Below, in pieces: positions 1-64,000 of a stretch of DNA of 64,000 nucleotides; position 1 is the first letter of the stretch; every line of letters starts with the position of its first letter. Below the pieces are notes generated by a model. That model ran no database searches and was not told where the DNA came from. It saw nothing but the letters and a program-made list of their open reading frames with translations. The stretch is from Eunapius fragilis (Eukaryota > Porifera > Demospongiae > Spongillida > Spongillidae). The translations under genes were made by a program, and so were the position numbers. The stretch is from positions 13,642,237-13,706,236 of the forward strand of contig OY811973.1 in assembly GCA_963681505.1 (NCBI GenBank). The letters are read 5' to 3'.

Positions 1-1
1 C

Positions 2-250
2 CTTTACATTGAACATTTATGGTTTACTGAGCAAAAACAAAATATTCTGTATCACGGACACATTATTTCAGTGAAAAGTATTGGCAAAGTTCCAAAAGCC
101 ACCATCTGTTACTGGACACAGGAAGACATCGAGGAAGAACAGGAAGATGAAAAAATATGCATATTACAGCTGCTTACTGACTATATTACTGGAGATATGA
201 TTTTTGTTGATTTTCCTGACATGCGAAATGCGCTTTTCATTGAATGGTAA
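2..250 (+). CDS. Exon-like open frame of an unrecognised gene (5' end outside window)
   Basis: The frame beginning at base 2 is open for 82 codons with ordinary protein composition and ends at TAA 248-250. It contains an acidic patch (EDIEEEQEDEK, about residues 41-51) followed by LQLLTDYITGDMIFVDFPDM. A GTAAAA at 247 could equally be a splice donor, so this may be either the last coding exon or an internal exon. No family is recognised. It is not a low-complexity frame, unlike most open frames nearby, so it is probably the 3' part of a host or transposon gene lying upstream of the window. Confidence 0.4.
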   Translation, partial: LYIEHLWFTEQKQNILYHGHIISVKSIGKVPKATICYWTQEDIEEEQEDEKICILQLLTDYITGDMIFVDFPDMRNALFIEW

Positions 251-1886
251 AATTTTGTTTCCGAGAACATGATATATATACATTTGGCTATATATTTCTA
301 TATCGCTACCATGAGCAGCCTGCATATTTGGCATGATTTTATGCATAATTTCTGCTGTAGTACCTTCTAAAAACTCTTTTTATATGCAGGTATGTGTGGC
401 AGTTACTCCTTATATATTTGGCTGCAGTAGCATGTTTAGTAAGTTCAGTGTAGTGAATATAAGTTAAACCGGCACAGTTTTTTTTAGCGCGGTCATTCAA
501 TTCCATACATTCAAAAGTACCGCTTGATGCTGCCGTATTGACCGAATGAAAAAAGAGGATATGATAAGTAATATACCGTTGGAATGCTCATTTTTTACTC
601 TTTTTAGAACCATGCGAATTGTTGCAAAAATATCAATTTGAAAAAAATATCCAAGTACCTACCACAGACACACAGAAACACACACACAGATACACACACA
701 CATGGGTGTGCCATGCTAGGATAGGGGAGTGAAGCCAATGTACTTATCCCCTTTACACTGAACCTAAACTAGGCCCACCTGGCACGAGAATTTACAAAGA
801 GGGGTGTGGACCAGTACCGGCGAAAAATGAAACGCTCATTACTGTAAATGTTCACTACTATTTGTGTTACGGAAGATACACACACAAAACACACACTGGC
901 ACCAATGCACAGTGGATTCCGCGTCGGACAATGCTGCGCACAGATCTCTATACGTAGGATTACCCGCCAAAAGTATAAACGACTACTCTTGAGAGACACT
1001 TACGGGCACTGCTGATAACATCAAACTAGTCGCTAATTAGTTGTTAATTGATTTAAATTGATTTTAAGTGGGGGGCGGGGGGGGGGAGGGAGGATGATCT
1101 AGAAAAGAACCTTTTTTGTTTACAATGAAACGCAGGAGCGAGGCGCGAATGGAGATGGGGGATAAAGGAGGGTTGAACGGCGTCATCGTCCATTAGTACT
1201 CAACACATACACAAAACCACACTCACCAGGAATGCCATCTTGAATCAGGTGCTATATAACACATCACGTGGATAGCATCACTTAAAAGCAAAATGTTTAT
1301 TAGAGCCCTTGTTTACGACGCACCCCATAGCACATGCAGCCGGCGTGCGTTTTGCCACATTATATATATGTTTTCTTTGAAATTGTGGGACCGTGGAAAA
1401 CTGATCTCGAAAATCACCAGCCGTTGATAGAGAGCTTTTGGCAGTTTCCCTGTACCATGCATTATCAAACTATAGTGTCTTACCTAGACTGAATTGCAAT
1501 CTGCATGCTGCGGGTGCCAAAGGTATATCAGCTCTACCGCACTTTATACACACTAGCTATAGCTAAATCAATTATATATGTGTTGCGGGTGCCAAACTGA
1601 GGTATATACTTTATGCACACTAGTGATCAATTATATATGTGTTGGGCATATACCTCCATTCATTAGGTATACTGGACTGGTGTATATCATGTACTGGACT
1701 AGTGTGCTGCATGTACTGGACTGGCCGTGTGTTGAATGTACTGGATTGGTGTGCTGTATGTACTGGACTGGTGTGTATGTACTTGTAATCACCATGTCAT
1801 CAACACCTATTGGCAGTTGTGTGTGCATGTGACCCATGCATGCAGCAAATGTGTGAACCCCTCCTTTTGGTGTGTGACATGTAAGT
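251..1886. other. Repeat-rich spacer
   Basis: No coding exon is supported. About 719-876 matches one arm of the palindromic element at 47875-48440, so it is a solo or truncated copy. About 1500-1640 contains a loose tandem duplication of a module with TGCGGGTGCCAAA and TTATATATGTGTTG. About 1670-1780 has degenerate repeats of TGTACTGGACTGGTGTG. Confidence 0.5.
719..876 (+). repeat. Fragment of palindromic MITE arm
   Basis: The stretch from GAAGCCAATGTACTTATCCC to the GTTCACTACTATTTGTGTTA region is close to the right arm of the 47875-48440 foldback element, with scattered substitutions. Only one arm is present, so this copy is truncated or solo. Confidence 0.65.
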
Positions 1887-1895
1887 ATATAATGT

Positions 1896-1988
<93 letters not shown>

Positions 1989-1998
1989 CGTGTGCGTG

Positions 1999-2087
<89 letters not shown>
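1887..2087. repeat. (TG)n microsatellite
   Basis: About 200 bp of nearly pure TG with a few CG steps. It gives long Cys-Val or Thr-His frames on both strands that are not genes. Confidence 0.95.
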
Positions 2088-2090
2088 ATT

Positions 2091-2650
2091 GCTGAAGAGA
2101 TCAGAATACCCTATTGAGATCGGGATGCACGCTTCCACTACATTGGTAACAGAGAATGGCCACAGCACTGAGCCACTGTACTGCAGCGTTCCGAAGCCAT
2201 TTTCATCAGGAGATGCGGCTGAATGGTTGCCGGCAGCGATTCGAGTTGTGCAGCGCGGCAAAATGATGGAGGAAGAGACGAGGGTGGTGAAGCTATACCC
2301 TCCTTGAAGACGAAGCCCTGCATGGCAGTATGGGATGCCCGCTTCTGAGGCAAGATGTTTTAAAACAAGCAACTGGAATTGAACGTACAGATCCTAAACA
2401 TTTGGCGACAGCAGCAGGCGAGAATCTACCCATTGTTGATCAAGTTAGTATTACCGTGAAGCTTTATTGGGGATTTCATGAGAGACGGCATAATTTCCTG
2501 GTGGCTACAAGCCTAATCACTCCTGCTATATTGCATGGGGACGGATTTTCTCCAAAAGCACAGGATATAGTGTTGGACTTTTCTACCATGCCAGTTACAG
2601 TGACACATGCAGGCGCAGGGCAAAGTGCATGCATGCACATGTACCTGCAG
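2091..2650 (+). pseudogene. Gypsy-type LTR retroelement relic: gag/protease portion
   Basis: Translated segments resemble the capsid-side region (VPKPFSSGDAAEWL) and the end of a Gypsy aspartyl protease (LPIVDQVSITVKL, then HNFLVATSLITPAIL). It is a decayed fragment with several breaks and no flanking LTRs seen. It sits just upstream of the related pol relic at 3193-4665 and may belong to the same original insertion. Confidence 0.6.
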
Positions 2651-3192
2651 TACTTTACCTGACCAGGATTCCCATGCAGAAGTTTAGTGCATTGTGGGAA
2701 TCAGAGGTGACATTGCTGGAATTTTTTTTTTGTTTTTTCAAAACTGCTCTTAATTTCTACTTCCCGCAGGAACATGATCAATATCTATATGTATAAATGT
2801 ATAATGTATCATGTAACGATCGCATGACGCACGCATGCTTCATTCAGTCGTTGCCTGATGCCATGATATCCATGTGTATGATTGAACATAGCACAGAGCT
2901 GAATTGTGAGTGGGGACCTTGTATTCATGTATTGTCGAGATGAATTCCTATGTAATGTGTATACATAAGTGTACTGATGCATCGTCAATGTTCATAACTA
3001 ACAGTCGTCTGTTAACATACTTTAGTTTTGCGTGGCATACATGTTTTGTTGACGCGTTCATATGTTGTAAACACAAAAAAATTGCGCATGTTCATTGAAA
3101 TGTATGGCGCAAATTTACGTGAAATTCGCCACTTTGAAACGTCGTAACTCTATAATGTTTAATCACATGCAGAGGGACGAATCAGATATGAC

Positions 3193-4665
3193 ATGGCAGA
3201 GATGAACAGCGAGGTGGTGATTGAAGACTGCGCGGTCCCACAATATGGGGAAAAGGTGCATGAGTTTCCCAAAGATGTGAAGACACGCATGCTTTGTGGC
3301 CACCATGTAAGGATCTCTTCATCACCAAACCTTGAACGACAACAGTTACCTCCCACCACATCACCATGCACCACAGGATCTCCAGTTCATGTACCACGTC
3401 GCAGGATCATATCCCAGCCCACTTTCAAGATGAAGTGGAGGTACAGCTGTTGTTGCACAATGGAATCATAGTGGAAAGCTGCAGTCCATACCAGCACTGT
3501 ATGTGCCAAAGCAGTCAGGGGAGGTACGTGAGGCTGTGTGTCGACTACCGTGAGCTGAATAAGCGAACTGTAAAAGACGCCTATCCCCTGCCACTAGTGG
3601 ATGAAGTCCAGGACAGATCTAGATTAGCAGGAGTAGCAGAGCTGGACCTCCAGAGTGGCTAAACCAAGCACTCCAATGGACTGCAAGTGTGAGGGAGTAA
3701 AAATTAGGGCTTAGGGTAGGGGGAGGGGGGGGGCTGAAGACCCGCTACTCCCTTCAACTTTTCACCCCCTCTCCGAATCCGCACTCAAATTGTACCCGTC
3801 CCTCCCTCCCGACACTCTTCATTGAAACTCACTAACCTCCACACTCTTTAATAAACGCCACCTTGGCTGTGGGGAGTCGCCTGCGGTGCCACACTAATAG
3901 CCCTACTGGCAGCTGCCCATGCATGGAACCACAAGACAGAGAGAAGTTTCTCACCTGGTCCTGGAAAGGGTGCATATGAATTCACCCGGATGCCTTTTGG
4001 ACTCTGTGGTGCACCCAGCTCCTTTCAACGCTTAATGGACACCATTATGAGAGGACTGCCATTTGTCACAACGTGCATGGATGATGTCCTCATTCATTCC
4101 AGCAATGAAGAGATCCACAGGAGCCATTTGGATGAAGTCCTTCAGCAACTGCAGGAGGCTGGTTTGACACTTTGTGGCAGTAAGTGCCAAGCAGTGGCGG
4201 TCTGGGCATTAATTATCTGGGGTGGTGCCCCCCCCCCCCCCCCCCCCCAGTGCCCCCATGCACTAGTCGGAGAGGTCTGAAATTGTGCTGGTAGGTATTT
4301 TGGCCCCCCCTTATTTCGGGGTCCGCTGTAGGGGACATTAGCCCCCCCCCCCCCCCCCTTGCACCCCTGGCCAGACCGCCACTGGTTCCAAGTAGAACTC
4401 CCTGCAGAGGTCGCATGAAGCAGTTCGGTTGGGCGACCTTTTGAACTGTGGACTGATCACGAGCGATTAAAGTGGTTGGCAAACCAAAAGTTGGAGGTAA
4501 TGCAGCACGGGACGGTGTGCACTAGCTCTGCAGGGGAGTACAGTTTCACTGATGTGCACCACAGAGGCAGTCAGAACACCAATGCTGATGCATTATCCAG
4601 GTGTCGAGACCCAAGTATGGCCACACTTCCAGCAACTGTAACCAGAGCAGACATGCAAATACCAT
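3193..4665 (+). pseudogene. Gypsy-type LTR retroelement relic: pol (RT and RNase H)
   Basis: The order fits Ty3/Gypsy pol: a region before the RT (DCAVPQYGEK), the RT start ([20 protein letters not shown]), the RT palm (MPFGLCGAPSSFQRLMDTIM with a D-D box), then RNase H pieces (TDHERLKWLANQK and NADALSRC). It is decayed, with several breaks, and is interrupted by the hAT-like MITE at 4192-4384. No LTRs or integrase are visible. A second relic of the same family lies at 50427-51105. Divergence between the two suggests an old insertion. Confidence 0.8.
4192..4384. mobile_element. hAT-like MITE inserted in the Gypsy relic
   Basis: 193 bp with terminal inverted repeats CAGTGGCGGTCTGG and CCAGACCGCCACTG. 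It is flanked by GTGCCAAG (4184-4191) and GTTCCAAG (4385-4392), an 8-bp duplication with one mismatch, as expected for hAT. The interior is poly-C and non-coding. Confidence 0.8.
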
Positions 4666-5874
4666 AGACTTGCATCCTGGGGGAGAAGCAGGACCAAGTG
4701 ATCAAGCTGGTCGCTCAGGCATTACAATTGTCACTCACCCAACAACTGACTATCAATTGGCGGAAGCCTCCCGCATTGAGGAGATGCTCCCAATTGTGGG
4801 CACAGCTTCTCCTTGGTGAATGCTGCACTACCTCTAAGGGAATTATCCTTGGTACATCGAACGTGCAGTGCCAAAGAAAACGGATGACATGGGGTTATAA
4901 TTAATGGCGTGAACTATATACGATCCCAGCGCTGATGATGGGTTTGTAAAAATTACGATGAAGTAAACTTAATGTAAAAGAACCATTGGTGTCTATTGTG
5001 GAGGCAAATATTTAAAAATATCTTTACGCGCGAATTTCATGTGTTTCTGGACACTACTTGGGGTTCTCCGATGACGAGTTGCGCATTACTCAAACGGCCT
5101 GGGGACGATAATTTTTCACGTGACATATTGTTTAATTGATCAAGATGAACAGATTTGTAAGTCGATACGTCATCACAGAAGTATGTGTTTGAATTGCGAT
5201 CGCCGTCCAACTCTCCTCTTTTCTCCCCAACTCTATTGCTTGTACGAAGGTGTTTTATATTGTAGTAGTGCTCGCGCGGCCGCCGCTGGTTACTGTGTTG
5301 TGCGCGGAATGGACGTCGGTTAAGTAGTCGAATTACATTGCCATGTTGCGCCCTCGATGTGCAAATCTGCTTTCCTACAACAGGCCGACGGAATAGACGG
5401 CGGATCCATTATTTAAAATAATATTCTTGGCCAGCCAGACCTATCTGCTTTGAGGAATACAATGTTTACTGATCACATGTGCATGTAGGCGTATTGAAGT
5501 ACCCCCCCCCTCCCACACACACACACACGCGCACATGCACACAAACCATATAGTACTATATCGCCGCGTACTGTTTGCACTTGGCCGCAGCCCCCTGATC
5601 AACCTTAACGATGGGGAATAACTGTTTTTTTATTAAGTGTACTCGCACGACCGCGAGCGTCGTTTACTCGATTCCTCTGTATTAAGCGTATGGAAAGCAC
5701 GCAGGGACGGATAAATACACGAAAAGGGCGGGTTTCAGGTCAGACCTCATACGAAGCAAACTGTTTCCGCTGTACATGTAATAGATGTAAGTAGGTATAT
5801 ATTTTCAAATTCATTGGATTGCACGCAACGATTATTGTATCATTTAAAAGCTTTTTAAGAGCAGTTGTGAAAAA
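4666..5874. other. Interior of Y with no recognised gene
   Basis: Short frames only. It includes a short CA-rich tract at about 5514-5540. Nothing recognisable was found on either strand. Confidence 0.4.
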
Positions 5875-6960
5875 TATCTTATTCGTCACTCTGTGATGAA
5901 ACGTTATAGAGTTACGACGTTTCAAAGTGACGTAAATTTGCGCCGGCCATATACATTTCAATGGACATGTGCAACTGACTTTTTTTTGGGGACCGGATTT
6001 GAAACGCTGTACCGTTTACAGTTTACAACATATGAACACGAAATAGGCGTCAAAAAAACATGTATCCACGCAAAACTAAAGTATGCTAACAGACGACTGT
6101 TAGTTATGAACATTGACGATGCATACATGGGGGTCGAGGCAGCGAAAAAAGACCTAGCGCATATTATAAAATTTTGTTATAAAAATGCACCATGTTAAAA
6201 TCGCTATAACCTCCCAACGGTTAACGCTACACACTTCCTATTTTCAACACTTCACACTACACCATTTCTCTATGGTAAATAGATTTTGGGGTCTTGGATT
6301 AGCTTCGTGCCAGTGTTGCAACGTCCGATACCCCTTGGGTTCAAACCCGCAATATCTTCCTGCAGGAAAATTCAATTCACTTCAAACTTGGTTCATACAT
6401 AGAGGGATACTGTACCTATTGATCTGCTCTGTTTGTTAATTTTTACTTTATCCGTTACGGAGATACAGCTGTGCAAATTAAGTACATCTTTCCCGCTCGA
6501 TTCGCGCCATTGTATGGGATGAATTTCAAGCTTCATTGAGAACCAGCCACACCCACGTAACAGTCGTACACTGCAACACTGGCACGTGATTTAAGCTTTA
6601 ATATACATGAATAATTCAAGCTCGACAACTACAGTAACGTCACGTGATCATGCTAGCCATTTATGCCGACTAATTCAATTTGTCGTGTTGTAGTGTACTT
6701 TTATTCTGTAGATAAAGCAATATGGTGACGTGTAACACAACCGAAGACGAGCTCGGCGCTCGTTTGGTCCGCGTATACTAGTTCGAAAGGTAATATCGTA
6801 ATTGCAATTGCAGTTTCGAAGGTTGGCTTTGATAGCGACGAGTGCAGTGATGATGGCGAAAGTAGACGTGACGTGGTAGGCTTGCCGAGTCTCACGCATT
6901 TACTCAGCATTATATAGAGGGGCGGATACAGGATTTTTGAAAAGGGGCAACCCGCGATAC

Positions 6961-7140
<180 letters not shown>

Positions 7141-7611
7141 GTGCACGCGCTTCAGGCCGATACAAAAAGCGTGAGGGGGGTGCGGGGGGCTTCTGTCCAT
7201 TTCTGGCCAGATACGAAAGGTGGCGGTGGGGGGTTTCAACTTTGCTGTCCCTAGCGGAAGAAGGGGAGGAACCCTATATGAAAGCCGGTGGGGATTGCAA
7301 CCCCTAACCCCCCCCCCCCCACCCCCTCCCCCCCCCTCATGAAGCGCGTGCTCGCTCGCGGTAGCCGCCCTTATCCCTCATCGGCCCCTCTATATAATGG
7401 CGTGAGACTCGGCAAGCCTACACGTCACGTCTGCTTTCACCATCATCACTGCACTCGTCGCTATCAAAGCCACCATCACCACCTTCGAACTGCATTACGA
7501 TCGAACTCGGAACCAAACGAGCCGAGCTCGTCTTCAGTTGTGTTACACGTCACCATATTGCTTTATCTACAGAATAACAGTAAACTACAACACGACAAAT
7601 TGAACTAGTCG

Positions 7612-7625
7612 CAGCGGCGGATCCA

Positions 7626-7676
<51 letters not shown>

Positions 7677-7935
7677 TGGATGGTGGGTGTGGCTGGGGGT
7701 GGGAAAGCTGTCGGCTTCTGGGGGGGAGTATGATCGCGTATCGGGGAGCCCGGGATATAGTACAGTAGTAGAGTTCATGCGTGCGGGTATCAATAGGCAG
7801 CGCAAGCGTGCAGCTAGCGCTATTATTATAAAATGGGGCCCGAAAAGTGATGAATTTATATATGGAAGGGGGGGGGGGGGGGGGGGGGGGGCACGTGCCC
7901 CGAGTGTCCCCCCCGACATAAAGAATGGATAGCAT
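7612..7935. repeat. G-rich insert in the right arm of the foldback
   Basis: This block is absent from the left arm, where the matching sequence is continuous. It begins GCGGCGGATCCAGG, a motif that recurs in small hAT-like repeats elsewhere in the window, and contains two long poly-G runs. Its exact ends and target duplication were not resolved. Confidence 0.5.
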
Positions 7936-8514
7936 GATCACGTGACGTTACTGTGGTTGTCAAGCTTGAATTATTCATATATGTTAAAGCTTAAATCACG
8001 TGCCATGTGGTAGCGTACACGAACACTCGCGTGATGTTTCGTGAGTGTGGCTGGTTATCAATGAAGCTTGAATTTCATCCCATACAATGGCGCGAATCGA
8101 GCGGGAAAGATGTACTTAATTTGCACAGCTGTATCTCCGTAACGGATAAAGTAAAAATAACGAACAGGGCAGATCAATAGGTACAGGGTCCCTCTACGTA
8201 TAATCCAAATTTGAAGTGAATTGAAGGAAGATATTGAAGGAAGATATTGCGGGTTTGAACCCCAAGGGGTATCGGACGACGCAATACTGGAACGAAGCTA
8301 ATCCAAGACCCCAAATCTATTTTACCATAGAGAAATGGTGTAGTATAAAGTTTTGGAAATAGGAAGTGTATAGCGTTAACCGTTGGGAGGGTTATAGCGA
8401 CTTAGACGCGATGCATTTTTATAACAATTTTTATAATATGCGCTAGGTCCCTTGTCGCTGCCCTCGACCCCACATATATATTACATAGGAATTCATCAAG
8501 ACAATACAAGGTCC

Positions 8515-9273
8515 TGTCACTGGAAAATTGGTCGCTCGGTAATTTTGGTCCGGGACCAAAATTATCGCTGAAAATTTTGGTCCGCCCGGACCAAACCAGA
8601 GATATGATCTCTGACCAAACTTACCAGAAATTATGGTCCGGACTGAAAATTTTGGTCCGGATGTTGGAAGTAGCTAGCCCTACAGCTGGTTTATAGAGGC
8701 ATCACGTAGCCAAATACAGGTAGTTTGATATCGCAGTGTAGGCTAGCTGTATGTACGAGGGCGAGGCGCCAAATGGATAAACCAGTTTGTATACATATAC
8801 TCTCTAGCTGTGTTATCGATTTGTTGCTGGTGATCGATTCATATATAGATATTTGTAACGTGGTTTGCGGCCCGTTTGCGTTGCATCGAGCACCTATAGT
8901 TTTTCCCCCTGTAAAGAAGATGTCAGCTCAGTGAGGAATTATTATTTTCATTAGGAAGTACTAGTAGGTCCGGTCTGACAAACTGCGCAGCTGGGATCCG
9001 GCCAGGCAGGTCTGCAGCCCTGAATGTTGCTGTTCATGACGTGTACATGAGTTGTAATAAACAAGTGGGAGCTGGGGCGCGCAGAACCCGGCCTACTGTT
9101 CCATAGCCTTCGTAGCTTAGAAAAGCATCTACCCTACTGTTCACCCACTAGCGGGTTTAGAGTTGTGTATGAGATGCTGTTCTACGAGGGCCCGGACCAA
9201 TTTTTACTTACCCGGACCCGGAAATTTTTTGGTCCGGAACCATAATTGTCGGCGGACCAAAATTTTCGTGACA
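8515..9273. mobile_element. 759-bp non-autonomous element with TGTCAC termini
   Basis: The termini TGTCACTGGAAAATT and AATTTTCGTGACA are inverted repeats, flanked by GTCC at 8511-8514 and 9274-9277. The uninterrupted arm at about 2905-2920 supplies the empty site, differing by one base. Subterminal regions contain several copies of GGTCCGG/CCGGACC and AAAATTTTGGTCCG in both orientations, which look like clustered transposase-binding repeats. The TGT...ACA ends with a 4-bp duplication resemble Ginger or Chapaev-type elements, but no protein is encoded. Confidence 0.7.
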
Positions 9274-9616
9274 GTCCCACTCACAATTTAGCTCTGTGCT
9301 ATGTTCACATGGATATTATCTGATATCATTGCATCAGGCAATGACTAAATGAGGCATGCATGCGTGCATCATATGCATGCGATCGTTACATGATACATTA
9401 TAAATATACATATCAGGGGACGGATCACAAGAATGAATTTTTTGCTACACACCTCGCGTGCGCAGATAGAAATTGACATCACGGTACCTATACCAGCTTC
9501 ATTGGAGCCGTGTAGTATACCGTTGAACGGTACACTACCTTGGTCGCTAGATTGCCGTATGCATTACGTCATTGTTTATATAGGAAGGGGGAGGGGGGGG
9601 GGGGGGGGGGGCCGGA

Positions 9617-9650
<34 letters not shown>

Positions 9651-9705
9651 CCCCCACTGTAAATCCGCCCTGACATATCGATCATATTCCTGCGGGAAGT
9701 AGAAA

Positions 9706-10510
9706 GGCGTCGGCGGGGCTTTAAATGTTCTTGGAAGTAACACAAAACGGAGACTAGACAATAGACTTTAGGTCGATCAATCATTCACCAAGGTTAGCGC
9801 CCGTTTTCGGGCAAATCGTGAAACGTTGTAAATTATGCTCGTCCCGATATTTTGTATATTGAAGAGCAAAATTCTTTTTAACGAGACTTTGAACTGTCAG
9901 CTACAAGAACAGAGTGCTATATTTGTAAAGACTACACACCATAGATAAAAAAAGGCTGTCAAAAAAGTACCTCGCACGTGTCGTCCCAAAAATCGGCGCC
10001 ATTTTGTGGGCGTGTTGTAACATACCTATAATAGGCGTACTGAATTTACACTGTCCCGCTCTCGCATATCCGTTATAGAATATATCAACACGGGTGTACT
10101 CATTTTCGTCCATTATTGCCATGGATGAGGGGAGGGGGAGGAGGGAGGAGGGTGAAGGAGGGGGGAAAGAGGGGGAGGAGGTGGAGGAGGTGGAGGAGGG
10201 GAGGAGGGGGAGGATTGGGAAGAGTGGGGAGGTCACACTAAAAAGATGGATGCTATAGCTCTCTCGCCACCGCCCACGTTGATGTATTTTTAAGACGCAC
10301 ATGCACTCCTGGTTTCTGGAGGGCAAACCCGTTAGACCAACGCTTTTGGGAATGATTTCACAGCCCCTAATCACAGCCTCCCAAAAAGGGAGTGGTCAAT
10401 ATAAAGTAGAATCCAATTTTTTTTAAAGGTTAGAATCGTAAACTGTTTATGTCTTATATGGATTCAGTGTTTTTTTTTTTCTCTAGTACAGTGATGAAAT
10501 GAACTATTTT
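9706..10510. other. Spacer with a purine-rich tract
   Basis: About 10124-10226 is an imperfect (GGA/GGGAG)n tract. No exon is supported in the rest. Confidence 0.5.
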
Positions 10511-10809
10511 GTCCAGTGGTAGTGCTGTAACATGTCCAGTGATAGTGATGTAACATGTCCAGTGGTAGTGATGTAACATGTCCAGTGGTAGTGATGTAAC
10601 ATGTCCAGTGGTAGTGATGTAATATGTCCAGTGGTAGTGATGTAACATGTCCAGTGGTAGTGATGTAACATGTCCAGTGGTAGTGATGTAACATGTCCAG
10701 TGGTAGTGATGTAACATGTCCAGTGGTAGTGATGTAACATGTCCAGTGGTAGTGATGTAACATGTCCAGTGGTAGTGATGTAACATGTCCAGTGGTAGTG
10801 ATGTAACAT
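10511..10809. repeat. 23-bp minisatellite, 13 copies
   Basis: The unit begins GTCCAGTGGTAGTGATG and ends TAACAT, with very few substitutions over 13 copies. Because 23 is not a multiple of three, all three minus-strand frames stay open, so these frames are not evidence of a gene. It lies just upstream of the first GPCR exon seen. Confidence 0.95.
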
Positions 10810-10918
10810 GTTGTACATGTTGTATCACGTGATCTACTGTCTTCATTACCTTCATGTGATCTACCTCTTCCCCCTCCTTACCATCTACCTCCTCCCCCCT
10901 CCTTACCATCTTGCTGTA

Positions 10919-13900
10919 GGTCCTCATCTTCATCTGTGCTGCGACCATTATTGACCCAGGTATCATGTGATGCTTGTAATGTCTGATAGTTTTGCCATAC
11001 CTGTGGTATTGGAATCTGCGGAACCAGGTTGCATATATAGGATTGATATGGGGTAATGAATGTCATTAAAATTGCATCATATCGACACCAATTTATCAGC
11101 AAGCATTGAGAACTATCTACCATATGTAATTATTATCATAGTACATTTTATATTTTCATAACAACAGGTCACTCCCTCAACACACCCCTAGCATGTGACA
11201 ACTTCTGCTCTCCCAGTGGTGTAGTGATGTGCACATGTGACAGTGGCAATGCATTAGGCAGGATGGTGTGGAGGATCACCAATGGAACACAGAATGTCTG
11301 CAACATGACTCTAAACCAGACAGTCTATGCATGCACCAATGTCTCTGCCACCTGTTCTGCCAACAACGGCTTCAGTGCCATCAACGAAGACCCCCTCATG
11401 ACTGGTGCCCAGTGTGACACGTCCATCCTCAACATTGACATGACCTTGATCAAAAACCTGAATGGGTTAAAAATTATCTGCACTAATCCAATCGGGACTA
11501 CATATGGCAGCATCACACGTAGGCTACCAGCAGATTTTTATTACTCGCGTGTTTGTGTGCTTTTAAAAATAATTAATGCACATACTTGCATTCTTAAAGC
11601 CTGTTTCAATCACACAGTAAGGTTTATGTCATCCATTCTCTCCCAGCCGCTCCAGGTGTTCCTACAGTGATTTGCAACAAAGCATCAGCATCCTTACAAG
11701 TGCTTCCTTCACCTTATGGTGGCATCCCAACAAACTACACAATTGTTATTGACGCTGGCAGTGCACAAAACTATGTACCTCTTCCCACTGGGGAGCTAAA
11801 CATACCCCTCAACCTTAAAAGCAAAACTGATGTCACTGTGAGTGCCATCAACTGTGCTGGGAGCTCATCCATATCCCAGACATGTAAGAGCTTGCATGTA
11901 ATATGGGTGTGTTTAGGTACAGTTTGCTGTTGGCAAGGCAGCATTTGTTGTTTATTTAACTATTATACTAATAGCACTAAGTAACATGTAGAAGGGGACC
12001 AATGTGGTTTAATCAAACAGACTAGGTCCAGAAGTTAGGCTGCATGTAGGGGTCCATAAGTTAGGCTGTATGTAGGGGTCCATAAGTTAGGCTGTATGTA
12101 GGGGTCCATAAGTTAGGCTGTATGTAGGGGTCCATCAGTTAAGTTGTATGTAGGGGTCCATCAGTTAAGCTGCATGTAGGGGCCCATCAGTTAGGCTGTA
12201 TGTAGGGGTCCATCAGTTAAGCTGCATGTAGGGGTCCATCAGTTAGGCTGTATGTAGGGGTCCATCAGTTAGGCTGTACGTAGGGGTCTACTGTGTGTAG
12301 GGGTCCATCAGTTGGCTGTATGTAGGTGTCCATCAGTTAGGCTGTATGTAGGGGTCCATCAGTTAGGCTGTGTGTAGGAAGCTCTATGTAGTCGTACAAC
12401 ATACTTCATTATGGTTACTGTTAACCTAACCTGGTCTATTTATTGGATAACACACTTATTTAAATGTAGCATTTCTGCATGTTGTCATTTGAATAAAATG
12501 CAATATTAACCACTATTGTTACGCCCACTCGTCACATGTCTCTTACTGTTCTTCCAGGTCCTACAACAACAAATGGTGAGTTAGTAATCTATGACTACGA
12601 TATAGTAATCTAAACTTAATAACATATAACTACACCAAATGGCCATCAAGTGGTGGCTAGGGTTAGACACCTCACCTGGCTCACCTCCCTGTGCTTTGTG
12701 CCCAGAGCATCCCCTAGGTCACCATGCCTTGTCATGTAAGCAAGGTGGTGATGCTGTATCCAGGCCCAATAAGCTCAGGGATGTAGTGCTCCAAACCTGC
12801 CATCGTGCCTGCATCAGTGCCAAGGCAGAAGCTGGCAGTGGGCTTGGACGTGAGCTCCTGCACACGCGTCCTGCTGACATCTTAGCTTTGAATTGGCTCT
12901 GTGGCAAGCCTGCTGCCTTTGACCTTTCTGTGACTTCTCCGCTAAACCCATCCCTTCTCTCTGAAGCGGGTCTCACAGCAGGGTCAAAGCACTCGGCCGA
13001 TGGTGCTAAGTGTTCTGAGCTGGGATGGACATGCATTCCCCTTCTAGTGGAGTCACATGGAGCTTGGGGCAGGGAAGCTGTCCAAGCTGTCTCAAGACTT
13101 GCTTCACACCTTGCCACAATGACCATCACCCCCAAGTCCAAGGTGGTCTCCAACTTGTATGGCCGCTTGAACTTAACACTAGTGTGGTCCCTCCTCTTGA
13201 TTTAATTATGATCAGACATGGTGTTTAAAAAGGTTGTTGTATTGATTAGTTATGTCTGCATATTATTCCACACAAATGTATTTGAATGAGAAGACCAACA
13301 AAATAAGAGGCTTTTTCAATCATCAGCCGCTGAGACATGCACCTTGATGGAATAACTACACCAATAATGATTCCATCCGTACAATGTGTACAGCTATTAT
13401 TTTATAATGAATTAGAAAAAGCCCGACTGTTAGTTGTCGAAGTTATTAATTCCCAGTGGCACATCAGATAATTACCCCCAATGCCAAAAACACATTTCTA
13501 TTCAATTGTGTTTCCCTTTAGTGTCTACTTATTCATGTATACCTTACTTCAGACTTAAATTGAAGCCATCCTTTCATTGATCGTGTTTAGCCAATAAAGA
13601 TGAAAGGATTCAATACTTCTTTTCTTGTTCATGCCTTCATAGTATTTTATTCACTATCATGTATCTGCATTTGACGAATATAGATAAAATCTGCAGCCAT
13701 TTCCAATACTAATGACCTCTGCTATATGGAGTGTTATTCTATTTCAGGTGGGTGCAACCCTGTCAATGACACCACATGGAACCTTCAGTGGCCCAGCACT
13801 GCCCTCAATACAACATACGTCCTACCATGCCCTCAAGGAGGAAGTAACTATGTATCAGGTAGGGTAGAGGTGACAATGGTTCAATTATCTTGTGTGTATA

Positions 13901-16900
13901 TTTAATCTGGTATATGTGAACAGGATATGCCTACCGGGTCTGTTCCAGCAATGGTGAATGGAGTCCTACAGATGTAACCCAATGTGAAAGCTACATATTT
14001 ATATATTTAGCAGAGCAGGTAAAAATGTGCACTACACGGAAGTGGTAAATTGCATTGATAAACACATACAAGGTATAGCATTAAAACTGCTTGATGCATA
14101 GTAAAACTGGAATGTGGCACTTGAATACAAAATATTGTTATTTTTCAACAATTCAGTTGAAAAATTTCCAGACAGAAGTCGGATTTGTAGGTTGCATCTC
14201 ATCATGCTGCCCATATGTTTAACAGGTTTCCCTTCCAAATCTGAACATAACTCAAGGTCTGGGTATAGTGACAGATTTGTTCATTGCAACACAGCCTAAC
14301 TCTCTTGAATCTAAACTACCACTGGACCTAAGAGACAGTCTCTACATCCTTTCTACTGTTTTAAGGGTATTAAACACAAACCTTCAACAAGGTGTGGTAA
14401 TAGATGTACAGAGTACAGTGGTAAGATGTTTATACGTACCAGTGGATGGCTTTCATTAATCTTCATGATTATAGGTCATCCTGGATGTGATAAACAACGT
14501 TCTGAATGAAACTAATCAAGTTGGGTGGGAGATCCTTCAAATGGTGGACCCCAATAATGCAAGTTCACTTCTCCTGAAGACCAGTGAGTCATACGGTCTC
14601 TACCTTGCATCAGCAATCAATACCTCAAGTACCATTACTAAGTCAAGATCATCGATTGGTAAGTTAATCAGCCTAGGGTGAAATGATTTGTAATAATCTC
14701 AATGGATTGCACAGCAAATTAGATGACCTTTCTTTTACTAATAGTAATCCAGGCATCCAAAACTCTGATCACCCCAACTCAAGCTGACATTCGGTTCCCT
14801 GACAGCAATGATGCCTTATTTGTCAATGCAACATTCTCTGCTAGTGATGCCAGCATTTTAATTCCTGGTTCGCTTCTATTGGAAAGAGGAAATAATGGTA
14901 TCAATGACAATAACCTGAAGTAAATAAAATAATCAAACTTTTATCCCAGCTCAATCAATACCGGTGGTAAACATGATCATCAAAAACATTAACACTTTTC
15001 TACCCCGCTCTGGATCTCTGTATGTGTGCAGTTTCTTTCCATTAAAACTGAACTCACCTATCTAACCTCCATCTCACATGCTTCACATTCACTTGTGCAA
15101 CTACAGTTCACAGCAAGTTGATTCATTCGTCCTTTCGAGCCAAGTGGCAGTCGAAGATGGAGGGTTTGCATCAGAAGTTCTAAAAAATAGACCTGTGATG
15201 ATCAACTTTAGAATAAACAAGCCAAGCAATGTGAGAGATATAATAGTCTTGGTCCTGTACATTTAAAATTATTCATTATGGCCTATCATATTCCAGCTTA
15301 CAAACAAATACCAATGCTCTTTCTGGAACTTTTCAAATTCGTAAGCTCTCCATACATATTGCATGCATTAGCATACGCAGAATATGTCTTCAGTTCCTGG
15401 TCATCAGAAGGCATGTCACCTCCATCAAGCAATGGCTCATTTGTCCAGTGCTACTCAACGCACCTGACCAGCTTTGCTGTTCTATTGGCTGTGGAAAACT
15501 TTGTATGTTTTCTACTGCGAGTACTGTAATGCATGATTATAGATGTATGCCTTTTGTGATCAGCCTGATAGTAAAGCTCTGACAATAACTTCCTACATTG
15601 GGTGTGGCATCTCAATGGCATGCCTATTAGCTACAATTGTCTTCTTCCTGACCCTCAGGTGAGGATGTGTATGTGTGCAACTGATATGATGTGACATGCT
15701 AATGTGTATTGATTAGAAAAAAACTCTTTGAAAAGCCGCACAACTTTATCCACCTGAACGTGGCTATTGCACTGTTTCTAGCCTTTCTTGTTTTTGTGGC
15801 CGGTGTAGAAACTGCTAAACACAATGAGGTATGTAGTAAAAGTATATTGTATGTATTGTGCTCCATGATTCCACATCCAGGCTGCATGCAAGGTTGTCGC
15901 AGCACTCCTTCAGTACTTGTGGCTCTCTGCATTCTGCTGGATGATGTGTGAGGGTGTCATGTTGTACCTCATGTTGGTGGTGGTGTTCAGCACACTGAAA
16001 AACAAGTGGTGGTTCTTTTTCCTATTAGGATGGGGTGAGTATTATTTGCTTTATCTTACTATTTTCATAACTCCCACTCACCCACTGCAGTACCTGCCCT
16101 TGTGTTTGTGGTCATTGGGATAGCAGTACGAAGTGAATATTACGTCGTGAGAAGCAAAAGTGACAACATGGCCATTTCATAGTTAAGACGATTGAAACGT
16201 GATGCACTGACACTAATGTTACGCATTGAGGTTAAAGACTGCAATCAATTATAAAAACCAATCCCTTGGAGATCAAAATTTTTACAATAATGCTAAATTG
16301 TTTTCTTACATGTTACACAGTAGTTGCTTACCCGAAAATTTTGAATTAGTCGAATAGCGCATGACCCACTAGTTAAACGATGCTCATACGTGTGTCTAAC
16401 GTAACAAACTGCTTTGCATTCCAAAAGGTTTTGTTTTGTAACTTAACAAAAACATGTTATATATGCTTTATAACCTAATCAGTGATAAACACTTTAAAGA
16501 TATTTTGCCTTCTGATAGCAAATATGTCAAATTTAATTTTACACTACTGTTAGATATTTATAACCATATGCTGATTGCAACATTAAACAAATCATTAGAA
16601 TAGATTAAAGGTATCATTCTTTTGAATATCTATTGCTTTGTAGTTGTTGGATGTCCATTGAAAAGGGGACCATATGGGCCTTTGCTGCTCCAGTAGTGCT
16701 AATCATTATGGTAAGCAATATTGCCAAATATCTTATTTTTATTCACGCATTTCTATGCTCACCCCAGATCAATATTATGTTCCTGATAATGGTGATGGTG
16801 GTATTGGTGAGGAAGAGCAGGTCAAAACTGCTTGATGTCAAGGATGAAAAACATCGAACTATTGTTGTGTAAGAAAGAAAGCACATGCAATTAATATGCA

Positions 16901-17606
16901 TTATTATTATTTTTGTTTCAACCATGTAATAGATCTCTCATAAAATCTGCTGTCATTTTGCTGCCCATTCTTGGATGCACATGGATATTTGGATTGCTTT
17001 CTGTGAACCAATACACACTGGTCTTTACATGGCTATTCACAATTTTAAACTCCTTGCAAGTCAGCATAATTATAGCATAATAAACTACTAAGCTGTTTTT
17101 TTATTGCCTCCTATAGGGTTTTTTTATATTCTTGCTGTATGTACTGAGACATGAAAAGGTAACCAGGTCACCAAGTGTTTCTTCTTTCATTTTTTCACAC
17201 TGTTGGAATGTATCTTTAGGTGTGTGGCAGGATAACTAAGAAGTATAAAGTCAGTTCTTCATCTAAACGTTCTGATAAAAGAGTGAGCGTTTCAACATTA
17301 GGCATATAGCCACCCATAACTAATGTGAAATGTCTTATTATTCTCTGATAGATGTTCAAGGATTTGGCAGGTTCACATGCTGACAACAAGTCAAATATGT
17401 ATTTAGATGAGAAAAGTTCATCAGTGATGACAGAAAATGAAAATTCCAAAGGAGACTCAGGTCCATTCTCCATTTAATTACATTTTGTTTCTTTATGCTT
17501 CATATTACTTTATCCTGTAGTTGCAACTTTCAAAGGGTTTGTGGACTCCAAGCAAGCACATGTCCAAGAAACTAGCTTTTGTGCTGAAGGATCAGGCAAT
17601 ATCTAG
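10919..17606 (+). CDS. Adhesion G protein-coupled receptor (multi-exon)
   Basis: This is the one clear ordinary host gene. Supported exons, most with consistent GT/AG sites and phase, are about: 10919-10959, 11168-11517, 11649-11883, 12558-12575, 13749-13858, 13924-14018, 14226-14420, 14475-14658, 14745-14897, 14950-15019, 15107-15230, 15297-15340, 15394-15502, 15543-15658, 15717-15828, 15881-16034, 16091-16146, 16644-16710, 16768-16868, 16933-17059, 17117-17158, 17220-17282, 17352-17460 and 17521-17606. The product has a cysteine-rich ectodomain, an HRM-like domain, a GAIN domain with GPS site, a class B2-type seven-helix domain and a short tail ending at TAG 17604. The start codon lies upstream and was not identified. 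The junction between 16146 and 16644 is out of phase, so an exon or alternative site may be missing there. The family signals by cell-surface adhesion and autoproteolysis; the ligand is unknown. Confidence 0.9.
12022..12380. repeat. 26-bp minisatellite in a GPCR intron
   Basis: About 13-14 copies of a 26-bp unit beginning GGGGTCCATAAGTTAGGC. Two variant classes (CATAAG and CATCAG) occur in blocks, which indicates expansion by local duplication. Confidence 0.95.
12639..13205 (+). mobile_element. LINE-type retroelement fragment: C-terminal endonuclease-like domain
   Basis: An uninterrupted 188-codon frame contains a zinc-knuckle-like CALCPEHPLGHHALSC, then RPADILALNW, GKPAAFDLSVTSPLN, and ELGWTCIPLLVESHGAWG. 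This CCHC plus PD...D/K arrangement is typical of the restriction-like endonuclease end of non-LTR retroelement polyproteins that are common in marine invertebrates. No reverse transcriptase lies upstream, so the copy is 5' truncated. It sits in the intron between 12575 and 13749 of the GPCR gene in the same orientation. The assignment of the domain is from memory of the family and was not searched. Confidence 0.65.
14226..15502 (+). other. GPCR GAIN domain with GPS autoproteolysis site
   Basis: Six or seven short exons encode the GAIN fold. The GPS motif spans two exons: CSFWNFSNS (15312-15340) and SWSSEGMSPP...VQCYSTHLTSFAVLL (15394 onward). The tripeptide HLT followed by S is the canonical cleavage site (between L and T), and the CxFWN...C spacing is intact, so autoproteolysis is expected. 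The acceptor at 15394, rather than the AG at 15380, is chosen because it keeps phase. Confidence 0.9.
15543..17158 (+). other. GPCR seven-transmembrane domain
   Basis: Helices appear in order. TM1 is GCGISMACLLATIVFFLTL (15543 exon), TM2 is HLNVAIALFLAFLVFVAGV, and TM3 is FCWMMCEGVMLYLMLVVVF, with the class B/adhesion signature. TM4 is VPALVFVVIGIAV, TM5 is CWMSIEKGTIWAFAAPVVLI continuing in the 16768 exon, TM6 is ILLPILGCTWIFGLLSV, and TM7 is WLFTILNSLQGFFIFLLYV. The conserved Cys-Trp of the second extracellular loop is present. All helices needed for a functional receptor are found. Confidence 0.93.
17220..17606 (+). other. GPCR cytoplasmic tail exons
   Basis: Three exons encode a basic juxtamembrane stretch (VCGRITKKYKVSSSSKR) and an acidic Ser-rich tail ending EGSGNI. 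Splice sites are in phase (0, 0, 1). No known C-terminal PDZ motif is obvious. Confidence 0.75.
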
Positions 17607-18153
17607 CCACCTGACAAGTATTTGTGTGTGAAGTAGTACAAGTACTAATCCTTACATGGATTTTTCCTAGAATATTGAACATAAAATGACCAATAGGGGG
17701 AAAACAATAATTTAAATTCGAACCCAGTGCCTGCAGCATGGACATACCTAACAATCACTTATTTTCACCACTTCCCCATGCAAATGTGGGGGTGGGGTGG
17801 GAGGATATGGTTCACAATGCAATCTATGAGGCGTTTTGCCTGTTTGCCTGCTTGGTATACATTTACGGCAACCTTTGTGCTACCCTCGTGAAATAGTAAT
17901 TCTGTGCACGTGTTGGTAGATCTTCTATATAAGTAATAAAAACATTCTCTATGAGAACGTAGGTGGCATATAGGATTGGAATGCAATAGTGGTGTAAAAA
18001 GGAAGGAAACTAGGGTCTAATAAGAAGGGGAAATGCTATATGTATTTCATATACTAACATAGTGTCCTTCAATGGATGAAATATAAGGCTATCGGATACT
18101 GCGGAAGCAGGTTTGATGTCGTATAATGAATGTAATGGAACCACATGGACTGT
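17607..18153. other. Spacer downstream of the GPCR gene
   Basis: No exon is supported. An AATAAA occurs at about 17934, a possible but distant polyadenylation signal. Confidence 0.4.
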
Positions 18154-18600
18154 GGATCACATGAGCCACAGAATTAAGGATCACATGAGCCACAGGACTG
18201 AGGATCACATGAGCCACAGGACTGAGGATCACATGAGCCACAGGACTGAGGATCACATGAGCCACAGGACTGAGGATCACATGAGCCACAGGACTGAGGA
18301 TCACATGAGCCACAGGACTGAGGATCACATGAGCCACAGGACTGAGGATCACATGAGCCACAGGACTGAGGATCACATGAGCCACAGGACTGAGGATCAC
18401 ATGAGCCACAGGACAGAGGATCACCTGAGCCACAGGACTGAGGATCACATGAGCCACAGGACTGAGGATCACATGAGCCACAGGACTGAGGATCACATGA
18501 GCCACAGGACTGAGGATCACATGATCCACAGGACTGAGGATCACATGAGCCACAGGTCTGAGGATCACATGAGCCACAGGGGACTGAGGATCATATGAGC
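18154..18600 (+). repeat. 24-bp minisatellite with in-frame reading on both strands
   Basis: About 18.5 copies of a 24-bp unit (GGATCACATGAGCC followed by ACAGGACTGA). Because 24 is a multiple of three, the + strand reads (DHMSHRTE)n for over 160 residues and the - strand a hydrophobic (VAHVILSP)n. No promoter or splice context shows that either is translated. It starts about 550 bp beyond the GPCR stop. Confidence 0.95.
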
Positions 18601-19804
18601 CTGCAATGTGTGTTGGCTACAAGGGTCTGAGCATGACCCTATAATTTACTCGATTACACTTATACTATACTGCTGAATTATCAAGAAGGAAGGGGCAGGG
18701 GTGGAATGGAACAACTTTTTAATGTCTTCAGTTTCCTTGGTTTTTAAGCCACCTAAAGATTACCATATAGCTGGAAACCTTTGAGGGTGAAATCTTTAAT
18801 ATGGGAGGACACTACAATCAGTGCAGATTATCCTTGCTTTCACTTAAATAATAATTATTAAAACTGAACTTGGGATATAGATGTTACATAAGTGATTTAA
18901 GGCTGAGTTCATTGGTTTGGGTAATTAATTATCTGTGGGTCTCAAAAAAATTGTACATTTATATTGCCCAAATAGTAACTTGTACTAATGAGTCAAGTTT
19001 AAAAAGTTGAAGTGATGGAAAACAATCAACCAACCTTCAACCAATAGCCATTTCTGGTCTCTATCCGTAACAACCCCAACCCCACCCTAGAGAGGTTACA
19101 CATAAATTAGCACTTGCGATATGATGCGTGATTATGTAAAACGTTGTGGGTAACTGAGTCAGCAATTGGAAAGAACTATGATCTGACAAGAAATACTGCT
19201 GTGAAGGATAATGGCGATTTTTTTAAATCGGAAAGCAATGCGTACAATAGTTGAGCTCTATGTTTCCCTTGGAAGCTGAGAACAGATATTTAAGGTTTTG
19301 ACATAACAGACTGTGGAATACTGTGATGAAACTCTTTCACACATTTGCTGCATGCGTGGGTCACACACACACAACTAGTGATTAGTGCCTTACAGGTACC
19401 CTCAACGTGTAAGACATCAACCAGACTATATTTAGACCACTGTTAAGCTTGAGGTCAAGCTTGAAATACATGGAGAGGTGGATTACCATGTCATCAACAC
19501 CTATTGGCGTTGTGGATCGACTGGGTCTTCACAGCATGGTCCTCCAACTGGGACCAGAACAGATGGGTCTTCTGATTGGTGATCCTCAGGTGGTAGAGGA
19601 CCACACCCTGGTTTTCTTCTGGAAGAGCATTTTCCTCTGGAAGCTGCATAGTTGGTTGGATGCATTGTCTAATCATATTTGTATGCAAAATCCTTCGTCG
19701 TCCATCTGAAACTTTAAACCCCGCCTATGCGCTTCCCGTAGCCTAACTAGCCTGCGTTCTTAATTTCAGATAGACAATGATGAATACAGGAATAGGCCTA
19801 CGCG
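18601..19804. other. Spacer left of X copy A
   Basis: No gene is supported. The phrase CATGTCATCAACACCTATTG at about 19487 also occurs at about 1793, a trace of an older dispersed repeat. TAGCCTGCGTTCTTAATTT at about 19748 is repeated at about 49065 beyond the far end of X copy A. Confidence 0.4.
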
Positions 19805-20574
19805 CATATCCAGAAATGCGCGGTCAAAGGGAATTGACAATTGTTGCGGTTTGTACATTCGCGTATACTTCCGGATAACTCCCATAGAAAATGAACGGCG
19901 TTTTATAAACTTGATTGCTATTTAATAACGTAATAGGGTACAACTTTTGTGGCTATCAATATTGTTTCAGATACGTACGATCTTGATTTACCTAAACAAA
20001 AAACAACTGCTTTGTATTGAAAATTGTTGTAGTTTTTGTGAAAACAGCACTTTCCATAGAGATGTATGGAAAATCAACTTTTTTGCACCTAATTAAGGTA
20101 TTCTGCAGCTCATAATTCTTACACCAGTTTAGATTCAGATTTTGTGGGCCTCCAGAATAAGAGATCATGCAGTTCTATTATTTTTAGAGATATTTAAAAA
20201 AATTTACCTAGTATAGATTTCGGCCATTTGAATTTTAAATTGTTTTGGGTCACAATGAGTAGGATACAATTAGCGCCATCTTATTAAGTGTTTTTAATGT
20301 AGCTTCCATGGATACAGATACATGGCTAAATGCAAATTAATTAATTAACTGGAACGTTGGCTTATTGAATAGGTTATTTGTCTAGTGCAAATGATGTCAT
20401 GAGACCTGTTCAGCGCTGGCTGTACCAAGGACTACAACATTAGTCGTTGACTGTACCATGTGAGAGTGTACGTGTATTCATCCACTTCTTGTGCGCGCGC
20501 GAGATCTGGAGTTCGTGCGTGTGTTTGTATGTGTGATTGCGTGTGTCTACATGTAGGCCTATGTGTGTGAGTGC

Positions 20575-20717
20575 GTGTGCGTGTGTGTGTGTGTGTGCGC
20601 GCGCGCTCACACACATACACGCACACGACTCAAACTATGCATGCAGAGGGGAAAAAGAGGAAGGATTCATAGCCATTCGCACAACGCCCGTGAGCGCGCG
20701 CGTTCGTGTGATTGTAA

Positions 20718-20774
<57 letters not shown>

Positions 20775-20812
20775 GTGTGTGTGTGTGCGCGCGCGCGCGC
20801 GTGTATGAATCT
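20575..20812. repeat. (TG/CG)n microsatellites
   Basis: Two TG tracts with CG-rich ends flank about 100 bp of unique sequence. The same arrangement recurs at 56880-57072 and 62995-63228 in the other X copies, differing mainly in tract length. Confidence 0.9.
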
Positions 20813-20890
20813 ATGTATTTATGTATGTATATGTGTATGTATCGACGATCTATTTACATCAGTAGCCTATGTCTGAGTACGTATATGTAT

Positions 20891-21547
20891 TTTTTTAGGT
20901 ACTAAACTTGGTTTAATGTCTGGTAAATGGGATCGGAGCCTATATGTCTGGAAAATCTCTGAGGACACTCTCACCTCTATTGAGACCAAATGTGTCTAAT
21001 AAGGGAGCCTATAGGTCTAGCAAAGCATAACCCTCACCTCTGTTCAAACCATCACACCTTTTACCCCCTCAATGACACTGCTAAACTGATATGGTTCCAG
21101 GTCCATGCATATATAAACAGTGGTGGTTGGTGGGCATCACTCAGTCTTACATTCAGCTACATGTAAAGCACTGCTGCCTGAATCGCTTACCCACCCATCA
21201 CTCCACCTGTGCATTGATTGTACTTGTACACATGTTTGCTGTGTTAACTATCAATGGTGGGCGGCACCCTTCGGGCTTCTACACCCTGACCTAACCACTT
21301 AACCTTGACCAGCGTCATGGTGGCACTGGCCGACCCAATGGTAACCAGCGTTACCCATTGGTCCCAGTTAGGCTCAGCGGTGGGGGGTCAGCACCCCTTG
21401 GCAGACCCGACTGGCTGGCTGCTGCCTGCCCCCTTTATGGGCACACAACATACTTATCAGTCAAACTCGCAAAGGGGGACAGGGCAACTCACAGTTTGCA
21501 TGTGCAGGTACAACTGTCAGCATACGAGAGCATTTAGACAGCATTAA
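20891..21547. mobile_element. 657-bp insertion inside X copy A
   Basis: X copy B reads straight through this point (about 57155-57160), whereas copies A and C carry 657 bp here, flanked by GTAT (20887-20890 and 21548-21551). It begins TTTTTTAGGTACTAAAC and ends CAGCATTAA. No inverted termini or protein are recognised. The T-run at one end suggests a possible SINE-like or retroposed origin in reverse orientation, which is unproven. Confidence 0.6.
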
Positions 21548-22222
21548 GTATGTGCTTGTGTATAAAATTTTGATTTCAAATTGAACTCATGGGATATAAA
21601 GTCGTCCCATATGTGTAGATAACATCTTAATGGAGAGAAAATGCATCCAACGAAAGTGGGAGAATACAGTTTAAGGTGATAAATAAATTTAACTCCTTCA
21701 ACAATTCAGGAGCACTTTGCTGCTGGCAGGTGAATGCCACGAATTCAATAGTGAAAAACTAAATGTTCGTTAAAAACCAGAACACTATAAGGTGCGTGCA
21801 TGTGTGTGTGTATCTGTGTGTGTATGTGTTGTGTGTGTGTATGTGTGTGTGGGAGGGGGGAGGGATAAATAGGCCTGAAGTTATTGTGTCTAAATTCATA
21901 TCCAATCTAATAGGTTTCTATTCATCATTTTATAGGCATGCCCTGATACAAAAATTTTTGGGGGCTAATTTTACAGTCCATGTATACATATATGCCATTT
22001 TCCGTGAAAGTGAAGAGCGATTTACATGCAGGCCTACATGTAGATCATGTAGATATAATTCTAACTTGTATATGGTTAACTATAATCTATTTGGAACGCC
22101 CTCTCTTTTTTGATGAATGCTGCATGAATAATTAACTGTAGGCCTGCCAGCCTCTTTTAACCTATTGCTGTATAGGATGGATGGCATATATTTATGTGTG
22201 ATGCTCTGTTCATCCTCCTCCC

Positions 22223-23545
<1,323 letters not shown>

Positions 23546-23629
23546 CTTATTTTGACCTGTTGGGTATCATACAAGCTTTTGATACCCATGTATGTATGGA
23601 ACGCCAATCATGTCAATAATCGATCGTCC

Positions 23630-23722
23630 GAAATCGGCTGCTTTCATCAATCGATCATGCAACTGTAGGGTGCTTTCATCAATCGATCATGCAATTGTAG
23701 GGTGCTTTCATCAATCGATCAC
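23630..23722. repeat. ~35-bp repeats at the Z tip
   Basis: Three near-copies of CTTTCATCAATCGATCATGC-type units lie between the terminus and the 13-bp array. They are mirrored at about 46370-46460 in the right tip. Confidence 0.85.
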
Positions 23723-23766
23723 CATAAATCGGCTGCTGCCCATGGATTGAAAAATTCAGTGAACCA

Positions 23767-24317
23767 TCGATTGAATCATCGATCACGTCCATCGATCGAT
23801 CAGCCCATCGATCCCATCGATCGATCACACCCATCGATCGATCACGTTCATCGATCACGTCCATCGATCGATCACGTCCATCGATCACGTCCATCGATCA
23901 CGTCCATCGATCGATCACGTCCGTCGATCACGTCCATCGATCACGTCCATCGATCACGGCCATCGATCACGGCCATCGATCACGGCCATCGATCACGGCC
24001 ATCGATCACGGCCATCGATCACGGCCATCGATCACGGCCATCGATCACGGCCATCGATCACGTCCATCGATCACGGCCATCGATCACGGCCATCGATCAC
24101 GGCCATCGATCACGGCCATCGATCACGTCCATCGATCACGTCCATCGATCACGGCCATCGATCATGGCCATCGATCACGGCCATCGATCACGGCCATCGA
24201 TCACGTCCATCGATCACGGCCATCGATCACGGCCATCGATCACGGCCATCGATCACGTCCATCGATCACGGCCATCGATCACGTCCATCGATCACGTCCA
24301 TCGATCACGTCCAACGA
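23767..24317 (+). repeat. 13-bp CATCGATC satellite, left tip of Z
   Basis: About 42 copies of CATCGATCACGGC or CATCGATCACGTC, with occasional extra CGAT steps. Each unit contains the self-complementary ATCGAT. The long frame (RSRPSITAIDHGH)n is a by-product of a unit not divisible by three. Confidence 0.95.
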
Positions 24318-25130
24318 TCATTTGCCATATGTGCCAATATTTTATACATCATGAATTCTTAATTTCATGTTTATAGCTTTAATATATCGCGAGATAATAA
24401 TTACGTGCCGGCATGCAGAAATCTGCTACTGTATGTACAATCAATGCTATTCTTTTTTTTTTCTCCCAGCTTTCTTCAAGTAAAGGTGGGGAGGTAGATA
24501 AGGCGGGAAGAATTCTCTCTTACTGACGCCGACCGGAACTTCAGAAAAATGAATGACACTCTATGTACTCAGCGCAAGAATTTTAGTTCGCTGCAGCATG
24601 CAGTCTTTCAGTGGCAAATTTTGTTATCTTGATTTGCATCCTTTGTGTATTGTGACAAGGCATGCATGCATGAGGATTTGATTAACATTATAATTTTTTT
24701 AATAAATAAAGTTCCCAAATCGGTTTGTAGGTAGAAGGATCCTTTAACTATTGATTTGTCCTGTTCGTTAATTTCATCCGTTGCGGAGATACAGCTGTGC
24801 AAAGTATGTGCATCCTTCCCGCCATTGTATGGTCGTAGCCGGACATGAATATTCAAACAGCTATTGATAACGTAACCACACCCATGAACGTCACGTACGT
24901 GGGTGGGAATGAGCGTAGCGGTGATGTCATACATCCGCACGTGATGGGGCTGTCAAACAGGTTTGAATATTCAGCTGTGCTAAAAGTATACGGGTGGCGG
25001 GTGCACTCATCGTACTTTTTATTTTTATTTTTGAAATTGAAAATTATAAATCAACAAAAGATCAAGAAAAAAAAACATCGAATGAAAGAAGATTAAATTA
25101 AGCATTTACACAGATTCAATGGTATAATGA
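24318..25130. other. Z arm middle: untranslated module
   Basis: Lies between the satellite and the HECT copy. It includes GGAGATACAGCTGTGCAAA and CCCGCCATTGTATGG, also present in the arms of the foldback at 6129-8471, and GTAACCACACCCATGAACG. The mirrored stretch is 34616-35258. Confidence 0.6.
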
Positions 25131-26078
25131 TTAATACAATCCAAATCCGCCATGATTTAAAAAACCATAGGATACATGCACTTCAAAAGCGTCATATGAT
25201 TCATGGCAGGTTGGAAGTGTCAGTTCAAGAGCACAAGTCGAGGCCATAGGGTACTTAGTTGTATTATTAAACAATATTGATGGTGTTATGTCAAAACCTC
25301 CTTGAGGAATTGATGAAGCTCCAGAAAAGAACTCCAACACTTGTTGCAAAGATGCATCAGCAATACAACTAGCTATAAAAATGAAAAGTGTTTATTGGTT
25401 AGCAATATGTGGTATTGCATGGATTTTACCTTCACATTTGTACAGATAATCTAAAAACATCATATATGCCTCCTCTTCCTTCTTTCTACAATTGCTGCCT
25501 TCACACGACCATCGCACATTGAACAGCTCCTTTATTGCATCTACATGGATGATTAATAGATTCAATGGCATTTTAGATGAAGTATAGGCAAAAAATTATG
25601 AGCACACTTTAAAAACAAAATTCATTACAAGCTTCAGCAGTGTAATATGCTCACTTGCTGATAAGGAACTCTGTTTTGTAGCCAGAAACAATGGCTCGAA
25701 CAATTGTGGGTTGTGCTGTATCTCCTCTAGCAGACCGAGTGCTTGTACTCCAGTCATGAGCTGATCGAGCTCCGCTTTACAATGAAGAATTACGTGATGC
25801 AGCTTGATACAATTCATTATTCTGTCCTTGTCCTTCAGCTTCCATTTTAATATTAGGCACCCAACTCGCTGGAGTTCATCGCAGTGATCAGAACATATAA
25901 GACTGATTGTCGCATCAGAGTCAGCATTGCTTAGCTACGGTTAAAGAAAAAAAAAATGATTCTGTTAACACATTAATTAAGAACCAATTCACCTTTTCCA
26001 GTACTGCCTTAGCTTCCTCATTACCAACTTCCTCATTACCAATAACAATTTCACTCACACTGCAACCACTGATGTACT
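25131..26078 (-). pseudogene. Partial HECT gene copy in the left arm of Z
   Basis: Reverse complement of 33667-34615, carrying the last three or four exons including the C-lobe with its catalytic cysteine and the stop codon. It lacks the upstream N-lobe exons because the arm ends at 26078. Reading frames match the right-arm copy with almost no differences, so the arms are recent or kept alike by gene conversion. It is not expected to make an active ligase alone. Confidence 0.85.
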
Positions 26079-26477
26079 GACTGACGCGGGAACGTTTATA
26101 TCGCTTTCTACCTCTTTTATGAAAAGGGTGATTTCTGATACCTGTATATTAAATCATACTGTTATATATTGTAAGACCATTATTACACATACTATATCCA
26201 GGCACTTCTGTACTGGCCATGCAGTCTCTATCAACTCTGTTGAGTTATTGGAGAGCTCGTGCATGATGCATGTGTACGATATTCAGATTGAGTATGTCCC
26301 ATCAGTAAATTTCTTCTCATAGAACTGACATCACATATATATTTACCTCCATGTATGCATGCCCTACACAACTTTCCTTATGAAGTTCTACTGAAAGGGC
26401 ATTCACTGTTCACTATATCTTCAAGGATTATAATGAAAACTGTAGGTGATCTTACGTATAAGGAGCTCAAGGTCTTC

Positions 26478-29400
26478 TCAATGAGGGAAAGAACTTAACA
26501 TATAACGATGTAAACCCCACTTCAGAGCACATATATCATCCACATCTGGCTTGTTGTAGTAAGATGGGATCAGGAATTTCTCCACATTCTTAGAACCAAA
26601 ACAGCCTCTTTCACTACTATGAATGTTGTCATTACTGCTATCATTGTGGTCAGGGGTACTTTGATTCGAAAATGTGTCACTTTTATTGTCATTACAATGC
26701 ACTGGAGCTGGGGAAAAAAACGCAAAAAATATGCATCACCATTTATTTCACATGTAGAATACCCTACTGTCTTCAGGTATAATAACAGCTTTTACAAAGA
26801 GCATTGATGGGCGATGAAGTAGTGTTTCCTATCCAAGTAAACAAGAAAGGATAATAAGCTAATGTCACTACCAAAGCCATACCTTATACACAGCATTCTC
26901 TTATGAAACATAGTTTTAAAAAAAGACAGTAACGCATGCTTTTTATCCTGAATAGTTATTGACCTGTTGATATCTTCATAGGGAACAAATCATTAACTGA
27001 GAGCTCATACAACATTTGGAGACAAAACCTTTTCACCATATCCTGAAAGTGAAATACTTTTTAAAGGCCTGCTGGATACATTAGCAGTGTACTTGGATGT
27101 ATTCAATTGTAACATTTTCCAACACAAGCCTAGCAGCCTGTTGTGCGATATTATTGCAATGTGCATAAAAAATGATGTAAAATAAACTTACATGTACTAG
27201 ACATGCATACATACCGCAGTCACTTGTGTTTCCCTGACTGGGCAATTTGCTGTTCTGAAATGTTGTGATAAGTGGAATATGATACATTTGATATCAATAT
27301 GACAGTTCCCTATTCCAACAGGGTAGGTGTGCACATGTCAGGATGGGGGACCCAACGCCACACATAGCTCCCCAATGCCTGACTGACTAGTTAGTGACCC
27401 CCAAATGAAATCATTCATATCATCTTCACTAAAGATGGATGCCACCTATGAAAGCAGATCCAGACATTCTGATGACAGTTCCCTGTTCCCACAGTGTAGG
27501 TGTGTACATGTGAGGATTGGGAACCCAACGTCACGCGTAGTTCCCCAATGCCTGACTGACTTATGAGTGACCCCCAATGCAATTATTCACATATCTTCAC
27601 TGAAGACGGATGCAACCTCTGTAAGTTCTAAAGTGGATCCAGACAATCTGATGACAGTTCCCTGTTCCCACAGGGTAGGTGTGTACATGTGGGGATGGGG
27701 AACCCAACGCCACGCGTAATTCCCCAATGCCTGACTGACTTATGAGTGACCCCCAATGCAATTATTCACATATCTTCACTGAAGATGGATGCAACCTATG
27801 TAAGTTCTAAAGCAGATCCAGACATTCTGATGACAGTTCCGTATTCACAAAGGGTAGATGTGTACATGTGAGGATGGAGAACCCAACGCCCCTCGTAGTT
27901 CCCCAATGCCTGACCATCTTGTGAGTGACCCCCAAATGAAATTATTCCCATCTCATCTTCACAGAAGATGGATGCCACCTCTGTAAGTTTTATAGCAGAT
28001 CGACACATTCTGATGACAGTTCCCTGTTCCTACAGGGTAGGTGTTTACATCTGAGGATGGGAAACACTATGCCATGGCTAGTTCCTGGATGCTGTCTCCT
28101 TCCTGGACCATTTTTTCAATGGCCTACTTGACAACGCTTTTAAGGATAACCAAGTAATCTGAATGGTGCTGCATGTCCGATGTATTATAATTTGGAATAT
28201 GCAAAACAATGATACATTTCAGTGCATGTTTATGCTTTTAACTCTTTAACGGGCGGAAGTCAATTATTGCCGTGGGCGGGTCGTTTAATTGTTATCGCGC
28301 GATAATAGCGTACATGTTTCCAACGTGGTTTTCTTGGTGGTAGGTGACTTTTAGAAGATACGCTACCAGTTTTGGGACGGGAAAACGTTATAGAAGTGAA
28401 ATATCTTTGTTGCCATGTTATGTGTTACGAATGTAGATTGTGCGACTGCTGCGCAAAATTGCGCACCCGCCCACCGGCATGGGTACGTTACGGCGCAATA
28501 TTGCGCAGCTGCCCACGAAAGAGTTAAAAACCTGGATTCGTGTTGGTGTGGAGCATGTGTTAGTTGAAAGGTTCGGTGTGCAGGTATTAATAGATGAAAT
28601 CTGAGGAGTTACTAAGACCAGTTGCTAAAGTGTTGTCATTAATTTTACAATTAGAACAGAATGAATGGATCTGCTTTAGAAATTACAGAGGTGGTGTCCA
28701 TCTTCAGTGAAGATGATATGTTAATAATTTCCTTTGGGGTTAATTCACAGGTTGGCCAGGCATTTGGGAACTACGCGTGGCGTTGGGTTCCCCATCCTCA
28801 CATGTACACATCTACCCTGTGAGAACAGGGAACTATCATCAGAATGTCTGGATCCGCTTTAGAACTTACAGAGGTGGCATCCATCTTCAGTGAAGTTGAT
28901 GAATGAATTATTTCATTTGAGGTTCCTAACAAGTTGGCTAGTCATTTGGGAACTACGCATGGCGTTGGGTTCCCCATCTTCACATGTACACACCTACCCT
29001 GTGGGAACAGGGAATTGTCATCTAAATGTCTGGATCTGCTTTAGAACTTACAGAGGTGGCATCCATCTTCAGTTAAGATAATATGTGAATAATTTCATTT
29101 GGGGGTCACTCACAAGTTGGCCAGGCATTGGGAAACTACGCGTGGCGTTGGGTTCCCCATCCTCACATGTACTCACCTCCCCTGTGGGAACAGGGAACTG
29201 TCATCAGAATGTCTGGATCCACTTTAGAACTTACAGAGGTGGCATCCATCTTCAGTGAACATGATGTGTGAATAATTTCATTTGAGGTTCCTCACAAGTT
29301 GGCCAGGCATTAGGGAACTACGCGTGGCGTTGGGTTCCCCATCTTCACATGTACACATGCACCTACCCTGTGGGAACAGGAATATGTCATCAAAATGTCT

Positions 29401-30343
29401 GGATCTGCGTTAGAACTTACAGAGATGGCATCCATCTTCAGTTAAGATAATATGTGAATAATTTCATTTGGGGGTCACTCACAAGTTGGCCAGGCATTGG
29501 GAAACTACGCGTGGCGTTGGGTTCCCCATCCTCACATGTACTCACCTCCCCTGTGGGAATAGGGAATTGCCATCAGAATGTCTGGATCTGCTTTAGAACT
29601 TACAGAGGTGGCATCCATCCCCAGTGAAGAAAAATGTAGTGCTTCAATATGTTTGAACTGATCTGCACACATGCAGGCTGCCTATATATGTACATGACAG
29701 AACAAAGGATTGTGTCAAAACAACTATAGCACTGCATGAATTCAGTTCAATGCACTCTTTCATAAGATGAATGGTGGTTCAGAGCATGGTGCAACTCAGT
29801 CCCTCAATGTTGGAAACCAGTGGTGCATGCACTATTCATATACATGTAAGCTGGGTGCATGTTACCCAATCATGAAATTGATTTGGTTGACAACCTAAGC
29901 TATGAATAGATCAATTGTTTGGACCCGTTCTGAACCGTCGCATACATTGGTCCAACACTAAGGATGTTTGCTACATTTTTTAAGCATCTAGGAACAGTGA
30001 GTATGGCGTATGAGTTGCATGTTGTGTCGTTTTTGATTTTTGATTCAATTCGTGCATTGTCATGGGCGTTTTATATTATATTCTCTGAGTTTGGTGAGAG
30101 CTGAGACTTAGATGCGTTGCGTACCTACCATGTCCTAAGCATCGCCGTTAGAATGGTCATACCGACAACCGTGGACTAACCTCATACAGTCATCAAACGC
30201 ACATTCCTCAGCCTAACATTGTAAAATGTGCGGCTGAGGAATGTGCGGCTAACTTCAACGGGGTCGCCAACACAACAGTCATCAATTAACTTTGCGATCT
30301 TCTTTGCACGATTCTTTTCTCTTCGCGATCGACGTGACGGCAT
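26478..30343 (-). CDS. Ulp1-like cysteine protease gene of Z (fragmentary model)
   Basis: A minus-strand ATG at 30341-30343 opens a basic N-terminus (MPSRRSRREKNRAKKIAKL). A segment at about 29990-29860 reads LKNVANILSVGPMYATVQNG and then HDWVT (29860-29874), aligned by eye with the Ginger Ulp1 domain at 54500-54650 (LKNQFSHVGGL, HHWVT). The exon at about 27285-27190 has QGNTSDCGMYACLV, the Ulp1/C48 active-site cysteine motif. The exon at 27052-26962 (DMVKRFCLQMLYELSVNDLF) matches the helix following it. The last exon, 26708-26478, ends in LHRYMLSSFPH and is unrecognised. Several exon joins, and the frame near 29890, are unresolved; some may be decayed. The role in the family is deSUMOylation-like or polyprotein-like proteolysis; the substrate is unknown. 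Confidence 0.55.
27301..28070 (+). repeat. ~180-bp tandem repeat, forward array
   Basis: About 4.3 units containing GATGACAGTTCCCTGTTCCC, GGGAACCCAACGCCACG and CTTCACTGAAGATGGATG. It lies within the presumed intron of the Ulp1-like gene. Confidence 0.9.
28242..28523. mobile_element. 282-bp MITE with TTAA target site
   Basis: Inverted ends CTCTTTAACGGGC and GCCCACGAAAGAG are flanked by TTAA at 28238-28241 and 28524-28527, the pattern of piggyBac- or Kolobok-type non-autonomous elements. The interior is GC-rich with GCGCAATATTGCGCA-like palindromes. It lies between two oppositely oriented arrays of the 180-bp repeat. Confidence 0.75.
28662..29640 (-). repeat. ~182-bp tandem repeat, inverted array
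   Basis: About 5.3 units of the same family as 27301-28070 in reverse orientation. The pair could form a large stem around the TTAA element. Confidence 0.9.
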
Positions 30344-31567
30344 TTTGAAGAAAACAAACCAGACACGTCAAGCTTTTGGTATTACAATCGTGACAACAAT
30401 TGAATAGTATTAACTGTAGCGCATTATATAACGTGTTCAACCACACGTTCCCGCCCACTTTTATGTCTTCCAAAGGCCGATAAAATCTGTTGTGGGCTAT
30501 ACTAACAAAACAGAGATTGAAATTTGTGTCAAGCATAACTCTCGTTACTAACATAATAAAACAAATCCAACTCGACAATAGAGCTCTTTCATGGTCACAT
30601 GACGCGTGGGCTTTAATTTCTTTATTGTCCGCCATATTGGTGCTCGGAAATATAGTTTTGGTACTTTTGATAACTCGCGCTCCGAGGGCACAAGTATTTT
30701 TACAAATGTTAGTCATGTGTTAGACCACAATAATATGGCGGACTAATTAGAAGATGAATGCTATTAAGTCACGCGATGAAAGAGCTTGTTGGTTCTAGTG
30801 CTTCAGCATAACGGCTAACATTATACTTCAATCGTGACAAAGATGCAATATAATGCAATAAACCTCTTATCCGAGCAAATATCTTATCACATTCGGAAGA
30901 AGGAGAAACTTTTTTTCAGGTTCGAGTGTGGGAACGAGAGAGCTTTATCTCTGTTGTCTGAGGTTTCTAAGCGTCGGCAGTTTTATTACATTGTAGGTAA
31001 TTGTTGGCTGTATCCAAATACGCTCGCTAAAGTCCAACTGATTCTACGGTGCAACGGCAATAGTGGAATCTGGTTTTTTGCTAATCGTATTCATCACACT
31101 TCAAATCCTACATAAGACCTACTAACGTAGGTCCTGATAATATCAGGGGGTATCTAATCGGCAGTGTAACCAATTGGTTGTTAATTTCATCAATGATACA
31201 CCGTTCATTAATATTCATAGGGGGCGTCTGTAGGGTATTGATTGTCAATGATATACCGCTCATTAGTATTCATAGGGGGCGTCTGTAGGGTATGAACCGA
31301 CCGTATCATTGCGTGATTGTCAAATCAGCGGTTGTACTTAGGCCTCCACTTTGTACAACTGTATATCTACATTGTCCTGTACTGTTATGAAAGGCATGTA
31401 TAGTGTAGCCAATCTGCACTGCATGTCACTGTTTTTTTTTTCAAGCCTGTATGTGTATGTGGCCCGGATCGTGGTCTAGACCAGGGGATACTTGGACTGT
31501 ATCACTGAGTGTCCCTATATAAGTATGCGCTCACGTGATGTGCTTCCGATCTTTCTCGATATAATGT
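30344..31567. promoter_or_regulatory. Divergent intergenic region of Z
   Basis: Lies between the start of the Ulp1-like gene (-) and the HECT gene (+), so promoters for both should be here. It contains an imperfect inverted repeat (GAGCTCTTTCATGGTCAC at about 30581 versus GATGAAAGAGC at about 30776, with CCGCCATATTG and AATATGGCGG inside), perhaps a MITE. A tandem duplication with CATAGGGGGCGTCTGTAGGG is at about 31215 and 31269. An open frame at 30834-31115 is not recognised. Confidence 0.4.
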
Positions 31568-34500
31568 ATGCTTATACAAACTACAACTACATGTATGTCA
31601 TTTCCATTACACAAGGGTGTACACATGCTGTTACTTTTAAATAGTTGCCGGGATGGAGGTCAGTCATCCACTGTGTGCAGCCCCGCATTGGGTACCCTGA
31701 GACAGATTAGGAGGAGCAATTCCCAAAGAGAACAAAGGAGTAATTTTGCTCCATACCCGACTGGAGACAAAAAGAAAGCAAAAAAACAATCTTGGACAGT
31801 TCGATTTGTCTGTCTCGACTCGACTAATGCAACTTCTGCACCGTGCACTCCTTCAGCAAAAGAAAAACTTGTCGCTGCTGGGCTTGGAGAAAAGAAATTC
31901 ACCATTCCAGACACATCCTGCTCGAAAAATGCATTCAACGATGCAATTTTGGAATTGTTTCCAAGACTCAGGGAATCCGGAGGCTATGAGTTGCTGAAAT
32001 GTGTTCCAAATTCAAAACAGTTGGAGATTGTATCATCCAGAATCTCACAGAGTCCTTCATTGCTAAGATCAGTGGTCGGAAATGGCCGGGTATTTATTCG
32101 ACCTGTTCAGAATAATCTTAGTCTGGTTCCAGAAGAACGTTTATCTTCATCCCCTGAGGTAAGCCTGAAGAATTGACTGATGCATGTGATGTGACATCAT
32201 ATTTTTTGCAGAGAACTGAGAAGTGCCTTCACTGCCTGAAGGAAATTGTGGTGCATGAATTAAGAACTCATGTTGCAACATGCAGTGAAAGGTATGAGCC
32301 TTATATGATGATACTAGTCTACAGGTATCTAATCTTTGTACTGCATGTTTTGTTATCTACACTTGTTGTTTTATGTATCTTTTGATTTCAGTGGTGATGC
32401 ACAGGGAGTGAGATGTCGTGACAACATGCAAACAGGAAGGTATACTACTAATATCACTTATGACATGTTACTCTTCAGTGTTCCTTATTATGTTAGTGAT
32501 GGACAGAACAGTAGTGGTGCAAGTGTTGGTGCAAGTGCAGGCATGCGATTAAGAAGAGAAAGGTATTTTTATGTTATCACAAAGACAAAAAGATATGTCA
32601 CTAATTTCAATAATTTTATTCTTTAGTGTTCCTTATGACGTACAGAACAGTAGTGACATGCTTACAAGAAGGACAATAGAAAGGTCAATTTTTTTGTGTG
32701 TACATACAAAAAAAAAACTCACTGCTTTCCCGTTATTAGTGATGGACAGAACAGTAGCAGCATGCAAACACGAAGCACACAAAGAGAAAGGTAAAGTTAG
32801 TCATAAAAAGTAGTTTTGACGCATGTTAAGGAAGTCATGTTTTTACCTCAGGGTTCCTACAGAAGCCAGAAATGCTACAAATGATATGGAATGTGTCAGT
32901 ACATTGTCAAGGTGACTTAAAATCTCATGCAGTTAACTATCACTTAGTAAATGTATTATTTTACTCACAGTGATGCTGAGGTTCTTGTCATCTCAGATGT
33001 AAGAATTCACAACACACTGATGTTTCCTATTCATTTTTTGTCCAAATTGTAGTCAGATGAAATTGAAGCTGAGCTTATGCAGCATGTAATGGATATAAGC
33101 AAATCTGACCAGTAAGGAAATTATAACTCAAATGCTATGACAATGTCTATTTCTCTTATGTCAGAAATGAAGGAAGTGGTTCGTTAACATTATCTTCAGT
33201 CCTTGAAAAGTTGACAGCCTTGATTGACTCCGAAAAGATCACAGCTATTGCAATAAGGAGAACCAATGTCCTCAATGATGCCATGCGTGCATTGGCACGC
33301 CCAAACTTTGGTTTATCCAATAGCATTAAGGTAACTTTGCAATGCTAATTGACTGATGCCCTTGTGAGTTATTTCTTTTCATAGGTTGAGTTTTTAGGTG
33401 AACCAGGAGTTGATGGTGGTGGTCCTAGAAGGGAACTCTTTTCAATCCTTAGCCGAGAAATGTTTAAAGTCGTATTTAATGAAAAGGGTTGCCTTAGACA
33501 TGATGTTGTGGCACTACAGGTTGCACAATATTGTATGTTGTGCCAGCCAGTATTATTTATACTATATCATTTCAGGCAAAGAGGTTCATGTATACTGGCC
33601 AATTGATCTCGTTGGGTGTTGTGCATTGTGGGTCCAGCTTTGCATTCTTTTCACCCGCACTGTACAAGTACATCAGTGGTTGCAGTGTGAGTGAAATTGT
33701 TATTGGTAATGAGGAAGTTGGTAATGAGGAAGCTAAGGCAGTACTGGAAAAGGTGAATTGGTTCTTAATTAATGTGTTAACAGAATCATTTTTTTTTCTT
33801 TAACCGTAGCTAAGCAATGCTGACTCTGATGCGACAATCAGTCTTATATGTTCTGATCACTGCGATGAACTCCAGCGAGTTGGGTGCCTAATATTAAAAT
33901 GGAAGCTGAAGGACAAGGACAGAATAATGAATTGTATCAAGCTGCATCACGTAATTCTTCATTGTAAAGCGGAGCTCGATCAGCTCATGACTGGAGTACA
34001 AGCACTCGGTCTGCTAGAGGAGATACAGCACAACCCACAATTGTTCGAGCCATTGTTTCTGGCTACAAAACAGAGTTCCTTATCAGCAAGTGAACATATT
34101 ACACTGCTGAAGCTTGTAATGAATTTTGTTTTTAAAGTGTGCTCATAATTTTTTGCCTATACTTCATCTAAAATGCCATTGAATCTATTAATCATCCATG
34201 TAGATGCAATAAAGGAGCTGTTCAATGTGCGATGGTCGTGTGAAGGCAGCAATTGTAGAAAGAAGGAAGAGGAGGCATATATGATGTTTTTAGATTATCT
34301 GTACAAATGTGAAGGTAAAATCCATGCAATACCACATATTGCTAACCAATAAACACTTTTCATTTTTATAGCTAGTTGTATATTGCTGATGCATCTTTGC
34401 AACAAGTGTTGGAGTTCTTTTCTGGAGCTTCATCAATTCCTCAAGGAGGTTTTGACATAACACCATCAATATTGTTTAATAATACAACTAAGTACCCTAT

Positions 34501-34615
34501 GGCCTCGACTTGTGCTCTTGAACTGACACTTCCAACCTGCCATGAATCATATGACGCTTTTGAAGTGCATGTATCCTATGGTTTTTTAAATCATGGCGGA
34601 TTTGGATTGTATTAA
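31568..34615 (+). CDS. HECT-type E3 ubiquitin ligase carried by Z
   Basis: About 14 exons. Exon 1 (31568-32158) has a basic Ser-rich start and a domain with LVAAGLGEKKFTIPD, AILELFPRLRESGGYELL and VFIRPVQNNLSL, the region found before HECT in G2E3-like proteins of fish and invertebrates. Exon 2 (32212-32291) is a small zinc finger, C-x2-C...H-x3-C (EKCLHCLKEIVVHELRTHVATC region). Five short Ser-rich exons follow, several starting with VP or SD, apparently duplicated. The HECT N-lobe starts at 33165; 33385-33519 has FLGEPGVDGGGPRRELF. The C-lobe exon 34372-34615 holds the catalytic cysteine in MASTCALELTLP and ends GGFGLY. The enzyme takes ubiquitin from an E2 onto that cysteine and transfers it to a substrate. 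All key residues are present. The start codon is the first plausible ATG and may be downstream of the true start. Confidence 0.85.
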
Positions 34616-35258
34616 GCATTATACCATTGAATCTGTGTAAATGCTTAATTTAATCTTCATTCATTCGATGTTTTTTTTTCTTGATCTTTTGTTGATTTAT
34701 AATTTTCAATTTCAAAAATAAAAATAAAAAGTACGATGAGTGCACCCGCCACCCGTATACTTTTAGCACAGCTGAATATTCAAACCTGTTTGACAGCCCC
34801 ATCACGTGCGGATGTATGACATCACCGCTACGCTCATTCCCACCCACGTACGTGACGTTCATGGGTGTGGTTACGTTATCAATAGCTGTTTGAATATTCA
34901 TGTCCAGCTACGACCATACAATGGCGGGAAGGATGCACATACTTTGCACAGCTGTATCTCCGCAACGGATGAAATTAACGAACAGGACAAATCAATAGTT
35001 AAAGGATCCTTCTACCTACAAACCGATTTGGGAACTTTATTTATTAAAAAAATTATAATGTTAATCAAATCCTCATGCATGCATGCCTTGTCACAATACA
35101 CAAAGGATGCAAATCAAGATAACAAAATTTGCCACTGAAAGACTGCATGCTGCAGCGAACTAAAATTCTTGCGCTGAGTACATAGAGTGTCATTCATTTT
35201 TCTGAAGTTCCGGTCGGCGTCAGTAAGAGAGAATTCTTCCCGCCTTATCTACCTCCCC
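33667..35258. repeat. Right inverted arm of Z, inner part
   Basis: Inverse of 24490-26078. It contains the HECT C-terminal exons and the 3' untranslated module. It stops abruptly at 35258 where the 10.3-kb insertion begins, and resumes at 45554. Confidence 0.85.
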
Positions 35259-36279
35259 ACATATCGAGAAATTGGCGGTCAAAAGGATTACGCGGTATTC
35301 GGTCATTGCGTAATTCGGTGTCCATAGAAAATGTATGGACGCATTCAGAAAACTGCATCTAACTGCAGAAAAAAAAATTATATTGACTAGGTGCTCTCGG
35401 ATTTGTAATGTGGGGACTATTTGGCATATTTTGAGTAGTTTTTCGCACCTTAGGTACTTATATCCGCACTTCCACATTAATTATGCAAGGTTTCCAATGT
35501 CCATTCATTTTATCTCATTTCGTTATTCAGTCATCAATAGTTTCCCAACCAAATGATAATTTCGTTAGGTGCCAACGGATTATATGAGAGCAGTAAGTGT
35601 ACTTATTTATCATCATTTTTTCAGAGCTTAGGGCCTTCAAATCGCACTTCCGTTGAATGGTTAGTGAGATACACCCCGCATACAAGACGATCATCACGTG
35701 CCCCTTATCATCAGTCGGCCGTGCCCAGACCTAGCTGTTTTTTGATGTTGTAGTTAAATGACCAATAATTATTGCTATGTACTGACTTAGCATGATGACC
35801 ACATGTAGGAGTGGCTAGGTGGCACTAATCGGGAAAGACGGAGGTTGCGATTACACAAAGGAGTTTGCCACTCAGAGAATCGACACGGGCATACAACCAG
35901 ACTTATTACGGAAGGATCTTGTAAGTCTCAGAGTACTAGTTAAGTAGCATGAATGCAAAACGTATATTGGATGGTAGTGACTGTTCGTAATACGCTAAAA
36001 GGTTATATACCGGAGCGGTAGTACATGTAAGAGCTTACACGTAGAGGTAACGTCTGGTACAAACGGCGGGAGCATCAAATATACAAGAGCTGCCATATTT
36101 CTATACGACTGACGGTACGCACTTTATTGACCTTTCCCATTGAAAATGAATGCATCATAAAAGATTGAATACTTCTAACTTTGCAAAAGCTAGTCCGACT
36201 TTAAGTTTAGGTGCATTAGATTTGTGCCAACTGCAGCATTTGAAAACTACCATGTTTTCTCGTACAATGTCCCATGTGT

Positions 36280-36480
36280 GAACATACATGTACATGTATA
36301 TGTACATGTATGTATAGATGTATATATGTATGTGTGTGCGTTTATGACTAAGTATGTGTGTGTGACAGTGTTTATGGCTATGTGTACATGTGTGTTTTAT
36401 GTGCACGTATGTGTGCATGTGTTTTATTTGTATGTGTGTACGTACATGTATATGTGTGTATATGTACATGTATGTGTATA
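36280..36480. repeat. Degenerate TGTA/TG repeat
   Basis: Imperfect ATGTACATGTATGTGTG-type tract. A similar one lies at 40640-40875. Confidence 0.85.
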
Positions 36481-36617
36481 TATGAATTAGTGTTATCTAT
36501 GGCAACACCTCACCATATTAAAAAGTCTCCCGTGATCCTCCACTTCACTATACCAACTGCCTCATTCCAGGCCAGGTATGTGTAAAAGTCCGTACTTCCC
36601 TTCAGTACCTTATCGCT

Positions 36618-36619
<2 letters not shown>

Positions 36620-36713
<94 letters not shown>

Positions 36714-36716
36714 TGT

Positions 36717-36750
<34 letters not shown>

Positions 36751-36795
36751 GTGTGTATGTGTGTGTGAGTGTGTGTGTGTGTGTGTGAGTGTGTG

Positions 36796-36846
<51 letters not shown>
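36620..36846. repeat. (TG)n microsatellite with GAG interruptions
   Basis: About 225 bp of TG with regularly spaced GAG steps in the middle. Confidence 0.95.
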
Positions 36847-36848
<2 letters not shown>

Positions 36849-37321
36849 ACCCCTTATACCTACTTCACAAGCCTGAAATTAATTGTAATGTAATTGGGGG
36901 AAGGAGGCTAGGGACACATTTTCCTGTCTAGCCACCCAGCTTTGCCATATTGGGTCTCCAGAATCAAAATGCAGCTTTGTGTATGAAACATACATTAGGC
37001 TTAACCTCACCTTGACTAGGTCTCTTGTAAGAGCAATAATGGCCCGGACTCTCGTAGCTTAAAATTTTTTTACTGTAGGTGTATAATCCATGTTCATGTA
37101 TCTTAACTGTAGTAAGCCATATTACAGTACCTTAATTATGATTATGAAAGTACAAATTTATTTACATATCTTGTGAAACCACAAGTTCATTTACCACACT
37201 GCTGTTTTTCCTCTCTTCTCCTCCACCTCTTTCTCCTTCCCTCCTCCCATCCTCCTCCTCCCTCCCCCTCCTCTCCTCCTCCCCTTTCTACTTATACCCA
37301 TCCTCACACTTCTCCCTCTCC

Positions 37322-39340
37322 TGCCCCGAAGATGTGTGGTCTGTGAGCTCATCACTGTTGCCATGGCAGCTCTACGGGGGATGAGCCTGTCCTCTGCAGT
37401 ACGGAGTTTATTAGTTACCATCATTTGGAGGTATGTCTCCATTGGCGCTACATGTATGTGTCCATTGGTCCTACACATATCATGGGTGTACACAGGGGGG
37501 GGTCATTGGGTTTGAACAACCCCCCGTCCTATCCCCAAAGCGAGATCGCCTTCATCATTGAGTCTAATCAGTTTTATTAAGAACAAAATATATTGTATGA
37601 TGCGTGTATGTTATTGTAAGTTCACCTATTAACCAAATTCAACCCCCCCCCCCCCCCCCCCCCCCCCTCTTCCTGAAGGCTGCGTATCCTACATGTATTG
37701 GTCTTCACTCATTGGTCCTCACTCATAGTGTTTTAAACTCTCCTCTAATCCCTGACCCTGTCGAGTCATTTTAGTTACAGGAAGTAGGAAGAGGTGTGGT
37801 TTTAGTTAAGGGAGATGAAATGTCCACCCCCTCCCCCCATTGGGAGCACACACATCTCCTACACTTTACCTGTATCCATACACGGAGCATATGTTGGCAC
37901 ATTGTCACTGCAGTAAGAATGGTGGAGCCACCTATGTGCTCCTAGATAATAACAATGTGGAGAACATTGCTCAAGAGATGGTCAGGCTTTTGTGTGTGCT
38001 GTACCGTTCCCCTCTTCCCCATCAGTCCCTCCTCCCCATCACTGTGAATTGATGGGGAGGAGGCAGCAGTGATGAGAAGACATCCAGTCAGATTTTCTGG
38101 TAAGCTCTCTGAGCTCCTCCCCCCCCCCCCCCCCCCCCCCCCCCCCTCTTCCCATCAGATTGGTCAGAAAAACTCCTGATGATTGAGTGAAGGTATACCC
38201 AGGTGGTCTGCCAGCAGCTCTGGTTCCAGGCTCAGTGGGCTACCTACATGACTGCCTGGTATGGACCAGGGACTGAACCCATCATACCGAACAATGTGAT
38301 GTAGCTCATGGACTGTGCCAGTCACCCTTCCAACCTCCACCAGGAGAACCACTACTCAAATGTAAAGCTTTGTGTTTTCATCATATAATGCTTGCTACTG
38401 TATATGCAGACTGTAAAGTTGTTCAGTGACGTTGTGTATGGTGTTGACACAAGTTTGTATGTTTGTGTACCAAATGTATCAAATGTAGACAGTTGAAGAA
38501 GGGCTGGTAGTTGTATTAGCTGCTGTCTGAGTCTTTGTGGTTTCATAAGTACTGCCTCTTTAATTAGGAGTGGTGACATGTGGAAGAATTGTTATTGGTT
38601 GTGGGTTTTATGTAAACTTTTCAATTAAGAGGTCAGATAATTCGTTGTTTTTCTTGCTCCTAGCTCTGCATTGGCAGACTTATTAAGTAATATGTAAGGC
38701 ACTCACTCTGCAATGGCTGCAAAGTACATGTAGGTTCTGCATTATGACATACCTCACTGAGGTCAGATCTCGCACCTCATTGTGTCGAATTGAAGGAAAG
38801 CCTCCTGATGGGCAATTCATGGCATGCTCCACAGTATAGATGGAGCCACATATGCAATGTGATGGTAATAAAGGAGGTTACCAGCCATAGTGTAAGCAGA
38901 TAGCATCTCTAAAAGCACTCTAGGTTCTCAGGGCCATACCCAGAGGGGGTTCCGTAACCAAGGAAACCAATAAAATTGCTATAGCAATTTTATAGGTTTC
39001 CTTGGTTACGAACCCCCTCTGGGTACGGCCATGGTTCTTTTCCTCAAATTGTTGGATCCCACGCTCAGGAGGCAACGAAGTTGCACAAGTGATGCATGGT
39101 ATCCTCAAGAGGTATGAAGAGCTCACTACTGTGAGGTATAGTTAGAGCAAGGTATGTCCATTTACCAGATTGTAGTACATGTTTTTTATTTTAAACACAT
39201 ACACCAGCATCTTTGCCATTGTGTATGTGAGTGATGAGTGCCAGCCTTCATGCCATCGATCACCATGGCATCCTGTTTTGTGTTACTGGCCATTGAACAG
39301 TGTTTAGTAAGAAACATGCAGGTACATGTATGTGAGCGTG
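37322..39340 (+). pseudogene. Scattered exon-like frames of an unrecognised gene
   Basis: Several stretches look like exons. About 37332-37431 encodes CELITVAMAALRGMSLSSAV and ends at a GTATGT donor. About 37913-38052 encodes NGGATYVLLDNNNVENIAQE and on to PITVN, with a stop. 38194-38272 encodes YPGGLPAALVPGSVGYLHDC. About 39053-39136 encodes GGNEVAQVMHGILKRYEELT with a GTATAG donor. About 39238-39319 encodes MPSITMASCFVLLAIEQCLV with a GTACAT donor. Codon patterns look protein-like but no family was recognised and joins are not proven. It could be a host gene fragment captured by the nested element, or the element's own gene. Confidence 0.3.
38929..39032. mobile_element. ~100-bp near-perfect hairpin MITE
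   Basis: The sequence from CAGGGCCATACCCAGAGG to CCTCTGGGTACGGCCATG folds on itself with a centre at GCTATAGC. GGTTCT occurs on both sides, consistent with a short target duplication. The CAGGG end suggests a miniature hAT-type element. Confidence 0.65.
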
Positions 39341-39479
39341 TGTGGGTGGTATGTATAGTATGCAAGCACTTACATTGTTTTTCCAGCTGTGGGTTGTGTG
39401 TATGTTTGCATGTGTATGTGATAGATAGCTAAACCACCCATTTGAGCGCAGTCATTCCTATTCTCAACAAAAATCTTTA

Positions 39480-40160
39480 TGTATGGTTGTAATTAGCCCT
39501 GGATCCAGGATTTGGCGGGGGGCACATTGATAATAAATACATGTGAAGCCAGTGGCAGATCCAGAATTAAATTAAAGGGGGATTGGAGGGACAGAGACAC
39601 CAAAGGGAGATGTGCTCGGGTTGCAGACCTAATTCCCCCCACTCCCCTCTGTCCGCCAGTGTCTGCATAGGAATTAAGTAGTCTGCCATACACATGATTG
39701 TGTATGAGAGGGCGGGGCAGCTTTGGGCTATTCCATTATTTAACCATACACACCTACAGATGACAATAATTGCAAACGTAACCCCCAGGACAATATATAA
39801 AACCACCTTAAGTTTTTTAATACCCCCAGACAAGCTTCTATTTGGTTACATCTCCCCTGGACAAGCTTATGTTATACCTGCTAACCCCTACCACTCCCAC
39901 CCCCCCCCCACCCCCCAAATACAAGCTTATGTTTTATCTGCTAGCACCCGGGACAGGCATTTATACTACCCCCCTCAGGACATATTTGCAACCCTGGACA
40001 ACGACATCGACATGTTTCTAAACACAACCCCCCACCATGGACACCATTGTTGTCATCTGTAGGAGTGTACAGTTAAATAATGGAATAATCCAATTGGTAC
40101 CAGAGGGGCGGGATATGAATTTGGGGGGGGGGGGGGGGGGGGGGGGGGGCGCATGCACAT
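39480..40160. repeat. Fragments of GGCGGATCCAGGATT-type repeats and homopolymers
   Basis: GATCCAGGATTTGG at about 39504 and GGCAGATCCAGAATT at about 39553 are near-copies of the end sequence of small hAT-like repeats in the window. Short direct repeats with ACAAGCTTATGTT at about 39860 and 39923, and a poly-G run at 40123-40149, follow. No gene is supported. Confidence 0.5.
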
Positions 40161-40226
40161 GGCTAGATCGCTGAAATCAACCTTAGCCTTAGTTTGGTAA
40201 TGTAAAACTGATGGCCTTTCCTAACT

Positions 40227-40590
40227 CCCCAGTATTGCAACGTCCAATACCCCACCGGTTCAAACCTACCATAACTTGCAGTAGGAGTAATCAAATCGCT
40301 TCAAATTCAGTTTGCAAATAGAGAGGTCCCTACATGCACATTTTCCCGCTTGATATAGCGGGACATAACTTGCCGTGATAGGTACAGGAACCTCTCTACC
40401 CACAAACCGAATTTTAAAAGTGATTTGATTATAGGAGAACCGAAAAGTATTTGGCGGGTTTGAACCTAGTGGGGTATCACACATTGCAATACCCCAAAAT
40501 GTATTTCACCATACAGAAATGGTGTACTATGAAGTGTTGAGAATAAGAAGTCATTAGCCTTAACCGTTCGGAAGTTATAGTTATTCAAAC
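40227..40590. repeat. Foldback repeat related to the 6129-8471 arms
   Basis: ATTGCAACGTCCAATACCCC at 40233 is mirrored by GGGGTATCACACATTGCAAT near 40490, with matching inner blocks (AATCAAATCGCTT versus AGTGATTTGATT). The same ends occur near 6318 and 8275 in the larger foldback. Confidence 0.65.
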
Positions 40591-40639
40591 GCAAGGGAAT
40601 ATTGAGGGGCAATTTTGTTGGAAACTGTCCCATATATAT

Positions 40640-40875
40640 AAATGTGTGCATACATGTATGTGTTTTTTGTACATGTATATATGTGAAAATGTATGTATCA
40701 GTGTGTGTTTTATGTGTATGTGTACATGTATGTGTGCATGTTTTATGTATGTGTGTACATGTATGTATTTGTGTATGTTTTCACATGTATGTGTATTATG
40801 TACACATGTGTACTTGTATGTATGTGTGTGTTTTATGTATGTCTGTACATGCATATGTGTGTGCATGTGTATACA
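40640..40875. repeat. Degenerate TGTA/TG repeat
   Basis: Imperfect ATGTGTACATGTATG tract, giving Cys-Met-Tyr-rich frames on both strands. Confidence 0.85.
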
Positions 40876-40960
40876 ATTGATTGTTTGAAGTAACAATAGC
40901 ACCATAAACAAACATGTACAAATAAAATTCTATGTTCTTGACCTTCATGTTTTCTCAGCC

Positions 40961-41071
40961 TTGTAGAGACTCACTGATGAAGAACCACGTGTGTAGCTAT
41001 GTTAGTGATTCAGTGTCAGCGCTCTTGAACTATTTGACATGCTCCCGCCTGAAAGAGTGCTGCAAGATGTA
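40961..41071 (+). pseudogene. Exon-like frame of an unrecognised gene
   Basis: After a TTTCTCAG acceptor, the frame reads DSLMKNHVCSYVSDSVSALL and NYLTCSRLKECCKM, then TAA. It looks protein-like, and may be the last exon of the scattered frames at 37322-39340 in the nested element. Confidence 0.3.
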
Positions 41072-41474
41072 AAATAGGTCACAGTCAAGTTGAATTTTAA
41101 TTTAGGATTGGAGTTAGTGATACATTAGTGTGGGCCTATTGCTTTCTGGCCACTTAATTATATGTAATCTTTTGTTTTAAGTAATGAATTGCTTCCAAAC
41201 GTGATAAACAGATCTTGTTAGGACTGATATTTGTTTTATGGGACACAAATATAAGGCATAGTCTCCCTGTCTGAAGTAATCTCTGTGGATGCTATCACAG
41301 CCTCACCCGTCACCAAAGGGTATACTGTCAAAGAAACTAGAGGACCCACCAGTTCTCATTGTTGTTGAAAGCATCATCACCTGCTGACAAGGCTCGGCTC
41401 CTCTCTGTGTCAGCACCTCATGCTGCATCCTGGCTACTGGTCACACCTCCTAGTCTTGACCTGAACTTTGAACC

Positions 41475-41665
41475 CAATGAACTGTAATTCTCCATCCAAT
41501 GGTGGCTAGGGATGGAGATGGCTAGAGGCTCCTCATGTTCTTTGTGCCCTGGCGCTACTACTTGTAAACAGGGTGGTGATGTTGTCACTGCATGGCCACA
41601 ACCATCTGCATAACGTGTATGTTGAGTTCTGCCATCGTGCCCATCTTCAGGAGTGAGAGTAGAGT
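41475..41665 (+). mobile_element. Decayed LINE endonuclease-domain fragment
   Basis: Translated pieces (NGG/WWLG-type start, CSLCPG, TCKQGGDVVT, VEFCHRAHLQ) match the fragment at 12639-13205 but frames change within it. This is an old truncated copy. Confidence 0.6.
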
Positions 41666-42240
41666 CAGGCAGTACCATTACACCAGACCTAAGCCATACC
41701 CAGCCAGCGATGTACTTGTCCTCGATTGGAGAGAGAATACATCCACTGGCCGGGCGGCTTAAGTCTGGTGTACTGCCAAGATGGACATGGTGACAGAACG
41801 CAGATGGTTGTACAACAATGGTTGTACAATTTTACAACGGTAGGAGGGTGAGTGTTAACTATGTAATTGCCGGTGTTAACAGCAAAGACAGTGTACAAAT
41901 GAGCTGCAAACTCTTGGCAGGTATATGAGCTCCTTGTTTTCTTTTCCCTAGCCTCCACCAAGAAGCGGCCACACACTCTGCAACGCTCTTTGACTTTCGT
42001 TATGTGGTGCTCCATCCAAAGCAACACCTATTATTCATATAAAACAAATGTCCTAGTTCTGAACATTGTATATATGCTCTCCCATGTGTGTTGTTGAGTG
42101 TTTATAATCACGGATCCTGTTCTGTGGGTTAGTTCGATCGTACACCAAGCTTGAAGTAGACCCACCGAAGTTACATCTGGCTGCGTGTAACTATTAATCA
42201 AATCAACTGCTCTTGCGCGTTGATACTTTTTTTTTTTACT

Positions 42241-42450
42241 AGACTGGTAGGGTGTGTGCGGGAGCTATTTATTTGAACGGAATTACTTAGAACATGTGGC
42301 TCGGCAAACAGACATGTATAATGCAAGGTACGAACGTTACAACTTTTGGCTTACACAGTATCGTCAGATCAGACAAGAGTGTAACCTACCAGGCCACCCA
42401 TACCTACACACCATCACATGTACACAGACCATCACCTACACACTATGATG
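42241..42450 (+). pseudogene. Exon-like frame of an unrecognised gene
   Basis: After a TTTTTACTAG acceptor the frame reads TGRVCGSYLFERNYLEHVAR, then YNARYERYNFWLTQYRQIRQ, ending TAA-free to a TGA at 42446. The composition is convincing for protein but no family is recognised. Confidence 0.35.
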
Positions 42451-43270
42451 ACATACCAGTACACCTCACACATGTGGATACTCAGCAGCAAAAATATGAC
42501 CAAATGGCTGGATGTTATATTATTACATGTACAGGCATCTGTATTGCTACACACTCAACAGGTCAGTTTTTATAAAGTGGGAAGGAAAAGTTTACATAAT
42601 CACCCACAACTACCTATATACATAGTTCTTATCTAAAAGACCAAGCCTATCTGCTTTCAGCAAGTCCATCAATACCAGCAACTATCCACATTCACACATA
42701 CAGTTCTTACACCACCAAATACAAATGCCAAGCACACACAAATCTACAGTGTACATGCATGCATCACATGAAGTCTGTAGAGCCTTGTAGCTACTTGAGG
42801 ACCACACAAAGCCTGCAATGTCCCTTCTATTTGAGTTGTTGCTGAAGCTTTTTGTCATGCTGGCTATATCACATTGACCATACAGCCATCTAGGGAGCAT
42901 TTCATGTGGAGTAGGAAAAATAAATAAAAAGAACGGTTAGTGTTCTTAGCCTATCCTGTTGATCACTACCCCTTTATGTTGGGCAGATGACCTCTGATAG
43001 GGGTAGGCTAAGAACAAATGTAAGGCAGAATTATGGGTACATGTATGAAGGGAACTGCATATGTTATCTTGTTGTTACATGTAGTACATATGAGTTGGTG
43101 TATGGGGTGCATGCCATATTGTTGCCCCTTGGCAATAAGTGATATAACCTCAGAGTTGCCTTAGCAACGAATTTTTAAAATTCCCCCTCTAAGGTTTTTA
43201 TCAAAGAAACCCCATGTGTGGGACTGGTAGTGTTCACTGTTATGCTCACTGTTCTAGTGTGTGATGTGTA

Positions 43271-43298
43271 GTGTGTGTGTGTGTGTGTGTATGTGTGT

Positions 43299-43384
<86 letters not shown>
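43271..43384. repeat. (TG)n microsatellite
   Basis: About 115 bp of nearly pure TG. Confidence 0.95.
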
Positions 43385-43388
<4 letters not shown>

Positions 43389-43919
43389 TTAAACTCATGT
43401 TGGTCTAATGATCTGTAGGCTAGGTGGTTGGCCAGCTATACGCTAGGGTGCTGGTGTGCCTGTGGGGTAACCTGGTGTGTACATGCTGTTATTAAGGGAT
43501 AACAGGTGACACAATCCATCACCGAGAAAAAACATCAGTGGGGGGGGGGGGAGGGACAAATGTTAAGTTGAAACTTTTAGGAGGACTTTATACCAAGCGA
43601 GCCAATTATGTGCATGGGTTGTGTCACTTGTTATCCCTTCATTGCCAAGAGGGGGCAAAAATATGGGAGGTGTGGGCACTCCCGCCTCATCAATGAAACT
43701 ATGCTGGTGTGTAGGGTCATTGGGAATGTGCACATTGTTGCTAGTGTGTACTGGTATGTGGTTGGTGGAGAATATGAGTTGGGTGTGTATGCTGATGGGA
43801 GGTCATTTAGTTGTGTATGCTGGGAGTGTACACTCATGTTGGGGGTGAAAAATGTTATTTGATGTGTTGGGTGAGTAATATAGAATTCTGAGTGTGACTG
43901 TGTTTTGAGTCATGGGCAC

Positions 43920-44620
43920 CCCCCCCCCCCCCCTTTTGAGACTCAATGGCGCCCCACCCCCAACCCCTTGTAATAAATGCTTGTTAAATAATTTAACCCC
44001 TGTCCCAGTATTGATTTCTACTTACATGCGCCTCCCCCCTGCCCACCTCCCTACATAGGCGGCGCTGACACTACGGCAAGTACGGCGAACGCCGTAGCAC
44101 TTTTTATGTTACACCCCTGCTCATATATTGAAGACCCTCTTTCCACCCCCCCCCCACCCCCCCCCAGTCCGCCGTATCACTTTTTTTATTGCTCTGCCGC
44201 CACTGCCCTATAATTGGTGCCCCTCCCCTCCCCTCTGCCCCCCCCCCCCCCCCCCCCCTTCTAGAAAAGCTGGGGGCACCCATGGGAGTGCACACTTGTT
44301 AGTATCTGTGGGTTATACAGGGGCGGTTACAGGGTTTTCCAAAAGGGGGGGTTGAGACCCACGATACGAAAAGCGGGGAGGGGGGGGTGCTGTCCGCTTC
44401 AGGCCTGATACAAAAAGCGGGGGGGGGGGGGGGTGCTGTCCATTTAAGGCCTGATACGAAAAGCGGAGGGGGGGGGGGGGGGGTGCTGTCCAGCGCTTCA
44501 GGCCCGATACAAACAGCGGGGAAGGAAGAGGGGCTGTTTTTACAGAAGAGGGGGCGTTACCATATATGAAAGGGGGGGTTGCAACCCCCAAAACCCCCCC
44601 CCCCTGGATCCGCCTAGAGC
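43920..44620. repeat. Cluster of G/C-homopolymer repeats
   Basis: Contains CAGGGGCGGTTACAGGGTTT at about 44319 and GGATCCGCCTAG at about 44606 as facing ends. Between them are tandem units with GATACAAAAAGCGGGGGG and TGCTGTCC. Similar units occur at about 7150-7210 and 47690-47730. About 44059-44210 has ACTACGGCAAGTACGGCG and CCGCCGTATCACTTTTTT, another small repeat. No gene is present. Confidence 0.55.
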
Positions 44621-45553
44621 TGTTATGTGTGTGATGGTGAGTATAATACTGTGCAGGACAACATTAAAACTCACCTGTATGCTTGATCACATGGTGGCCA
44701 TGTTGCCTGAAGTCATACTAGCTGATGTTTCCCAGGAGATAAAGCCAGTATGCTAAAACCCAAGCACCATACAATGGTAGATGTAAAGAGCACAGCATAC
44801 ATGTATATACAAATTTATGCACCCCAAGAAGCCACAAGACACATAAGCAAAAAGGATACTCAAGCATTAAATAATTTGAGACTCACCGTTCCTTTCATAT
44901 ACATGTAGCACGGACCACCCCTATTAGGCCCATACGAATATGCGCTCCTAACTTTTAATACGGCTATTTTCAGACAGTACAATACGAACAGGTTGATATC
45001 AAAGGATGAGGTCATGATTGTGGCCGTTCCTGAATTATGGGGGAGCAAATTGATTGGCTGGAAGGAGTACAGTATGCGATCGCAGTCCCCGGCCCCCATA
45101 GGTGTCAGCGCGTTAAGTTACAACTAGCGAACGTGGCGTGTACTATATCCGCCACTTCTGTAACAGTAACAATGTGCCATTCTGCACTTAGTAACAATCC
45201 GCAATTGTACATAACCCACCTTTACAAAATGTGGTTGGCCGTCTATGTGCTAATTGATGCGCATCCACCCCTCGTCGGATGGGGTGGGGCTGGCCTGGAT
45301 ACATGCACGAGTTTATTAACGAAATGCTGCTTATTGTAGTTATTGAAGCTAACGGGAGTGTTGAATTTATAATTACCTGCGATAGTAATTAAATTTTTGT
45401 CTTGATTTTTGTATAACGTTGCATACTTACAACGCAATGAAAAATAAAATTTGAATTCAGCCCAATTTTTAGTATTTTCTGAGTTTATTTAGAATTCAAT
45501 TTGAAATAAAAATGCAAGATGACCGCCGATGTATGGGCCATTTCTCCATATGA

Positions 45554-46495
45554 CCTTTACTTGAAGAAAGCTGGGAGAAAAAAAAAAGAATAGCATTGAT
45601 TGTACATACAGTAGCAGATTTCTGCATGCCGGCACGTAATTATTATCTCGCGATATATTAAAGCTATAAACATGAAATTAAGAATTCATGATGTATAAAA
45701 TATTGGCACATATGGCAAATGATCGTTGGACGTGATCGATGGACGTGATCGATGGACGTGATCGATGGCCGTGATCGATGGACGTGATCGATGGCCGTGA
45801 TCGATGGCCGTGATCGATGGCCGTGATCGATGGACGTGATCGATGGCCGTGATCGATGGCCGTGATCGATGGCCGTGATCGATGGCCGTGATCGATGGAC
45901 GTGATCGATGGACGTGATCGATGGCCGTGATCGATGGCCGTGATCGATGGCCGTGATCGATGGCCGTGATCGATGGACGTGATCGATGGCCGTGATCGAT
46001 GGCCGTGATCGATGGCCGTGATCGATGGCCGTGATCGATGGCCGTGATCGATGGCCGTGATCGATGGCCGTGATCGATGGCCGTGATCGATGGCCGTGAT
46101 CGATGGCCGTGATCGATGGCCGTGATCGATGGACGTGATCGATGGACGTGATCGATGGACGTGATCGATCGATGGACGTGATCGATGGACGTGATCGATG
46201 GACGTGATCGATCGATGGACGTGATCGATGGACGTGATCGATGAACGTGATCGATCGATGGGTGTGATCGATCGATGGGATCGATGGGCTGATCGATCGA
46301 TGGACGTGATCGATGATTCAATCGATGGTTCACTGAATTTTTCAATCCATGGGCAGCAGCCGATTTATGGTGATCGATTGATGAAAGCACCCTACAATTG
46401 CATGATCGATTGATGAAAGCACCCTACAGTTGCATGATCGATTGATGAAAGCAGCCGATTTCGGACGATCGATTATTGACATGATTGGCGTTCCA
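45554..46495. repeat. Right inverted arm of Z, outer part
   Basis: Inverse of 23597-24500. Continues the arm interrupted at 35259. Confidence 0.85.
45721..46325 (-). repeat. 13-bp CATCGATC satellite, right tip of Z
   Basis: Reverse complement of the left-tip array, about four units longer. The order of GGC and GTC variants differs from the left array in places, showing that the two arrays evolve independently by unit gain and loss. Confidence 0.95.
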
Positions 46496-47734
46496 TATGT
46501 ATGGAGGTTCCTAGCTGTTGTAGCCAAATCCAGTATGCTTGCAAGTTTAACCCACACTGACACTGTGTTGTTACATGCACATACAACACACACACACAAA
46601 CACACACATACACACTCGCACGCACACACACACACACATACACACTTGCACGCAGGGCATTTCTGATATAAATTCTACACAGAGGATTTGATGGGGTTAA
46701 CCTTTAGTTCCTGCATCTATGGAATCGGTAGTAGGCAGCAGTGTGTTATATCATCTGCCATATGATTGTACAGGATTAATTGGTTTTTATTTGTTTCTTA
46801 GATGTTGGTTTTGGTCTTACCTCTTCCACCATAACATCCACCAAGCTACGAATGGTACATTGCGTTGGTACACCATCAACTGTTTGGTTCACTGGTCTCT
46901 TTTAAATAGGATGAAATGAAATCCATTTCAAGAAGATGGCAATCCTTTCCTGACACTACTCTAACTGGATGATAATGACATGATGCTATGCAGTAGTCGT
47001 CGTTGATTATTACTTGTGGACTTTTGTGTATCAGTTGGTGCATTTGGAAGTGAAATGAGTATAAAATGTTTGATATCTACATCTATCCCTATTTCTGATG
47101 TGGGGCAGTGCACTGTATACAGTTGATAAACAATTGAGGGAGTAGAGTAGGGCTTTGTATTAGAGGAGCAAATGTTACGTGCATGCACATAGTTGTTTGC
47201 GGAGACATATCATACCCCACCATCAATGGCGTATCCAGGATTTCAGCGAAGGGGGTGCTTCAGGTCAGACTCAATATGGAAAGGGGGGGGAGGGGGGGGA
47301 GGCTTTAACCCTCCAGATTTTTGCACTTCAGGTATTAAAATTTCTGAAGTCGTTATAATCCATTGTAAAGCGCTCGCTATTCAATAGATCATAGAGTTGC
47401 CCTTTCATGTAAGGTACCTCCCCCTCTTCTGCTAAGCAACTCCCCCTCCCCCCGCCTTTCGTATTGTGCCTGAAGTGTACACCTCCCCCCACCCTCACTG
47501 TCGTATCGCCGGACTAAACCCCCAACCATAATTAGCCCCCCCCACCCCCCGCTTGTCGTCTCGCGGGTCTAAATCCCCAACCATAATTAGCCCCCTTCCC
47601 CCCCACCCTTAAAACTTGTCTACGCCCTTGGGGGGTGGGGGCAGAGATTATCTCTGGTGGGGGGGGAGTGCCAGAGATATATTATCTCTGGGAGTGCTGT
47701 CCGCTTCAGGTCCGATACAAAAAGTGGGGGCCCT

Positions 47735-47850
47735 TTGTTATCGTTAATAATTAACGGTTACAGGTCGAAGCTAACGTATCCCAGAGAGCTGGGTGCTCCG
47801 GGTGCTTCACCCTCCTCGGCCAAAATTGTAACCGGTAATAACGATAACGC
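47735..47850. mobile_element. Small MITE with GTTATCGTTA ends
   Basis: GTTATCGTTAATAATTAACGG faces CCGGTAATAACGATAAC about 100 bp away. The copy in X-B at about 60432-60562 has longer matching ends (AAATACGTTATCG and CGATAACGTATTT). It is present in both X copies, so inserted before they separated. Confidence 0.6.
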
Positions 47851-47874
47851 TATGCCAAACAATTAAAGGGCCCT

Positions 47875-48440
47875 GGCATAAGTACAGTTTAGGTTCCGTA
47901 ATAGAAATCCATTACAGTACTAAGATTTCGTGGCCAAACAGTTAGTTTAGACATTCTGAACCCTACGACGGCAAACAAATGCTATTTTACCGTGAGGTTT
48001 ATCTCTAACACAAACCGGCAGTAATGAACACTTACAGTAATGAGCGTTTCATTTTTCGCCGGTACTGGTCCACACCCCTCTTGTAAATTCTCGTTCTAGC
48101 TGGGCCTAGTTTAGGTTCAGTGTAAGGGGGATAAGTACATTGGCTTTCCACCACTTTCTATCCGTAACTCTGAAGCCAATGTACTTATCCCCCTTACACT
48201 GAACCTAAACTAGGCCCAGCTAGAACGAGAATTTACAAGAGGGGTGTGGACCAGTACCGGCGAAAAATGAAACGCTCATTACTGTAAGTGTTCATTACTG
48301 TTTGTGTTAGAGATAAACCTCACGGTAAAATAGCATTTGTTTGCCGTCGTAGGGTTCAGAATGTCTAAACTAACTGTTTGGCCACGAAATCTTAGTACTG
48401 TAATGGATTTCTATTACGGAACCTAAACTGTACTTATGCC
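47875..48440. mobile_element. 566-bp near-perfect palindromic element
   Basis: Arms of about 270 bp (GGCATAAGTACAG to CATTGGCTT, and the mirror) surround a loop of about 26 bp. It is flanked by AGGGCCCT at 47867-47874 and 48441-48448. X copy B at about 60593-60605 has the empty site with one mismatch. An 8-bp duplication fits hAT or P-type elements. A single truncated arm lies at 719-876. Confidence 0.85.
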
Positions 48441-48983
48441 AGGGCCCTCACTTTTCGTATTGGGTCTGAAGCGGACAGCAACTCCCCCCCACCCCCCAAT
48501 TATCGTATCTGGCCTGACCTGAATCACCCCCCCTCGCTGACGCCGGCTACTGCCGTAGTGTGCAGGTATTAGTGTCGTGATCCATTTGAGATAATAAAGT
48601 GATGTCTTACTTTGCGCTTGCCTACCAGGGTTAGTATTTCAATATTCCACTAAACATCGAAAGTCAGCCGGTCATCAGTCTGATCGCTCGAGGTTATTTA
48701 TATTATTGGTGAGAGGATTATAATTGCACATTAACATTGTTAATTCGTTTAATAGTTAGTTAATCGACCCCCCTTCCCCCCCCCCCCCCAAAAAAAAAAT
48801 TACGTCAACTACGTAGTAATTAAAAAACATATCTTGATTTTAACTTCATAATCCATAAAAATCTGAAACTCAAATTTTTATAGTGGAAAGAAAAAAAATT
48901 CCGCTATATGCTAAAATGTTATAGAATTCAATTTGGAATTTTTTTATGAATGTCCTCCAATGTATGGGGCATTTCTGGATATG

Positions 48984-50232
48984 GCTTTACATGCAGTAGT
49001 ACAAACACATGCAAGCGCACTTTACCAAGCAAACATAGCCCGAGGTTCAGCTAGCCAGTTGCCTATAGCCTGCGTTCTTAATTTTCAGAATAGACCTACG
49101 CACCACATGCAGTTACAAGCACATGCAAGCGCACTTTAAAATAACAAGCAAACACAACACGACACTTTCGAAATAAATATCACGCGACTTTAACCCTTTG
49201 CTGCAATGGAATTAGAAATATCTGCATTTGCAAGACGCCGCGCTTTACTAGTACTGTTGTAAGTAGAACTATAACTTTTGCTGTCCCAGCCAACAATGAG
49301 GATGTCAGCAGGCAAGGGCCATGACCTCTCTCCATACTCAGGCATCTTGGGATTTGAAGTAGAGGTAGCTGGGTACATGAAAACCAGGTTAACCTAAATA
49401 GCACCTATTGCTCTCTTATGGGAGGGAGGGGGAGGAAGGGTTAGAATTAGAGGGGTACATGCACCGATGTACAATCCCATTACCCTTCAGAAACAACCTT
49501 GACCCCCCCCCTCCACACACACACACACACCCCTGATGGACATTTAAATACCCACAACCCTGAAACATTTCATTGTTGCCGTGTTGGTAACAGGACAAAG
49601 GTTTGTATGTACTTTCTTCATATAAAGCTTAGACGTACATGTATGCATGTACATTGATAATATTAATAACCTAGAGAATGCCTATACTGCAAATAACTTA
49701 CAATTGGTTGCAACGGTAAACCAAACTTTGGTTTACCCTTACGACTACGCAGTGTAAACCAAACTAGGTTTATGCGTTATACCAAATGAATTTGGCTAAA
49801 CGTTTAAACCGTATTAGTGGTTTAACAAATAAACTAGTCTTCCGGTCAAACCATAATTAAGCATTGGCCACGTATTTGAACTCTTAATTTAGACCCTACG
49901 CTATTTTCTTACGACTTCACCGTCTTGACCATCTGGCTATCTTACAACTTGTTAAAAGGCTTTCTCGAGTGCTGGTTAAACCCGGCATTTACACTCTTTA
50001 CGGAATTAAGGGACGCGGGTACGGCGGTACAGATAACTATGCAACAGTCAAACTCTGAGCCCCAAAACCCCGTATCTTCTGAGTGTGAAAACTTGGAACA
50101 ACAGGTTGCGTATACATGACCCATGCAATGACCCGCTTGATGTTCTGGAAGAGAGAAGAGGCCCATAAGGGAACAAAGAGAAAGGAAACACAAAAATAAG
50201 GAAATCCCTAAATTCACTAGCTCATTTACTAT
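48984..50232. other. Spacer between X copy A and a Gypsy relic
   Basis: CATGCAAGCGCACTTTA occurs at about 49010 and 49121. TAGCCTGCGTTCTTAATTTT at about 49065 repeats sequence left of X copy A. About 49700-49860 has several facing GGTTTA/TAAACC blocks. A CA tract is at about 49514-49530. No gene is certain. Confidence 0.45.
49190..49385 (-). mobile_element. Possible LINE endonuclease-domain fragment
   Basis: The minus frame reads PLPADILIVGWDSKSYSS and ANADISNSIAAKG, reminiscent of the RPADIL...GK segment of the LINE fragment at 12639. The similarity is short and seen only by eye. Confidence 0.3.
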
Positions 50233-51105
50233 AACAGTCGTCTGTTTACATACTTTAGTTTTGCGTGGCATTCATGTTTTGTTGACGTCTAGCTATCAGT
50301 TTCGTGTTCATATGTTGTAAACACAAAAAAGTTGCGCATGTCCATTGAAATGTATGGCGTGAAATTCGCCACTTTGAAACGTCGTAACTCTATAATGTTT
50401 CATCACAGAGGGACGAATCAGATATGACATGGCAGAGATGAACAGCGAGGCGATGATTGAAGACTGGGCGGTCCCACAATATGGGGAGGTGTATGAGTTT
50501 CCCATGCAAAGATGTGAAGACACGCATGCTTTGTGGCCACCATGCGAAAATTTAAGGCCCTCTTCATCACCATGCAAACCTTGAACGACAACAGTTATAC
50601 CTCCCGCCACATCCCCACCACAGGATCTCCAGTTCATGTACCACGTTAAAGGATCATATCCCAGCCCACTTTCAAGATGAAGTGGAGGTACACCTCTTAT
50701 TGCACAATGGAATCATATAGTGGACGCTGCAGTCCATACCAGCACTGTATTGCCAAAGCAGTCAGGGAAGGTACGTGAGGCTGTGTGTCGAGTACCATGA
50801 GCTGAATAAGCGAACTGTAAAAGATGCCTATACCCATTGCCACTAGTCGATGAAGTCCAGGATATATTTCTAGATTAGCAGGAGTAGCAGAGCTGGACCT
50901 CCAGAGTGGCTACGGGCAGCTGCCCATGCAGCATGGAGCCACAAGACAGAGAGAAGACAGCTATCTTTTTCTCACCTGGTCCTAAAATGGGTGCATATGA
51001 ATTCACCCGGATGCCTATTGGACTCTGTGGACTGGTGCACCCATGCACAGCTTTTCAACGCTTAATGGACACCATTATGAGAGGACTGCCATTTGTCACG
51101 ACTTG
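50233..51105 (+). pseudogene. Gypsy-type LTR retroelement relic (pre-RT and RT)
   Basis: About 50233-50410 repeats the inner part of the left arm of Y (2999-3180). From 50427 the sequence parallels the pol relic at 3193-4080, with VPQYGE-, RELNKRT- and MPIGLCG-type RT segments. It is decayed with several breaks and is cut off at 51105 by the Ginger1 element. No LTRs are seen. Confidence 0.75.
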
Positions 51106-51185
51106 CCGGTGTCGGAGGATTTGGTGACCCCCAGGATCAAGTGACCCCCCGGTCACTATAGCCTAGGGTTTGGTGGCCCCTGGAG

Positions 51186-52028
51186 CAGTGTTGCCGCGAT
51201 TACGTATTTGGCCGTAATCGCCTAATCGCGATATATCGCGATATAAAACCTTTAATCGCGATATTTAATCGCGATTAATTGATTGTAATAACCTCGTGTA
51301 ATCATGGCAACCTTTAAGGAAAAGAAACCCGCAATCTTACCACTAAAAGCGATCTGGTTCCTGTGGACCGCAAAAAGCACAAGTGTGGGAGCATTTGGGG
51401 ATACATGCAAAAGGAATACTCATCCTCTTCGTGGGTTGTCTGTCTCTTACAAGGCGCGACAACACAACCACCAATACGATCCTCTTGCACACGCACAGGA
51501 TCGATTTGGTTAAGGATTGTGGCAAAAAGTAAGATTTTATCTGCATGTGTTTTTAGTATTATTTTTTCATTGTACAATGTACATAGCGACATGCGATCGG
51601 CCGACGACTGCAGCATCTCTGTTACGTCTGTTCCAACGGTTGCATCTGCAAGCAAACACGCTGAGAAAAAAATAAATAGACCAGTGATTTAGTCATTTGG
51701 ATGAGTTAGTGTATCCATTAGTATCCGAATTGACTAAAAAAATATCTAACTGTTCCAGCATCCACGGTTCCGTTTTTTCTACCGCAAAGAACATACTGCA
51801 GAAGAAAAGAGGGGGTACCCTTCCTGCACGGCTATAAAAATGTATCTTCCTGCGTCACAACTCTAAAATAATGACTACTCTTATAATGTTATTGTTAGTA
51901 CGCTGTAATTTTGTCCGTTAATTTCCGCTTTTTAATCGCGATATAATTACAAAAATATCGCGATATAATCGTAATCGCGATATAAAATTTAATCGCGATA
52001 TAGCGATATATCGCGGCAACACTGAGCG
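51186..52028. mobile_element. Non-autonomous hAT element in the Ginger1 left end
   Basis: Ends CAGTGTTGCCGCGAT and ATCGCGGCAACACTG are inverted repeats. CCCTGGAG flanks at 51178-51185 and 52029-52036 (with AGCG between the right terminus and the duplication), an 8-bp site as in hAT. Both subterminal regions are packed with AATCGCGATAT motifs, likely transposase-binding repeats. The middle has only short frames and no hAT transposase. Confidence 0.75.
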
Positions 52029-52236
52029 CCCTGGAGTCACATAGTACTAGTATACAGTGACTCCTCCAGGATTTAGTGACTCCCTTGAACCAATTTGAGG
52101 GAACTAGAGGATAACAAAGAAGCTATGAAACAGTGAAGGAACTCACTTGAGCATGCGCAGTAGAAGGTGTGAACACGTGTTTCATACTGCGATATCGATC
52201 GAGTGAAGTTGGTGTTAGGGGTCGACCAAGCCTACT

Positions 52237-55162
52237 ATGTCCGACGAATTTGATATTGTGTACAACTTCCTCACTGAAAATCGCTATCCCGAGGGATTTT
52301 CAAAAGACGAAAAGAGAAACTTCCGCCGTAAAGTAAATCTTTGCAGCTATCTTTGGGTTGTAAGTGTACGTATGTAAAAATACGACATTTCTATCAGGTG
52401 AACAATAACTTCAAGTGCGAAGATGGTGTGTTGTACTTTAGATCTTGCTCGCGTAAAGTTGTTGAGACCAGCGGAGTACCGTGTAGAGTATGTATCCGCA
52501 CAGAGGAAGAGAAGAAAAGGATTTTGGAAGCCTGCCATTGCTCAACAGAAGGTATGTCTTGTCGTGAAAAATAAATTTTAGCTCACTCCTAAAACGTTTT
52601 CTTTTGCAGGTGGTCACATGAGCAGAGACAAAACGCTAGAGAAGATAATCTCCAGATTTACTGGAAGCCAGACATGTCAGGGGACATTAAAGATTATGTC
52701 CAGAAGTGTGACAGGTGTCAGCGTAACAATGATAAGTTCAGGAAACCTTCAGCAATATTGCATCCTATACCAATCGAGCCTGAAGTCTGGCAACAGGTTG
52801 ATTTCATCTACAAGTTTTATTTCATGTGCATATTGAACACAGTTAACAGCATGTAAAGTGCAATGGTTGTATACAGGGTGATCGGAAAGTGGCGCAAAAT
52901 AATTAAGTTTGTAGAACTTGTGTAACTCCAAAACTGAGCATTGAAAAATTATGCAATTTAAACCAAAATCATGCCAGTGATAAATGTAAAGTTGTTTATA
53001 CATTGTTATTAAAAGTTACTGCTCAGTTTTTAAAATGTTCTGTTCTGGAGTTATACCATTTGCGTGACTTTTAAATCACCCTGTATGGTTTGGCTTATGG
53101 CTGTACATTCACCCCCTTTAGATTGCAATTGATATAGTAGGATCACTGCCTGTGACATTGTGTGGGAACAAATATATTGTGACACTTATAGACTATTTTA
53201 GTAAATGGCCTGAGGCAAAAGCACTTCAGGACAAGACTGCATACAGTGTGGCACAGTTCATTTTTTCTACAACATGTAGGTGAGTGGCAGGTTAACAATT
53301 GTAACTTGTAAACCATTAAACTGCTATTGTGCACAGGTTTGGATGTGCAAAGAGGATCATTTCAGATCAGGGCAGAGAATTCGTAAATTCCATCAACAGC
53401 CATCTTCATGAAATTCTTGGAACTGAGCATCGGATAACTTCCGCATATCATCCACAAACTAATGGTCTTGTTGAGAAGCTGAACTCCACCATTCAGGGAT
53501 GCCTTATCAAACTGTGCAATGATCATCAAAATAATTGGGATCAACACTTAGACAGTGTACTGTTTGCCATAAGAACTTCAAAACAAAAATCCACTGGCTA
53601 CACACCATTTGAGCTTATGTACAGGTATGCAATGAAGTGGCTCAGTTGTGTAATTATTGAAATATTCTTGCTATTTTCTAGGAAAGCAGTTTTGCCAGTA
53701 GAGCTGCACTTCAATCAGAAAGTAGATGATGAATTAGAAGACCAAGGTGCATACAGTATTGAACAGAAAATAGAGAAGCTGGTCAATCTAAGAGAAAAGG
53801 TGTTCAGTTCTGCAGCTAAGAATATTGAAAGAGCACAGAAGCGCTACTGAGAGGATTTTAACAAGAAACGAAACAATGTTGAGGTAGAATGAATAATTTT
53901 TCTTGAAAAAATAGGGAGTTAACATGAAGTTATTGTTTAGGATGTCAAGATGGGGAGCCTTGTGATGCTTCGGAACTTCAAAAGGGATACAAAGAAAGGA
54001 GACAAGATGCAAGATCAATGGACTGGTACTTATCAAGTAGTATCAATCAACGAAAAGGGAGTCTGCCATCTCCAAAATCTGCAGTCCCAACTTCTGCTTA
54101 AAAATGGAGTTAATGTTGCACAACTGAAATTGTACTATTCAAATCATTGCCAAGAGGATGAAAAGGAATTAAAAGTAGCAGAGAATGATCAGGATAGTTC
54201 AAATCATTGCCAAGAGGATGAAAGGAGTTAAATGTAACAGAGAATGATCAAGATAGTTCAAATTGTGGCCAAGAGGATGAAAAGGAGTTAAATGTAGCAG
54301 AGAATGATCAAGGTAGAAATGAGCAGGTATGAAGTTGTTGATGTGTTTATATGGTCTATACTTTATGCATAGCATTGCATCACATTCTAGGGCATATAAA
54401 AATGTATTTAATTTGCTACAGGTCACTACTGCCAGTCCAGTGCTCTCTAAGAAGCTGCAGGAATCAATGATGATTGGTGAGTGGCTAACTGATGAACACA
54501 TCTCTGCAGCACAAAGGCTATTGAAAAATCAGTTCTCACATGTTGGAGGATTGCAATCACCTTTGTTGGCTGAAACAAATGGATTTGAATCAGTTCCATC
54601 ATCAGGAGTACAAATTCACTATTGCAAACATCACTGGGTCACTTCTAGCAGCATCGGAGAACATGTAGTGGTCTATGATAGCAAAAATGTTCGGCGTAAG
54701 CTTCATGATTCATTAACTGTGCAGCTTGCCTTGATATACAGAAGTGCAATAAGTCATGGCAAAAAAGGGCCTGCTTTACAGATACACATACCTTCTGTCA
54801 TGCAGCAGGATGGAGCTAATGATTGTGGGTTGTTTGCTATCGCCTTTGCTCTACATGCTGCACTTGGTGACAAGGTGGAGGAGCTTGAATTTGATCAGTG
54901 TGCAATGAGGAAGCATGTTCTAGAGTGCTTACTAAATGATTGTTTCATGCCGTTTCCTCATCGATTAAGGGTGAGCACAAAGACCGCAGCAATTCAGGAG
55001 GTGCCACTTTATTGCACATGTCTACTGCCTGCATCATATGACAACTTAGTGCAGTGCAGTATGTGCCATAAGTGGTTTCACATGAAGTGTGTAGGCTTCA
55101 CTCAAGAACACAATGACTGGATGTGTATCCACTGCAGGCATATCGATTCAGTGCCTGCTTAA
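52237..55162 (+). CDS. Ginger1 transposase: integrase + Ulp1 protease + PHD finger
   Basis: About eight exons: 52237-52332, 52398-52551, 52610-52796, 53122-53280, 53338-53622, 53682-53872, 53941-54327 and 54422-55162. In order: a YPYY-like start (NRYPEGFSKDEKRNFRRK, then DGVLYF); an H2C2 zinc finger (GGHMSRDKT...CDRCQ); an integrase core with IDIVGSLP, ISDQGREF and HPQTNGLVEKLN; a GPY/F-like segment (DQWTGTYQVVSI); a linker of three 60-bp repeats; a Ulp1 protease with HHWV, VVVYDS and QQDGANDCGLFAIA; and a C-terminal PHD finger (CTC...CSMCHKWFHMKCV...WMCIHC). Ginger1 proteins are known to join integrase to Ulp1 or OTU proteases. About two coding disruptions are seen (exon 6 and the linker), so the copy is nearly but not fully intact. 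Confidence 0.88.
52874..53083. mobile_element. 210-bp TA-flanked MITE in a Ginger1 intron
   Basis: Inverted ends CAGGGTGATCGGAAAGT and ACTTTTAAATCACCCTG, flanked by TA at 52872-52873 and 53084-53085, as in Tc1/mariner-type non-autonomous elements. It enlarges intron 3 of the transposase gene without touching the splice sites. Confidence 0.8.
54133..54310 (+). repeat. 60-bp tandem repeat in the transposase linker
   Basis: Three copies starting TTCAAATCATTGCCAAGAGG encode an acidic NHCQEDEKEL...AENDQ linker between the GPY/F segment and the Ulp1 domain. Confidence 0.85.
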
Positions 55163-55317
55163 TTTGACATGTGCATTAACACGATAAAGGCACGCAGGCA
55201 TGATAATGGTTTTAAACTAAATTAGTGTTGCACGCCATGTACTACAATCCTATGGGGGTCACGAAATCCCGTAGGAGGTCACCATATCCTAGGATATCGT
55301 GACCCCTGGGGTCACTA

Positions 55318-55753
55318 ATGCACCTATCATTGGTAACTGCAACCCCCCCCCCCCCCCCCCATCCGGGACATATGGGGGATTTGACATTTATTAAATCAAA
55401 TGCCCCACTGTTGGGGACTAATAACTGGTCAAATGACCCCTCCTCGACCCAGTCCCGTTACATGTTTGATACCTTTTATAACCTACGGTTTCGTTCCTGC
55501 TATTCAAAACGAACGCGCGTTAGCCTTTGTAGGTATACAGCTGATATTGTGCCGCTATAAGAGTTGTAGTTATAATTGTACTAGTAGTTTGGTAAAGCAC
55601 ATGTTCTTGTTTCCGGTGAGGTACAGGCTAGGTATGATGTTGCGTACCTACCGTGAATGTGCCAAGGTCGTCACAAGTTTTGAGCTGCAAAACACGCCGA
55701 TAGGGGGAGGTCACATGCTGTTCACAGGGAAAAAAATCGTGTTCCGGACCTTG
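55318..55753. other. Spacer between Ginger1 and X copy B
   Basis: Contains a poly-C run at about 55342-55360. No exon or repeat was recognised. Confidence 0.4.
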
Positions 55754-55897
55754 CATATCCAGAAATGCGCGGTCAAAGGGAATTGACAATTGTTGCGGTT
55801 TGTACATTCGCGTATACTTCCGGATAACTCCCATAGAAAATGAACGGCGTTTTATAAACTTGATTGCTATTTAATAACGTAATAGGGTACAACTTTT

Positions 55898-56067
55898 GGG
55901 AGCATTCACAAATTACGTCACGCTGAAGGGGGGAGGGGGGTATCAGCCAGTGTGACGATGTATACATTAAACATACATTTGTATGGGATAATGTGTGACG
56001 AGGGGGGGGGGGGGGGGGGGGGCCATAATGGTCAAAAAAAAGCGTGACGTAATTTGTGAATGCTCCC
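55898..56067. mobile_element. 170-bp MITE in X copy B
   Basis: Ends GGGAGCATTCACAAATTACG and its inverse, flanked by TTT at 55895-55897 and 56068-56070. Copies A (about 19944) and C show the empty site. A 3-bp duplication is compatible with PIF/Harbinger-like elements. Confidence 0.85.
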
Positions 56068-56497
56068 TTTGTGGCTATCAATATTGTTTCAGATACGTAT
56101 GATCTTGATTTAGCTGAACAAAAAACAACTGCTTTGTATTGAAAATTGTTGTAGTTTTTGTGAAAACAGCACTTTCCATAGAGATGTATTGAAAATCAAC
56201 TTTTTCGCACCTAATTAAGGTATTCTGCAGCTCATAATTCTTACAGCAGTTTAGATTCAGATTTTGTGGGCCCCCAGAATAAGAGATCATGCAGTTCTAT
56301 TATTTTTAGAGATATTTACCTAGTATAGTTTTCGGCCATTTGAATTTTAAATTGTTTTGGGTCACAATGAGTAGGATACAATTAGCGCCATCTTATTAAG
56401 TGTTTTTTAATGTAGCTTCCATGGATACAGATACATGGCTAAATGCAACTTAATTAATTAACTGGAACGTTGGCTTATTGAATAGGTTATTTGTCTA

Positions 56498-56697
56498 CAC
56501 AACCAATTCTTGAAACGCCGTGACGTGAGCGGTACCCAACTTTGGCGTAACGTTAGCGTATACGGGCCCGTAACAGTGCAAGTAAATGAATAATGATACG
56601 TTATTCATTTAACAGGGCTATTACGGTCCCGTGTACGCTAACGTTACGCCAAAGTTGGGTACCGCTGACGTTACGGGCGGGATAAGAATTGGTTGTG
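56498..56697. mobile_element. 200-bp palindromic MITE in X copy B
   Basis: Ends CACAACCAATTCTT and AAGAATTGGTTGTG, flanked by TA at 56496-56497 and 56698-56699. Copies A (about 20385) and C lack it. Inner arms (GGTACCCAACTTTGGCGTAA and inverse) are also complementary. Confidence 0.85.
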
Positions 56698-56879
56698 TAG
56701 TGCAAATGATGTCATGGGGCCTGTTCAGCGCTGGCTGTACCAAGGACTACAACATTAGTCGTTGACTGTACCATGTGAGAGTATACGTGTATTCATCCAC
56801 TTCTTGTGCGCGCGCGAGATCTGGAGTTCGTGCGTGTGTTTGTATGTGTGATTGCGTGTGTCTACATGTAGGCCTATGT

Positions 56880-57031
56880 GTGTGAGTGCGTGTGCGTGTG
56901 TGTGTGCGCGCGCGCTCACACACACATACACGCACACGACTCAAACTATGCATGCAGAGGGAAAAACGAGGAAGGATTCATAGCCATTCGCACAACGCCC
57001 GTGAGCGCGCGCGTTCGTGTGATTGTAACAC

Positions 57032-57064
<33 letters not shown>

Positions 57065-57072
57065 CGCGCGCG
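56880..57072. repeat. (TG/CG)n microsatellites in X copy B
   Basis: Shorter versions of the tracts at 20575-20812. Confidence 0.9.
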
Positions 57073-57837
57073 TGTATGAATCTATGTATTTATGTATGTA
57101 TATGTGTATGTATCGACGATCTATTTACATCAGTAGCCTATGTCTGAGTACGTATATGTATGTGCTTGTGTATAAAATTTTGATTTCAAATTGAACTCAT
57201 GGGATATAAAGCCGTCCCGTATGTGTAGATAACATCTGAATGGACATCCAACGAAAGTGGGAGAATACAGTTTAAGGTGATAAATACATTTAACTCCTTC
57301 AACAATTCAGGAGCCCTTTGCTGCTGGCAGGTGAATGCCACGAATTCAATAGTGAAAAACTAATTGTTCGTTAAAAACCAGAACACTATAAGGTGCGTGC
57401 ATGTGTGTGTATGTGTGTGTATGTGTTGTGTGTGTGTATGTGTGTGTGTGGGGGGGAGGGATAAATAGGCCTGAAGTCATTGTGTCTAAATTCATATCCA
57501 ATCTAATAGGTTTCTATTCATCATTTTATAGGCATGCCCTGATACAAAAATTTTTGGGGGCTAATTTTACAGTCCATGTATACATATATGTCACTTTCCG
57601 TGAAAGTGAAAAGCGACTTACATGCAGGCCTACATGTAGATCATGTAGATATAATTTTAACTTGTATATGGTTTTAACTATAATCTATTTGCTATAATCT
57701 ATTTGGAGCACCCTCTCTTTTTAGATGAATGCTGCATGAATAATTAAACGTAGGCCTGCCAGCCTCTTTTAACCTATTGCTGTATAGGATGGATGGCATA
57801 TATTTATGTGTGATGCTCTGTTCATCCTCCTCCCCTC

Positions 57838-57840
<3 letters not shown>

Positions 57841-57886
<46 letters not shown>

Positions 57887-57994
57887 ACACACAGGTAACC
57901 CCCTCCCAAGCTCTTTTGATGCCCAGACATGGAGGTTGACCTGGTAAACTGTGGGTAGATTGATTGAGATAAGCAGTGGTTAGCTGTTATATGC

Positions 57995-58031
<37 letters not shown>

Positions 58032-58924
58032 ACATAGGTACTGATTATTTGACCTGTCTGGTATGCAAGCTTGTGTTGAACTGTGTACACTGTGGGTAGA
58101 TTGATCTAGATAGCCGTGCCCCTATAAGCTATTCCTTATGCCATATCCAATAAGCTTGCAAATTGAACCCACACTGACTTTGTGATTTAACAGGCACACA
58201 CGCATGTGCCACACACACAGGTACTGTTTTTTAACAAGCTCTTTGATGCCCATACATAGGGTTGATCTGTGTATACTGTGGGTAGATTGATCTAGATAGC
58301 AGTGCCTGGTTAGCTTTTCCCAGCCATATCCATATCCAGTACGCTTGCCCACACTGACTTTGTGATTTACGCACATGCACACACGCATGTGCACACACAC
58401 ACAGGTACTGTTATTTTACAAGCTCTTTTGATGCCCATACATGGGGTTGACCTGTTTACAGATTGATCCAGATAGCAGTGCCTGGTTAGCTTTTCCCAGC
58501 CATATATGGTACCCTTGCAAATTGAACCTACACTGGCTTTGTGATTTATCAAGCACACACATGCACACACGCATGTGCACACACACACATACACACACAC
58601 ATACACACACACAGGTACTGTTATTTAACAAGTTCCATACATGGGGTTGACCTGTTTACACTGTGGGTAGATTGATCTAGATAGCAGTGCCTGGTTAGCT
58701 TTTCCATATCCAGTAAGCTTGCAAATAGAACCCACACTGACTTTGTGATTTAACACGCACACACACACAGGTACTTTTATTTAACAAGCTCATTTGATGC
58801 CCATACATGGAGGTTGACCTGTGTACACTGGGTAGATTGATCTAGATAGCAGTGCCTGGTTAGCCATATCCAGTAAGCTTGCAAATAGACCCACACTGAC
58901 TTTGTGATTTAACACGCACGCACA

Positions 58925-59008
<84 letters not shown>

Positions 59009-59175
59009 ACTTTTATTTAACAAGCTCATTTGATGCCCATACATGGAGGTTGACCTGTGTACACTGGGTAGATTGATCTAGATAGCAGTGCCTGGTTAGC
59101 CATATCCAGTAAGCTTGCAAATTGAACCCACACTGACTTTGTGATTTAACACGCATGCACACACACACACACACA

Positions 59176-59247
<72 letters not shown>
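57841..59247. repeat. ~200-bp tandem repeat with (CA)n in each unit (X copy B)
   Basis: Same array as 22223-23545, with about eight units. Unit number and CA lengths differ from copy A, as expected for an unstable array. Confidence 0.9.
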
Positions 59248-59248
<1 letters not shown>

Positions 59249-60000
59249 ACTTATTTTAACCTGTTGGGTATCATACAAGCTTTGATACCCATGTATGGAG
59301 GTTCCTATCTGTTGTAGCCAAATCCAGTATGCTTGTAAATTTAACCCACACTGACACTGTGTTGTTACACGCACATACAACACACACGCACACAAACACA
59401 CACATACACACTTGCACGCAGGGCATTTCTGATATAAATTCTACACAGAGGATTTGATGGGGTTAACCTTTAGTTCCTGCATCTATGGAATCGGTAGTAG
59501 GCAGCAGTGTGTTATATCATCTGCTATATGATTGTACAGGGTTAATTGGTTTTTATTTGTTTCTTAGATGTTGGTTTTGGTCTTACCTCTTCCACCGTAA
59601 CATCCACCAAGCTACGAATGGTACATTGCGTTGGTACACCATCAACTGTTTGATTCACTGGTCTCTTTTAAATAGGATGAAATGAAATCCATTTCAAGAA
59701 GAAGGCAATCCTTTCCTGACACTATACTCTAACTGGATGATAATGACATGATGCTATGCAGTAGTCGTCGTTGATTATTACTTGTGGACTTTTGTGTATC
59801 AGTTGGTGCATTTGGAAGTGAAATGAGTATAAAATGTTTGATGTCTACATCTATCCCTATTTCTGATGTGGGTGGTGCACTGTATACAGTTGATAAACAA
59901 TTGAGGGAGTAGAGACATTATGATTTAGGGCTTTGTATTCGAGGAGGAAATGTTACGTGCATGCATATAGTTGTTTGTGGAGACATAGCATACCCCACCA

Positions 60001-60700
60001 TCAATGGCGTATCCAGGATTTCAGCGAAGGGGGTGCTTCAGGTCAGACTCAATATGGAAAGGGGGGGGGGGGGGCTTTAACCCTCCAGATTTTTGCACTT
60101 CAGGTATTAAAATTTCTGAAGTCGTTATAATCCATTGTAAAGCGCTCGCTATTCAATAGATCATAGAGTTGCCCTTTCATGTAAGATACCTCCCCCTCTT
60201 CTGCTAAGCAACTCCCCCTCCCCCCCGCCTTTCGTATTGTGCCTGAAGTGTACACCTCCCCCCACCCTCCCTGTCGTCTCGCGGGTCTAAATCCGCAACC
60301 ATAATTAGCCCCCTTGCCCCCCCCCCGCACCCTTAAAACTTGTCTACGCCCTTGGGGGGTGGGGGGGGGGGGGGGGTGCTGTCCGCTTCAGGTCCGATAC
60401 AAAAAGTGGGGGCCCTTTGTTTGGCACACAGCAAATACGTTATCGTTAATAATTAACAGTTACAGGTATATATAGCCGAAGCTAACGTATTCCAGAGAGG
60501 GTGCTCCGGGTGCTTCACCCTCCTCGGCCAAAATTGTAACCGGTAATAACGATAACGTATTTAAATAGAGTAGGCCCTATGCCAAACAATTAAAGGGCCC
60601 CCACTTTTCGTATTGGGTCTGAAGCGGACAGCAACTCCCCCCCACCCCCCAATTATCGTACCTGGCCTCCCTCGCTGACGCCGGCTACTGCCGTAGTGTG
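60001..60700. repeat. Nested G/C-rich repeat in X copy B
   Basis: Starts CAATGGCGTATCCAGGATTT and ends near CTCGCTGACGCCGGC. The same unit at 47224-48548 in copy A is expanded by the palindromic element. It resembles the other GGATCCAGGATTT-type repeats. Confidence 0.5.
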
Positions 60701-61112
60701 CAGGTATTAGTGTAGTGGTCCATTTGAGATAATAAAGTGATGTCTTACTTCGCGCTTGCCTCCCAGGGTTAGTATTTCAATATTCCACTAAACATCGAAC
60801 GTCAGCCGGTCATCAGTCTGATCGCTCGAGGTTATTTATATTATTGGTGAGAGGATTATAATTGCACATAAACATTGTTAATTCGATTAATAGTTAGTTA
60901 ATCGACCCCCCTCCCCTCCCTCAAAAAATTACGTCAACTATGTAGTAATTAAAAAACATATCTTGATTTTAACTTCATAATCCATAAAAATCTGAAACTC
61001 AAATTTTTACAGTGGAAAGAAAGAAAATTCCGCTATATGCTAAAATGTTATAGAATTCAATTTGGAATTTTTTTATGAATGTCCTCCAATGTATGGGGCA
61101 TTTCTGGATATG

Positions 61113-62135
61113 CTACCCACTCTGGGTATGTTTGAGACGACAGTCTCATTGCCAGGAGACATGTAACCCATGAAATCGCTCGAGTTCACAGTCACCAAGG
61201 TCCCACAGCTCAACCTCTTGGGACGTGATGCTATTGTCCGTTTAGGCATTAACCTTTCCGCACTTCTGAGTGTAACACATGTTGGAAAGCCGAGCTCTTC
61301 CCTCGTGCTACCCATCTTTGATGAACTGAAGCCCGATTTGGTCCTCCAAGATTCATGCAGGCAGCTCTGCCAAGAGTTTCCTGACCTCTTCAAGCCTGAA
61401 CTTGGTTGCCTAAAAGGTTTCCAGCTTGAGTAAAGTTCAGGCCAGAGGCACAACCAATCATTTGCAGGCCTTGTGTGGTCCCCTTTGCTATCCAGGATGA
61501 CCTCTGCCAGGCCTATGATGCCGGGATTGCTGGAGGAGTGAGGCAACCTACTCAATTCTGTGCCTATGGGACCCCTGTGGTTCCCATTCGCAAGGCTGCT
61601 ATTCCTGGTAAAACTGCTAAACATATAGGGTTTGCGGAGACTACTCGATTACAGTCAACCATCAGCTGGAACCACATCGTCATCCCATGCCTCATCCTGA
61701 AGATCTCATGCGGAAGTTGGGTGGTGGGTATATGGTTTTACAAAGGTTGACCTGGCGGATGCCTATAACCAAATAATGTTGGCTCCCGAAAGTCAAAAGC
61801 GTTTGGCTCTCAGCACCCACCGAGGGGTACTGCTTCATATGCGACTTCCATTTGGTATTAGCTCAGCTCCTGGCTATTTTCAGGAGATCATGGACCAGCT
61901 GACCAGCGACTTTTGAGGGGTGGCTGTCTACATAGATGACATCCTGGTCAGTGATACCACTGCCTCTGAACACCTCCAGAACCTACGTGCTCTCTTCCAA
62001 TAACGAGAAAGCAAGGGTCTTCGCTGTCATTTGGAGAAGTGTGTTTTTGCACAACCTTGTGTGGAGTACCTCGGCCACATCCTGTCTGGTCATGCATGGG
62101 ATAGCTAAAGGTCCAAAGGTGAACAAGATATAAAA
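61113..62135 (+). pseudogene. Gypsy-type LTR retroelement relic (protease end and RT), second lineage
   Basis: Contains a protease-RT bridge (NLLGRDAIVRLGI, DELKPDLVLQD), then RT segments (FTKVDLADAYNQIMLAPES, RLPFGISSAPGYFQEIMDQL) and the catalytic YIDD box. It differs in sequence from the relics at 3193 and 50233. It is broken in several places, and no LTRs or integrase are seen. It fills the gap between X copies B and C. Confidence 0.8.
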
Positions 62136-62219
62136 ATTTAATTAAAATAAAATTGGTGATGTAAGATATGTAGACAGCAATTGAGTAAAAAGTAAGCTAA
62201 AGGAAACAAGGAAATACCT

Positions 62220-63132
62220 CATATCCAGAAATGCGCGGTCAAAGGGAATTGACAATTGTTGCGGTTTGTACATTCGCGTATACTTCCGGATAACTCCCAT
62301 AGAAAATGAACGGCGTTTTATAAACTTGATTGCTATTTAATAACGTAATAGGGTACAACTTTTGTGGCTATCAATATTGTTTCAGATACGTACGATCTTG
62401 ATTTACCTAAACAAAAAACAACTGCTTTGTATTGAAAATTGTTGTAGTTTTTGTGAAAACAGCACTTTCCATAGAGATGTATGGAAAATCAACTTTTTTG
62501 CACCTAATTAAGGTATTCTGCAGCTCATAATTCTTACACCAGTTTAGATTCAGATTTTGTGGGCCTCCAGAATAAGAGATCATGCAGTTCTATTATTTTT
62601 AGAGATATTTAAAAAAATTTACCTAGTATAGATTTCGGCCATTTGAATTTTAAATTGTTTTGGGTCACAATGAGTAGGATACAATTAGCGCCATCTTATT
62701 AAGTGTTTTTAATGTAGCTTCCATGGATACAGATACATGGCTAAATGCAAATTAATTAATTAACTGGAACGTTGGCTTATTGAATAGGTTATTTGTCTAG
62801 TGCAAATGATGTCATGAGACCTGTTCAGCGCTGGCTGTACCAAGGACTACAACATTAGTCGTTGACTGTACCATGTGAGAGTGTACGTGTATTCATCCAC
62901 TTCTTGTGCGCGCGCGAGATCTGGAGTTCGTGCGTGTGTTTGTATGTGTGATTGCGTGTGTCTACATGTAGGCCTATGTGTGTGAGTGCGTGTGCGTGTG
63001 TGTGTGTGTGTGCGCGCGCGCTCACACACATACACGCACACGACTCAAACTATGCATGCAGAGGGGAAAAAGAGGAAGGATTCATAGCCATTCGCACAAC
63101 GCCCGTGAGCGCGCGCGTTCGTGTGATTGTAA

Positions 63133-63199
<67 letters not shown>

Positions 63200-64000
63200 G
63201 TGTGTGTGTGTGCGCGCGCGCGCGCGTGTATGAATCTATGTATTTATGTATGTATATGTGTATGTATCGACGATCTATTTACATCAGTAGCCTATGTCTG
63301 AGTACGTATATGTATTTTTTTAGGTACTAAACTTGGTTTAATGTCTGGTAAATGGGATCGGAGCCTATATGTCTGGAAAATCTCTGAGGACACTCTCACC
63401 TCTATTGAGACCAAATGTGTCTAATAAGGGAGCCTATAGGTCTAGCAAAGCATAACCCTCACCTCTGTTCAAACCATCACACCTTTTACCCCCTCAATGA
63501 CACTGCTAAACTGATATGGTTCCAGGTCCATGCATATATAAACAGTGGTGGTTGGTGGGCATCACTCAGTCTTACATTCAGCTACATGTAAAGCACTGCT
63601 GCCTGAATCGCTTACCCACCCATCACTCCACCTGTGCATTGATTGTACTTGTACACATGTTTGCTGTGTTAACTATCAATGGTGGGCGGCACCCTTCGGG
63701 CTTCTACACCCTGACCTAACCACTTAACCTTGACCAGCGTCATGGTGGCACTGGCCGACCCAATGGTAACCAGCGTTACCCATTGGTCCCAGTTAGGCTC
63801 AGCGGTGGGGGGTCAGCACCCCTTGGCAGACCCGACTGGCTGGCTGCTGCCTGCCCCCTTTATGGGCACACAACATACTTATCAGTCAAACTCGCAAAGG
63901 GGGACAGGGCAACTCACAGTTTGCATGTGCAGGTACAACTGTCAGCATACGAGAGCATTTAGACAGCATTAAGTATGTGCTTGTGTATAAAATTTTGATT
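62220..64000 (+). mobile_element. X element copy C (left part; runs off the window)
   Basis: Starts CATATCCAGAAATG and matches 19805-21590 of copy A almost base for base by eye, including the 657-bp insertion (about 63316-63972). Copies A and C therefore separated recently. Confidence 0.85.
62995..63228. repeat. (TG/CG)n microsatellites in X copy C
   Basis: Same tracts as 20575-20812. Confidence 0.9.

Follow-up and report, generated by a model that had tools for sequence, protein, structure and literature searches.

A composite insertion with satellite-tipped arms

The window analysed here is a 64,000-bp stretch of the Eunapius fragilis genome (C3:13642237-13706236), and searches for related sequences covered 219 Mb in 24 contigs. 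It holds a 22.9-kb element that carries a HECT gene and a fragment of a dispersed repeat with a Ulp1-like exon, bounded by inverted arms with arrays of a 13-bp satellite (Table 1). The element termini, TATGGAACGCC...GGCGTTCCATA, were obtained from a repeat search for the arms. With its flanks the insertion reads ...CCCA TGTATG [TATGGAACGCC ... GGCGTTCCATA] TGTATG GAGG..., and X copy B, within the same window, reads CCCA TGTATG GAGG; when the flanks are joined and one copy of the duplication is removed, they align to X copy B at the site without a break.

Table 1. Features of the inserted element and its target site, in window coordinates
Feature	Position	Strand	Remarks
Whole inserted element	23595..46497	.	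IS3EU-type, composite, apparently non-autonomous; inverted termini, 6-bp target-site duplication (TSD) and empty site
Left TSD, TGTATG	23589..23594	.	
Right TSD, TGTATG	46498..46503	.	
Empty target site TGTATG in X copy B	59292..59297 (region 59284-59301)	.	joined flanks align across site
Left inverted arm, 2.48 kb	23595..26078	+	contains inverted copy of 3' HECT exons
Right inverted arm, inner part	33667..35260	-	99.56% to 24486-26078 over 1,595 columns
Right inverted arm, outer part	45553..46497	-	pairs with 23595-24487
13-bp satellite tip, left	23777..24320	.	40.7 units
13-bp satellite tip, right	45720..46315	.	44.7 units
Nested insert in right arm, 10.29 kb	35261..45552	.	relatives at L010/L011, L017, L023, L030
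Dispersed-repeat fragment: Ulp1-like exon plus arrays of units of about 180 bp	26080..29637	-	right edge approximate
Ulp1/C48-like cysteine exon, about 60 aa	27093..27272	-	around NTSDCGMYAC; PF02902 16.3 bits
HECT gene, exon of N-terminal ubiquitin-like (beta-grasp) domain	31640..32158	+	5' edge approximate, 3' edge by eye
HECT gene, zinc-finger exon (TRAFD1/XAF1-type)	32212..32291	+	edges by eye; under Pfam cut-off
HECT domain exons	33165..34615	+	catalytic Cys at 34511-34513, stop codon at 34613-34615; frameshift near 34380

The insertion is real and took place as a single unit, as a preliminary description of this DNA had proposed: the inverted ends, the 6-bp duplication and the matching empty site in X copy B all agree. 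That description had placed the ends at 23597..46495 and given the duplication as TATGTA. Inverted ends and a 6-bp duplication are indeed present, but the true ends lie 2 bp further out and TATGTA is the same duplication taken out of register; it was rejected because the empty site it predicts would exceed the one observed in X copy B by 4 bp. The claimed satellite tips were found in both arms. Inverted arms of 2.5 kb hold for the left side, where the arm is continuous, whereas the right arm is cut in two by the nested insert. We rejected this insert as an original part of the element, as it splits the right arm and has relatives at other loci; without it the element measures about 12.6 kb. 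Because the HECT gene extends into the right arm, its 3' part is repeated in inverted orientation in the left arm.

A HECT gene with a shifted frame

The preliminary description had attributed to this element a HECT gene with intact catalytic motifs, and had proposed profile searches with PF00632 for HECT and PF02902 for Ulp1. PF00632 matched the typed, joined exons at E 8.7e-9 (35.9 bits, cut-off 23.9), and comparison of the HECT exons with Rsp5 gave E 4.1e-9. A structure model of the N-terminal domain reached a mean pLDDT of 82.7, with 92-98 across the domain, and its nearest folds are ubiquitin-like. The zinc finger, in the open frame 32158-32385, scored E 5.8e-5 and 23.3 bits against a Pfam cut-off of 27. 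The catalytic cysteine codon of the C-lobe is in place; the STC codons are identical in eight aligned copies, and the motif is also present in a C5 element described below. The motifs are thus there as claimed, but the gene is broken: a 2-bp difference in the last exon, absent from the seven other aligned copies, shifts its frame. The window holds a real HECT gene, in which a ubiquitin-like (UBL) domain and a zinc finger precede the HECT domain; it is predicted to encode a ligase and is frameshifted in this copy.

Sister copies and superfamily placement

The 16-base terminus has 31 exact occurrences in the genome and the 856-base arm has 46 matches. From a larger set of possible pairs, ten end pairs at nine loci were analysed in full: the window, C1, C3, C6 outer, C6 inner, C7, C10, C21, C4b (C4:1508744-1512056) and C2b (C2:5397932-5405864), with one copy nested within another at the C6 locus. 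A perfect 6-bp duplication flanks nine of the ten pairs, and eight different sequences occur among these nine; at the C3 locus, where the ends are doubled, no perfect 6-bp duplication was present in any of the four end combinations. All ten pairs have TATGG..CCATA termini, of which only the outer TA is independent, since the pairs were located by the terminus from TGG inwards.

The contents of these copies vary. By tblastn, HECT sequence was found at six of the nine loci (window, C1, C3, C6, C7 and C21), the HECT N-terminal exon at two (window and C1), a transposase at three (C3, C7 and C2b) and the Ulp1-like exon at two (window and C3). The preliminary description had suggested asking whether both of its genes recur between the same termini; HECT does so, but the Ulp1-like exon largely does not. 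Transposase and HECT occur jointly at C3 and C7 (2/9), with only 3' HECT exons found there. The C7 copy contains the integrase core of the Pfam family rva_4 (E 3.2e-41), and the compared transposase frame has two stop codons in C7 and one in C2b. The window copy itself gave no transposase match by tblastn; as its HECT gene is also frameshifted, there is no sign that this copy acts.

IS3EU elements usually have 6-bp TSDs and TA..TA termini, according to the accessible part of one study (PMC10045372), and those of rust fungi have TAYGG..CCRTA termini in the accessible part of another (PMC12730594). The window family likewise has 6-bp TSDs and TA..TA termini of the TAYGG..CCRTA form, and its sister copies and relatives encode a DDE transposase of the integrase type. 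By its termini, its TSD length and the rva_4-type DDE transposase of its sister copies, we assign the window element to the IS3EU/GingerRoot superfamily. It differs from the known pattern in its 2.5-kb arms with a 13-bp satellite, in its length of 22.9 kb, reached by nesting, and in its HECT ligase gene; the only companion genes of IS3EU named in the accessible parts of the literature are TET/JBP and alpha-kinase, in fungi.

Two other groups of transposons invite comparison. Ginger1 resembles the window family in its integrase-like transposase and in a link to ubiquitin or SUMO through Ulp1 or OTU domains, but its protease domain sits on its own transposase (PMC2836005, accessible part), whereas the window family has a separate ligase gene; its TSD is given as 4 bp in the sections available of PMC10045372. 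The 6-bp TSD of the window family does not match that of Ginger1. KDZ/Zisupton elements are large transposons, some with Ulp1-type proteases, that have an 8-bp TSD and a different transposase, unlike the 6-bp TSD and rva_4 transposase found here.

HECT genes recur beside IS3EU transposases

The association extends to a second IS3EU family, whose transposase region is present in seven copies with a 100% match over 301 bases. One element of this kind (C4:995454-1019412) spans 23,959 bp, has the termini TATGAAGCGCC..GGCGCTTCATA and is flanked by the TSD GATGTT. Each of its ends has a 521-aa transposase frame free of stops, the two pointing in opposite directions, and HECT exons occupy a single place in between; its interior was placed by search matches rather than base by base. 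Its HECT N-domain exon contains one stop, and none occurs in five near-identical copies. In the C5 copy, the HECT exons lie immediately upstream of the transposase and in the same direction; N-domain, HECT and STC motif, the three features compared, follow the same order as in the window gene.

We then searched the genome with the transposase, HECT domain, N-domain, C48 and RAG1-N-like exon and compared merged loci with random placement on the same contigs; the locus lists for transposase, HECT domain and RAG1-N-like sequence comprise the best candidates. Among the matches listed, 35 of 87 HECT-domain loci have a transposase within 20 kb (expected 2.9; maximum in 200 shuffles, 8) and 20 of 87 have one within 10 kb (expected 1.3). 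Of the 39 N-domain loci, 22 have a listed transposase within 20 kb (expected 1.4; maximum in 1000 shuffles, 7); once the five near-identical copies are removed, 17 of 34 have one (expected 1.1; maximum, 6). No listed transposase was present within 20 kb at 52 of the 87 HECT-domain loci and 17 of the 39 N-domain loci, and at most loci the link is one of nearness, not of common ends. In the Eunapius fragilis genome, the UBL-zinc finger-HECT gene recurs in the neighbourhood of IS3EU transposases. The proposal that a giant transposon carries a HECT ligase gene is thus borne out and widened, with HECT recurring near IS3EU transposases in this genome and inside a second TSD-flanked element. Support for this link from other genomes is weak.

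Transposons commonly capture host genes. The window HECT gene, which is broken, could be such a host fragment, picked up by chance through transduplication and carried as passive cargo. We consider this unlikely: the HECT relatives, most of which share 30-60% identity and many of which are in open frame, stand beside many diverged IS3EU transposases, and the C5-type element repeats the order of N-domain, HECT and STC motif seen in the window gene.

The Ulp1-like exon belongs to a dispersed repeat

The preliminary description had paired the HECT gene with a divergent Ulp1/C48 gene. A C48-like cysteine motif is indeed present, but it lies in one exon within a dispersed-repeat fragment, which is not clearly one of the transposon's own genes. 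Taken alone, the exon stays under the PF02902 cut-off (16.3 bits against 20.7), and the catalytic His and Asp of C48 were not recognised by eye in the listed open frames. Across the genome the exon is matched 68 times, at 58 loci, and the C1:23.83-Mb copy has lost the cysteine. As the C16 and C19 copies continue beyond the point corresponding to window position 26080, the window holds only a fragment of this repeat.

That the HECT ligase and a Ulp1-type protease form a functional transposon pair, adding and removing ubiquitin-like modifiers, is accordingly very improbable. Both motifs do lie between the element ends, the C3 copy also has both, and Ulp1-like loci are slightly enriched near listed IS3EU transposases (5/58 within 20 kb; expected 1.8, maximum in 300 shuffles 6) and near window-family ends (4/58 within 20 kb; expected 0.4, largest shuffle 3; 3/58 within 10 kb, expected 0.2). 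Two of these four loci, however, are the window and C3 themselves, and 53 of the 58 have no listed transposase within 20 kb. Four of the 58 are within 20 kb of a HECT locus, a count without a random control. Against the pair also stand the cut in the repeat fragment at 26080, the mere 60 or so residues around the cysteine, and the Pfam C48 loci, which are not enriched near IS3EU (1/55 within 20 kb of listed transposases, expected 1.7). The slight excess near IS3EU may reflect shared insertion regions. Because the exon sits in a fragment of a repeat present at 58 loci, its pairing with HECT is most likely accidental, a product of nesting.

A proposed role for the HECT ligase in IS3EU transposition

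Long inverted arms and satellites are difficult to assemble, but it is hardly credible that faulty assembly produced the arms, satellites and junctions, given nine copies with perfect duplications of eight different sequences and the matching empty site in the window.

We favour, with a probability of about 0.8, the reading in which the window element, large and composite and without a detected transposase, is a copy of a cut-and-paste IS3EU/GingerRoot transposon, and in which the HECT ligase of intact copies would aid transposition. The window copy would have been mobilised in trans, its ends bound by the transposase of other copies. Where intact, the HECT protein would be charged with ubiquitin on its C-lobe cysteine and would pass it to a target in a way that favours transposition; this target would most likely be a host repressor or silencing factor, a repair factor or the transposase itself. 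The ubiquitin-like domain may recruit the target or a proteasome shuttle, and the 10.3-kb insert and the Ulp1-bearing fragment would be additions with no role. More tentatively, and somewhat against the odds, animal IS3EU may in general be two-gene elements that pair a DDE transposase with a UBL-zinc finger-HECT ligase of their own. The two genes would have long travelled together, and efficient spread would require both, the ligase serving, for instance, to destroy a host factor involved in silencing or repair.

Ubiquitin or SUMO proteases have already been described in transposons. A ubiquitin ligase recurring near a transposase represents the opposite activity, and any role of it in transposition is directly testable. 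The recurrent link of HECT to IS3EU transposases suggests that transposons use the host protein-tagging system, and some HECT genes of animal genomes would then belong to transposons, a point for annotators to heed. Genes annotated as 'G2E3-like' HECT genes are found in animal genomes, and if animal IS3EU are two-gene elements, part of these would be transposon genes. A literature search, whose scope lay outside subscription papers and Repbase reports, returned no paper joining IS3EU and HECT, and broader searches returned none on HECT genes in transposons among the matches listed. In the accessible part of a fish study, an unclassified repeat has a G2E3 match (PMC5638112), which is compatible with HECT genes in transposons and is not proof of them; the sections available of PMC2836005 suggest an involvement of the ubiquitin system in transposition.

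RAG1 N-terminal-like sequence is present in the window insert and inside the C1 copy, recalling N-RAG-TP of Aplysia (PMC8355894, accessible part). Here, in contrast, RAG1-N-like sequences are scattered apart from IS3EU: among 70 loci, taken from the best of 150 rows, two lie within 20 kb of a transposase (expected 2.1) and one within 20 kb of a HECT locus, and we rejected a single transposon gene joining a RAG1-like N-terminus, a RING and HECT. A few protein matches came with organism names, namely Ephydatia, Amphimedon, Mercenaria and an alphaproteobacterial MAG.

IS3EU copies and the repeats in and around them

Seven IS3EU transposase regions in the genome (C4:995454-1019412 and sister regions on contigs C4, C5, C8 and C20) are near-identical and therefore indicate a recent burst. 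The element at C4:995454-1019412 carries a transposase gene at each end, the two in opposite orientation. At locus L014 on contig C6, one transposon copy lies within a second, each with its own target-site duplication (TTTTAC and ATCTAC). Open frames in the C1 copy look like a nested gypsy-type retrotransposon.

The RAG1 N-terminal-like exon matched PF12560 (E 1.8e-5), and RAG1 was the top solved match for the accompanying RING exon. The feature resembles N-RAG-TP of Aplysia (PMC8355894). The N-terminal-like exon has at least 150 matches in the genome (150 of 150 scored candidates), and those listed showed no link to IS3EU.

The Ulp1-like exon belongs to a dispersed repeat with 58 genome loci, which also carries ~180-bp units in arrays facing each other. 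The palindromic family has dozens of further matches. The X copies contain CA-rich 180-bp repeats.

Repeats and nested features in and around IS3EU copies
Feature	Location	Strand	Remarks
Dispersed repeat with Ulp1-like exon	window 26080-29637; L038, L039, L040		
Palindromic repeat family (TGTAAACAG...CTGTTTACA)	L033:2209-3334		immediately adjoins IS3EU end, C5 copy
X copies, large direct duplications around element	window 19805-23493 and 46600-48983 versus 56068-64000		
Gypsy-type retrotransposon candidate, open frames	L010:2590-5266		nested in C1 copy; by-eye reading
RAG1 N-terminal-like exon and RING exon	L009:3417-4376 (C1 copy); window 41842-42015	window: minus	PF12560; solved-structure match
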